DNA of 46,283 bases from a virus: IMG/VR virus record IMGVR_UViG_3300027969_000155, positions 1-46,283 of that record; one strand, 5' to 3'. The position numbers and the translations under genes were made by a program. The notes under the pieces are model-generated. The model saw nothing but the letters and a program-made list of their open reading frames with translations. It made no database searches and had not been told where the DNA came from. This document shows positions 1 through 46,283 of the stretch, in pieces. Within the stretch, counting starts at the first letter, position 1; each line of letters opens with the position of its first letter.

Positions 1-399
1 AATCCCATAGATGAAACTAGATTAAGTATTACATTTGATCGAGACACTTACAATACAAATACAGTTATTGCTGGGCCTGCACGTAATAGCAACAACTGGG
101 GCACTGTTGATGCCATTGTTAATCCTGAAACTTACAATCCAGGAACTCCATTAGAAGGTCAGCGTGTGTTGTTACTAAACGAAATACCTGAAAATACACC
201 AGCATGGAATAATTTTACAGCACCTGCTAACAGTATTGTAGAATTTAACGGCACGGTGTGGTCTAGATTGGTATTACCTGAAGGTGTTGTCTATACTACA
301 AACATTCGCACTGGTGTACAGTACAAGTACGAAGACAGCGAGTGGACTCGTGCATTTGAAGGTGAGTACTCAAAAGGACAGTGGCGCCTAGTAATCTAA
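1..399 (+). CDS. C-terminal part of a phage virion structural protein (5' end outside window)
   Basis: The reading frame is open from base 1 and ends at a TAA at 397-399, so this is the last 132 codons of a longer gene. The tail has a repeating aromatic/Gly pattern (VEFNGTVWSRL, TNIRTGVQYKYEDSEW, FEGEYSKGQWRLVI) of the kind I recall at the C-termini of large structural proteins of marine T4-like phages. No enzyme motif is visible. An internal ATG or GTG could be mistaken for a start, but the frame continues upstream without a stop. The product is assigned as structural by pattern only; which virion part it belongs to cannot be said. Confidence 0.6.
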   Translation, partial: NPIDETRLSITFDRDTYNTNTVIAGPARNSNNWGTVDAIVNPETYNPGTPLEGQRVLLLNEIPENTPAWNNFTAPANSIVEFNGTVWSRLVLPEGVVYTTNIRTGVQYKYEDSEWTRAFEGEYSKGQWRLVI

Positions 400-412
400 A
401 ATAAGTACATAC

Positions 413-847
413 ATGAAAGAACAGATTGTATGCAGTGGCGCCTTATTTTACGCTAAATCAACCCGACGTTTCCTACTGCTACAAAAAGCAGAAGGCAAAC
501 ATTCCAGTACATGGGGGCTTGTTGGTGGCACCAACATAGAAGGCGAGTCAGCTTGGCAGGGTCTGCAACGAGAAATAGTTGAAGAAATAGGTCTTATGCC
601 CGTTATTCTTAAAACAATTCCTCTAGAAACATTTGTATCTAATGATTCTATTTTTAACTTTCACACATATCTATGTGTTATAGACTCAGAATTTATTCCG
701 ACCCTTAGCAATGAACATTGTGGTTGGGCATGGGCAACAATAGATAAAGCCCCTAAGCCGTTACACCAGGGGCTTCGTAATAGTTTTAGTAGTAAAATTA
801 TTCGTACTAAACTTCAAACAGTTTTTGATCTAATTGATTTAGTTTGA
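413..847 (+). CDS. Nudix hydrolase
   Basis: A 144-residue protein with a perfect Nudix box, G(x5)E(x7)REUxEExGU, at residues 39-61: G39, E45, R53, E54, E57, E58, G60. The box glutamates bind the divalent metal that drives hydrolysis of a nucleoside diphosphate linked to another moiety. Length and architecture fit a single-domain Nudix enzyme, with the N-terminal beta strand CSGALFYA and the strand TWGLVGGT before the box. T4-like phages often carry Nudix enzymes, but the substrate (a sugar nucleotide, (d)NTP or capped RNA) cannot be read from sequence. The ATG at 413 has no clear Shine-Dalgarno sequence. Its 3' end overlaps the convergent thioredoxin-like gene by 9 bp. Confidence 0.92.
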   Translation: MKEQIVCSGALFYAKSTRRFLLLQKAEGKHSSTWGLVGGTNIEGESAWQGLQREIVEEIGLMPVILKTIPLETFVSNDSIFNFHTYLCVIDSEFIPTLSNEHCGWAWATIDKAPKPLHQGLRNSFSSKIIRTKLQTVFDLIDLV

Positions 848-1078
848 TTTAGCAATAATTTCAGCTAACTCGTCATTTGACAACTTCATAATAGCGTCAA
901 TACTATCAGCATAAGTTTTGATAATATTTGAACCATCAATTTCTACTATACATGGAAGTGTGGTTATGTTTAGATTTGCGGCTTCAGATGCTGAATCAAC
1001 AGAAACTGTAACTCCACAAGTTTCTTTCCAGTTTTCAACAGTTTGTTTATCTTCGCCCTCTGCAAAAATTTTAATCAT
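839..1078 (-). CDS. Thioredoxin/glutaredoxin-fold small protein lacking CxxC
   Basis: A 79-residue protein. The start MIKIFAEGED, a middle helix, and the segment NITTLPCIVEIDG with a Pro at 42 resemble the cis-Pro loop (T-x-P) and following strand of thioredoxin-fold proteins. The usual CxxC near the N-terminus is absent: residues 7-10 are EGED, and the only cysteines are C21 and C43. If the fold is right, it is probably a binding or electron-transfer remnant, or works through a single Cys, rather than a normal dithiol reductase. It has its own AGGAGA ribosome site (1087-1092) and an upstream late-type promoter motif at 1100-1107. The fold is inferred from pattern; no catalysis is claimed. 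Confidence 0.55.
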   Translation of the reverse strand: MIKIFAEGEDKQTVENWKETCGVTVSVDSASEAANLNITTLPCIVEIDGSNIIKTYADSIDAIMKLSNDELAEIIAKSN

Positions 1079-1086
1079 AATAGTGA

Positions 1087-1092
1087 TCTCCT
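1087..1092 (-). promoter_or_regulatory. Strong Shine-Dalgarno site AGGAGA
   Basis: On the - strand, AGGAGA lies 8 nt before the ATG at 1076-1078 of the thioredoxin-like gene. This fixes that start. Confidence 0.7.
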
Positions 1093-1099
1093 AATGTTA

Positions 1100-1107
1100 T
1101 ATTTATC
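1100..1107 (-). promoter_or_regulatory. T4-type late promoter motif GATAAATA
   Basis: The - strand reads GATAAATATAACAT, close to the T4 late consensus TATAAATA. It sits 21 nt before the start of the thioredoxin-like gene, between it and the stop of the oxygenase gene at 1109. The same core recurs upstream of several other - strand genes in the window. Confidence 0.6.
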
Positions 1108-1108
1108 T

Positions 1109-1678
1109 TTACCAGACCCAAGATACACAAGTATATCGAGTGCCGCTAGTTACTTCTAACACGCCATGGGGATACATAAAATTGCTTGGAAAAATTAATA
1201 TAGAACCCTGCGGAATTTGTATTTTTTCCGAGTTCCACATAATAAAATCCCCACCTGTATAGCTATTGTTTAGCCCTGCTACTACTGATAATATAGGTAT
1301 TCCGCTCGGCTGGCCGTTAAAAATGCTTTTAACATGGTCACAATGTAGAGCCATTTTAGTATCAACGTTGTATTTGTTAAATCTTAAATGCGAAAACCCT
1401 TCCCACCCATTAAACCATGGACTACATTTTGAAAAATCTTTAGTAATATATTGTCCAATTGCTAGCTGAAATATTTTTTGTAATTCAAAAAATTGTGGAA
1501 TAACATCATATGTTACATATAGTTCTTTTTCTTTAGAATGAACACCCCTAGTAGGATCATAGAATGTGTGTTCTTCCCAGTTACACGCAGTCAAACTATT
1601 AACTATAGAGTTACATAAGTCTAAGTCAATGAAGTTATTATATACTTTTACGTAGTCTTTAATATTAGTAGGTATCAT
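1109..1678 (-). CDS. 2OG-Fe(II) oxygenase, prolyl-4-hydroxylase-like
   Basis: A 189-residue protein with the complete metal and cosubstrate set of the prolyl-4-hydroxylase/PKHD branch: H112 and D114 (HCDH), distal H171 (FPSNFMYPHGV) and R181 (GTRYTCVSW) ten residues later for 2-oxoglutarate. The strand YTGGDFIMW and the turn PQGSILIFPS before the distal His are typical of a double-stranded beta-helix core. It probably hydroxylates a peptide or small molecule using Fe(II), O2 and 2-oxoglutarate; the substrate is unknown. Its ATG overlaps the stop of the upstream oxygenase gene (ATGA, 1675-1678), so the two are co-translated. A late promoter for the next gene begins just after its stop. Confidence 0.9.
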   Translation of the reverse strand: MIPTNIKDYVKVYNNFIDLDLCNSIVNSLTACNWEEHTFYDPTRGVHSKEKELYVTYDVIPQFFELQKIFQLAIGQYITKDFSKCSPWFNGWEGFSHLRFNKYNVDTKMALHCDHVKSIFNGQPSGIPILSVVAGLNNSYTGGDFIMWNSEKIQIPQGSILIFPSNFMYPHGVLEVTSGTRYTCVSWVW

Positions 1679-2256
1679 GATAATACAAAATTCATAGAAA
1701 TACTGATCCTAATATCATTACTCATATTTAGTTCAACCATGTGTAAAAGGTTGGATCTAAATATAGTTACAGACCCCTCTTGGGCCGGAAATGCGTAAGT
1801 TTTATAGGAAGTGTAATTGTTACTATTTAATGGTAACGGGAACATGTCAGTGTCTGCTTCAAAACTTTTAAAAACTAAATTACCACAATTTTTTGGAGTT
1901 TTGAGATAGTACACAGCACTAAAATGATTGCCAGCATGAATATGATACTCCTGAAATGCCCCAGGAGGTGCTACATTGATCCAACTGTCAGTGACTTTAA
2001 CAGTTTCAGTTTTTGCACCAAATTCTGTAGCAACAATAATTACTTGTTTTTTAATATCGTCAATTAATTCTGCAAAGATTGAGTCATTGATCATGTCATA
2101 CTTGTTTAATGTAGTAAATGTATTACATCTCCAATTGCTAGTTGGAGGTAAAGTGTTTGCTAATTCTATAGCTTTATCAATATACAGTTGGTTTATCGCC
2201 GCAGTACGAGGAATACTCTCTGTATGAATAATAGTTGGAAACAAGTGATGGATCAT
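1675..2256 (-). CDS. 2OG-Fe(II) oxygenase, TIGR02466 / 2OG-FeII_Oxy_5 type
   Basis: A 193-residue protein. It opens with LFPTII, like the FPTP start typical of the family. The core strand SWINVAPPGAFQEYHIHAG gives H105 and H107 as metal ligands, followed by FSAVYYLKTP, distal H172 and R183 in DIRISISMNF. This family uses HxH rather than the classic HxD. A longer frame reaches a TTG at 2292, but the ATG at 2254-2256 fits the family's usual N-terminus and is preferred; its ribosome site is weak. It is transcribed divergently from the oxygenase at 2337 and overlaps the next - strand oxygenase by 4 bp. Substrate unknown. Confidence 0.88.
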   Translation of the reverse strand: MIHHLFPTIIHTESIPRTAAINQLYIDKAIELANTLPPTSNWRCNTFTTLNKYDMINDSIFAELIDDIKKQVIIVATEFGAKTETVKVTDSWINVAPPGAFQEYHIHAGNHFSAVYYLKTPKNCGNLVFKSFEADTDMFPLPLNSNNYTSYKTYAFPAQEGSVTIFRSNLLHMVELNMSNDIRISISMNFVLS

Positions 2257-2336
2257 GTTACTATATATCACAAATAAACTAGGGCAACACAATTTCAGAT
2301 AACTATTGTATAAGCAATATTCAAGAAGGATTAATT
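2257..2336. promoter_or_regulatory. Divergent intergenic region between two oxygenase genes
   Basis: These 80 bp separate oppositely transcribed oxygenase genes, so promoters for both are expected here. On the - strand, a TTGCCC and a TATAGT spaced 16 nt apart resemble a sigma70 -35/-10 pair directly before the ATG at 2256. On the + strand there is a GTATAAGC and a good ribosome site GAAGGA (2325-2330), 6 nt before the ATG at 2337. I see no ATAAATA late-type core here. The promoter calls are weak pattern matches. Confidence 0.35.
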
Positions 2337-2987
2337 ATGGACGTACTAAGAGAAGTTACACCACTATTTGTAACGCCGATTGCAACGGCTAGAATTACAG
2401 GTTTTGATTTCCAAAAATATGCAGATGCTGTACTCAGCACTCTATCTACAGAACAACTTACTGATTTGTCAAAAATTGGTATAACATCGACCACTGATGA
2501 TTTACATCTTCATCCAGCATTTAAAGAGTTAGTTGAGTTAATTGATGAAGAAGCTAGAGATTTTTTTGCAACAGAATTGGGTATAAGTCAAGATAGTTTA
2601 GAGATGAGTTGCATGTGGTCAAACGTTCAACTTGACGGTTGTAGACACCATGCCCACATACATCCAAATAGCTTCTATTCAGGAGTTTTATATTTAGACA
2701 TTCCACCCGGTGATTTTGTAGACCCGGGTGTGTTATTCTTTGTTGATCCACGGCCTGCTAGACTAACACAACAGGCAGACCACAATAAATTTACAGTATT
2801 CACTGATCGATCGTATGGATTCAAACCACAAACTGGACTGCTATTGCTATTCCCAAGTTGGTTAGAGCACGGAACTGATGTTTGTAAAATTGGTCCGGGA
2901 AAACGTAGAATATCATTAAGTTTTAATTACTCATTAACAAAAGCATCTGGTCGTACTATGAAATTAAATTTTCATCAGGCAGTATAA
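2337..2987 (+). CDS. 2OG-Fe(II) oxygenase, 2OG-FeII_Oxy_5 type
   Basis: A 216-residue protein starting TPLFVTPI, the family's N-terminal FxTP element. The core segment HHAHIHPNSFYSGVLYLDIP supplies H107 and H109 as likely Fe(II) ligands, LFPSWLEHG supplies the distal H178, and RRISLSFN supplies R190/R191 for 2-oxoglutarate. This closely follows the family pattern H-x-HP-x-S-x-x-SG-V-x-Y. It is the first gene of the long + strand run, with ribosome site GAAGGA 6 nt before the ATG. The next gene begins 1 nt after its stop. Hydroxylase-type chemistry is inferred from family; substrate unknown. Confidence 0.9.
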   Translation: MDVLREVTPLFVTPIATARITGFDFQKYADAVLSTLSTEQLTDLSKIGITSTTDDLHLHPAFKELVELIDEEARDFFATELGISQDSLEMSCMWSNVQLDGCRHHAHIHPNSFYSGVLYLDIPPGDFVDPGVLFFVDPRPARLTQQADHNKFTVFTDRSYGFKPQTGLLLLFPSWLEHGTDVCKIGPGKRRISLSFNYSLTKASGRTMKLNFHQAV

Positions 2988-2988
2988 A

Positions 2989-3627
2989 ATGTCAGCTATT
3001 CATTTAGAAAATTTTGGTTATAGCTCAGGAACACTTCCTGAGTCGTTATTTGAAAAATTAAAGTTAGAAGCATTGATTGCTAAACAGGAACGATATGCCC
3101 ATAAAAATCTAATGAATGAAATGGTTTCGGGGCTCAGTGGGCGCGGAGTTCCTAAGCACTATTATATTAAAGATAATTTACAAGAATTAAATGCGTTTGC
3201 ATTGAATTTTTTTGTCAGTAACTATATGATAGATTTTCCACTATATTTAAAAACGTTTAGATCGTTATCACATAGTGTTCCAATTGAAGCACACGAGCCT
3301 TGGTTTAATATTCAAGAAAAACACGAATTTATTCCTGCACATACACATGACGGTATTGCATCGTATGTAATATGGATCGATATTCCTTATGATATCAAGG
3401 AAGAATTATCTGCAGGAGAACATGCTTCGACTTTTGCATTTATATATTCAACTGTTACTGGGGTACCGAGCAAAAAAACACTCCAAGTTGACAAATCATA
3501 CGAGGGTAAGATTATAATGTTTCCATCAGCGTTACCACATACTGTCTATCCGTTTTATACTTCTGATGATTGTAGAATCTCTATCTCAGGAAATATACGA
3601 TTTAATACAAGTAATAGTGGAATATAA
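2989..3627 (+). CDS. 2OG-Fe(II) oxygenase (HxH type)
   Basis: A 212-residue protein. The strand PWFNIQEKHEFIPAHTHDG gives H118 and H120 (or D121) as metal ligands, then SYVIWIDIP. The distal H184 lies in FPSALPHTV and R196 in DDCRISISGN. The overall layout is that of a cupin-like 2OG oxygenase, with about 65 residues between the proximal and distal ligands. It is more divergent at the N-terminus than its neighbours and lacks the FPTP opening. It starts 1 nt after the previous stop and shares one base with the next start (TAATG at 3625-3629), indicating translational coupling. Confidence 0.85.
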   Translation: MSAIHLENFGYSSGTLPESLFEKLKLEALIAKQERYAHKNLMNEMVSGLSGRGVPKHYYIKDNLQELNAFALNFFVSNYMIDFPLYLKTFRSLSHSVPIEAHEPWFNIQEKHEFIPAHTHDGIASYVIWIDIPYDIKEELSAGEHASTFAFIYSTVTGVPSKKTLQVDKSYEGKIIMFPSALPHTVYPFYTSDDCRISISGNIRFNTSNSGI

Positions 3628-4214
3628 TGCCCGTTGAATATTGGTTCCCTACCCCCGTATACTATGCAACTGTAAATAATTTTGAGTTAATTCAAAATGA
3701 ATTATCAACTGCATTAGACACTTTAAATCAAGAAAACGCATTTGCTAAAGCAACTCATTGGGGCAATGTTACGCATAGTGTTAGCGATCCAACATTTAAA
3801 GATAACGTAATTGATCGACTTAATTTAACAACATTCAGAGACGAAATATATTTGCATGTTATTGAATACATGCAGGGATTAAATTCTCAATGTCTAGCAC
3901 GATTTAGAATAGCATCTTCTTGGTTTACCAATACTAAACCGGGACAATATACTCGTATACATTGTCACGGATATGCTGATATATCAGGTGTATATTATTT
4001 TAAAACAAACACCAAAGACGGATCATTAACGTTTGCATCGCCTAATTCAAGTTTAGCAACTACTATATTTGCAAAACTAACAGAAACTGTTAGCTATGAA
4101 CCGGCAGAAGGTAAAATTATACTGTTTCCAGGATGGCTTAATCACAGTGTGAGCGAAAACGATACAGCTGATACCAGGATTAGTATATCATTTAATATAT
4201 TTTTTGAAAGATAA
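3627..4214 (+). CDS. 2OG-Fe(II) oxygenase, 2OG-FeII_Oxy_5 / TIGR02466 type
   Basis: A 195-residue protein with the family opening YWFPTPVYYATV. The core SSWFTNTKPGQYTRIHCHG carries H112 and H114, followed by ISGVYYFKT. The distal H173 is in FPGWLNHSV and the 2-oxoglutarate Arg is R184 in DTRISISFN. All expected ligands are present, so an active dioxygenase is likely. Start and stop are tightly coupled to neighbours: the ATG overlaps the upstream TAA by one base, and the next small gene starts 1 nt after this stop. Substrate not predictable. Confidence 0.9.
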   Translation: MPVEYWFPTPVYYATVNNFELIQNELSTALDTLNQENAFAKATHWGNVTHSVSDPTFKDNVIDRLNLTTFRDEIYLHVIEYMQGLNSQCLARFRIASSWFTNTKPGQYTRIHCHGYADISGVYYFKTNTKDGSLTFASPNSSLATTIFAKLTETVSYEPAEGKIILFPGWLNHSVSENDTADTRISISFNIFFER

Positions 4215-4215
4215 T

Positions 4216-4443
4216 ATGTTTAGTATTAGTATCATTAATGAGGGTAATCAAGTGTCAGAAAAGTTTGTAAAAGCAAACTCTTTTGTTTTAGAAAAACATT
4301 CAAATAAATTTACCAAAAATGCTGATAAATCTCAACTACTAAAAGACTTATGGCTACTTGAGTACAAAGCCATTTTGAATAACACTTCTATAGAATTTGA
4401 TAAAGATATAGATATGACTATGTTTTTATTAAGGTGGAGTTAG
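4216..4443 (+). CDS. Small hypothetical protein (75 aa)
   Basis: I do not recognise this protein. It is short and charged (MFSISIINEG, then Lys/Asn-rich segments, ending MTMFLLRWS), with no signal peptide, membrane segment or cysteine motif. An upstream in-frame TTG at 4204 overlaps the previous gene; the ATG at 4216-4218 is preferred. It is placed in the oxygenase run directly after a TIGR02466-type gene and ends convergently with the - strand gene at 4440, overlapping it by 4 bp. A stem-loop spans its stop codon. The coding call rests on position, coupling and frame. Confidence 0.5.
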   Translation: MFSISIINEGNQVSEKFVKANSFVLEKHSNKFTKNADKSQLLKDLWLLEYKAILNNTSIEFDKDIDMTMFLLRWS

Positions 4444-4449
4444 TTCACC
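4433..4449. terminator. Stem-loop across convergent stop codons
   Basis: GGTGGA (4433-4438) pairs with TTCACC (4444-4449), with one G-T wobble and a 5-nt loop that contains most of the TAG stop. It lies exactly where the + strand 75-aa gene and the - strand 112-aa gene converge. No strong U-run follows on either side, so it may protect 3' ends or attenuate rather than terminate fully. Confidence 0.4.
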
Positions 4450-4778
4450 CAAACAGTATTTGTTGGTACTATAATACCTAATTGTTTGGCTCGGTTTTTT
4501 GCATTTTCACTAGCATCTCCGCCTGAAAATATTTCAATTCCCGCTAATTGATCTAAAAATAAATCATGGGTTATAATAAAAAGTTCAACGTACGGACTCC
4601 ATGCCGCATATATTCCAACGTTTCCTGGTTGATAGTAAATTTGCTCCCATGTATCTATATCACTAAATGATGGCAATCTAGTTGTGAGCCATTCTTCTTT
4701 GAGAGGCAAGCTCTGTGTTTGGTATGCAGTATCATCGGCCCAGGGCTGGATATCACTAGTTTTTTTAAAAATTGGCAT
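4440..4778 (-). CDS. Conserved phage protein with YAAW-PY motif (paralogue of 14209-14625)
   Basis: A 112-residue protein, antisense within the + strand oxygenase run. Its pattern of LPLKEEW, DTWEQIYYQPGNVGIYAAWSPYVELFII and a C-terminal AKQLGIIVPTNTVWV is repeated in order in the protein at 14209-14625 (LPPKVEW, LWEKI, GVYAAWDPYGEFYIL, DQLGI, TWV), so the two are paralogues. I recall similar small proteins in marine T4-like phages but know of no assigned function. No catalytic motif is evident. A late-type motif AATAAATA at 4783-4790 lies only 4 nt before the ATG, so transcription may begin at or very near the start codon. Confidence 0.75.
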   Translation of the reverse strand: MPIFKKTSDIQPWADDTAYQTQSLPLKEEWLTTRLPSFSDIDTWEQIYYQPGNVGIYAAWSPYVELFIITHDLFLDQLAGIEIFSGGDASENAKNRAKQLGIIVPTNTVWVN

Positions 4779-4782
4779 GTGA

Positions 4783-4790
4783 TATTTATT
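4783..4790 (-). promoter_or_regulatory. Late promoter-like motif AATAAATA close to start codon
   Basis: The - strand reads AATAAATATCACATG. The core matches the T4 late motif, but the ATG at 4776-4778 follows within 5 nt, implying a leaderless or nearly leaderless transcript if it is used. The motif could also be chance in AT-rich DNA. Confidence 0.4.
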
Positions 4791-4832
4791 CAGGACTAAG
4801 TGTCTTGCTTTTTAAAAATCTTAAATAGTAGT

Positions 4833-5348
4833 ATGCAATTGTTACCAACTGAAAAATTTAAAGTTATTGATAATTTTTTACCCAATGAAGAATTTATCCC
4901 TATTCGTAATACTATGATAGGAGATAACTTTCCTTGGTATTTTCAGCCGTTTGTAGCTGATAACACTGACAAAGATAAAACATTGCCGGCGTTTTATTTT
5001 GTTCATACGTTTTATAGTGCTGAATATCAATCACAAAGTCATCAGTTTGAGTTAATTAAACCGTTATTGGATCGTTTGAATATTAATAAGTTGATACGTA
5101 TGAAAAGCAATTTGTATCCAAATCTTGGTAAAGACATAGTAAATGAGCCGCATGTGGATTTTCCGTTTGACCATGCCGGTGCAGTATTTTATATAAATTC
5201 TAATAACGGATTTACCGTACTTGATGACGGTACTAAAGTTGCATCGGTGGAGAATAGATTGTTAATTTTTAATTCTAGTTTGCCGCATCAAAGTACCCAC
5301 TGTACTGATCAAAAAGTAAGAATCAATATTAATTTAAATTATTTTTAA
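4833..5348 (+). CDS. 2OG-Fe(II) oxygenase (HxD type)
   Basis: A 171-residue protein from the ATG at 4833-4835; a GTG at 4800 would add 11 residues of unlikely sequence. Motifs: NEPHVDFPFDHAG with H107 and D109, the distal H152 in FNSSLPHQS, and R163 in KVRININLNYF. The N-terminal part FKVIDNFLPNEEF resembles the start of prolyl-4-hydroxylase-like phage proteins. The beta-helix core is compact: 45 residues separate D109 from H152. It follows the - strand YAAW gene and precedes a DUF6065-like gene by 1 nt, so it continues the + strand operon. Confidence 0.85.
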   Translation: MQLLPTEKFKVIDNFLPNEEFIPIRNTMIGDNFPWYFQPFVADNTDKDKTLPAFYFVHTFYSAEYQSQSHQFELIKPLLDRLNINKLIRMKSNLYPNLGKDIVNEPHVDFPFDHAGAVFYINSNNGFTVLDDGTKVASVENRLLIFNSSLPHQSTHCTDQKVRININLNYF

Positions 5349-5349
5349 A

Positions 5350-6051
5350 ATGCCTAAAATAGACTTTATACCCAATAGTGAATTAACATCGGCAATTATT
5401 GATCCGCCTGTACCAGCTTCTAAAATAGTACCAGAGTGGTTTAAACGGATGACCACAGCAATTAATAAAAATAATGCTCATAGGAATCCAGATAACACTT
5501 CTAATAAAACAGTAAAAGCGTGTGTACCATTTATCGACGCATTGACTACTGGATACATGATTACGCTTCCCTGCGATGTTGTGTTTGTGGATCCTGCAAA
5601 GTACGGAGTTCGTGTATTATGGGACGTATCATGGCAAGTGCTAGAGGTGCATTCGCCAGGGCAAGCGGCTGGTATGCCAGTCATTGACGGCTACGGTGAT
5701 GAAATTTTAAAATGGACTGCAATGTGGTCTATTAAGCCCCCTAACGGGTATAGCTTGTTGTTTACTCATCCTCTTAATCAATTTGACTTACCATTCTTTA
5801 CACTTAGTGGTGTAGTAGATTCAGATGCATACGATGCTCCTGTAAGTTTACCTTTTTTAGTTAAGAATAATTTCATGGGTAAGATACCAAAAGGCACTCC
5901 CATTGCGCAGGTCATCCCCATTAAGCGAGAGTCATGGACATCGTCTATTAAAAAATTCAATATTAAGAAAAGTTTTTCAATAGAAAGTTTGCGTACAGTT
6001 ATGGATAGTTCATATCGTCTAAGATGGTGGAATAAAAAAAATTATAATTAA
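5350..6051 (+). CDS. DUF6065-like uncharacterised protein
   Basis: A 233-residue protein. The order of motifs PEWFKRM, CVPFIDALTTGYMITLP, KPPNGYSLLFTHPLNQFDLPF, LSGVVDSD, LPFLVKNN and IPKGTPIAQVIPIKRESW resembles, from memory, the DUF6065 family (PPG-x-N-L, L-x-GVVETDW, F-x-KGEPF-x-x-IFP). The repeated strand/turn pattern suggests an all-beta jelly-roll core. There are no oxygenase ligands and no known catalytic residues. A second, more diverged copy of the same layout is at 7290-7991. Co-occurrence with oxygenases and halogenases suggests a partner or substrate-handling role, but this is inference; the function of the family is unknown to me. Confidence 0.65.
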   Translation: MPKIDFIPNSELTSAIIDPPVPASKIVPEWFKRMTTAINKNNAHRNPDNTSNKTVKACVPFIDALTTGYMITLPCDVVFVDPAKYGVRVLWDVSWQVLEVHSPGQAAGMPVIDGYGDEILKWTAMWSIKPPNGYSLLFTHPLNQFDLPFFTLSGVVDSDAYDAPVSLPFLVKNNFMGKIPKGTPIAQVIPIKRESWTSSIKKFNIKKSFSIESLRTVMDSSYRLRWWNKKNYN

Positions 6052-6062
6052 GGATAGATAGT

Positions 6063-6608
6063 ATGAAATTTGATTGGTATCATTTTAAAAAATGTTATAC
6101 TGAAGAGCAATGTCGTGAAATATCGGATTGTATTAAAAATTCTCCTATTGCGGGGGAAGACTCTCCTGCCCACGGTGTTACAAAAACAGCTATAGTACGC
6201 CGCACAAATTGGCAATATGTAAAACCTCTATTGACTAAGTTAGAAGATTTAGTGCATTATGTCAACAAGGAACATTTTGGTTTTGACATTTATAAACTGT
6301 CTGATTACGATACAATAAATCATAACATATATAATGACTTCAATGACGGGCAATACGGCTGGCACAAAGATGCGGCCTTGGGAGAAATGTACGATTTAAA
6401 ACTAACAGTGATAGTGAATATTTCAACCACTCCGTACAAAGGCGGAAACTTTGAAATCTATACTAATAAACCCTGTCACATTGAGGAACTAGATTATCCC
6501 GGATCTGTTTTAATATTTCCAGCTTTTCAAAATCACAGGGTGAATCCAGTTACCCAGGGCACTAGAGAAACGTTATCTTTTTGGATGCCGGGACCTCTTT
6601 TCAAATAA
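6063..6608 (+). CDS. 2OG-Fe(II) oxygenase, PKHD / prolyl-4-hydroxylase-like
   Basis: A 181-residue protein with a textbook PKHD-type core. QYGWHKDAAL gives H101 and D103, PYKGGNFEIY is the following strand, DYPGSVLIFPAFQNHRVNPV gives H158, and QGTRETLSFWMPGP gives R168, ten residues after the distal His. The N-terminal CYTEEQCREI helix is also usual for this group. Of all the oxygenases here it looks most like cellular PKHD hydroxylases. Ribosome site AAGGAT lies about 10 nt before the ATG. The substrate is unknown; peptide or amino-acid hydroxylation is the family norm. Confidence 0.93.
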   Translation: MKFDWYHFKKCYTEEQCREISDCIKNSPIAGEDSPAHGVTKTAIVRRTNWQYVKPLLTKLEDLVHYVNKEHFGFDIYKLSDYDTINHNIYNDFNDGQYGWHKDAALGEMYDLKLTVIVNISTTPYKGGNFEIYTNKPCHIEELDYPGSVLIFPAFQNHRVNPVTQGTRETLSFWMPGPLFK

Positions 6609-6612
6609 TATT

Positions 6613-7293
6613 ATGGAACTAACAGAAAACAAGTATCTTGTTGTTAAAAATGCTGTATCCGAAGACGTGTGTAAGATACTGGCAAAAGAATTTAAATTGT
6701 TAGAGGACATGGCTCACAAATTAAAATTGCCACGTGGATTTGGTACAGATGATCCAGTATCAGCCACTGATAGTTTTCCATATAACGACGGACTAATTAA
6801 AAATTCTTTTTCATGGTACAGTCCTCTTGGATTCGAAGCGTTATCCGAAGTGATTATAAAGGCTGAAGTAGAAAATGCCGTGGGAGCAGAAGTATATCCC
6901 ACATATTCATATGCAAGAATTTATTACAATGGCGCTTCTATGATAAAACACACTGACAGAGCCGCTAGCGACTTTGTAGTATCTTGTTGTATATCTATAG
7001 ATGACACGGCTGCTCCTTGGCCTATAGGGTTTATAGATAATAATAACACTCCTGTTTTAGTGGAACAAGAGCCGGGCGATATTGTCATTTACAAAGGAAA
7101 TGAAATAGCACATTGGAGGGACACATATTCCGGCACTGAACAAATACAATGTTTTCTTTCATATGTTTTAAAGAATGGCCCAAAGGCAGGGCTACGATAT
7201 GACACAAGGCCTGCTCTTGGTATGCCCTGGAATACTCGTGCGTTGACTAATATTGAGCAAGATAAAATATTTTTAGGAAACAACACTAAATGA
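6613..7293 (+). CDS. 2OG-Fe(II) oxygenase-like protein with altered 2OG-binding position
   Basis: A 226-residue protein. Metal ligands are clear: H113 and D115 in MIKHTDRAASD, and H167 in KGNEIAHWRD after the turn EPGDIVIYKG. Ten residues after the distal His, where sister proteins have Arg or Lys, there is Gln (EQIQCFLSYV, Q177). The cosubstrate carboxylate might instead be held by R169, two residues after the ligand. It may thus represent a sub-branch with a different binding geometry or a changed cosubstrate. A C-terminal extension of about 40 residues follows the core. The stop overlaps the next ATG (ATGA at 7290-7293). Confidence 0.8.
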   Translation: MELTENKYLVVKNAVSEDVCKILAKEFKLLEDMAHKLKLPRGFGTDDPVSATDSFPYNDGLIKNSFSWYSPLGFEALSEVIIKAEVENAVGAEVYPTYSYARIYYNGASMIKHTDRAASDFVVSCCISIDDTAAPWPIGFIDNNNTPVLVEQEPGDIVIYKGNEIAHWRDTYSGTEQIQCFLSYVLKNGPKAGLRYDTRPALGMPWNTRALTNIEQDKIFLGNNTK

Positions 7294-7991
7294 TTAATGT
7301 ATACTGGGCCTGCATAGAAAACGAATGGATGAGAGCATCTGCTCCTGAATCTGTAGCGTCTTTATTTTATAAAGATCGAAAATTTGATAAAAATTTACCA
7401 GATGTAAATATGCATCACTGTCCGTCTTTTAATCAACATATGGAAAATATGTTTGCTCTAAGATCAATTTATTCTTATAAATTTGAAATAAGAGATAATA
7501 ATGTTGGAACTGGTGATTACGATCAGCAGTTTTTTGAAAGGCATGTTAATATTAAATCTATTGAAAAGAAACTGTTCTCGTTTCAGCAATCGTTTATTTT
7601 CTTTACTGATGAGGAATCGTTGCCTGTTACTATGAGCTTACCTCCGTATTTTGAAGATAATAACATTACAGATCGATGTGTTGTTATACCAGGAGAATTA
7701 AATATTGGAAAATGGTTTAGAAATACAGATCTTGCTTTTTATCTTAAAAGAAATTATAATGAATTTTGTATTGAAGAAGGTGAAATTTATTGCTATATGA
7801 AATTTCACACAGATCAAAAAATTAACTTTATACAATATAGGCAAACAGATAAACTAAACAATTTGTTATTAGATGTTGTTAGATCAAAAAACAATAAGAA
7901 AAAAGTGTTTTCAATAGAAAAATTTTATTCATTGTTTAATACAAAAAAAATGATACTGAAAGAGATCAAGGAAAATTTATTAAATGAATGA
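7290..7991 (+). CDS. Uncharacterised protein, probably distant paralogue of the DUF6065-like gene
   Basis: A 233-residue protein, the same length as the product of 5350-6051. Corresponding features can be lined up: CPSFNQHMENM with CVPFIDALTTG, PVTMSLPPYFED with GYMITLPCDVVF, DLAFYLKRNYNEFCIEEGEIYCYMKF with LPFLVKNNFMGKIPKGTPIAQVIPI, then a Lys-rich C-terminal helix in both. Identity is low, so homology is probable rather than proven. It is more Lys/Asn/Phe-rich than its neighbours. No catalytic motif is seen. It overlaps both neighbouring oxygenase genes (4 bp upstream, 8 bp downstream), which argues for co-translation and a shared role. Confidence 0.6.
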   Translation: MINVYWACIENEWMRASAPESVASLFYKDRKFDKNLPDVNMHHCPSFNQHMENMFALRSIYSYKFEIRDNNVGTGDYDQQFFERHVNIKSIEKKLFSFQQSFIFFTDEESLPVTMSLPPYFEDNNITDRCVVIPGELNIGKWFRNTDLAFYLKRNYNEFCIEEGEIYCYMKFHTDQKINFIQYRQTDKLNNLLLDVVRSKNNKKKVFSIEKFYSLFNTKKMILKEIKENLLNE

Positions 7992-8532
7992 GCTAGTGCC
8001 ATTTAGTACAAGTATTTGGACTGATAATTTAATATTCGATGTTTACGGTGATATTATTGAGATTAAAAAATCAGTTGGTACTAGGCTGGTTAGCAATATG
8101 GGAGGCTGGCAAAGTCCTAGCTATCAGGCAGCCGACTATGATTTTGTAAAACCTTTGATAAACGAAATAAGTCAACGGTTAGTCGGCATATATCATCAGT
8201 ACGGTATTGCACACACTCCTATATTATTAAATTATTGGTTTAATGTAAATCAACAACACGATTATAACATACTACATCGTCATCCAAGATCTAGATTTTC
8301 AGCAGTGTATTATGTTAAAGCTCCCGAAGAGTGTGGCAACATAGTTTTTAAAAGGCCAGATTTACTATGCGATTATATAGACGCAGATATTGCCAATCAT
8401 CGAAATAGTCAATACTATTATGTTAAATCTACAGAACATAAATTAGTTATATTTCCTGCGTATCTTGAGCATCAAGTAGAACAAAATCAGTCTACACAAG
8501 ATAGAGTTAGTATAGCATTTAATTTTGATTAG
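7984..8532 (+). CDS. 2OG-Fe(II) oxygenase, 2OG-FeII_Oxy_5 type
   Basis: A 182-residue protein. The opening is VPFSTSIW, a variant of FPTPIW. Core: LNYWFNVNQQHDYNILHRHPRS with H98 and H100, FSAVYYVKAPEECGNIVF, FPAYLEHQVEQN with H163, and DRVSIAFNFD with R174. It is closest in style to the - strand oxygenase at 1675-2256 (both have FSAVYYxKxPxxCGNxVFK), suggesting a duplication inside the island. The start codon lies within the end of the upstream gene (ATGAATGA). Confidence 0.9.
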   Translation: MNELVPFSTSIWTDNLIFDVYGDIIEIKKSVGTRLVSNMGGWQSPSYQAADYDFVKPLINEISQRLVGIYHQYGIAHTPILLNYWFNVNQQHDYNILHRHPRSRFSAVYYVKAPEECGNIVFKRPDLLCDYIDADIANHRNSQYYYVKSTEHKLVIFPAYLEHQVEQNQSTQDRVSIAFNFD

Positions 8533-8535
8533 ATT

Positions 8536-9216
8536 ATGACTATACAATTAACAGATTTAATATTCCGTAAAGCTAACGCTCTTTCTCAAGACGAGTGTGA
8601 ATTTCTTATTGCTGAACACAAAAAATTAAATGATCAATTAGAATTAGAACATTGTCCTGATGCTAACACTGGAGTAGACACATGGAGCAGTTATCAACGA
8701 GTTATATTAAAAACAAACACTGAAGCTCGCAATTTAGTTTTTCAAAAAACTGAATCAATGATTAATGACTACATGGATTATTTAGATGGCTTTGGGGCTT
8801 TTCATAGATTAGTTCGTGAAAGTATGCTTTATAGTCATATGTACAGATTATTAAGATACTTGCCCGGAGAAAAGATTCATCCTCACACTGATCACGATCC
8901 GTTTATCTATGGTAGTTGTACATTTAATTTAAATGATACCTACACAGGCGGAGATTTTGTATTCTGGAAGGGCAAACATCGTGTTAAGTTGAAGGCAGGT
9001 GAAGCTATGATTTGGCCTGCAGATTATTTCTGGGTACACGAAGTTGAACCAGTAATTACAGGGGTTAGGTATAGTACTAATAGTTTTTTAATGAGTATAC
9101 CTGACCCAGTTAAACAGTTGACTATGGAAAACATCGCAAATTTAAAAAATACGCACGATTATAAAGTATTCGATAGTATTGAAAAATATAATATAAAAAA
9201 TAATCCCTTGGAGTAA
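8536..9216 (+). CDS. 2OG-Fe(II) oxygenase, prolyl-4-hydroxylase-like
   Basis: A 226-residue protein. Motifs: YRLLRYLPGEKIHPHTDHD with H117 and D119, TYTGGDFVFWKG, LKAGEAMIWPADYFWVHEV with H168, and GVRYSTNSFLMS with R178, again ten residues past the distal His. The N-terminal LSQDECEFLIAEHKKLNDQ helix is typical for hydroxylases of this type. It directly precedes the first halogenase gene with 2 nt between stop and start; the halogenase has a GGAG ribosome site inside this gene's 3' end. The pairing may mean the two act on the same substrate, but that is inference. Confidence 0.9.
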   Translation: MTIQLTDLIFRKANALSQDECEFLIAEHKKLNDQLELEHCPDANTGVDTWSSYQRVILKTNTEARNLVFQKTESMINDYMDYLDGFGAFHRLVRESMLYSHMYRLLRYLPGEKIHPHTDHDPFIYGSCTFNLNDTYTGGDFVFWKGKHRVKLKAGEAMIWPADYFWVHEVEPVITGVRYSTNSFLMSIPDPVKQLTMENIANLKNTHDYKVFDSIEKYNIKNNPLE

Positions 9217-9218
9217 TT

Positions 9219-10823
9219 ATGTTAAATGTAAAAAATATTGTAATTGTAGGTGGTGGATCAGCAGGGTGGATGAGTGCGGCATTTTTAATAAAAACATTCC
9301 CTAACATGAACATCACTGTTATTGAAAGCCCAGACCATCCAACGGTTGGTGTGGGAGAATCTACCTTTGTATCAATTGCACAGTTTAGAGATTATTTAGG
9401 TATCAAAGACGAGGACTTCATGTCTGCCTGCGATGCATCTTATAAAATGAGCGTGAAATTTACAGACTTTTACGATGTTGGCGGTCACTCGTTTCATTAC
9501 CCGTTTAGGACACCCGACATAGAAGGTACACAAAACGGTCTAGCTGATTGGTTAGAAATTAAAGCATGTTATCCAGATTTAGACGTTAATGACTTTGCTA
9601 GGTCGTACTTTCCGTCTGCGGCATTATACGAAAATAATAAATTTGTAGGTTCCCATCAAGGTGAGTTTGGTAACTGGAATAAACAAACCGATGTGTCCTA
9701 TCACTTTGATGCTACTAAATTTGGATTGTATCTTAAAAATAACTACTGTTTGCATCGAGGTGTTAAGTTGTTATCAACAACTGTGCAAGATATATCATCA
9801 GACGATACCGGAATTACCGGATTGACATTAACAAACGGTGATATTATTACGGCCGATTTGTATGTTGATTGCACTGGGTTCAAGAGTATGTTACTGAGCG
9901 GCGAATTAAAAGAGCCGTTTACACCTTATTCTGATATATTATTAAATGATAGTGCCTGGGCCGTGCGAGTTCCGTATATTGATAAAGAACGCGAGTTGGA
10001 GCCATTTACTAATAGCACAGCCTTAAACAATGGTTGGGCATGGAACATTCCAACATGGAGTCGTATTGGAACTGGATACGTGTATTCTAGTAAATTTATT
10101 AGCAAAGAAGATGCTTTAGAAGAATTTAAAAACTATCTGTGTTCTGATAAGATGATAATCCCACGCTCTCGAGAGCAGGTCGATGCATTGGAGTTTCAAC
10201 ATATACCAATGCGTATAGGTTTACATAAACGCACATGGGTTAAGAACTGTGTTGCGTTAGGACTTGCCGCAGGGTTCATTGAGCCATTAGAAGGCAATGG
10301 TTTGATGTCCGTTATGGTGTTTGTACAATACCTAGCTAAATCTCTATTAAAAGGCAAGGTAACAAAACTTGATATAGATACATATAACTCAGTGACTTCT
10401 AGTCTATTTAAAGACTTGGCAGAATTTATAGCTATGCATTATGCATTTAGCGTAAGAGATGACACCCCTTACTGGAGGGCAATATCTGAAATAACGTTTT
10501 CAGCAGACCTAGGATGTGGTGATGCCTATCCATTTTCCAAGGCGGCGCCTGCAAGTTTTGGGGCAACATTTTTAGATTTCCAGTTTAGAAAAATGTTAAA
10601 CAGATTAACTCCCCCAGAAAACGGAGTTACTTACATTTCTGTTGGTATGAATCATTCTGTGTTTAACCGAGTGGATCAACAACATGCGATTAATGGCAGA
10701 GACATTAGGCCTTATATTGATAGCTTAATAAGAACTTTTAATATAAAGAAAGCCAACTGGGAGAAAGCTGCCAGTAATGCTCCTACACTATACAAATATC
10801 TTTTAGAGAATATTTACAAATGA
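9219..10823 (+). CDS. Flavin-dependent tryptophan halogenase-like enzyme (copy 1)
   Basis: A 534-residue protein. It has the FAD-binding GGGSAG (11-16), the GVGEST loop (44-49), K76 in SYKMSVKFTDFY matching the essential Lys (K79 of PrnA, recalled numbering), the halogenase signature WxWxIP as GWAWNIP (272-278), and FIEPLEGNG (353-361) with E358 at the position of PrnA E346. The residue after it is Gly, where PrnA and the third halogenase here have Ser. Such enzymes make HOX from FADH2, O2 and halide and pass it via Lys to the substrate; a flavin reductase must come from the host. Marine cyanophage halogenases are known (VirX1 of Syn10). Substrate and halide preference are unknown. Confidence 0.93.
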   Translation: MLNVKNIVIVGGGSAGWMSAAFLIKTFPNMNITVIESPDHPTVGVGESTFVSIAQFRDYLGIKDEDFMSACDASYKMSVKFTDFYDVGGHSFHYPFRTPDIEGTQNGLADWLEIKACYPDLDVNDFARSYFPSAALYENNKFVGSHQGEFGNWNKQTDVSYHFDATKFGLYLKNNYCLHRGVKLLSTTVQDISSDDTGITGLTLTNGDIITADLYVDCTGFKSMLLSGELKEPFTPYSDILLNDSAWAVRVPYIDKERELEPFTNSTALNNGWAWNIPTWSRIGTGYVYSSKFISKEDALEEFKNYLCSDKMIIPRSREQVDALEFQHIPMRIGLHKRTWVKNCVALGLAAGFIEPLEGNGLMSVMVFVQYLAKSLLKGKVTKLDIDTYNSVTSSLFKDLAEFIAMHYAFSVRDDTPYWRAISEITFSADLGCGDAYPFSKAAPASFGATFLDFQFRKMLNRLTPPENGVTYISVGMNHSVFNRVDQQHAINGRDIRPYIDSLIRTFNIKKANWEKAASNAPTLYKYLLENIYK

Positions 10824-11446
10824 AGCCATCAAAACAATATCCAGGTTCTATATACGTATATGACAATGTATGGGATGATCCGCAATCTACTATTGATTTA
10901 ATAGAATCTGAGTGTGATAGTAATACAATGCATTGGGAAAAAGCTGGTGTAAATAATAGCCACTTTGGTTCTAATATTGATAATTCTTATCAAGGAATTA
11001 GTGAAAGAACTAATTTGCATACTGGTCTAACTTACTTTGCTGAAAAAGGTAATCGTGTAGCGCAACAGCTACATAATAAGGTTTGTAATTTATTGGTAGA
11101 TGTTGCTGAGTCATATATGTATGATCATAGATTATTAGGAGCAGTGCCTTACTCCCATGAATTTTATTCAGTTTTAAAATATTCAGATAGTCAAAAATTT
11201 GATGCTCATGTTGACGGCATGCCGGGTAGTAATCGATTTATAAGTTGTATCCTGTACTTAAATGATAATTATGTAGGCGGAGAACTAGAATTCATAAATT
11301 ATGATCTAAAATTAAAGATGCCTGCAGGATCTCTTGTTATTTTTCCTTCTGGTTTTTCACATGCCCATAGAGCTTATCCTGTAACTAGCGGAACAAAGTA
11401 TGCTATAGTTACTTGGTTGTATTATTTGAATCAGGATACAAAATGA
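10820..11446 (+). CDS. 2OG-Fe(II) oxygenase, prolyl-4-hydroxylase-like (Lys at 2OG site)
   Basis: A 208-residue protein between two halogenase-family genes, overlapping both by 4 bp (ATGA). Ligands are H130 and D132 in FDAHVDGMPG and H183 in FPSGFSHAHRAY. The 2-oxoglutarate residue is K193 in SGTKYAIVTWLYY, as in collagen-type prolyl-4-hydroxylases, where Lys replaces the more common Arg. YVGGELEF and MPAGSLVIFPSG complete the core. Tight overlap with both halogenase genes suggests co-expression in fixed ratio. Confidence 0.9.
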   Translation: MKPSKQYPGSIYVYDNVWDDPQSTIDLIESECDSNTMHWEKAGVNNSHFGSNIDNSYQGISERTNLHTGLTYFAEKGNRVAQQLHNKVCNLLVDVAESYMYDHRLLGAVPYSHEFYSVLKYSDSQKFDAHVDGMPGSNRFISCILYLNDNYVGGELEFINYDLKLKMPAGSLVIFPSGFSHAHRAYPVTSGTKYAIVTWLYYLNQDTK

Positions 11447-12648
11447 AAATTGCTGTCATTGGAGTTGGTACTGCGGGTCTTACAAGTTTATCTCATTGCC
11501 TAGCATGGTTGCCAAAAGAATACACAGTGTATTCAATATACGATCCTTCTACGCCAATATTGGGTATAGGTGAGAGCACTGGTACTGCTATTCCGCAAAC
11601 ACTATATCAAGGTGCTCGATTTACATTACTTAGAGATGCAGGAGAACTAGATGCGACTGTTAAACACGGAGTAAAGTATACTGGATGGCGAGAGCACGAT
11701 TTTTATAGTAATATTGTTCCGCCGCATCAGGCCATGCATTTTAATAACTTTAAATTAAAAGAATTTTGTTTTAAAAGATTTCAAGAAATACATGGTAATA
11801 GATTCCAAGAAATACATACAAAGATATTAGATATTGATCAGGATGACAATTCGGCCATTGTAGTTACTGATACTGAACAATTAAAATTTGACTATATCAT
11901 AGATTGCAGGGGCTATCCGGATGACTATACAGATTACAACTTATCTAACTATATTCCAGTTAATCATTGCCTAGTAAATATGGTTCCAGAGCCCGGTAAT
12001 TGGAATTATACCTATCATATAGCACATAGAAATGGTTGGATGTTTGGGATTCCGTTGCAAACTAGACAGGGGTTTGGCTATCTGTATAATGACACTATTA
12101 CAGAAAAAGAAGATGCCATTGATGATATAGCAGAAAGGTTTAAAACAAAACCCCAAGATTTAAATCTTAGAGAATTTAAATTTAAAAATTATTCTGCTAA
12201 GAAATTTATCGACGGTCGAATTATAAAGAATGGAAACCGTGCGGTATTTTTTGAACCAATTGAAGCACTATCTGGATGGTTTTATGATAGGGTCATGCGT
12301 TATTTCATAGATAGAGTATTATTCAATGCCAGAGAGGATTACTTAAATCAACTGTTAACTGACACTGCAAACGACTATGAAAGTTTTATTTGTTACATCT
12401 ATCACGGAGGGTCGGTTTACAATTCTAAATTTTGGGATATTACTGTAGAAAAGTCCTGTGAAAAATTAAAAAATGACAACCGATTTAACGAATTTATTAG
12501 TCAGTTAAAGGATATATACAAGTCCAAGGAACAACCGCCTATATCAACAAACACAGCTATAGGCGTATTTGCAATAAGTAATTGGGAAGATTTTGATAAA
12601 AATTTAGGCTATCATTATTTTACCCCAACAACACAATCTAAATGGTAA
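11443..12648 (+). CDS. Short divergent halogenase-like flavoprotein (copy 2)
   Basis: A 401-residue protein. The ATG at 11443 overlaps the previous stop; a longer frame from 11413 lies inside the upstream gene and is rejected. Family marks are present but altered: GVGTAG (7-12), GIGEST (41-46), K74 in TVKHGVKYTGW, GWMFGIP (198-204) in place of WxWxIP, and FFEPIEALSGW (269-279) in place of EPLESxG. It is about 120-130 residues shorter than the flanking copies. It may be a true halogenase of a small-substrate branch, or an FAD monooxygenase or partner. A 24-bp direct duplication gives RFQEIH twice around residues 112-125. Confidence 0.75.
   Translation: MKIAVIGVGTAGLTSLSHCLAWLPKEYTVYSIYDPSTPILGIGESTGTAIPQTLYQGARFTLLRDAGELDATVKHGVKYTGWREHDFYSNIVPPHQAMHFNNFKLKEFCFKRFQEIHGNRFQEIHTKILDIDQDDNSAIVVTDTEQLKFDYIIDCRGYPDDYTDYNLSNYIPVNHCLVNMVPEPGNWNYTYHIAHRNGWMFGIPLQTRQGFGYLYNDTITEKEDAIDDIAERFKTKPQDLNLREFKFKNYSAKKFIDGRIIKNGNRAVFFEPIEALSGWFYDRVMRYFIDRVLFNAREDYLNQLLTDTANDYESFICYIYHGGSVYNSKFWDITVEKSCEKLKNDNRFNEFISQLKDIYKSKEQPPISTNTAIGVFAISNWEDFDKNLGYHYFTPTTQSKW
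11776..11817 (+). repeat. 24-bp-period direct duplication inside halogenase-like gene
   Basis: Positions 11776-11793 and 11800-11817 carry the same 18-bp sequence with one mismatch. In-frame, this doubles the peptide RFQEIH. It is probably a recent slippage event in a surface loop. Confidence 0.7.
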
Positions 12649-12655
12649 ACATATT

Positions 12656-14218
12656 ATGAAAATAGTTATAGTAGGTGGCGGGTCAGCTGGCTGGATGAGC
12701 GCCGCAATGTTAATAAAAGAATATCCAACACACGATGTTACTGTTATCGAAAGCCCAGATATTCCAATTGTTGGTGTTGGTGAAAGTACTATTAATGGTC
12801 TAAGACAGTTTTGCAATTATTTAGAGATAGATGAGTCTCACTTTTTAAAGTTTACTGATGGATCTTATAAGCTATCAATTAAATTTACTGATTTTTATAA
12901 AAAAGGTGACGGAGGCTTTTTATATCCTTTTGGTTTTGCACAGACCAAAGGAACGCTGTTTGGCCTTAACGATTGGCTTATTAAAAAATATGCTTATCCA
13001 GAAACTCCGGTTACTGATTTTGCGGAATGTTTCTCGCCGCAAGCTGTGATGTGCAAAAATAATAAGTTTTTTAAGAATCCCAATTGTTCTATAATGAGTG
13101 AATATGATTCTGATCTAGGCCTGGCGTATCATTTTGATGCTGTTAAATTTGGGGCTTGGTTACGAGACGAGTATTCTGTGCCAAGGGGTGTTAAGCATAT
13201 TGCCGATACTGTTACTACTATAGATTCTAGTGAATCTAATATAACAGAGTTAACACTTGGTAATGGTCAAAAAATTACAGCAGATTTATTTGTTGACTGT
13301 ACTGGATTTAAGAGTCTATTAATGGCGCAGACATTGAAAGAACCTTTTATCAGTTATTCTGATATGCTACCTAATAATAAGGCTTGGGCAACGCAATTGC
13401 CGTATAAAGAAAAAGAACGGGAACTAGAACCATTTACCAATTGCACTGCTATCAACAACGGCTGGGCATGGAATATTCCGTTGTGGAGTCGTATTGGAAC
13501 TGGATATGTATATTCCGATAAATTTATCAGCAAAGAAGATGCGTTAGAAGAATTTAAACAATATTTGCAGTCGGATAAAATGGTTGTGCCGCGCACTAAA
13601 GAAGAAGTTGATACTCTAAAATTCAAAGAACTTACTATGCGTGTTGGCATTCATAAAAGAACATGGGTCGGAAACTGTGTAGCTATCGGACTTGCCGCGG
13701 GTTTTATTGAACCTTTGGAAAGTAACGGATTGTATACCATACATCAGTTCTTATTTGAATTAATCCGTGCGCTATCTAGAGGGGCGCCTACTGAGTGGGA
13801 CAAGAGTGCATATAACTATGCTACTTTCAAACAATTTAATGAATTCGCTGAATTTGTAGCAATTCACTATTCTTTAAGTAGACGCGACGATACTGAATAC
13901 TGGCGGGCATCGATGCGTAAAGATTATTTTTCTACAGCTAAAAAGTCACCGTCTACATTTGATCAAATAATAGATAACAGAGCATTTACGCATGTATCTT
14001 CAACATCTGGCGGATACTCTTGGATCCAAGCAGGTATGAATTATTTTCCATTAGATCATATTGATGCTAGATTAGGAGAGATGGAAACACCTGCTGACTA
14101 TAAAACATTTTATAGTAATCAAATTAAGTATTTAGAAGATAGAAAAAAATACTGGGAATCGATAATTGATTCTCAGCCTACACTATTTGAATATTTAAGA
14201 GATAATGTTTATGCGTAG
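12656..14218 (+). CDS. Flavin-dependent tryptophan halogenase-like enzyme (copy 3)
   Basis: A 520-residue paralogue of copy 1; long blocks match, including the region around WNIPxWSRIGTGYVYS. It has GGGSAG (7-12), GVGEST (40-45), K72 in YKLSIKFTDFY, GWAWNIP (269-275) and IEPLESNG with E355 and S356. The catalytic Lys, Glu and Ser recalled from PrnA are therefore all present, so this copy looks the most canonical. The C-terminal third, where substrate-binding helices lie, differs most from copy 1, hinting at a different substrate or site. It is the last gene of the + strand run. Its stop overlaps the convergent - strand gene by 10 bp, and a strong stem-loop begins at the stop. Confidence 0.94.
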   Translation: MKIVIVGGGSAGWMSAAMLIKEYPTHDVTVIESPDIPIVGVGESTINGLRQFCNYLEIDESHFLKFTDGSYKLSIKFTDFYKKGDGGFLYPFGFAQTKGTLFGLNDWLIKKYAYPETPVTDFAECFSPQAVMCKNNKFFKNPNCSIMSEYDSDLGLAYHFDAVKFGAWLRDEYSVPRGVKHIADTVTTIDSSESNITELTLGNGQKITADLFVDCTGFKSLLMAQTLKEPFISYSDMLPNNKAWATQLPYKEKERELEPFTNCTAINNGWAWNIPLWSRIGTGYVYSDKFISKEDALEEFKQYLQSDKMVVPRTKEEVDTLKFKELTMRVGIHKRTWVGNCVAIGLAAGFIEPLESNGLYTIHQFLFELIRALSRGAPTEWDKSAYNYATFKQFNEFAEFVAIHYSLSRRDDTEYWRASMRKDYFSTAKKSPSTFDQIIDNRAFTHVSSTSGGYSWIQAGMNYFPLDHIDARLGEMETPADYKTFYSNQIKYLEDRKKYWESIIDSQPTLFEYLRDNVYA

Positions 14219-14625
14219 AGCCACATCTTTTCTGGCTCTACCCAAGTCTTATAAAACTTAGCATAGCGCAATATTCCCAATTGATCCATTCGTTGGATTA
14301 ATCTTTGCTGAGCTCCGGCACCGTAATAGTATTCAAATTCAAATAATCGAGGGACTATCTCAAACCCTCGATTTTCTCTATGAAAGTTTGTTTCTCTACG
14401 AAGTATATAAAATTCTCCGTATGGATCCCATGCCGCATAAACTCCATACTCCCAAGGCTCGCATATTTTTTCCCAAAGATACACGTCTTCAATATGCATT
14501 TCTCGCTCATAATCCCACTCTACCTTTGGTGGAAGGACAACAGTATCCGAATCAAGCCAGTTAGGATCAAAATATTCTCCTGACCCTGTTAAAATATGTT
14601 CTGTTTTTAAAAAACTGGCTATCAT
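14209..14625 (-). CDS. Conserved phage protein with YAAW-PY motif (paralogue of 4440-4778)
   Basis: A 138-residue protein from the ATG at 14623-14625; a TTG at 14643 lies in the upstream gene and is rejected. It shares with the 4440-4778 product the sequence of motifs LPPKVEW, LWEKI, GVYAAWDPYGEFYIL, a Tyr-rich linker, MDQLGI and a C-terminal TWV. It begins 1 nt after the polyglycine protein's stop and so is likely transcribed with the fibre genes. With the other copy it brackets most of the oxygenase/halogenase run. No catalytic signature; function unknown. It is possibly a small virion or assembly protein, given its place at the end of the fibre operon (weak inference). Confidence 0.75.
   Translation of the reverse strand: MIASFLKTEHILTGSGEYFDPNWLDSDTVVLPPKVEWDYEREMHIEDVYLWEKICEPWEYGVYAAWDPYGEFYILRRETNFHRENRGFEIVPRLFEFEYYYGAGAQQRLIQRMDQLGILRYAKFYKTWVEPEKMWLYA
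14216..14240. terminator. Stem-loop at convergent gene ends (TAGAGCCA/TGGCTCTA)
   Basis: An 8-bp perfect stem, 14216-14223 with 14233-14240, and a 9-nt loop. It begins with the TAG stop of the third halogenase and lies inside the last codons of the - strand gene. There is no U-tract after it on either strand, so a bidirectional 3'-end-protecting or weak terminator role is most likely. It is the stronger of two such stem-loops at convergent stops in the window. Confidence 0.6.
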
Positions 14626-14626
14626 A

Positions 14627-15571
14627 TTAGTTAGGATATACAATTACCACGCGACCGTTGTTGCCGCCGCCGCTTACTCCACCGCCAACTCCGCCTGAGC
14701 TGCCATAGAATGCACTGCCAGTATTAGGAACTGTACGAGCAACTGCCGCGGTTAACGTAACTGTACTTGCGCCGTTGCCTGCGAAACCAGAGCCACCACC
14801 GCCGCCACCCATTGCGTTTGGCTCAATATATCCACCACCGCCTCCGCCATAGTAGCCACCACCGCCACCGCCGCCGTGTGGGCTTGTAGATCCGCCTTGT
14901 AGCTGGCCACCGGCTTGACCTTGGCCGTTGCCACCACCACCGCCACCGCCTTGTGTACCGCCACCGCCTTGACCACCTTGGTATGGACTGTATCCAGCTT
15001 CTCCTGAAGATCCGCCACCACCGCCACCGTTATTACCTTCGCCGGCACGTGAAGCACCGCCACCGCCACCGCCGCCTGCAAGGACTGCGGCATTACCAAA
15101 TGCATAACTGTTATTAACAAACAAGCCGCTTAGTCCACCGCCTGAGCCATTGCCCCAACTTGTACCATTGCCGCCGCCGCCTGCTGGAGAGTTTTGATTT
15201 CCACTAGCACCGCCACCTCCACCAACTGTAACGTTGAGTGTGGCACCACCGTTGACGTTTAAAGTGCCTTGTGCAAATCCACCTGCACCGCCTGGAGCTC
15301 CATATTGCCAACCGATTGGAGCCGCGCCACCACCGCCGGCACCCCATACATAGCCTGTTGCGGCTACAAATGATTGTGCTAGATTCATAGTAGACCCGTG
15401 ATTAGCATGACGATCTCTTACCATAAGTTCATGATGTCCTGGGGTAAGGAATTCGTGTATGCGATATCCACCGGCGGTGTAAACTCGATCACCGCCAGTT
15501 ATTTCAAATCTTTTTTCAACGTCAGTCTTTGCTGTGTTGTAATTTCCACGTATACTTTTAATGAATGGCAT
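14627..15571 (-). CDS. Polyglycine-rich tail-fibre adhesin-like protein
   Basis: A 314-residue protein. An N-terminal domain of about 70 residues (MPFIKSIRGNY to GHHELMV) is followed by many Gly runs of 4-8 residues separated by short polar or aromatic linkers up to about residue 295, ending RVVIVYPN. This layout is like glycine-rich phage tail proteins and T-even gp38-type receptor adhesins, whose Gly stretches pack as a polyglycine-II sandwich while the loops between them bind the receptor. It is the penultimate gene of the - strand fibre block, where an adhesin is expected. Ribosome site AAGGAAA is close to the ATG. Homology to gp38 itself is not shown; only the architecture is similar. 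Confidence 0.75.
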   Translation of the reverse strand: MPFIKSIRGNYNTAKTDVEKRFEITGGDRVYTAGGYRIHEFLTPGHHELMVRDRHANHGSTMNLAQSFVAATGYVWGAGGGGAAPIGWQYGAPGGAGGFAQGTLNVNGGATLNVTVGGGGGASGNQNSPAGGGGNGTSWGNGSGGGLSGLFVNNSYAFGNAAVLAGGGGGGGASRAGEGNNGGGGGGSSGEAGYSPYQGGQGGGGTQGGGGGGGNGQGQAGGQLQGGSTSPHGGGGGGGYYGGGGGGYIEPNAMGGGGGGSGFAGNGASTVTLTAAVARTVPNTGSAFYGSSGGVGGGVSGGGNNGRVVIVYPN

Positions 15572-15589
15572 TTTTTTTCCTTATTTCTC

Positions 15590-16909
15590 TTAGTTAGCTC
15601 TGAATGTACCAGCAGTATTACCTGCGGTAGTATAGGTTATCGTAGTATTTTGTCCAACAACTAGTAGTGTACCACCTGTTTGTGTACCACTACCGTTTGT
15701 TGTACCAGCGATCACACTCCACGAATCAGATAATCGTTTTCTCAATGTGATTTCTTCTCCCAGTGCCAATGCACCACTTTTGCTTAGTGTCACGCCGCCT
15801 GCGGCAGCTAGTGTAACAACTTGACTGCTGATGTTACATAGGTATAATATAGTGCCAATTGGAAAACCAACTGTGGCATTGCTAGGTACTGTTACTGTGG
15901 CAGCGGCACTAGGGTTCATAGTAACAGCACGATCTCTATCTGCTAGAACAAATTGGTATGTTGTTCCTGTTTGTAAATTTTCCGGTCTTAATGAGTTAAT
16001 TGTTCCGGCAACTACTAGGTTATTTGTACTTGGGTTAAACGTTATACCATTACTTGCAATGTTAGCAGTACTTAATTGGCCAGTGGTTGTGCTGTTAAAC
16101 ACTGGATAGAATGTTGCGTTTGTAGTTGTTTCAGTTATTGATGGACTAACGTTGGCCCAGCTTAATGCGCCGCCGGTGGTTGATGTCAATGCAAATCCGT
16201 TTGTACCGGGTGCTGCCGCTGGAAATGTATAAGTTGCTGAGCCTGCTGTTGCAGCCGCAACAAGTTTGACTGATCCGCTTGTAGTTCCAGCAAGTGATAA
16301 TATTCCGCCAACTGTAACTGTAGTAGCACTTGTTGTGGCTCCTAAGTTAATTGCAGTTGTTGATCCAGCTCCGCCGGAGTTGGCAATGTTAACTGTGGTT
16401 GTATTTCCTGAAGCTGTTGCGCCACCAACAATAGTAGTTGTACTGGCCAATGTGCTGTTATAACCAATAGTTGCACTTGTGGCTCCGGTGAACGCATTAA
16501 TTGTAGTAGGTCCGTTAACTATGTTAGCTGATGTCAACGGATTAGTGATGTCTCCACTAAATGCGCCAGTAGTTGCTGTCAACGGTCCGCCACCATCAAA
16601 TGCTGTAATCCAGTTAATACCGTCACTATACAATGTTAATGTACTTGCCGCAGGTATTGCTTGAGTTGATAGTCCGCTAGATCCAGGACCTCTAAAGGTG
16701 CCGCTTCCGCCGCTAGTTAAAGTAATTGTTCCAGTGGCACTATTATAAAATGTCTGCGATTGTCCAGAGAACAATGCAGGATCGCCAATAGTTACACCAT
16801 ATGTGGTTCCTGTAAATTTTGTAAATTGTCCCGCAATTGGTGTTGTCAGCGTGTCGACGGTTGCCGCCGCTACTGAAGCTGTTGGGGTTACTGAATTATA
16901 ACGTGCCAT
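15590..16909 (-). CDS. Tail-fibre-like virion protein (439 aa)
   Basis: A 439-residue protein, very rich in Thr, Ala, Gly and Ser with almost no Lys or Cys. Recognisable fibre motifs are TYTFPAAAPGTNGFALTSTTGGALSW (around 235-260), a form of the common G-x-x-LTS-x-x-G-x-x-SW fibre element, and ATVTVPSNATVGFPIGTILYL to ITLRKRLSDSWSVI (about 330-400), a beta domain often found near the ends of marine phage fibres. Repeating TxxGxxTxTxxx units in the middle suggest a fibrous beta shaft. Ribosome site AGAGGA precedes the ATG. It lies between the polyglycine adhesin and a small beta protein. Confidence 0.75.
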   Translation of the reverse strand: MARYNSVTPTASVAAATVDTLTTPIAGQFTKFTGTTYGVTIGDPALFSGQSQTFYNSATGTITLTSGGSGTFRGPGSSGLSTQAIPAASTLTLYSDGINWITAFDGGGPLTATTGAFSGDITNPLTSANIVNGPTTINAFTGATSATIGYNSTLASTTTIVGGATASGNTTTVNIANSGGAGSTTAINLGATTSATTVTVGGILSLAGTTSGSVKLVAAATAGSATYTFPAAAPGTNGFALTSTTGGALSWANVSPSITETTTNATFYPVFNSTTTGQLSTANIASNGITFNPSTNNLVVAGTINSLRPENLQTGTTYQFVLADRDRAVTMNPSAAATVTVPSNATVGFPIGTILYLCNISSQVVTLAAAGGVTLSKSGALALGEEITLRKRLSDSWSVIAGTTNGSGTQTGGTLLVVGQNTTITYTTAGNTAGTFRAN

Positions 16910-16933
16910 GGTTGTCCTCTCTTATAGTTCTAA

Positions 16934-17290
16934 TTAACTTGTACTTGTTTCAATACCGTAGATATTAACGTTTATAGTGGCAGTTGAAGCATATACAGTA
17001 ATATACTTTGCACCACTGGTACTACTTAATACCAATCCTGTACGTTCAAATACACCGCCAGGTGCAACAACAGTACCAAATTCAATTGCTTCACTAGGTA
17101 CTAGTGAACCTGTTGGTGAGCCTGCGGTACCTAAGCTAGTACCTACATACAAACGAATGCTTGCCGCTGTTGTAGTGCTGGTATTAGTAAAGCTAACGTT
17201 ACATACTGTATATGTATTGTTAGGTACCATGTAGGTAGTAGTAGCTGTAGTTGCTGCCAGTGTACCTGTAAATAAAATTCCTGTTGCCAT
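16934..17290 (-). CDS. Small beta-rich virion protein (118 aa)
   Basis: A 118-residue Thr/Ser/Val-rich protein with alternating hydrophobic residues (YTVCNVSFTNTSTT, SIRLYVGT, FERTGLVL, KYITVYASTATINVNIYG), the pattern of a small beta-sandwich. Two further proteins of similar size and plan sit next to large fibre genes at 37191 and 44828, so the three probably share one fold and role, such as a fibre-base, connector or trimer-capping subunit. A late-type promoter CATAAATA at 17306-17313 and GGAGAA ribosome site lie directly upstream, so it may be expressed separately from the giant gene before it. Confidence 0.65.
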   Translation of the reverse strand: MATGILFTGTLAATTATTTYMVPNNTYTVCNVSFTNTSTTTAASIRLYVGTSLGTAGSPTGSLVPSEAIEFGTVVAPGGVFERTGLVLSSTSGAKYITVYASTATINVNIYGIETSTS

Positions 17291-17305
17291 TTTTGTTTCT
17301 CCAAA

Positions 17306-17313
17306 TATTTATG
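17306..17313 (-). promoter_or_regulatory. T4-type late promoter motif CATAAATA
   Basis: On the - strand, CATAAATATTTGGAG lies between the stop of the giant 3370-aa gene and the 118-aa gene, 15 nt before that gene's ATG. It would give a late transcript for the 118-aa, 439-aa, polyglycine and YAAW genes. Confidence 0.55.
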
Positions 17314-17314
17314 T

Positions 17315-20300
17315 TTATCGTTGTCCAAAGAATGCAAGAGCAACAGGTGCCCCGTCAATTCCGCCTGCAAATGTCATCTTACTTGTTACTAAGATTTGTG
17401 TATTGTTTGTATTACTTATCGTATTTCCAGCAATATAAATCTGTCCCGAAGTTATTGTATTTACGTTCAGTGAGCTCTGTCCGCCACCAATTTGGGCTGT
17501 AATAAACGCCTTAATTGCTTTCTGTGTTGGTACAACTGCATCACTGTTAGCTGTAAAGTACGGATCTGTACTAAATTGTGTAATTGTAGCTGATCCAACT
17601 CCTAAACTAACTGATCCAAGTGTCAAACTCTGTAGTCCTGACAAGTTAAACGCACTAGCGTTCAATGTAGCAGTACCAGTACTCTGTTGAACTCCAAACA
17701 AGTTACCAACGTTAAAGTTACCGTCTTGGTCAGTTGAAGTAAAGAACACTCGACCACCACCAACAAATAACTGCTGGTTAGCTGCCACAGCTCTAGTAGC
17801 GTCAACATACGGATAGTTTGTTGCAGAGAAACCGCCAGTACCAATGTACAAGAAGTCATGTCCAGTTAAACGAACGTTACTGTATTGTAAGTTAGTTGTA
17901 ATCAAATCATTATGTGCAGGTGCTAGTAATGTTGATATTCCAGGGTTAATTTGGAATGTAGCAGTATAGTTACCTGCAATACCAAGAATGTTGGTTACGT
18001 TAACTAATTTGTACCAACGGCTTGTTCCAAGAATACTGTTAAACACCACATTACAACCTGCTTTTGGTATTTGATACAATCCGCTTACGTTGACATACGT
18101 ACCTATCTGATACAAGTCAGCATAACCGTCACCTAGATAACTTGCTGTAGCTGTAGTATTAGCAATACCGCGATGAGCAAAACTTGGGTTACCAAGTGCT
18201 CCGTTACCAATACGTGCCACTAACGGTGCTGTATTAACCTTGTTAGGATCTGTTTGACTAATAGCTGGGCCTGCAAAATATGTCATTCCGCTTATTGTTG
18301 CGGCAGTTAATGCAATTACCGTTCCGCCAGCAGTTGCTGAAATTTGGAATGTGTTTGCAGTAGGTGTGCCTTTAACAAAATAATATGTTCCAGTAGTAAT
18401 TCCACCTGCACTAGTGCCGTTGAATACAATTGGTTGATTTGCTGACAAGTTAATAATGCTATCAACTGTAATTGTGCCGCCACTTGCGGTACTTGTTGAT
18501 GCAACATTGCCACGAGCAAAGCCACTACCTGGTTCAATCATTCTAACTTCACTAACTTGATTGTTAACTACTCTAACACGTCCTGATGGTGTTGCGCCTG
18601 CATAAATTCTAGCGGCTATTTTTCCACTAGTGTTAGATACTGACACCCATGTTGGAACTGCACCAAGTGTTGCATTTTGTGGATTACCAAATGCTAATCC
18701 AGTCCAGTTACTTGAACTTGGCATGCCGGTTGCATAGTAGGTCCAGTTGACTCCGTCTGGACTAGTTGCTACCGCTTGACTCGAAGTTGCAACGGCAATA
18801 AACAAGCCCTGACCGTAACTAATATTACTCCATGTTGTTACGCCGTTAGCAAGTAATGGATTGTTCAATGTTACTGTCCATGTATTATTTGCCGCATTTG
18901 ACGGAGTAATTGTCCAATTTTTTGTTTGCCAGTTAATAGTATAATTTATAGTACCGTCGCTAGCTAATGCTACAAATCTGCCATTACCGTAGGCAATATC
19001 TACCCAAGTTTTATTTGATAGTGACGCACCAGCGTACCATTTTGTTGGATCTGCCGCTGTAAATGTACTTACTGTACTTGATGCTCCGCCAATCGCACAG
19101 AACACACCAGCACCATAGGCTATTGCACTATATCCCTGACCGCTTGTTGTAATGTTAGTTGATTGATCTGACCATGTTGTAGATCCTAAACTACTTACAG
19201 TTCCAGGATAGTATGATACTGCTACTGCTGAGCTTGTTCCGCCTACGGCTATGTATAAGTTATTACCATACACTAACGATCTTAAGTTTGTTTTACCTGT
19301 TGTACTTGCAGTAGCACTCCATGTTGCACCCTGGTCTATACTGTATGCCGCACTGTTTGTGGCAGTACTAATAGCCATAAATGCCGCGTTAGCATCTGTT
19401 ACTGTTACTGTTGGAGTTGTTGTATAACCGTAACCTGTCTGCGATATAGTATAACTAATCACCCCATATCCTGCGGCATTAGTATTTGTTGTAGCTGTTG
19501 CTACTGGTAAACTACCAACATAGGTTAACGCAACACCATATGTGCCGCTTGCTCCTGTGCCACTTGCAGTACGTCTTGTAAGATCACCATAAACTGAATT
19601 AGTGAATGTTGGCTTTGTTGCACTAAATGTGCCACTTCCGCCTGCTAGGTAATAGTTAGTCATGTTAGGCGATACTGCTGTATCGACTGCCGAGTAGTAA
19701 GAACCAGATGTTGCGGCTCCGCCGTTAGCCCAACCTGTTGCTGTAAACGGAGGTGCAATAGTTACTATAGGAGCTGTATAATATCCGCTGCCATATGTTA
19801 CCGGTGTAATGCTTGATAAACTACTTGTAACTGCGGTAATAGTTGGACTTGCATACAAACTACCAGTAATTATCATGTCAACGGCCTGAATTTGTCCGTT
19901 TAGTACGCGAGCAACGGCAGTTGCGCCAGCACCAGTTGCATCAGTAATTACAATAGTTGGTGGTGTTGCATAATTGTATCCGCCGTTTACTACAGTAACT
20001 CCAATGATTTGACCTGCTGTATTTCCAGTGCCAATGACTGCTGTTAGTATAGCACCGGATCCGTTAATACCACCAACTACTGCTGTAGCTGTTGCATTTT
20101 GACCTCCGCCATATACAATACTTCTCCAACTAGAACTTGCGTCTGTTGGTAGTGCGCCGCCTGCGGCCCATGTGATTCCGTCTGTAGTAGTTGCTGTACT
20201 AGCAACTCCAGTTGCACTAGATGTAGCAACAAACTTGCCTTGGCCGTATGCTAGGCCGGCCCAAGTTGTAGTCACTGCCGCTGTCATTGTGATCGCTGTG

Positions 20301-23300
20301 CTTGTGAATCCCGGTGCAGTATAAGACAATGCTGGTTCAATAATGTATGCTGATGTAGCATCTAATATTGGTTGTATTGTCTTACCTGCAACAACGTGAT
20401 CCCAGCCTGCTTCGTATACTGGTACACTAATTGTTCCAGTAATTGCGGTACTTGCTAAGTTTTGACTTACACTTACGACCCAAGTTGACCCTGCGCCACT
20501 ACCGCTAATATTAGCAACAACATAAGTGTTAGGCAATATTGATCCGCCTGTTAATAACATACCTGGATAAATTACACCCGATGTCAATGTTCCAACAGTT
20601 AGTGTAGTTCCAATAATAATTGATGCAGCCGTTACTGCTGGAGTTGCACTGGTTGCAGTTAATGTAATATTGGTGCCGGCTTGTGCGTTCGCCAATGTTG
20701 TAGAAAGTCTAAATGTTGTACTAGTAAAACTTGTTGTACTTACATAGTACACTGTTGGCAAATATGTTGTCTGAGCACCTGAACCATTTATACTTAGCCC
20801 ACCAATCGGTGCTCCCATATATATTGGTTGTCCAACATACATAGTTGCTGTACTGGCCACAGTGAATACTGTAGTGTTATTAGTTGTAATTGTTAGCGTA
20901 GCAAAATTTGGACGGATAATGCTAGCATACTTGTCGCTTTGTCTATATGCAATTATGTTGGCAAATTGTCCAACAGCAGTTCCGCCGGTAATTTGAATTC
21001 TCATGCCAACGTATGCTGAACTTAACTGGATATCAGAGTTAGCAATAGTAACAGATCCAACTGCTCCCGTCTGTGCTACGTTTGATGCTGTTAAGTAGTT
21101 GCTTCCGCCAACACCTTGACCGTTGTTTAGGTCAACTAAGCGTGTTTCAAATACAGCCGCATCACGGAACTCGTCTTGAATTGTTACAATATTATATCCA
21201 GAACCGTTAACTGTTGGGATTGCATTTGTATAATGACTTCCTGCGTTTGCATATTCTATACGATAAATTTCATCTATACTATCAGTCACTACGTTTGTAA
21301 TGTACGCTGGATTAGCACGGTTATTTAATCTACCATAGATTGGAGTTTCAAAATTATCAATGCCTTCAGCAATAACACCGTATGTACCATATGAACTGTT
21401 ACCGTTAGTAGCACGGATACGTCCACCGTATTCTGCCATGTAACCTGCGTATGAATAGTATGCAAATACAGAAACAAGTTCTGTTAGTGCATTAGATCCG
21501 GTACACCATACACCAAATCCGTCACTGATAATAGTGGTATAATCGTTAGCAACGATAGATTTGTTACCACCACTGTGTAGTGCCGCATCAATTTTCATAC
21601 CTGAGCAACCTGCTCCAAACAATGTTAAGTTTTGTGTATATGGAGAGCGGAAGCTAATCCACGCATTGGCATCGTTTGGTCCAAATCCTGCGTCAAGACT
21701 TGAGTACGATCCTGCTGTTGGGCGCTTGGTTCCAAGTGCATTAGGTAATGTCATTGCACCATTCATACCGTTCAACGTCATATTTCTTAAACCAGACCCG
21801 TTGCGTAGATGGAACAAGTCTGTTACAGTCGCGCCGTTAACTGCTGATAAGTAAATTCTTACAGCTCTTGATGATTTGTAGTTACCAGTTAATCCTAAGT
21901 CGTAGACAAGTGCATCAAGATACATGTTAGCATCACGAATACACTTTTCTGGCTTCATGTAGTAACTTACAATCATTGACCCTGTTCCGCCCACTAGTGT
22001 TTTGGCAACTTGAGTTCCTTTTCCAGGAGGTGTTATAGTAAGAGATAAAGTTGTTGTTGTTGGTGTTGTCAAGACCCAATATACTGTTCCAATTATAATA
22101 TTGGCATCAAAACTTGTTCCGCTGAATACTACCGGATCTCCAACAGTTAAGTTGTGTGCGGCTGAACATGTAATTTGTCCTTGAACTCCGCTAGCTGTTG
22201 TTGTTACTGTTCCTCTGTACTGTGATAAAACATAAGCAACCATTTCATTGGCCAAGAATGTTTTATTAGCACGTATAATTTCAGCGCCTTGTATTGTGGC
22301 CAATGTGTTATTATAACCGCTGGCCATGCTGTAAGATCCTGTTGGATTGTTCCAAGGCTGGATAGTACCGTTGGTATTTTTATCGCAAATACCTTGATTT
22401 ATTGGCATACCTGCTGAAGCGGTAGCTGATAATCCAGTTACAGTATTGGTGATTGCAAATGCTGTACCACTCTTAAAACTTTCAGTAACTGTAATTGTAG
22501 TGCCTGCGGCAGGATAAGTGCCAGCTGTTACACTATTAATCCAATACTGTGTTCCATTTACTAGGCCGCCTGCGGCATTGAAGGTTGCAGTTAATGACAA
22601 ACTAGTAGCATTAGTTAATACCAATGCTGTTCCGTCTAATGTTGCGGCAATGGTAATTGCACTTGCACTTGCAGTTTTAACATAGTAAACTTTGTTAGCT
22701 ATAATACTAGCAGTAGTGCCATTGCCTGGAGGCGTAAAACCGGTAAACCAAACTTCTTGTCCAACTACTACTCCGAGCGATGCTACAGTTGCACCTAAAG
22801 TAATACTACTACTTGAAATAGTAGTTGCTGTTGTGGTAATATTTGCCGGTAATCCTGTAAATACGATCGGCATGTTAACTAACATATTAGCATTAGTTGA
22901 CACTGTGATTAAGTTTGTACTTGTTGTTACAGCGGATACTGGAATAGTTGTTCCACTAGCTGTAATATCTGTTGTCAAACCAAGTCCGCCGTAAATACCA
23001 TAAACAACCGCAGTCATTGCACCAGTAGCAGTACCGCTAATAGCAAATACTGAACCAAGATAGGTAGTGCTAATCGTAAATTGAGTCGAACTCAATACTT
23101 GTTTAATATAATATGTGCCAGCTGTCAGATTGCCTAGTAACGGTCCAGTAATTGTGATAGTTAGTCCAGGAACAAAACCGCTAGTAGTACCAGCTGTAAT
23201 TATGTTATTATATGTGGTTCCATTTAATACAACACTAGTAGTTACGCTGATAATACTTGTAGTTGTTGTAGCGGCTGACTGGTTATAGTTTAGCAACCAA

Positions 23301-26300
23301 TTAGTACCACTACCAGCAACAATACTAGTACCATTAGCAATACCGGTGCCACTTAATTGCATACCAACTGCAATAGTTCCGGTTACTGCGCTGTTAACTA
23401 CTAGCTGTGTTCCAGTAATTGTACCGTTAAACGTTGCCACTGTTGCAGGTTGTCCAGAAATCTGCGCGACCATTTCGTCAATAACAGTTTGAGTTTGTAC
23501 AACTGATCCGTTTGAGGCAAGTATTTTAACACGCTCACCGATAAATCCAAGTGAGCCATATGTTGAGTCTGCAAGGCTAGTGTGTAACGTTGCCACCGAA
23601 GGAACTAAACTATTATATAAACGTCCACATTGAATACTTTGGAAGTTGCCTCCAAACAATACATCGTATGCTAGTGCTGAAACTACATATCCTGCGTCAC
23701 GATTTGTCAATGTTAGAATAGGGCTTTCATTTTGATAGAACCGTGTTACCCATGATTGAGCATCGTTAGCTACTTCACTTGCTCGGAATTGAATAGCATC
23801 AAACGATCCTTTGTTTGCTGTTGTTGCTAGTGCGTATGCTCCAGATGTTACTGGAGTAATTGCTAATGTTGAGCCAGTAGCTGTTGCTGTTTGACTTACG
23901 CTAACAGTCCAGCTCAATCCAGAACCTGCTGTAATATAAGTGCCTGCGGCTACTGTACCGCCTGTGACAATTTGTCCAATTTTAACAGTGCCAGTTACTG
24001 AGCTAACAGTTAATGTAGTCGAGCTGATAGAACCTGTAAATGTTGCCGCGGATGGGTCAGGAGTTCCATTATCGAGCCAATATCGGATATCAGCAATACG
24101 AGCTTGAGCAAATGCCGCTGCCGCCGCAGATCCTGCTGTTCCTGTTGTATATTGTGTAGTTGTGTTTCCTGAGCTACGAGTAACTGCTATCTTCTGAACA
24201 ATTTGTCCAAGAATAACTGAAAGTCTACTCATTGTTTCTTGCACACCAATCAAATACGGTGCAACTATTTGAGGAGTGTTCAAGCTATAGTATGAACTTC
24301 CAGTAATTAATGATTGACTATTACTACCATAAGTCATATCATAGGAAATTGAATCAAGAATGTAAGTTAAGTCACGTAATGTTTCTGCTTGATAGGTTGC
24401 ACTGTAAGAACTCCATTGTGCCGCACCTGTTAAGTTAGGATTGGTATTTAAGAAACTTACAATTTCATCTTTGATAAACTGGTAGTTGGCTTGTATTAAT
24501 GTTACAGCGTCACCGTAATTTGCTAGATATGAAGAGTTATATCCAGTAACAGTTGGCCTAACAATGTCTGGTTGTTGAATTAATCCTTTAGGATAGTTTG
24601 GATTTGTTGGGCCAGTGATTACCGCTCCGCCTGCAAACATGTCTTGAATAATTTTAGTATTATTAACTACAAGATTAACAGCTGATGTATTTCCTGTATC
24701 GCCTGCAGGTAATGTTTTTACCTGCGTTGCTGTATTAGGAAATGTTGTTCCTGTAGTAGTAGGTGTTATTGTATTATTAGCTACTAAATCAGATACTATT
24801 GATCGAATACGATTTAGTGCTGTTGAAGTCTTCGGTCTATCGTTGCCCATATATGTTTGCGGGCCTGCAACCTGAACAATAGTGCTACGTAATTCGTCAC
24901 CAACAACCGCAGTGTCAATTGGAATTACGATAGGACCGTATTCGTTATATGTACCAGTTTTTAAATATATCGTTGTATGTGGTCGAACTTCTTGAGGGCT
25001 GTTGCCATAAGTACCTGCAGTTAGTGCGCTGGTAATAATACCTAGTAAGTTCTGTGCTGTTGTAACAGCGCCGCTTTCTACTGACGATGTAACAACTGTG
25101 GTAGTATTTTGAATAGCTTTAGTACTAATGCCATTTAATGTTTGATAGTTGGCAGCTGGCGCAGAATTAGACATTACTGCTGGGAATAATGTGTCTTTTA
25201 AGTAAGAAAGACTTCCTGCAAATGCTGGGGCTTGTTGTGCAGTACCAGTACCAGTAAAACTTGTTAAGGTTTTAAAATATGCTTTTGTAGCAGTAGTACT
25301 ATACAAATTGCCACCGTGTGTTAGGTCAAATATAATACCATCAATTACTGTTCCTGCATCGCGTTCTGCTTTACTTTGTGTGTATTGGAATGAAGCAGTT
25401 GATGCCACTCCGCTACTAGGACTAATAGTTTTAGTAATACCACTTTGGTATGCATCACTAATAGTAAAAGTTAAACCGTTTGGGATAGTATTTACATAGT
25501 AAACTTGCCCGATAACGACTCCTGCTGTTGCCGCTGTGAATGCGATAGGCATTCCAAAATACATATTGGCAGTAGTTGTCTGACTTGTAGTACTTGTTCC
25601 GCCAACAATAAATGTGTTGCCTGATGCACTTGATCCTGTTACATTATACGAATATTGATTTTGAAGATAGTTATTAACTTCCTTCATCATAAATTGTTTG
25701 TTAACTGCTAGTGCTAACCCAGCGTTTCTATTTAAGTATCCAGCTTCAATTTGGTTAGCGGCATACAACAGAGTTGCCCACGGTTTATCTAAAGTTAGGC
25801 CTTGGCCATTTCCAGCTATGTCAGAGCCTGTCGGTGCAACATACACTATGTTTTGAAGTTCGCCATAGTATTTCCATGCTGGTCGATTGCCGTCAACTCG
25901 TAGAACTTGTCCGTCTGTTCCTATTGGTAAACGTGTTGCGCCATCGGCAGCGTAGTATACCATGTCGCCTTGCGTAGTTAGCGCACCGCTATCTGCACCG
26001 CTAGCTAAAATATTCCAATATGTACCGCTGTCAGTAATAGGATCGTTTACACCAGTTGAACCAATGTGAGTACTAATACAGATGTAGCTACTATTTCCAT
26101 AGTAAACAGCATCACCGATAACATAAGTAATACCAGTTTTCCATGTTGCCGCATATCCTGTAGACACAGTAACAGTACCAATAGGACCTGTTCCGCCTCC
26201 ACCAGTAATAGTTGCTACTTTGACTACTAGGTCGTTACTAGGACTTGCTCCGCCTAATGCGCTGCCTAAAATCTTTAGTGTATCGTTAACTGTATATCCA

Positions 26301-27427
26301 GTTCCAGCAGTACTGCCAATAATTACTGAATATGCAGTACCGGTGCGTGTCACAGTAAATGTTGGACTACCGGTGCCGGTTGCCGCTACATTGCTACTAG
26401 CAACGTTGGTGTATGTGGTATTTGGTGCTGAAGCCCAACGAATACCCGAGCTTAATTGTCCCCAATTAGAGTTAGGTGGTGCAGATGCTGAGTTGTCTGC
26501 TTTTGCCACGTAGGTGTATCCACCTACCGTTACGACATTACCGATCTTGTAACTTGTACTATTACTCCATTCGCCTGAATATACTAGACCAGAAGTAAAT
26601 ACTTGCCAATATGCTGTGGCCGTGCTTGGAGTTTGTGGGCTTGATGCTCCGCTGTTTTGCACTGCGGTATATGTGTATCCTCCGTAGGTTACTACATCGC
26701 CTACTTGATATTCATTTGCGGCGCTCCATGATCCTTCAAACTCAAAACCGTTAACAAATACAGCAAAATTTCCAGTGTTAATTGCAGTGCCAGTTGATGT
26801 GTGGTATGTTGTACAAATCCATAAATCGGGACCAAATTTAACAACATCATTTATCTTGTAGCGTACACTACTGCCACTCCAGTCGCCTAAATATGTAATG
26901 CTTTGATTGAAGGTATCCCATTTGTTGCTGTCAAGTTCTAGGCCGTCACTAGCAGTAGCCGCACTGGTATGTTGAGTTTTACAAACATAACTGCTGCCTC
27001 CGTAGTAAACTAAATCACGAACCTTATATCGTGTGCTGGTAGTCCATGCACCTAACCATTTAAATCCTGCAGAAAATGTATCCCACTTACCTAAATCATC
27101 TTCTAAATAAGTTTGACTAGTATGTGCTGTTTTACAAATGTAAACAGTAGCTCCCCATACTACTATATCACCTAGGTTATAGTAAGTTGTTGCGGCCCAT
27201 GTATTGCGCCATGTTGATCCGTCAGCAATTAGATTCCATTTAGTAATACCAACTCCGCCTGCCGCATCTGTAGCAAATCCCGAAGTTGCATTTGTTGAAG
27301 TATGCGTAATTACACAAATGTATGTTTTTCCGCCGTTAGTAACAACGTCATCGACTACATAGCTACGATTTTGTGCCCAAGCACCTTGGTATACAAACTT
27401 AATTCTACCTAATTTAAATTCTGCCAT
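17315..27427 (-). CDS. Giant mosaic tail-fibre protein (3370 aa)
   Basis: One uninterrupted 10.1-kb frame. Approximate order: residues 10-335, six or more repeats of W-x-Y-x-x-GD-x-V-x-Y-GG-x-x-YVC-x-x-HTS, resembling chitin-binding CBM5/12 modules; about 490, the fibre element LTTQGDMVYY to RLPIGTDGQVL; about 520-560, VYVAPTGSDIAGNG and PWATLLYA, the opening of pectate-lyase-like beta-helices; about 1200-1750, repeats with GSGxxWxVxxSQ and YYV-x-TFTIS; about 1950-2030, the helix segment GVWCTGS to YGVIAEG; about 2380-2915, YGxGxFVA and DGxxW repeats suggesting a beta-propeller; from about 3080, a module shared with the other three large fibres. Its role is inferred as host-recognition fibre. 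It is a paralogue of the 3094-aa gene. Confidence 0.85.
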   Translation of the reverse strand: MAEFKLGRIKFVYQGAWAQNRSYVVDDVVTNGGKTYICVITHTSTNATSGFATDAAGGVGITKWNLIADGSTWRNTWAATTYYNLGDIVVWGATVYICKTAHTSQTYLEDDLGKWDTFSAGFKWLGAWTTSTRYKVRDLVYYGGSSYVCKTQHTSAATASDGLELDSNKWDTFNQSITYLGDWSGSSVRYKINDVVKFGPDLWICTTYHTSTGTAINTGNFAVFVNGFEFEGSWSAANEYQVGDVVTYGGYTYTAVQNSGASSPQTPSTATAYWQVFTSGLVYSGEWSNSTSYKIGNVVTVGGYTYVAKADNSASAPPNSNWGQLSSGIRWASAPNTTYTNVASSNVAATGTGSPTFTVTRTGTAYSVIIGSTAGTGYTVNDTLKILGSALGGASPSNDLVVKVATITGGGGTGPIGTVTVSTGYAATWKTGITYVIGDAVYYGNSSYICISTHIGSTGVNDPITDSGTYWNILASGADSGALTTQGDMVYYAADGATRLPIGTDGQVLRVDGNRPAWKYYGELQNIVYVAPTGSDIAGNGQGLTLDKPWATLLYAANQIEAGYLNRNAGLALAVNKQFMMKEVNNYLQNQYSYNVTGSSASGNTFIVGGTSTTSQTTTANMYFGMPIAFTAATAGVVIGQVYYVNTIPNGLTFTISDAYQSGITKTISPSSGVASTASFQYTQSKAERDAGTVIDGIIFDLTHGGNLYSTTATKAYFKTLTSFTGTGTAQQAPAFAGSLSYLKDTLFPAVMSNSAPAANYQTLNGISTKAIQNTTTVVTSSVESGAVTTAQNLLGIITSALTAGTYGNSPQEVRPHTTIYLKTGTYNEYGPIVIPIDTAVVGDELRSTIVQVAGPQTYMGNDRPKTSTALNRIRSIVSDLVANNTITPTTTGTTFPNTATQVKTLPAGDTGNTSAVNLVVNNTKIIQDMFAGGAVITGPTNPNYPKGLIQQPDIVRPTVTGYNSSYLANYGDAVTLIQANYQFIKDEIVSFLNTNPNLTGAAQWSSYSATYQAETLRDLTYILDSISYDMTYGSNSQSLITGSSYYSLNTPQIVAPYLIGVQETMSRLSVILGQIVQKIAVTRSSGNTTTQYTTGTAGSAAAAAFAQARIADIRYWLDNGTPDPSAATFTGSISSTTLTVSSVTGTVKIGQIVTGGTVAAGTYITAGSGLSWTVSVSQTATATGSTLAITPVTSGAYALATTANKGSFDAIQFRASEVANDAQSWVTRFYQNESPILTLTNRDAGYVVSALAYDVLFGGNFQSIQCGRLYNSLVPSVATLHTSLADSTYGSLGFIGERVKILASNGSVVQTQTVIDEMVAQISGQPATVATFNGTITGTQLVVNSAVTGTIAVGMQLSGTGIANGTSIVAGSGTNWLLNYNQSAATTTTSIISVTTSVVLNGTTYNNIITAGTTSGFVPGLTITITGPLLGNLTAGTYYIKQVLSSTQFTISTTYLGSVFAISGTATGAMTAVVYGIYGGLGLTTDITASGTTIPVSAVTTSTNLITVSTNANMLVNMPIVFTGLPANITTTATTISSSSITLGATVASLGVVVGQEVWFTGFTPPGNGTTASIIANKVYYVKTASASAITIAATLDGTALVLTNATSLSLTATFNAAGGLVNGTQYWINSVTAGTYPAAGTTITVTESFKSGTAFAITNTVTGLSATASAGMPINQGICDKNTNGTIQPWNNPTGSYSMASGYNNTLATIQGAEIIRANKTFLANEMVAYVLSQYRGTVTTTASGVQGQITCSAAHNLTVGDPVVFSGTSFDANIIIGTVYWVLTTPTTTTLSLTITPPGKGTQVAKTLVGGTGSMIVSYYMKPEKCIRDANMYLDALVYDLGLTGNYKSSRAVRIYLSAVNGATVTDLFHLRNGSGLRNMTLNGMNGAMTLPNALGTKRPTAGSYSSLDAGFGPNDANAWISFRSPYTQNLTLFGAGCSGMKIDAALHSGGNKSIVANDYTTIISDGFGVWCTGSNALTELVSVFAYYSYAGYMAEYGGRIRATNGNSSYGTYGVIAEGIDNFETPIYGRLNNRANPAYITNVVTDSIDEIYRIEYANAGSHYTNAIPTVNGSGYNIVTIQDEFRDAAVFETRLVDLNNGQGVGGSNYLTASNVAQTGAVGSVTIANSDIQLSSAYVGMRIQITGGTAVGQFANIIAYRQSDKYASIIRPNFATLTITTNNTTVFTVASTATMYVGQPIYMGAPIGGLSINGSGAQTTYLPTVYYVSTTSFTSTTFRLSTTLANAQAGTNITLTATSATPAVTAASIIIGTTLTVGTLTSGVIYPGMLLTGGSILPNTYVVANISGSGAGSTWVVSVSQNLASTAITGTISVPVYEAGWDHVVAGKTIQPILDATSAYIIEPALSYTAPGFTSTAITMTAAVTTTWAGLAYGQGKFVATSSATGVASTATTTDGITWAAGGALPTDASSSWRSIVYGGGQNATATAVVGGINGSGAILTAVIGTGNTAGQIIGVTVVNGGYNYATPPTIVITDATGAGATAVARVLNGQIQAVDMIITGSLYASPTITAVTSSLSSITPVTYGSGYYTAPIVTIAPPFTATGWANGGAATSGSYYSAVDTAVSPNMTNYYLAGGSGTFSATKPTFTNSVYGDLTRRTASGTGASGTYGVALTYVGSLPVATATTNTNAAGYGVISYTISQTGYGYTTTPTVTVTDANAAFMAISTATNSAAYSIDQGATWSATASTTGKTNLRSLVYGNNLYIAVGGTSSAVAVSYYPGTVSSLGSTTWSDQSTNITTSGQGYSAIAYGAGVFCAIGGASSTVSTFTAADPTKWYAGASLSNKTWVDIAYGNGRFVALASDGTINYTINWQTKNWTITPSNAANNTWTVTLNNPLLANGVTTWSNISYGQGLFIAVATSSQAVATSPDGVNWTYYATGMPSSSNWTGLAFGNPQNATLGAVPTWVSVSNTSGKIAARIYAGATPSGRVRVVNNQVSEVRMIEPGSGFARGNVASTSTASGGTITVDSIINLSANQPIVFNGTSAGGITTGTYYFVKGTPTANTFQISATAGGTVIALTAATISGMTYFAGPAISQTDPNKVNTAPLVARIGNGALGNPSFAHRGIANTTATASYLGDGYADLYQIGTYVNVSGLYQIPKAGCNVVFNSILGTSRWYKLVNVTNILGIAGNYTATFQINPGISTLLAPAHNDLITTNLQYSNVRLTGHDFLYIGTGGFSATNYPYVDATRAVAANQQLFVGGGRVFFTSTDQDGNFNVGNLFGVQQSTGTATLNASAFNLSGLQSLTLGSVSLGVGSATITQFSTDPYFTANSDAVVPTQKAIKAFITAQIGGGQSSLNVNTITSGQIYIAGNTISNTNNTQILVTSKMTFAGGIDGAPVALAFFGQR
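26430..27395 (-). repeat. Carbohydrate-binding-like (CBM5/12-type) repeat array in 3370-aa fibre
   Basis: At least six units of about 50 residues, each with W, then Y-x-x-GD or DDVV, (Y/W)GG, Y-x-C and often HTS. The Trp, Tyr and GDxV spacing resembles chitin-binding type 3 domains. The Cys occurs in the first four units and is replaced by Ala in the last two. Confidence 0.65.
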
Positions 27428-27447
27428 TTTATATCATCCTCTGATAG

Positions 27448-27455
27448 TATTTATC
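27448..27455 (-). promoter_or_regulatory. T4-type late promoter motif GATAAATACTAT
   Basis: The - strand reads GATAAATACTATCA, which beyond the core also matches the T4 late downstream extension (TATAAATACTATT). It lies 20 nt before the ATG of the 3370-aa gene, with AGAGGATG as the ribosome site between. This is the best promoter match in the window. Confidence 0.7.
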
Positions 27456-27480
27456 TTTGTTGTATTTCTTAGAACTTATA

Positions 27481-30400
27481 TCACTTACTACGGCGTTTCA
27501 TAAACATATTAAATGCTGGTATGCCGCCATCTACGCCTCGGCTAAAGTAAACTTTATTAAGCATTTTAATTCCAGATCCAGATAATCCCGGAGCCACTGT
27601 TGATTTCATAAAGTTTGGACCTCCGACATATACGGTTCCTGCAATAAAGTTACCGGTAAATGTATTTGCACCGCCTGCGCTTAATCGTCCTGTTAAGAAA
27701 GATTTAATTGCTCGCTGTGTTGGAATTATTGCATCTGAGTTGGCTGCAAACGTCACGTCTGTGCTAAACTGATTAACAACTACACTTGAGCTACCGACAG
27801 CAATTCCGCCTAGACTCAAAGTCTGTAGACCTGTTAAACCAAACTGTGTGGCACTTAATGTAACAGTACCAGTGGCCTGTTGTACTCCAAATAATCCGCC
27901 AACTGCAAAGTTACCGTTTTCGTCAGTACTTGAGTAGAACACATGTCCTTGATTTGTTTCAACTGCCTGTTGATTTGTTTTAGCTCCCTCTGGATCAACG
28001 TATGGATAATTAGCAGTGGCCTTATTACCCGTTCCAACTAGTAGGAAGTCATGATTGGTTACACGACATTGACTGTATAGTTGACGCAATTCAATTGCAG
28101 TGCCGTTGGTTGGACTTCTTGCAGTTGTCATTTCTGGGGATATTTGTATAGTGGCTTCAATAAACGGTGCAGTAGTTCCAAACACTGCCGATGCACTAGT
28201 AACCTTATAAACTTGATCGTTGCCGGCAATTGACAAGTTACTACCCACCAACGGTACTGATGCTAAATTCTTAACAATTATATTTAAACCTATTTGGAAG
28301 GTATCTGCAAAACCATTTCCAGTAATTATTACCACCGTTGAGGTTGTACTATACCCTGTTCCTCTATTAACAAATGTTGGATTTCCCAGTGCTCCATTTC
28401 CAAGTCTTGGAGTCAGTGTTGCATTTACAGATACGTTGTAATCTATTAAATTAACACTGGGTGCCGATGTGTAATTAGAACCGGTTTCCCATAATGCTAG
28501 TGCAGTAATTACTCCTGAACTAATAGTTACTCTGCCTTGTGGTCTTGCACCCTCGTAGATTACTGTTGCATTTCCTGCCGCGTTGCCGTCGCCAGTTAGC
28601 GTTGCAAAAATACCAATATTAGAATTATTAAATCCAAAAGTTATTGAACTGATACTGCCGTAAGTTAGAGTTCGCTGTTTCCAATAAATGCCGTGTTCAC
28701 TTACATACGCTAATGATCCATTGGAATTTACCGCAACAAATATGCCTTGGCCGTAACTTATGTTTGTAGCCGACATATAAATTAATGATTGATACCAGTT
28801 AACACCATCAAAGCTATATGCTGAGCGCAGGCCTGCTCCACTTTGTATTGCTACAAATTTGTTATTGCCGAAAGTTATACTAGTATATGCCGGAGCGCCT
28901 ACATTAAATGTTAGACCATCTGTAGAACCTGCGCCAGTTGATATTGGGTTGGTTCCTTGAATAGCATTAATGTAGGTAGTTGCTAGAGTAAATGTTGACT
29001 TTCCATTAGTTGCGCTGATATAATATGTGCCATTGGTGATAGTTCCCTGGCCACCTCCAGCAGTTAAAGCGCCCGATACTACTACACTTTGACCAATAAC
29101 TAATTCTGTAACAGTTGACGTTGTGCAAGTAAATTGTCCTGCTGATCCAATAATTGTAACGCCACTTAATGAAGTATTTTTAGTAGGTAGTGTTGACAAG
29201 TTCCAAGTAACGCCGTCGGGACTCCATGCTGTTTGTCCGTTAGTATTAATTGCAACAAATATTCCAGTACCGTATGCTAAGTCTGCCCATCTTCCAGTTA
29301 CACTGCCTATGTTAGTACTGTTGTTTATATCGTCTAAATGCATTAATAATACAGTGTTTGCATCTGTTGTGAATGCGGTTGCTGTTGGTGTAAATGTAGT
29401 TGTATATCTGCTAACTCCGCGACTAATTCTTATTTCATCAATATAACCAGTTGCAAGAGTTGCGCCGGTAAACGATGCTCCTATTCGTATTGGTCTTTCT
29501 GCATAAGTGTTAGCATCTGTATAGGTTGTAGCGGTTAATGTACCGTTAACAAACAATCTAGTTGTTCCACTAGCTCTTGACACAGCTACATGATTCCATG
29601 CACCTGCTGAACAACCATTACTAGATGTAATCTGATAAGCACCAAGAACAAATAATCTTATATTTCCAGAAGCATTCATTTCTAGATAAATGGCCGCTTC
29701 GTTAGCGATACTTCGTTGATCAATTAGTATTTGTTGTGTACCTAATGCAGTTGGTCTCCAGAAAAACTCAATAGTAAAATCTTCTTTATTATATGCAAAT
29801 CGTGCATCGCTATCTACTGTTACATAATCTCCAGTGCCGTCTAAGAACAAACTAGATATACCAAATTTCTGCTGTGCAGTTGATAATTTTGCGTCGCCTG
29901 ACACTGTTACTGGTGTGCTACTTGGCAAACTAGTTGCAGTCCAAGTCAGTCCCTGATTTGCTGAATATGCGGCTCTAGTATTATCACTACTAATTGCTAC
30001 AAACACTCCGCGGCCGTAGACAATTTTGCTCCAATTACTGTTTGATGGTAATGCACTAGTTCTCCAACCTTGTCCGTTTGAGTTAGAATACGCAACTACC
30101 GAGGCGCCTCCTGATGTTGTGCCCAATGCAGTCCAATAGAAATTTCCGTAAGCAATGTCACTCCATGCTGTTACAGATGCAGGTAATGTGATTGAATTCC
30201 AAGTACTGCCATCAAGCGATCTTGCCGCACGACTGCCAGTTGTTGGTATTCCTATGAAATAGTTATTTCCATAAGCAATACTAGCAAATGATACTCCCGG
30301 ATCCAACGGAGTTGTTACTGTGCCAGTTGATTGCGAGTATCCTGGCGAACTAAATTGAGTTCTAGGTTCAATAAAATACGAACTAGTAGAATCAAGGAAT

Positions 30401-33400
30401 GAAGATACTGGGATTCCGGGGTTAATGTTATCCCATCCGCTTGCGGCCATTTGCATATTTCCTACACCAGTTGATAATGTTATAGGTGTACCTGCTTGCG
30501 TTGTACTAATTGATAGTGTTGGTCCAGCAATGTCTTGAGTTATTGCTGTTATGTAGTATACAGTATAAGAATTAACACCGCCAAACAAGCTAGTTGAGAA
30601 TGTGCCGTTCATTGTGCTGATATTTCTAACACTGTGTGTAACAACAAGTCTAGTACCAGTACTAGTTAAGGTCATAGATCCTGTGCCAGAACCTAATGTT
30701 AATGCTTCAGGGCAAGTTCTTGCCAGTATCAACCCTGCTTTATTAGTTAAAACAAATGTATTTGTTTTATCTGCACTAATAGTAATCTCTTTTGTAACTG
30801 CATTAATTGTCTGAATATAATATACTGTTTCAGGAACAATATTACCAAATGTTAGTCCTGCACGAATGCCACTAAACACAATTGGATTACCCACTATCAT
30901 ACCAGTTACGCTTGTCATGGTAACTAAATTAGTGCCAAACTCTGTATTAGTTGCAGTGGTTCTAATAATACTTTCTGTAATATTAAAACTGTTAGCATCC
31001 ACAATTTTACTAATATAGTATTTTGTTCCCGGACTAATAGCCGCGTCAAAAATTACTCCAGAAAATACAATTGGATTAGTTGGAATTAAACTGGTTGTGG
31101 TAGCTCGTACGGTGTTAGTTGTCCCGCCAATGGTTTCTACTGAAGTTAATGTAACCCTGTTTGTAGATATTGTAAAATTATCTGTATCAATAATATCATT
31201 AATATAATAATTTGTACCTAGAGTCACTCCGCCTAATGCTACGCCTGTAAACTGAATATTAATGTTTGGAACCATGTTTGCAGTCGGAGCTTGAATATAT
31301 CCTGAGTATCTTGGATATGTCATTGTCTGCGAGCCGCTGACTACATTAGTTAATTGTATAGGGTTGCCTGCAAGTTCAGTTGATAATTGAATTAAATTAT
31401 TAACATAATCAATTGTAGTAATATAGTATTCAAACCCTGCGGTAATATTAAAATCGCCAGTACCAAATGTAACTACCATATCTACAGCCAAACTTGCTGT
31501 AGGAACACTGATAGTATTTACAGACCCACCCACGGTTGCTGTAGCAACTACAGTGCCAATAGATGTTGCTGTTCCAGTTGTTGTGTAATAAGTTGGAATA
31601 AACTGAACTGCTTGATTAACATATAAATTGCTTAGATCAGTACCCGATGTCAACGTTAGTTTATTAAGAGCGGCAGTTGCATTATAAGTTGATGCAACAA
31701 CGTTTACTGGATCCACACTTTCTTTTAACACTAGTGCTGTTTTAGCACTAATACCGTTGGCATCGAGTGTTCCGCCAATATTATAATATGAGATAAATCC
31801 ATATTGGCCGGCTCCTGTTCCTGCGCCAATAAACACACGCATACCTAGATAATTATACAATCCTTGGTCAGTAGATGCAAGTTTAATAGTATTTAAACTT
31901 CCGTCTTGAGCGGTATTTAAACTTGTAGCATATCCTGCGCCACCGGTAAACCCGTTACTGTCTGTTATAATTCTACTGTTGAATACTGCTCGACTACGAG
32001 TTTCATCTCCTGATAATATGGCATTTACACCAGCACCAACAACTTGAAAGTTTGCGTATGCTGTAAATCTATTAGATGTTGTTTCTAAATAAAACTCAGG
32101 AATTGGACTTGTTCCTGATATTTCTAATTGTGATCCGTAAATAATTGAGTAAGTATTAGCTATCGGTGCATTGGCTCCTTGCGGGAATACTTTAAACGTT
32201 AACGTATTGTTTACTCCGGTTGAATCGTTCACCGCTAGCCATACTCTATACCAGCCTGCTGATAAAGTTTTTTGTGCTCCGTATTGTGTCGGAAGTGTGC
32301 CACCGTTGGCGCTGTTTGTAAGGCTTGTTCCGGTGTACGGAGTTACTGTTTGACTAGAAACGTTATAGGTAATACCGCTAGTAACTGTAGTGGTTCCGGA
32401 AAATACTGCTTGAATATCAAGGCTTGCTGATGTTCCTGCATATACATATAAACTCAATGTATATGATTGTGTAGTTCCTTCGGGAACAGTTCCTGCAACT
32501 CCTGAAATATTAGAAATTCCAGTTCCTGCTAAATCACCTACAACAATAGTTAAATCATTTGCTATGATTCGTCCGCCAAGATCTGCTCCACTAATTTTAA
32601 TAGTATTTCCTGTTTGATATAGTGAGCCAGGTGTAACCACTGTTGCTAGATACCCTGTAGGAGTTACTGTTACATTAAATGTTGCTCCGGTTCCTGGAGC
32701 ACCGTCCTGTGTTACTCCTTCTATGTTAGTATAAGTATATCCTCCAGGATTAATTGAAACACTTTGTTGAATATATCCTGTTCCCGGAGTACCAGTTGAC
32801 CCAGTTAATAACCATGCTTCTGTGTAACCTGTGGGTGCAATACTATTTTTAGTAAATGACAAATTAGCATCATTGGTCCATGTGGTAAGAAACTCGTTAC
32901 TATATTTTAACATGTTGGTTGATGGGCTGTAATACCCAGATCCAGCATTGTTATAATTCATCTTTAATAATTGGTCTGTGGTGCCAAACGCACTAGTAAC
33001 ACTGGCTTGTACCTGCTGTGATTGATTATTTACAACTCCAGTTAATGGGACTTCTGTTAGATCGTATCCTTCAGCAATAACACCAAAAGTACCGTATGAA
33101 CTGTTACCGTTGGCTGAACGAATACGTCCACCTGCCTCGGCAAAATATCCAGCATAAGCATAGTATGAGAACACACTAATAGCTTCTGTAATAGATCCAG
33201 GACCTGTACACCAGATACCAATACCATCGCTTATTACCATAGTGTAGTCATTAGATACTATAGACTTGCTTCCGCCGTTGTGTAAGTACCCATCAATTTT
33301 GATTCCAGTTGCTCCGTCACCAAATACTGTAACGTTTTGAATATAAGGACTCTTGCGAATAATCCATACACTAGTATCGTTAGGGCCTGTTCCGGGGTCT

Positions 33401-36400
33401 AAACTTGTATATGCGCCGCCTGTTGGGCGAGCTGTTTCATATTCGTTATTTGCAGTTAAGGTTCCCTTCAACCCAAAGAATGACATGTTACGAATACCGG
33501 TGCCGTTACGTAATAAGAACATGTTCTTTAAACAATCGCCTGCATAAACCAGCATGTTACCGTTACCGTTTTCAAATTCTACTAAAGTTCCGCTTGCAGT
33601 AAATGTTCGAAGCACACCATCCGATGTTGCATTAGAGGCAACAAATACATACCCATTAGCTAAAGGGTTGCCAACACATAAGGTAATACTAGAAATACCG
33701 TTAACTGATTGTGCAAAAGAAAATACACGAGTGTTGACTAGAATTCCAGGGCCGGCCAACGACATGCCTACTAATAAATTTGTAATATTGGATACGTTTG
33801 TTAATACGTTACTGCCAACACTAGTACTACCTGTAAAACTAAATGTTGGGCCATCATTTATTTGCAATGTTGTGCTGGTAATACTGCTGCCAATAACATA
33901 ATATGTTTTTCCAGAAGTTACGCCGCCAAATGTTGTACTTGCATTGTTTACAAAGGGACTGATAAATTGCAACGGCATTTGATCCGTTAGCCCAATGGTA
34001 CTGTTAACTTCCATTCTATTTGCTGTTGTTGGATTTCCTGTTGAATAAGTCTGCGTACAAAATAATGTTTTACTTATAGCAGGCCTTACTACGGCACTGC
34101 GTAATTCGTCGCCAACAATTGCCACGTTCTCCGGAACAACAATTGGTAATAATTCCTCGTATGTTCCAGTTTTAACAAAAATGGTAGCAGTTATACCGGT
34201 GTTAGATCCTGGAACTAGGTAAGTATTTTGATTTGTTAGTGCTGTTGTAACAATACTCATTAAACTTGAGATATTACTAGTAACTCCAAATTCTACAAAT
34301 AAAGTGTTAATAATTACTCGGTTGACATAGCTTAACGGTGGCACATTATTTAAAGTTTGATAACTAGTTATTGCATTATTTTCTACAACAGCCTGCATTA
34401 GTGTTAACAAATAATTAAGTGCAGGAGAGTAATAGATAACCGATGCGGCAGTTAAACTGTTTATAAATTGTGTTTTACTTCCATAAAAGAAATATGATAG
34501 TGTGGCTGCAACGGTTTGACTGTTGCCGCCTCGCTTCAAGTCGTACATAATCGCATCAATAATTCTTTCAGCATCGCGTAGTGTGTAATTTACGTCCCAC
34601 AAACTGTCTGGACTAAATGGACTAATACTTTGACTCATTTGATAACGCATCCACTCAAGCATCTCTGCAACCATCCAAGATTTATTTGCTGTTAATATTG
34701 TAATGGCATTTGGAAAATAAAAACCTCGAGTAATAGTATCGCAGGCATACTTGATAGTTGCCCAGGGTTGATCCCATGTAACTCCGTAATGTACAGAATC
34801 AACTCCAATATTGTTATCAACATAATACACTGCGGGTATTACATTTAATTTTCTCCAGTTGGGAAGATCTGTAGAAACTCCTAATACATAAGTGTCGATC
34901 TCACCTAGTGTACTAGTGATAGCCAACGCTGACGGTTTTCCGTCTTTAAATGTTCTTAAATCTCCCTGTATAGCTATCGAATTATTAGGATCGTGGGCGA
35001 TTAATAGTACCCAATATGCTGAAGTATAATCGGTATCAGGTCTATAAGCCGTTGAATGACCTTTTACACAAGTATATGTTCCGTTTGCCCATGATACTAC
35101 ATCTCCAACAGCATATGATGCTCCGGAAATCCAACGGTTGGCCCATTTCTTGCCAGGTATTAATACAGACCAGTATGCTGAATTAATTCCTAAGAAATTT
35201 AATAATTGATTTTCAGCAAGTGTGCCGTCAATGGCTTTTGACAATGTAATAGAATTAAATGATCCAGTAATTGTTGATGATGCTACTACTTGGCTAGTGT
35301 TAACGATCCATGAAGTTCCGGCACCGGATATAATATATGCGCCTAAAATTCCATTGATTGACATACCAACTCTAAATGTGCCGGTTACTGTTCCGCCTAA
35401 CGATAATAAATTACGGCCAACTGCTGTTACTGTAGTAGTTCCTGACCCGTATACTCCCGGATCGGCTGTATACGTTAAGGTAATACTGGTAGTAGTGCTA
35501 GCTGTACATGCTACAGATGCATTATATCCTATGTTACTGTTTCCAGCTATTGTATATTGTATTCCGGTCTCTGGTGCAGTTGCCTGTGTTGGAATTGCAA
35601 ATGTTACTGAATAAGGTCCGCTGCCAGTTTTGCTGGTGAAAGAACTGATGGTTATTGGATTTAATGCAATGGTTGATCCGGTAGCTGATGCAGTTGTTGA
35701 AGTAACTGTTGAAACTCGCTGACCGCTAAAAATATTATCGCCAGCCACTGTCATTCCAGCAACAATATTTGCGGTGGAAAGAAGAGTTAGTGTTGTTGCT
35801 GAACTACCTACAGATACATACGTACCGATAGTTGTGCTAGTATTGGGATCTTGAGCAGTACTGTTTGCGGTTGCTTCGTATAACACTCCGTTACGTGCTA
35901 CTAGATCGCCAGGTGCATAACTTGATCCGGCACTCCATGTATTTCTTACAGAGTAGCCGACATTAAATAATCCCCAGTTAGCTGAAGCAGTTGCTGGATT
36001 ATTATTTGTATTGTTTGCTGTTTTGCTAATGTATGCATCACCGCCATAAACAACAGCGTCGCCAAGTTGATACGTTGTGCCAGAAGACCAAACAAGATCA
36101 AACATTTGACCGGGTATCCACATTGTCCAGTTCGCTGGTGTAAACGTAGAATCAGTATTATAAGTTGAGCAACGATAGATATTGCCATCGACTTTAACTA
36201 GATCGTTTAATTTATATCTTGTGTTAGATGCCCAGTTGCCTTTATATTCAACACCAGAGTAGTAAACAATCCAACTGGCTTGATTAGCTTCTAATCCAAG
36301 AGCAGGGCTGGCATTACTAACGTGGTTGGCAACGCATTTATAAACAATTCCGCCCCATCGAACAACATCATTAACTCCATACGCAGTATTTGAAGCCCAT

Positions 36401-36765
36401 TGGGGTTTCCATCCATCAAACTCGGCATATACTGACCAGTTGCCAGCATCTGCTAAAAATGTAGAACTAGTATGTGTAGTTGCACAGACATAAACTCGTC
36501 CGCCAAAAATTACAATGTTGCCAGTGCCGTAGGCGTATCCGGTTGTCCATGGACCAATCCATGTTTTACCTTCAATTAATAGCTGCCAACGAGGAAAAGT
36601 ATTATTTAGATCAGTATAGAAATTTGCATTTGAGGTATGCGGTTCCAAGCAAGTATATGCTTTTCCGTCTTTAACAACTACATCGTCTCGGCCGTACGCT
36701 GTGTTTAGAGCCCATGTACCTGCCCATGTATATCGTAGTCTACCTATCTTAAATTCTGCTGCCAT
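27481..36765 (-). CDS. Giant mosaic tail-fibre protein (3094 aa) with lectin-like cassette
   Basis: One uninterrupted 9.3-kb frame, paralogous to the 3370-aa gene. Order: residues 10-310, CBM5/12-like W/YGDxV repeats, with a lone further unit near 540-585; about 645-680, YYVDNNIG and DQPWATIKYA, a beta-helix opening; about 1165-1235, the block ending YGTFGVIAEG, very like the other giant; about 1750-2050, YYI-x-FTIS repeats; about 2155-2700, propeller-like WxxIAYGxGxFVA and SxDGxxW repeats; about 2288-2480, inside that propeller, a LamG/concanavalin-like domain (LDGTGDYVTV, WNHVAVS, RLFVNG, YIDEIRISRG); from about 2880, the common C-terminal module. Ribosome site AAGGAAA. It is likely a host-surface-binding fibre. 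Confidence 0.85.
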   Translation of the reverse strand: MAAEFKIGRLRYTWAGTWALNTAYGRDDVVVKDGKAYTCLEPHTSNANFYTDLNNTFPRWQLLIEGKTWIGPWTTGYAYGTGNIVIFGGRVYVCATTHTSSTFLADAGNWSVYAEFDGWKPQWASNTAYGVNDVVRWGGIVYKCVANHVSNASPALGLEANQASWIVYYSGVEYKGNWASNTRYKLNDLVKVDGNIYRCSTYNTDSTFTPANWTMWIPGQMFDLVWSSGTTYQLGDAVVYGGDAYISKTANNTNNNPATASANWGLFNVGYSVRNTWSAGSSYAPGDLVARNGVLYEATANSTAQDPNTSTTIGTYVSVGSSATTLTLLSTANIVAGMTVAGDNIFSGQRVSTVTSTTASATGSTIALNPITISSFTSKTGSGPYSVTFAIPTQATAPETGIQYTIAGNSNIGYNASVACTASTTTSITLTYTADPGVYGSGTTTVTAVGRNLLSLGGTVTGTFRVGMSINGILGAYIISGAGTSWIVNTSQVVASSTITGSFNSITLSKAIDGTLAENQLLNFLGINSAYWSVLIPGKKWANRWISGASYAVGDVVSWANGTYTCVKGHSTAYRPDTDYTSAYWVLLIAHDPNNSIAIQGDLRTFKDGKPSALAITSTLGEIDTYVLGVSTDLPNWRKLNVIPAVYYVDNNIGVDSVHYGVTWDQPWATIKYACDTITRGFYFPNAITILTANKSWMVAEMLEWMRYQMSQSISPFSPDSLWDVNYTLRDAERIIDAIMYDLKRGGNSQTVAATLSYFFYGSKTQFINSLTAASVIYYSPALNYLLTLMQAVVENNAITSYQTLNNVPPLSYVNRVIINTLFVEFGVTSNISSLMSIVTTALTNQNTYLVPGSNTGITATIFVKTGTYEELLPIVVPENVAIVGDELRSAVVRPAISKTLFCTQTYSTGNPTTANRMEVNSTIGLTDQMPLQFISPFVNNASTTFGGVTSGKTYYVIGSSITSTTLQINDGPTFSFTGSTSVGSNVLTNVSNITNLLVGMSLAGPGILVNTRVFSFAQSVNGISSITLCVGNPLANGYVFVASNATSDGVLRTFTASGTLVEFENGNGNMLVYAGDCLKNMFLLRNGTGIRNMSFFGLKGTLTANNEYETARPTGGAYTSLDPGTGPNDTSVWIIRKSPYIQNVTVFGDGATGIKIDGYLHNGGSKSIVSNDYTMVISDGIGIWCTGPGSITEAISVFSYYAYAGYFAEAGGRIRSANGNSSYGTFGVIAEGYDLTEVPLTGVVNNQSQQVQASVTSAFGTTDQLLKMNYNNAGSGYYSPSTNMLKYSNEFLTTWTNDANLSFTKNSIAPTGYTEAWLLTGSTGTPGTGYIQQSVSINPGGYTYTNIEGVTQDGAPGTGATFNVTVTPTGYLATVVTPGSLYQTGNTIKISGADLGGRIIANDLTIVVGDLAGTGISNISGVAGTVPEGTTQSYTLSLYVYAGTSASLDIQAVFSGTTTVTSGITYNVSSQTVTPYTGTSLTNSANGGTLPTQYGAQKTLSAGWYRVWLAVNDSTGVNNTLTFKVFPQGANAPIANTYSIIYGSQLEISGTSPIPEFYLETTSNRFTAYANFQVVGAGVNAILSGDETRSRAVFNSRIITDSNGFTGGAGYATSLNTAQDGSLNTIKLASTDQGLYNYLGMRVFIGAGTGAGQYGFISYYNIGGTLDANGISAKTALVLKESVDPVNVVASTYNATAALNKLTLTSGTDLSNLYVNQAVQFIPTYYTTTGTATSIGTVVATATVGGSVNTISVPTASLAVDMVVTFGTGDFNITAGFEYYITTIDYVNNLIQLSTELAGNPIQLTNVVSGSQTMTYPRYSGYIQAPTANMVPNINIQFTGVALGGVTLGTNYYINDIIDTDNFTISTNRVTLTSVETIGGTTNTVRATTTSLIPTNPIVFSGVIFDAAISPGTKYYISKIVDANSFNITESIIRTTATNTEFGTNLVTMTSVTGMIVGNPIVFSGIRAGLTFGNIVPETVYYIQTINAVTKEITISADKTNTFVLTNKAGLILARTCPEALTLGSGTGSMTLTSTGTRLVVTHSVRNISTMNGTFSTSLFGGVNSYTVYYITAITQDIAGPTLSISTTQAGTPITLSTGVGNMQMAASGWDNINPGIPVSSFLDSTSSYFIEPRTQFSSPGYSQSTGTVTTPLDPGVSFASIAYGNNYFIGIPTTGSRAARSLDGSTWNSITLPASVTAWSDIAYGNFYWTALGTTSGGASVVAYSNSNGQGWRTSALPSNSNWSKIVYGRGVFVAISSDNTRAAYSANQGLTWTATSLPSSTPVTVSGDAKLSTAQQKFGISSLFLDGTGDYVTVDSDARFAYNKEDFTIEFFWRPTALGTQQILIDQRSIANEAAIYLEMNASGNIRLFVLGAYQITSSNGCSAGAWNHVAVSRASGTTRLFVNGTLTATTYTDANTYAERPIRIGASFTGATLATGYIDEIRISRGVSRYTTTFTPTATAFTTDANTVLLMHLDDINNSTNIGSVTGRWADLAYGTGIFVAINTNGQTAWSPDGVTWNLSTLPTKNTSLSGVTIIGSAGQFTCTTSTVTELVIGQSVVVSGALTAGGGQGTITNGTYYISATNGKSTFTLATTYINAIQGTNPISTGAGSTDGLTFNVGAPAYTSITFGNNKFVAIQSGAGLRSAYSFDGVNWYQSLIYMSATNISYGQGIFVAVNSNGSLAYVSEHGIYWKQRTLTYGSISSITFGFNNSNIGIFATLTGDGNAAGNATVIYEGARPQGRVTISSGVITALALWETGSNYTSAPSVNLIDYNVSVNATLTPRLGNGALGNPTFVNRGTGYSTTSTVVIITGNGFADTFQIGLNIIVKNLASVPLVGSNLSIAGNDQVYKVTSASAVFGTTAPFIEATIQISPEMTTARSPTNGTAIELRQLYSQCRVTNHDFLLVGTGNKATANYPYVDPEGAKTNQQAVETNQGHVFYSSTDENGNFAVGGLFGVQQATGTVTLSATQFGLTGLQTLSLGGIAVGSSSVVVNQFSTDVTFAANSDAIIPTQRAIKSFLTGRLSAGGANTFTGNFIAGTVYVGGPNFMKSTVAPGLSGSGIKMLNKVYFSRGVDGGIPAFNMFMKRRSK
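29325..29900 (-). other. LamG/concanavalin-like lectin domain cassette in 3094-aa fibre
   Basis: It encodes a domain of about 190 residues running from DAKLST and LDGTGDYVTV through FTIEFFWRP, GAWNHVAVSR, RLFVNGT and GYIDEIRISRGVSRY to LLMHLD, the typical order of Laminin_G_3-like jelly rolls. It lies between propeller-like repeats. A homologous cassette is at 38960-39550 in the 1174-aa fibre. Confidence 0.8.
35830..36735 (-). repeat. Carbohydrate-binding-like (CBM5/12-type) repeat array in 3094-aa fibre
   Basis: Six units with the same W / Y-x-x-GD-x-V / GG-x-x-Y-x-C plan as in the 3370-aa fibre, about 50 residues each. A seventh unit stands apart at about 35010-35150 after an inserted beta segment, as if an insertion split the array. 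Confidence 0.65.
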
Positions 36766-36788
36766 GTTATATTTTTCCTTATCTCTAT

Positions 36789-36796
36789 TACTTATC
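36789..36796 (-). promoter_or_regulatory. Possible variant late promoter GATAAGTA
   Basis: On the - strand, GATAAGTAATAG lies 23 nt before the ATG of the 3094-aa giant gene, in the position that the ATAAATA motif occupies before the 3370-aa giant. It differs from the core by one base, so this is a weak call. Confidence 0.35.
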
Positions 36797-36804
36797 TATT
36801 TGTT

Positions 36805-37179
36805 TTAACTCACAATTTGATCTTGCGTGTATGTATATACTTGATTAATTCTTACCACTAGTTCGCCATTAGCATTTATGTAATAATAACAATTTTTTCC
36901 GTCAAATCGATATTGATCAAATGTTAGATTAGGGTAAGGGCGACTATGATCTTCTGCTAGTCTGCCGTCAAAAAAATCAATACCATATTCAAATTGTTCA
37001 AAGTTTCCGCTATTTGGTCCGGGGGCATTTAATGTAATAGTATCAAAGTCTTTTAATTGATCTATCTTGCTAAAAAATACTGTTCCGCTTTCGTCTCTGC
37101 GTAGTCCGTAAAAAAATCTAGGATTACCTTCACCCAAAATATCATTTAAACTAATTTCACCGCCTGCATAATAACTCAT
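36805..37179 (-). CDS. Small conserved virion-associated protein (124 aa)
   Basis: A 124-residue protein beginning MSYYAGGEISLNDILGEG, with an aromatic- and Asp-rich middle (FFYGLRRDESGTVFFSK, FEYGIDFFDGR, FDQYRFDGKNCYYYINANGELVVRIN). I recall similar small proteins next to fibre genes in marine T4-like phages but no assigned function. It has ribosome site AAGGAAAA and sits between the 114-aa beta protein and the 3094-aa giant, read in that order. It may be a fibre chaperone, connector or minor fibre subunit; this is inferred from position alone. Confidence 0.6.
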   Translation of the reverse strand: MSYYAGGEISLNDILGEGNPRFFYGLRRDESGTVFFSKIDQLKDFDTITLNAPGPNSGNFEQFEYGIDFFDGRLAEDHSRPYPNLTFDQYRFDGKNCYYYINANGELVVRINQVYTYTQDQIVS

Positions 37180-37190
37180 AATCTTTTCCT

Positions 37191-37535
37191 TTAAACTATT
37201 TCAACGTAGCTCATAACCAAATCTAAACTACTATCAAAGTTTGCACTTATTTTAATTGTTGTAGATGGGCCTAATACCAATTTCTCGCCGCCGTTGACTA
37301 CTCGTAAACTTTGATTGGGCGGCACAACAACCTCTTTAATAAAAAATGCAGTAACCGGACTTCCATTGTTGCCGGTCGGATCTGTTAATTTAATACTAGC
37401 CAGCACAATACCATTGGTCATATTAGTTAAACTAAGACCAATAACAGTAGTTTTTGCATTTGCTCCTGTGGTTAAGATAGTAGACTCCACTGTCCCTAAT
37501 CCTGCTTTTAATACGTTTTTAAAATTCGTTGCCAT
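37191..37535 (-). CDS. Small beta-rich virion protein (114 aa)
   Basis: A 114-residue protein starting MATNFKNVLKAGLGT with alternating hydrophobic strands (KTTVIGLSLTN, VLASIKLTD, TAFFIKEVVVP, KLVLGPSTTIKISANF, LVMSYVEIV). Length, start and strand plan resemble the proteins at 16934 and 44828; each of the three is adjacent to fibre genes. It follows the 1174-aa fibre with 6 nt between stop and ATG and carries a GGATAA-type ribosome site inside the upstream gene's end. Role unknown; a fibre joint or head-fibre-like subunit is possible. Confidence 0.65.
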   Translation of the reverse strand: MATNFKNVLKAGLGTVESTILTTGANAKTTVIGLSLTNMTNGIVLASIKLTDPTGNNGSPVTAFFIKEVVVPPNQSLRVVNGGEKLVLGPSTTIKISANFDSSLDLVMSYVEIV

Positions 37536-37541
37536 GTTATA

Positions 37542-40500
37542 TTATCCAAAAATTATAGCGGACGCAATGCCCAAACTTTCTGCTTCCGATGCTGTTACTC
37601 CGCCAACTGTTCCTGCTATACCTGTCCAAGATGCTCCGGTATAGACTTCAACCCTGCCGTCTGTAGTGTTATATCTAACCATGCCTGCTTCTACTATACT
37701 AGGACGACTGTTTGCATCACCGACTGGGATAACGAATCCGCCAGTGCCGCCAATTTTAAAATATCCAGTTCCAGTATTTGATATTTCAGTAATACTATCA
37801 GCTATAATATTAGTTATCAAATTTCCTCGGACTTCAAAATTACCTGTACGGACGGTTGCATCTAATACTAAATCTGCACCGTTTATTGTAGTAATAGTGT
37901 TCCCGTCAATTTTAGTATTTGCAATCTGAGCATATCCGGTCGTTGTTAATGTACCTGTTATGTTAGTGTTGCCAGTTTGTGTAAAATCGCCAGTTTGTGT
38001 ATAGTCACCAACATGCCCAATTGTTCCAGCTACTGATACTTCTGCTAAATTTGTAGTTCCGTTAACTGTTAAATCTGTTGTTATCTCAACATCGTTTGAT
38101 GGTATTGATATTATGCCGCCGGTAGTAGCTTCAAGTACTAGATCTGTAGCTAGGCCAACTGATGTTATTGTATTACTGCTGATATTAACATTGCCAACAT
38201 TTATTTCGTTAGTATATAGATATTTCCATCTTAGGCTATTACTGCCCAAGTCGTATGTATTGTCAACGCTTGGTAATAGATTACTATCTACCCCGGCAAC
38301 AAAACTAACAGTGTCAGTTGTTTGATCACCTACTTGAATATTGCCGCCTATGGTTACATTTCCAACAACTGCAAGGTTGCCTGCAATGTTTACATTATTG
38401 GCAAAATTGATCTGATCACTAGCACTGATAATGTTTATAGGTCCGGTAGTACTGCTAAATGTATTACCAGTAAGTCTTAAATTACCGGTTTCAATTTTTA
38501 CGCCGTCAATATAAGTAGTATTTCCACCGCTGGTAAATGTTACGCCAGTTTCTGATTGGATATTAAAACTGCTAGTAGTAAACTGTACTGTACCAGCTTG
38601 TTGGTTAACATAAAATAAATCACCGATACGGAAATCGCCCTTATGGTCAACTGAACTATAATAGATCTTTGCGCCACCGGCTTCTGTTATTTCGTTGTCT
38701 TGAACTACATAGGTTACATCATTGTCACTGCGTTTACCGGTACCAATATAGGCCAAGTTGTGTCCTATTAAGTAAGCAACAACGCCTAGGCCTGTTCCGT
38801 AAATGCCATAGTTACCGTAGACTGTAGCAGACCCAATAGCACGAACCTCAACACCAAAGTCACTGTAGTCAACTAGATCAATCTTAGTTGCTGTTGCACC
38901 ATTTGTACTGTTACGTACATCTTGTATTACGACAGTTTCATCTAAGAATGTAGTTGCGTTATTTGTGCCATCAAAGCGACTTAAGAAAACAGTATATACA
39001 TCGTTTGGCAATATGCCTGCCGGTACTGTAAAGTTAGTAGTATAACGTGCTACACCTTTTGATATTCTTACATCATCGATGTAACCATAGAATGCAGTAG
39101 TGCCATCAAAACGTGCGCCAAGTGTTAATGGTCCTTGGATGTAGGTATTGTTATCAGCGTAGGTTGGGCCGCTTTGTGTACCGTTAATAAAAATTCGTGT
39201 GCTTGTTCCATCACATGCTAGAGCAACATGTGTCCATGTATTCAATGGTATTGCGGCAGCACTTTCTAATACTGAAGCACCGTTTACAGCTAAACGTAAT
39301 GTGTTAGTTGTTGTTTGCAAATAAAATGCTGGTTGAAAAGATGGACTACTAGTTCTAAAATCAAATATTATTTGATTAGCACTTGGATTAGCAGTATTGT
39401 AAATCCATGCTTCTAGGCAAAATGCACTAGTACCAAATGCAAAATCATTGTTAGATTGCACAAACACATAGTCTGTAGTACCATCTAATGCAAGACTAGC
39501 CGATCCCCATTTCTTAATACTTGTAGAAAGTTTAGCATTGCCAAATGCTGTAATAGCTTTTCCGCCGCGGTCATATGCTGTCACTAATCCGTTAACTTTT
39601 CCAGTTAGATAAATTTTTCCGTCGGTATCTTTACTGGCAATAGTTCCGCTGGCTAATACTGTAACCCCGTCATTGTCATAATAGCTGACAGTATCGCCAA
39701 CGTTAAATGTTCCTGTGGTGCCGCTTAGACGAAGTGCTGTTTTACCTGCGTTAGCAAAGCCTGTTGCTCCGCTGTATAAGTCCATGCCTTTGTCAGCAAA
39801 ATAACTAAACGAATTTAACCACTCAACACGAGTTCCGTTAGTTGCTATTAGACATTCTTGATTTGGAGTAAAAAATGTTACAGAGTGAAATAGGCAAGCG
39901 GCTTCTTTGCTTAAAATGTTAGCAACACTACCATCAAGCAGTACGCCCTTACCAGCATCGTTGCTGTCAAAACCGTATGGATCGCCAGCACTAGTTACAC
40001 TACCTCTGCTGATAACTGTGACGTTTCTAACATAAGGACTTCTAGTAGTTACTGTAAGATTATTAGCAAATCGAAAAGCATAACCTGTATTGTTTGTGCC
40101 GTTGTATCTATAACCTGTAATAGTTAAGTCTTCAACAGTTGTTTCACCATTTAATAAAAATGCATCTTTATCAATAGTAGCTACTGTAGGTTGGATAGTT
40201 ACTGATCGTAGACTTTCGCCTTTAACTACTACACCAACTGGCACAGTTAACGGAAATATTTCAGTGTAAGTACCTGGATATAAGAATACAGTATCGCCTG
40301 CAACAGCAACAGTAAGTGCTTTCTTTAAGCTGGCAAATGGATCGTTTTGATGTGTACCAGTGTTTGTATCGGTACCGTTAGTAGCAACATAATATAACTT
40401 GCCTTGACGTAGAGTTAACTGTATTCCGTCAACTGTTAAATTGTCAGTTGCAATAGCATCGCTGTGTATTGTATCAACCCAAATATCTGCCCAACGTTTA

Positions 40501-41066
40501 CTGCTAGACCCTAGAGTAAATGTATTGTCAGTATTTGGAATTATATTACTGTTAATGTCAGCATTGAAAACAATATTATCTGTATTTGCATCACCGATAG
40601 TAATGTCACCGTCTGCTGTTATGCTGCCGGTTGCGTGAATATTTCCGTGTACTGTGGTATCTGCAAATACTTCAACAGTTCCTGCACCATCAGGGCGTAG
40701 TTCTAAATTAGTACCAGCAGTATTAGTTGAAACAATATTACCATCAATGGTAACTGCATCTATTTTAAGTTTATTTTGATATACAATTGCCGCACCGTTA
40801 AATCCTGTTAGATTTAAAATGCCTGTTGAACTATTAACTGTATTACCAGAGATGGTAATATTGCCAACATCTAAGTTGTCAGTTTCTAGATATGTTGTTC
40901 TTGTTGTGCCGCTTACTTGTAGGTCATGTGTAGGACTATCGGTATTGACGCCGATACGCATGTTATTAACATCGAGATATAGAAGGTCTGTCTCAAACGC
41001 TAAATCGACTCCGTCACGAAGCAGATTAGCCTTTAAGAGCGGACCCGAAATGCGACCAATGGACAT
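37542..41066 (-). CDS. Large tail-fibre protein (1174 aa) with beta-helix and LamG domain
   Basis: It opens SIGRISGPLLKANLLRDGVDLAFETDLLYLDV, nearly the same as the 913-aa gene upstream. Residues 215-300 (YYVATNGTDTN, FASLKKALTVA, YPGTYTEIFPLTVP, SLRSVTIQP) start a pectin-lyase-like beta-helix. Residues about 505-700 are a LamG-like domain (LALDGTTDYVFV, NTWTHVALACDG, YIDDVRISKGVARY) absent from the 913-aa paralogue. The module HNLAYIGTG to IYYSSVDHKGDFRIGDLF follows at about 770-815. Repeated GNxTIxGN units make the shaft, and the C-terminus has MVRYNTTDGRVEVYTGASW, a widespread fibre ending. Ribosome site AGGAGA. Likely a host-binding fibre. Confidence 0.85.
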   Translation of the reverse strand: MSIGRISGPLLKANLLRDGVDLAFETDLLYLDVNNMRIGVNTDSPTHDLQVSGTTRTTYLETDNLDVGNITISGNTVNSSTGILNLTGFNGAAIVYQNKLKIDAVTIDGNIVSTNTAGTNLELRPDGAGTVEVFADTTVHGNIHATGSITADGDITIGDANTDNIVFNADINSNIIPNTDNTFTLGSSSKRWADIWVDTIHSDAIATDNLTVDGIQLTLRQGKLYYVATNGTDTNTGTHQNDPFASLKKALTVAVAGDTVFLYPGTYTEIFPLTVPVGVVVKGESLRSVTIQPTVATIDKDAFLLNGETTVEDLTITGYRYNGTNNTGYAFRFANNLTVTTRSPYVRNVTVISRGSVTSAGDPYGFDSNDAGKGVLLDGSVANILSKEAACLFHSVTFFTPNQECLIATNGTRVEWLNSFSYFADKGMDLYSGATGFANAGKTALRLSGTTGTFNVGDTVSYYDNDGVTVLASGTIASKDTDGKIYLTGKVNGLVTAYDRGGKAITAFGNAKLSTSIKKWGSASLALDGTTDYVFVQSNNDFAFGTSAFCLEAWIYNTANPSANQIIFDFRTSSPSFQPAFYLQTTTNTLRLAVNGASVLESAAAIPLNTWTHVALACDGTSTRIFINGTQSGPTYADNNTYIQGPLTLGARFDGTTAFYGYIDDVRISKGVARYTTNFTVPAGILPNDVYTVFLSRFDGTNNATTFLDETVVIQDVRNSTNGATATKIDLVDYSDFGVEVRAIGSATVYGNYGIYGTGLGVVAYLIGHNLAYIGTGKRSDNDVTYVVQDNEITEAGGAKIYYSSVDHKGDFRIGDLFYVNQQAGTVQFTTSSFNIQSETGVTFTSGGNTTYIDGVKIETGNLRLTGNTFSSTTGPINIISASDQINFANNVNIAGNLAVVGNVTIGGNIQVGDQTTDTVSFVAGVDSNLLPSVDNTYDLGSNSLRWKYLYTNEINVGNVNISSNTITSVGLATDLVLEATTGGIISIPSNDVEITTDLTVNGTTNLAEVSVAGTIGHVGDYTQTGDFTQTGNTNITGTLTTTGYAQIANTKIDGNTITTINGADLVLDATVRTGNFEVRGNLITNIIADSITEISNTGTGYFKIGGTGGFVIPVGDANSRPSIVEAGMVRYNTTDGRVEVYTGASWTGIAGTVGGVTASEAESLGIASAIIFG
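38960..39550 (-). other. LamG/concanavalin-like lectin domain cassette in 1174-aa fibre
   Basis: It encodes a domain of about 195 residues with the same start (NAKLST) and end (RISKGVARYTTNF, then FLSRFDG) as the cassette in the 3094-aa fibre. Flanking sequence matches the 913-aa paralogue, which lacks it, so it behaves as an inserted unit. Confidence 0.8.
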
Positions 41067-41187
41067 GCGCTCTCCTAATGACCCCGTGTTTCACGGTTAA
41101 CCACCTTACATTGCGGGTTTACCACAGTTTGATATCGGGGATTTATTGGTCAAATCCCTCAGTAATATTATTTATCTGTTTATAGAT
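41067..41187 (-). promoter_or_regulatory. 120-bp intergenic leader with late promoter and hairpins before the 1174-aa fibre
   Basis: On the - strand, GATAAATA (41169-41176) resembles a T4 late promoter. Downstream are a 7-bp stem, GGGATTT/AAATCCC (41138-41144 with 41152-41158), and a 5-bp stem with 3-nt loop, CCGTG/CACGG (41084-41096), then AGGAGA and the ATG at 41066. This is the longest untranslated stretch in the window and may form a structured 5' leader. Confidence 0.5.
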
Positions 41188-43929
41188 TTAGCCCAGGATT
41201 AGACCCCATACACTAAGAGTAGCTTCAACTTCTTCGTAGGATATTTCTGTGGCTAAGCCTCTAGCAGGTATCCAGCCGTTGTCGCCTACTGAGGGATTTC
41301 CTGAATAAACTTCTGCGGCAACTACTGGCTCTTGTACAAACTCAATTACCACATTATTGTTAATTCTAAACTGGCCAATTTCAGGTGCAGGTTCTCTGGA
41401 AGCACTGTTGCCTATAGGTAAGGCTAGGGCACCCATGTTAGCAAATTTTATATAACCCGATCCTGTGTTTATAAATTGAAGCTTTTTACTTAATACAGGA
41501 CCGTTAAGTGTTAGTACATCGGTTCCTGATTTAAATGATACATTACCAGTTGCTGATTCTAAATTAATAGCAGTACTTGATAATGTAGAGTTAGATATTT
41601 GTATATTTGCAAATGTGGCTCCTGCACTAGCTACAGCGTTGCCTGTTATATCTGTGTTTCCTGTACGAGTAATCGTATTAGGAGTTACTATAAAAGTGTC
41701 TTCAGACGATAGCAGAATAGAATTTTCAGTTAAAATATCTACAAGGTCTTCAGTTTGAAGAATTTGATTAACTGTTGCTGTTACTCCGCCAATATAATTT
41801 CCAGTGTGTAAAATATTTCCGGTAGTTACTAGATTAGTAAAATAACTATTTTGCAATACGGTTAGAGTATGGTCTATTACTAAATTAGTATTATTAGATT
41901 TAATCTTACCTGTAGATGTTAACAAAAGATTTCCGCTAGTTGTAGTTATACCAGTAGGAGATAACGTGACATTTCCCGCTAGTGCAGATACTACATATGT
42001 GCCTCTCCACTTTTGATTAGGTGTTGCAGATCCTAAGTTATACGTTCCGTTGGTTTTAGGTAATATGTCACTGGTTATTTCTGAATCAAAATTAACAGTA
42101 TCGCTGGGTTGATTACCAACAGTTAATGTTCCGCCCACTGTGACGTTTCCGCCAGTATACAAATCTTTAGCGACTTGTATATTTTGTGTTAGATTAACTT
42201 CTCCGGTTGCAGAAGCAATGTTAAATGATTGACTCTTAGTTAGTATGTCGTTATTGCGTAATGTAAAATCACCAATGTCTATTTTAGAATAGTCTATAAA
42301 CGTTTGATCGGGCTCAGCTCCAATAGTTAAACTACTAATACCGGTCACCGAGGCAGAGCTAATATCTATCGATGTTGTGCCGCGATCAAAGTTAACAAAG
42401 AATTGATCACCTACTCTGTAGTTGCCTTGTTGGTCTACACTTTGATAATAGATCTTACCATTGTTTAGTTCTACTGTTTCGTTCGCTTGCACAACTAGGG
42501 TTCTATCATTGCTAGAGTCTAGTCCTGATCCGATATAACTAAAGTTATACTGTATCAAGTACATTAGGACGTTGGCGCCGTCTGCTACTGCACCATAGTT
42601 TCCGTAGACACTAGCACTTGCTATAGCACGAACTTCTGCACCAAATTTAACTCCTAAACTAGCAAATCCTAGTATGCCTGGTGTAGCATATAGGCTGCGA
42701 TTAGCAAAGTAAGTAAAACTGTTAAGCCACTCTACACGAACACCGTTGGTCATTGTTAGTGCATCAACACCAGGAGTAATAAATGTCACCCTATGAAACA
42801 GCATACTAGCTTCGTTGCTAGTAGCATCAACAACCGACCCGTCAACAAGAGCACCTTTACCTGCATTAACTCCGCTAGTAATAACTGAAACGTTTTGTAT
42901 ATACGGACTGCGAGTTGTAATCTTTGCTCCGGCGGCAAAACTAAATGCATAACCTTGAGAAAAATTTGTAACAGTTAGATCACTAACTGCTGTTTCGCCA
43001 TTTAATAAAAATGCATTGTTGGTATTAGTTCCGCTAGTAGGTTGAATAGTTACTGAGCGTAAACTTACTCCTTTAACAGTAACACCCGCTGGCACTGTCA
43101 AAGGAAATACTTCAGTATATGTGCCCGGATAGATATGAATAGTATCTCCGTTAGCGGAAACGCTTAAGGCTTTTGCCACTGTGGCATACGGACTATTTTC
43201 GTGATCACCTCGATTAGAATTGTTACCATTAGTGGCCACAAACCATGTTTTGCCAGGTCGAAGGATTACGTTTACACCTGCACTACCAATTGTGTTAGCT
43301 ATAAGCTCTTGTCCGTTAACTTTAGAGGTATATATGTCTGCCCAACGTTTGCCGCCAAGTGCTAGGTCGCTACCTAATGAATATGTAAGATCAAGATCTG
43401 GTATAATACTGCTGTTAACATCGGCATCAAATATCACATTATCGCTGTCAGTATTTCCAAATATTACTGAACCGGCTGCTGTAATATTGCCAGTAGCATG
43501 TAAGTTACCAGTGATGTTTGTGTTAGCATAAATTTCTAACGTGCTTGTTGGACGTAGCTCTATTTGAGAGTCTGTGGTTATCGAGTTTATTGCATTACCG
43601 GTAATGCTTAAATTAAGAGTTTGTATTTCTTTAGTTGATACATAATCAGAAGCATCCATGATTATTGTACCACTAGTTGCTTTGATTAGGTCGTCGGGTC
43701 CGAGTTCTAGATTACCAACATTAATCTTAGGAGCATCGATAAGAATAAAATCAGTACGCAAAGTACCATTAACATACAACTCTTTATTGATAGGAGAGCT
43801 GTTAATACTCAGTGTTTTACTTGTGACGTCTAGATAAAGTAGCTGATTTTCAAATCTTAGATCATTACCATCTCGCAATAGATTTGCGTTAAGTAACGGA
43901 CCTGAAATTCGACCAAGCTGTTTAGACAT
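41188..43929 (-). CDS. Large tail-fibre protein (913 aa)
   Basis: It starts SKQLGRISGPLLNANLLRDGNDLRFENQLLYLDV, paralogous to the 1174-aa fibre along its whole length. Residues 225-330 (TWFVATNGNN, YATVAKALSVSANGD, YPGTYTEVFPLTVPAG, SLRSVTIQPT) form the beta-helix opening, and EWLNSFTYFANRSL precedes FGAEVRAIASASVYGNYG directly, with no LamG domain between. The shared module YIGSG to IYYQSVDQQGNYRVGDQF lies at about 475-520. GNITxxG shaft repeats follow, and a C-terminal NGWIPARGLATEI ending differs from the paralogue. A promoter-like AATAAATA and a hairpin precede it. Confidence 0.83.
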   Translation of the reverse strand: MSKQLGRISGPLLNANLLRDGNDLRFENQLLYLDVTSKTLSINSSPINKELYVNGTLRTDFILIDAPKINVGNLELGPDDLIKATSGTIIMDASDYVSTKEIQTLNLSITGNAINSITTDSQIELRPTSTLEIYANTNITGNLHATGNITAAGSVIFGNTDSDNVIFDADVNSSIIPDLDLTYSLGSDLALGGKRWADIYTSKVNGQELIANTIGSAGVNVILRPGKTWFVATNGNNSNRGDHENSPYATVAKALSVSANGDTIHIYPGTYTEVFPLTVPAGVTVKGVSLRSVTIQPTSGTNTNNAFLLNGETAVSDLTVTNFSQGYAFSFAAGAKITTRSPYIQNVSVITSGVNAGKGALVDGSVVDATSNEASMLFHRVTFITPGVDALTMTNGVRVEWLNSFTYFANRSLYATPGILGFASLGVKFGAEVRAIASASVYGNYGAVADGANVLMYLIQYNFSYIGSGLDSSNDRTLVVQANETVELNNGKIYYQSVDQQGNYRVGDQFFVNFDRGTTSIDISSASVTGISSLTIGAEPDQTFIDYSKIDIGDFTLRNNDILTKSQSFNIASATGEVNLTQNIQVAKDLYTGGNVTVGGTLTVGNQPSDTVNFDSEITSDILPKTNGTYNLGSATPNQKWRGTYVVSALAGNVTLSPTGITTTSGNLLLTSTGKIKSNNTNLVIDHTLTVLQNSYFTNLVTTGNILHTGNYIGGVTATVNQILQTEDLVDILTENSILLSSEDTFIVTPNTITRTGNTDITGNAVASAGATFANIQISNSTLSSTAINLESATGNVSFKSGTDVLTLNGPVLSKKLQFINTGSGYIKFANMGALALPIGNSASREPAPEIGQFRINNNVVIEFVQEPVVAAEVYSGNPSVGDNGWIPARGLATEISYEEVEATLSVWGLILG

Positions 43930-43941
43930 AGATAATCCCCG

Positions 43942-43956
43942 GGTACTAGACGTACC
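43942..43956 (-). other. Short hairpin GGTAC/GTACC in 5' leader of 913-aa fibre
   Basis: A perfect 5-bp stem with a 5-nt loop, located between the late-type motif at 43965-43972 and the ATG at 43927-43929. It may stabilise the transcript's 5' end or modulate translation. Confidence 0.4.
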
Positions 43957-43964
43957 TTATAGTA

Positions 43965-43972
43965 TATTTATT
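43965..43972 (-). promoter_or_regulatory. T4-type late promoter motif AATAAATA
   Basis: The - strand reads CAATAAATATACTAT. It lies 35 nt before the ATG of the 913-aa fibre and just after the stop of the 281-aa gene, in one of the few intergenic gaps of the block. Confidence 0.55.
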
Positions 43973-43982
43973 GGGATTTGGA

Positions 43983-44828
43983 TTAACGGTCGAAACCGTG
44001 TAGCACAGTCACGTGCTTGGGATCTACAGTACCTAACGGAACTGGTCCCTGAAACTGTAAGTAGTAGCCTGTTGGATATGCGGCTCCCGCAAATGTTTGT
44101 CCCGTTGTTGCACTACTCAACCCAAGTACAGTAATAGCTACACCTGCTGATTCGTTGGCCACTGTTTGGCTAACTGTGATATCGCTAGCAGTTACATTGG
44201 TAATTGTGTAAGTGCCACTGTTGCTGTTACTGCCGGTTACTGTGATAGTTTGGCCAATACGGAATCCACGATCAACCCAATTAACAGTAGCAGTATTAGC
44301 ACTGCGGATCTTGTTACTAAGCGGACTAGCTACATTAACAAAACTAATAACAGTATCAGTTACACGGCATGGATTTTGTAAAATTACATAGTTAGTTGTG
44401 TGTAACTGCATGACGTTTTCAACAAACACTAACAGGTTAGCCCCTGACCATGTTGACTTATCATCAACTAAATCAGTTGTTGGGGGTGCTGGATTTAACG
44501 GGCCAAAAATATATTCTTCATCGTCGCCTGTGCCTAAATCCTGTTGCACTATCTGTGTAGATTCTTTATAGCGAAGACTGCGCCATGCGGCACGACCGCC
44601 GGCTCCTTGATATACTTCTAATTCGTTAGAAGTTGTATTATATCGTAGTTGTCCTAGACTGGCACTATTAATAGACCCTACAGGATCACCTGGACGCTGA
44701 GTTGTAGTACCACGAGGCACACGAACAGCATTAGGAGAGTCTAGTGTAATTTCATTGCTAATTTGTACAGCAACACTATTATCTTTCACATTGCGAAAGT
44801 TAAGTTGACTTTTCTTTAAAAACTTCAT
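43983..44828 (-). CDS. Virion structural protein (281 aa)
   Basis: A 281-residue protein. The preferred start is the ATG at 44826-44828, coupled to the upstream stop (TAATG), giving MKFLKKSQLNFRNV; an upstream ATG at 44882 would overlap the previous gene by 55 bp. Residues about 45-75, SINSASLGQLRYNTTSNELEVYQG and AAWRSL, match the common fibre element G-x-(I/L)RYNT-x-x-x-x-E-x-Y-x-W. Residues about 195-235 (VTGSNSNSGTYTITNVTASDITVSQT) form a small beta repeat. Its place between the 105-aa protein and the large fibres suggests a fibre-base or short-fibre component. Confidence 0.7.
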   Translation of the reverse strand: MKFLKKSQLNFRNVKDNSVAVQISNEITLDSPNAVRVPRGTTTQRPGDPVGSINSASLGQLRYNTTSNELEVYQGAGGRAAWRSLRYKESTQIVQQDLGTGDDEEYIFGPLNPAPPTTDLVDDKSTWSGANLLVFVENVMQLHTTNYVILQNPCRVTDTVISFVNVASPLSNKIRSANTATVNWVDRGFRIGQTITVTGSNSNSGTYTITNVTASDITVSQTVANESAGVAITVLGLSSATTGQTFAGAAYPTGYYLQFQGPVPLGTVDPKHVTVLHGFDR

Positions 44829-45145
44829 TAGCTTACTCGCATAGTACTTACTGTAGCCGATACTGCATTGTCTGCAGAGCATGTTGCATGTAGTCTGTCG
44901 CCGTCGGTTAATACAAATTTTTCTGTGTCAAATGTAAATGTTTCGCTTGCTGGCAACTCTAACTGTTTAATAACTAAACTTGCATTACTTACTGCGCCGC
45001 CACTGGGTACTGCATATACGTTAATCGTTACTGTTGATGCAGAGTAGTTGCAAAATATCACACAGGTAACTGCATATTCTACGTCAGCAGGACATAAAAA
45101 TAAATTGTCTCCGCCAGTACTTAATGTTTGATTATTGATTGCCAT
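44828..45145 (-). CDS. Small beta-rich virion protein (105 aa)
   Basis: A 105-residue protein, MAINNQTLSTGGDNLFLCP, then beta strands YAVTCVIFCNYSASTVTINVYAVP, LVIKQLELPASETFTFD, KFVLTDGDRLHATCS. It has the same overall plan as the 118-aa and 114-aa proteins at 16934 and 37191: an N-terminal Gly/Thr segment, a strand ending in a polar turn with N-x-S, and a C-terminal dyad of strands. Ribosome site AAGGACA; its stop overlaps the next ATG by one base. Likely a small fibre-associated subunit. Confidence 0.65.
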   Translation of the reverse strand: MAINNQTLSTGGDNLFLCPADVEYAVTCVIFCNYSASTVTINVYAVPSGGAVSNASLVIKQLELPASETFTFDTEKFVLTDGDRLHATCSADNAVSATVSTMRVS

Positions 45146-45154
45146 TTTGTGTCC

Positions 45155-46210
45155 TTAAAATATCATACTGTAGGCTAATGCTTTTCTACGGCTGACTAAT
45201 TCATCTCTTGTTGTTTCATTATTTACAAAATATATACCTGTGCCGCCAAATGTTTCTGGCTTAGTGTAAAGCACAATACTACCAGGTGCTTGAGCAGGAT
45301 CTTGGGCGGCTGTTGTAATTTTTAAATTATCATCAATTGTCACTGAGCCAGTTCCTGCGGCTCTTAACACTAGGTCTAATCCAAGGTCAGTTGTAGCTAT
45401 TGTACCATTTGAAAAACTAAAATTCTGTGTGGTAAATGCATTAACTTTAAATTCAGCATTTATTACACCGTTTATAAGTAATGAAGCTTTGCTTTCTGCT
45501 TCACCGTTTTGTGTATCAAACACTTGAAAACGTGTATCGCTACGTGCAATAAAGTTTGGAGGAGTTACATCAAAGTATCCTGCAATCGCACCATTGACCC
45601 ATTTTACGTTTGGTATTGCTTCTTCATAAGCTATTTGATTTTCTTCTACAAACAGCTTATTATTAATTCTGTCTGCGTAATTGACTACGCCATGTACTGC
45701 AATAATAGCAGTGCCTGTTCCTGTTTCGCCAGGATGTGGACTTGGTCCAAGTAAGTTTAAATTTTGATCTTTGTCGTTGGTAGTAATGCTGTTAGTGCGT
45801 ATACCTGTTAATAGTGTATTTTTTGTTTTGAACGCAAAAGCACCTTGCTTATTACTGTTAGTTTGATTGTCAAACCACCATAGGCTTTCACTGAACAACA
45901 TCTGTCCAGCACTAAAGACTCCACGACCAATTTCAATGCCAGCTTCACCAGTAGGGGATAAAATTCCGCTACCAGTGGGCTGTCCATTTTCGCCAAGTTG
46001 ATTATTAATTACAATAATATTGTCAACCATTGATATAGTAGTTGACTCTACTGTTGTAGTATTTCCGTAAACCGTTAGGTCGCCTGTAACAATAACATTA
46101 CCAGGACTTGCACCAACATCTAAAGTAATAACGCCATTGCTGTCGTCTTGTCCGTTGTAGCGAACTTTAACTTTATAGTCGGAATCGTTTACTTGTATAA
46201 TTCTTGACAT
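45155..46210 (-). CDS. Fibre-like virion structural protein (351 aa)
   Basis: A 351-residue protein. The opening MSRIIQVNDSDYKVKVRYNG is followed by VTGDLTVYGNTTTVESTTISMVDNIIVINN (about 40-72), a motif widespread in structural proteins of marine T4-like phages: a beta-helical G-x-LTV-x-GN-TTTV shaft leading to VxDNIIxIN. GIEIGRG and LWWFDNQ follow, and the C-terminal TKPETFGGTGIYFVNNETTRDELVSRRKALAYSMIF resembles a capping element. Ribosome site AGGATAAA lies before the ATG. It is preceded by a strong UUCG hairpin, so it probably begins a translational unit of the - strand block. Confidence 0.75.
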   Translation of the reverse strand: MSRIIQVNDSDYKVKVRYNGQDDSNGVITLDVGASPGNVIVTGDLTVYGNTTTVESTTISMVDNIIVINNQLGENGQPTGSGILSPTGEAGIEIGRGVFSAGQMLFSESLWWFDNQTNSNKQGAFAFKTKNTLLTGIRTNSITTNDKDQNLNLLGPSPHPGETGTGTAIIAVHGVVNYADRINNKLFVEENQIAYEEAIPNVKWVNGAIAGYFDVTPPNFIARSDTRFQVFDTQNGEAESKASLLINGVINAEFKVNAFTTQNFSFSNGTIATTDLGLDLVLRAAGTGSVTIDDNLKITTAAQDPAQAPGSIVLYTKPETFGGTGIYFVNNETTRDELVSRRKALAYSMIF

Positions 46211-46222
46211 TGTTTATCCTAT

Positions 46223-46240
46223 TAGGGGCCGAAGCCCCTA
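46223..46240 (-). terminator. C(UUCG)G hairpin between structural genes
   Basis: On the - strand, TAGGGGC pairs with GCCCCTA (7 bp) around a TTCG loop. The C(UUCG)G tetraloop is exceptionally stable and is a known intercistronic element in phage T4 transcripts. It lies between the stop of the upstream gene (46247-46249) and the next ATG (46210), with no long U-run after it. An mRNA processing or stability role, or partial termination, is likely. Confidence 0.75.
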
Positions 46241-46246
46241 TACTAT

Positions 46247-46283
46247 TTAAGCGTTAGAAATTTGTACGAAATTGCCAACTGGA
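46247..46283 (-). CDS. C-terminal fragment of an upstream gene on the - strand
   Basis: The last codons before the window edge read PVGNFVQISNA followed by TAA on the - strand, in a frame open to the edge. Only 11 residues are visible. By position it is probably another structural gene of the same block, but the product cannot be identified. Confidence 0.45.
   Translation of the reverse strand, partial: PVGNFVQISNA

Follow-up and report, generated by a model that had tools for sequence, protein, structure and literature searches.

A fibre-adjacent island of 2OG-Fe(II) oxygenases and halogenase-family flavoenzymes in a T4-like phage: a candidate adhesin-tailoring cassette

Since 2010, the 2OG oxygenase and halogenase genes of cyanophages have been catalogued as auxiliary genes without an explanation. 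In Syn10, the source phage of the halogenase VirX1, a 12 kb island behind the fibre genes combines two halogenases with a DUF6065-like gene and about ten genes of the oxygenase superfamily, and the VirX1 gene is shown here to lie inside it. In syn9 too, a single fibre-adjacent block of 12 kb contains two halogenases together with about ten genes of that superfamily. A related cyanophage cluster was described by Iyer et al. 2021 (PMC7824862), who proposed metabolite or capsule decoration; in S-SSM6a it comprises a halogenase, 2OG oxygenases and carbamoyl transferases, and clusters of the S-SSM6a/S-SSM7 type hold 8-12 genes (PMC7824862). The S-SSM7 cluster, flanked by a tail fibre gene and gp13, includes heptose-kinase, phosphoheptose-isomerase and nucleotide-sugar epimerase genes. 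In haloarchaeal tailed viruses, DUF6065 faces, in convergent orientation, an operon whose last genes are an annotated adhesin and two small genes. In the literature we searched, no such cassette had been characterised experimentally as a whole, and the native substrate of VirX1 was not stated.

The DNA analysed here (46,283 nucleotides, the window) comes from an environmental T4-like phage. An enzyme block adjoining its tail-tip genes consists of 11 2OG-Fe(II) oxygenase genes of four families, all between 1109 and 11446, and three halogenase-family genes (PF04820/phrog_2928), two full (9219 and 12656) and one short (11443). This gene content, claimed by an earlier sequence-only reading, was confirmed by Pfam/PHROG HMMs and motif columns, and the open reading frames, order, strands and coordinates were as that reading had given them. 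The features are as follows.

1109-1678, minus strand: 2OG-Fe(II) oxygenase, phrog_61/PF13640 (H112xD114...H171, R181)
1675-2292, minus strand: 2OG oxygenase, PF13759/phrog_81 (HxH...H...R; likely start at an ATG near 2256)
2337-2987, plus strand: oxygenase, PF13759/phrog_81 (H107xH109...H178, R191)
2989-3627, plus strand: oxygenase, PF13759/phrog_81 (relative L005 has no counterpart at this position)
3627-4214, plus strand: oxygenase, PF13759/phrog_81
4440-4778, minus strand: SML, small protein, paralogue of 14209-14643 (W, P and E positions conserved)
4800-5348, plus strand: oxygenase, phrog_274 (HxD...H...R; family label "DNA endonuclease V")
5350-6051, plus strand: DUF6065/phrog_7084, non-2OG enzyme (predicted dUTPase-like fold)
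6063-6608, plus strand: oxygenase, phrog_61/PF13640 (H101xD103...H158, R168)
6613-7293, plus strand: oxygenase, phrog_2954 (H113xD115...H167, invariant Arg residues; label "ferrochelatase")
7290-7991, plus strand: phrog_17480, recurrent cassette member, non-oxygenase
7984-8532, plus strand: oxygenase, PF13759/phrog_81
8536-9216, plus strand: oxygenase, phrog_61/PF13640
9219-10823, plus strand: full flavin-dependent halogenase homologue (GGGSAG, WAWNIP, K76, E358)
10820-11446, plus strand: oxygenase, phrog_61/PF13640 (remote PiuC/PKHD and prolyl-4-hydroxylase similarity)
11443-12648, plus strand: short halogenase-family flavoenzyme, 401 aa (GVGTAG, WMFGIP, K74, E274)
12656-14218, plus strand: full flavin-dependent halogenase homologue, VirX1-like (GGGSAG, WAWNIP, K72, E355)
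14209-14643, minus strand: SML, small protein, cassette-junction marker (overlaps the end of the glycine-rich gene)
14627-15571, minus strand: glycine-rich adhesin-like protein, candidate substrate (35% Gly, 314 aa)

Since the E-values of most individual genes in the Pfam/PHROG searches range from 1e-9 to 1e-109, chance is ruled out for the gene set as a whole. Most genes overlap or abut, as had been noted, with gaps of -11 to +11 bp and a single exception of 356 bp that is occupied by the reverse-strand gene 4440-4778. Two oxygenase genes (1109 and 1675) run divergently on the minus strand. The island and the fibre genes are oriented towards each other, and the island touches the glycine-rich adhesin-like gene, which is followed by the small gene SML. 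The T4 late-promoter motif TATAAATA was looked for and was absent, CTAAATA was no more frequent than expected by chance, and no flavin reductase gene was recognised in the window.

The earlier statement that nearly all of the oxygenases have a complete metal-ligand set is accurate for six of the eleven (1109, 4800, 6063, 6613, 8536 and 10820), in which an HxD...H facial triad and a distal R/K are present. The five PF13759 proteins do not have the HxD/E...H triad and carry HxH...H plus R instead, a feature of 98% of 62 PF13759 homologues; they are members of this family, and their cofactor use is putative. Pfam gave no oxygenase match for the 6613 protein, whose homology to the phrog_61 proteins emerged from profile comparison (hhalign probability 94%, E 9e-8); no close relatives of it were found among the viral contigs searched. 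Recent tandem duplication of the oxygenases was considered and rejected, because most pairs are only about 20-35% identical.

Both full halogenase homologues possess the GxGxxG FAD motif and the WxWxIP motif. The 11443 protein retains the FAD motif as GVGTAG, with WMFGIP in place of WxWxIP, and is for that reason filed as a halogenase-family relative only. Equivalents of the catalytic lysine (PrnA K79) and glutamate (PrnA E346) are K76/E358 in the 9219 protein, K72/E355 in the 12656 protein, which was aligned to PyrH and VirX1 for these residues, and K74/E274 in the 11443 protein. Only 51% alike to each other, the two full halogenases each reach 72-84% identity with their counterparts in L005 and L007, the closest relatives.

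Of the non-oxygenase members, DUF6065 and phrog_17480 showed a pattern suggestive of a single family, which was unsupported by profile comparison (hhalign probability 4%). DUF6065 gave thirteen matches in cellular genomes, all on MAG contigs and three of them with 2OG genes, which are uninformative on substrate. SML was not found in isolate phages.

The glycine-rich gene is among the last of the fibre operon, and its high glycine content at a fibre-tip position is that of gp38-like/polyglycine-II adhesins; it has no sequence match in the PDB, as expected for low-complexity sequence. The constancy of this neighbourhood was assessed in 22 non-redundant SML loci on other contigs, which were found through SML and lie outside the halogenase seed set. 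A cassette gene lies within 5 kb of SML in 19 of these loci, cassette-gene density falls about 20-fold, from 0.555 per kb at 0-2.5 kb from SML to 0.026 per kb at 7.5-10 kb, and 63/75 of the cassette genes are on the opposite strand. In all 20 loci with enough sequence to either side of SML, a glycine-rich gene is found within 5 kb of it, a linkage owed in part to shared descent. Among well-flanked halogenase loci, only 10 of 18 had such a gene detected within 5 kb; among DUF6065 loci the figure was 9 of 39, most having none. Fibre and glycine-rich genes precede the halogenase in Syn10/syn9, S-RIM44, S-SZBM1, Sf-FP1 and Sf-CH11, the glycine-rich protein of syn9 being gp36, and some halogenases or 2OG genes lie away from fibres (S-B64, S-MS29). 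Whether or not a locus has a halogenase made no difference to the Trp/Tyr content of its adhesin; for His, Pro and Cys the p value was about 0.018, uncorrected across 13 tests. What appears to be new here is the genetic partner of the cassette, a glycine-rich adhesin-like gene together with SML.

The recurring site beside glycine-rich tail proteins suggests that the enzymes decorate a host-recognition protein, and we tentatively propose, as a reading just short of probable, that the island is a fibre-linked protein-tailoring cassette modifying the receptor-binding adhesin. The phage would make the glycine-rich adhesin with SML as its small partner; this adhesin or another distal fibre protein would be hydroxylated at selected side chains by the oxygenases and halogenated on aromatic side chains by the flavin halogenases, with FADH2, halide, 2OG, Fe(II) and O2 drawn from the host. 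Phages with different enzyme sets would thereby differ in surface chemistry, which would adjust receptor binding or the stability of the tip. Family identity, catalytic residues, packing, purifying selection, conserved gene order with turnover, and adhesin/SML linkage are observed directly, and enzymatic activity, the substrate, the timing and the effect on adsorption are what we infer. Protein-hydroxylase-type families do occur in these cassettes, namely JmjC_2 in Syn10 and the remote PiuC/P4H similarity in the window, and the active site of VirX1 is unusually large and open (PMC8407142). The recurrent linkage to adhesins adds plausibility to virion proteins as substrates, as the sequence-only reading had suggested, although linkage is not proof of substrate. 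Its view of a dedicated tailoring cassette is supported: relatives keep the gene order, selection is purifying (pN/pS 0.14-0.48 for island orthologues against L005) and the genes are tightly packed.

The main rival, which we consider unlikely but worth serious attention, is a role in the synthesis or decoration of a small molecule or host surface polysaccharide (halogenated, hydroxylated or carbamoylated), which would serve in competition or in excluding superinfection. Natural-product pathways frequently contain PF04820 and 2OG enzymes. The heptose and nucleotide-sugar genes of S-SSM7 occupy the same slot and fit a sugar substrate, a carbamoyltransferase-like ORF stands there in L099 and L100, and decoration of this kind is the published proposal for the related S-SSM6a cluster (PMC7824862). 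However, Pfam/PHROG scans recognised no scaffold-building, glycosyltransferase, transport or sugar genes in the island, nor carbamoyl transferase or HemK-type genes, its constant neighbour is a glycine-rich virion-type gene and not a biosynthetic core gene, and even the S-SSM7 cluster sits beside a tail fibre gene. It is improbable that the region is simply a plastic, fibre-adjacent site gathering horizontally acquired genes with no common substrate: gain and loss are clear (about five enzyme genes specific to the window and two to L005), but the order of the remainder is kept and the same few families recur in the slot across distant phages. Action on nucleic acids or nucleotides, in repair or base modification, is very improbable. 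This older view of cyanophage 2OG genes has in its favour a DNA-repair role proposed for phage 2OG genes near uvsX/uvsY/uvsW (cited in PMC9146016), where some S-B64 2OG genes also lie, and the predicted dUTPase-like fold of DUF6065; yet the island is fibre-adjacent and holds no repair, replication or nucleotide-metabolism genes, DUF6065 is also found beside adhesin operons, and halogenases do not fit the scheme. Also very improbable is a main role in 2-oxoglutarate turnover altering host nitrogen sensing, for although modulation of 2OG levels has been proposed for cyanophages (PMC3037559), it leaves the eleven diverged enzymes, the halogenases and the adhesin linkage unexplained.

If adhesin tailoring is correct, phage host recognition would involve post-translational chemistry invisible in the gene sequence. 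It is possible that tailed viruses of bacteria, and perhaps of archaea, hydroxylate and halogenate their own receptor-binding adhesins, that swappable cassettes give host recognition a diversity beyond that of the encoded residues, and that this is the native role of VirX1. The shared genetic partner turns a vague question of "auxiliary metabolism" into one testable on virions of the cultured phages Syn10 and syn9.

Among known systems, the adhesin region of haloarchaeal Hafunaviridae (HJTV-3) and the Hardygib1 virus resembles the window in its baseplate, tail fibre, glycine-rich adhesin and small genes with a convergent DUF6065, but has no annotated halogenase or 2OG gene. The S-SSM6a/S-SSM7 clusters share a halogenase and several 2OG genes placed between tail-fibre genes and gp13, but include carbamoyltransferases and sugar genes and far fewer oxygenases. 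VirX1 (PDB 6qgm), a viral flavin-dependent halogenase, is the best solved-structure match of the 12656 protein (E 4e-98, residues 3-519), with which it shares the FAD and WxWxIP motifs and the catalytic Lys and Glu; the 12656 protein is about 36% identical to the syn9/Syn10 copy. The density of the island had been thought to exceed known cases, which is wrong, since Syn10 and syn9 are comparable within 12 kb and related clusters are published (PMC7824862). Syn10 and syn9 share with the window two VirX1-type halogenases, a DUF6065 relative, PF13759/phrog_81-type, phrog_61 and phrog_2954 oxygenases, two phrog_274 genes, and packing behind fibre and glycine-rich genes. Syn10 differs in being co-directional with its fibres and in its JmjC_2 and DUF6445 oxygenases, the window in its convergent orientation, SML, third short halogenase, phrog_17480 and extra phrog_61 copies. 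With a VirX1-type halogenase, several 2OG families, DUF6065 and a fibre-adjacent position, the island of the window is of the Syn10 type.

The island of oxygenase and halogenase genes (1109-14218 of the window) abuts a pair of genes found beside such cassettes in many other loci:

14209-14643, minus strand: SML, a small protein gene that contacts the island end and overlaps the end of the glycine-rich gene
14627-15571, minus strand: glycine-rich, adhesin-like gene (314 aa, 35% glycine)

A search using just SML as query returned 38 loci, almost all of which have a glycine-rich ORF of ~300 aa and then SML, neighboured by variable, mostly convergent sets of halogenase, 2OG, DUF6065 and phrog_17480 genes. 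In two loci (L099:7058-8692, L100:8349-9968) the slot between glycine-rich ORF and SML, otherwise that of halogenase or 2OG genes, holds what we take, by eye from sequence, to be a NodU/CmcH-type carbamoyltransferase-like gene. Near-duplicates and contigs common to the halogenase search were taken out for counting, leaving 22 loci; a cassette gene lies within 5 kb of SML in 19 of these. In this and the other neighbourhood counts, kinship is handled by near-duplicate removal only. In successive 2.5-kb bins outward from SML there are 0.555, 0.162, 0.045 and 0.026 cassette genes per kb, and 63 of the 75 near SML are on the opposite strand. Around halogenases, the density of glycine-rich ORFs drops from 1.0 per 10 kb in the nearest 1.5 kb to 0.25 per 10 kb at a distance of 8-10 kb; of the 18 well-flanked loci, 10 have such an ORF no further than 5 kb away. 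Upstream of their halogenases, cyanophages Syn10 and syn9 encode gp36 (35% Gly) and two more glycine-rich proteins, which carry a tail fibre assembly annotation in syn9; the Sf-CH11 cassette has glycine-rich ORFs on either side. Haloarchaeal Hafunaviridae have DUF6065 in convergent orientation to an operon that comprises baseplate, tail fibre and adhesin genes plus two small ones. This recurrent adhesin/SML/cassette junction, its archaeal-virus echo and the placement in it of VirX1, a viral flavin-dependent halogenase, are absent from the literature searched, which covered freely accessible papers.

The gene content proposed by the sequence-only reading was largely borne out. Pfam, PHROGs and NCBIfam scans with family alignments confirmed all eleven 2OG-Fe(II) oxygenases (four phrog_61/PF13640, five phrog_81/PF13759, one phrog_274, one phrog_2954). 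The claim that nearly all have a complete metal-ligand set holds in its canonical form (HxD...H plus a distal Arg/Lys) for six; the five PF13759 proteins have HxH...H...Arg instead. Since 98% of 62 PF13759 homologues in the family alignment keep this pattern, it is a family trait and not decay. In the proteins at 1675-2292, 2337-4214 and 7984-8532, HxH...H is a possible three-histidine metal site. The PHROGs labels "DNA endonuclease V" (phrog_274) and "ferrochelatase" (phrog_2954) look like misnomers, because the HxD...H...R motif is present in both window proteins and hhalign profile comparison aligns phrog_2954 to the phrog_61 set (probability 94%, E 9e-8); the same names recur across cyanophage records. 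Most oxygenase pairs are only ~20-35% identical, so these are old, diverged paralogues; the two pairs with higher values probably owe them to alignments that are short and gapped.

HMM scans likewise upheld two full halogenases (520 and 534 aa, 51% mutual identity), both with the FAD motif, WxWxIP and catalytic Lys and Glu, and one short relative (401 aa) that keeps Lys and Glu and has WMFGIP at the WxWxIP position. Compared with L005, one of the two closest relatives (halogenase 84% identical), all island orthologues that were compared have pN/pS of 0.14-0.48 and are thus under purifying selection. The DUF6065 protein (5350-6051) has a predicted dUTPase-like core: dUTPases are the best match of its model (mean pLDDT 84), at E 1.1e-4 and a TM-score of 0.73 by target length and 0.40 by query length. 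DUF6065 (also in L089-L091) is found in bacterial phages as well as in about 49 records of haloarchaeal tailed viruses, with at least 590 relatives among viral contigs.

Island order is largely conserved, with gene turnover. With counterparts assigned via position and best match, L005 and a second locus, L006, keep most genes in unchanged order, but lack window genes 2989, 6613, 7984, 8536 and 11443 (named by start coordinate) and add one DUF6065 and one PF13759-type gene. L007, the other closest relative, reads halogenase, phrog_61, a different halogenase-family gene, halogenase, SML. Two window genes just beyond the island are kept in L005: a NUDIX hydrolase gene (413-847; PF00293, E 2e-14) and, at 839-1078, one that encodes 79 aa and has no assigned family.

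The window is the whole 46,283-base record, the IMG/VR class "linear" often denoting a fragment, and the island occupies its left 14 kb; giant fibre genes and baseplate-wedge-type proteins (phrog_13163 and relatives) lie on the minus strand of its right part. Because its 1174-aa protein matches T4-like Synechococcus phages best, the virus is a myovirus of T4-like type, related to Kyanoviridae. Neither strand of window 1-46283 contains the T4 late-promoter core TATAAATA: it occurs 0 times (shuffles, mean 7.6), and CTAAATA is not enriched there.

We tentatively favour the reading that the cassette tailors the adhesin, or else some other distal fibre protein: the gene that constantly adjoins it is of virion type, no gene for making a scaffold was recognised, protein-hydroxylase-like families occur, and the active site of VirX1 is wide and open (PMC8407142). 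A composition test of the adhesin gave no Trp/Tyr signal, and S-B64 and S-MS29 are exceptions, with halogenases away from the fibres. The published alternative, decoration of a glycan or metabolite, draws support from sugar genes in S-SSM7, whose fibre-adjacent cluster includes annotated carbamoyltransferases; we consider it less likely than tailoring of a fibre protein. Iyer et al. 2021 suggested that a related cluster, in S-SSM6a, decorates the capsule or makes a secondary metabolite (PMC7824862). A plastic region of genes without a common substrate seems improbable. Upstream of the S-SSM7 halogenase/carbamoyltransferase cluster stand three tandem adhesin-like, Cys/Trp/Gly-rich ORFs with a CxPGCCCxWTVP motif (L227:3745-6138).

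Cyanomyoviruses have been recorded as carrying multiple 2OG genes and PrnA (PMC3037559), with nine 2OG copies in S-SZBM1 (PMC9146016). The window has the highest oxygenase count among the loci compared (11, plus 3 halogenases), most others being lower bounds from a 10 kb flank; L009, L010 and L011 each carry, within 14-19 kb, five genes of the halogenase family and as many 2OG oxygenases. An unprecedented density could not be maintained: directly after the fibre genes of Syn10, a stretch of ~12 kb holds a pair of halogenases, one relative of DUF6065 and ten genes of the oxygenase superfamily (four of phrog_81 type, one of phrog_61 type, two of phrog_274, and one each of phrog_2954, JmjC_2 and DUF6445). 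This is also the locus of syn9 gp42, whose sequence equals that of the VirX1 chain in PDB 6qgm across the stretch compared. S-RIM44, S-SZBM1, Sf-FP1 and Sf-CH11 carry smaller versions in the same place. The window island is a large member of this known arrangement.
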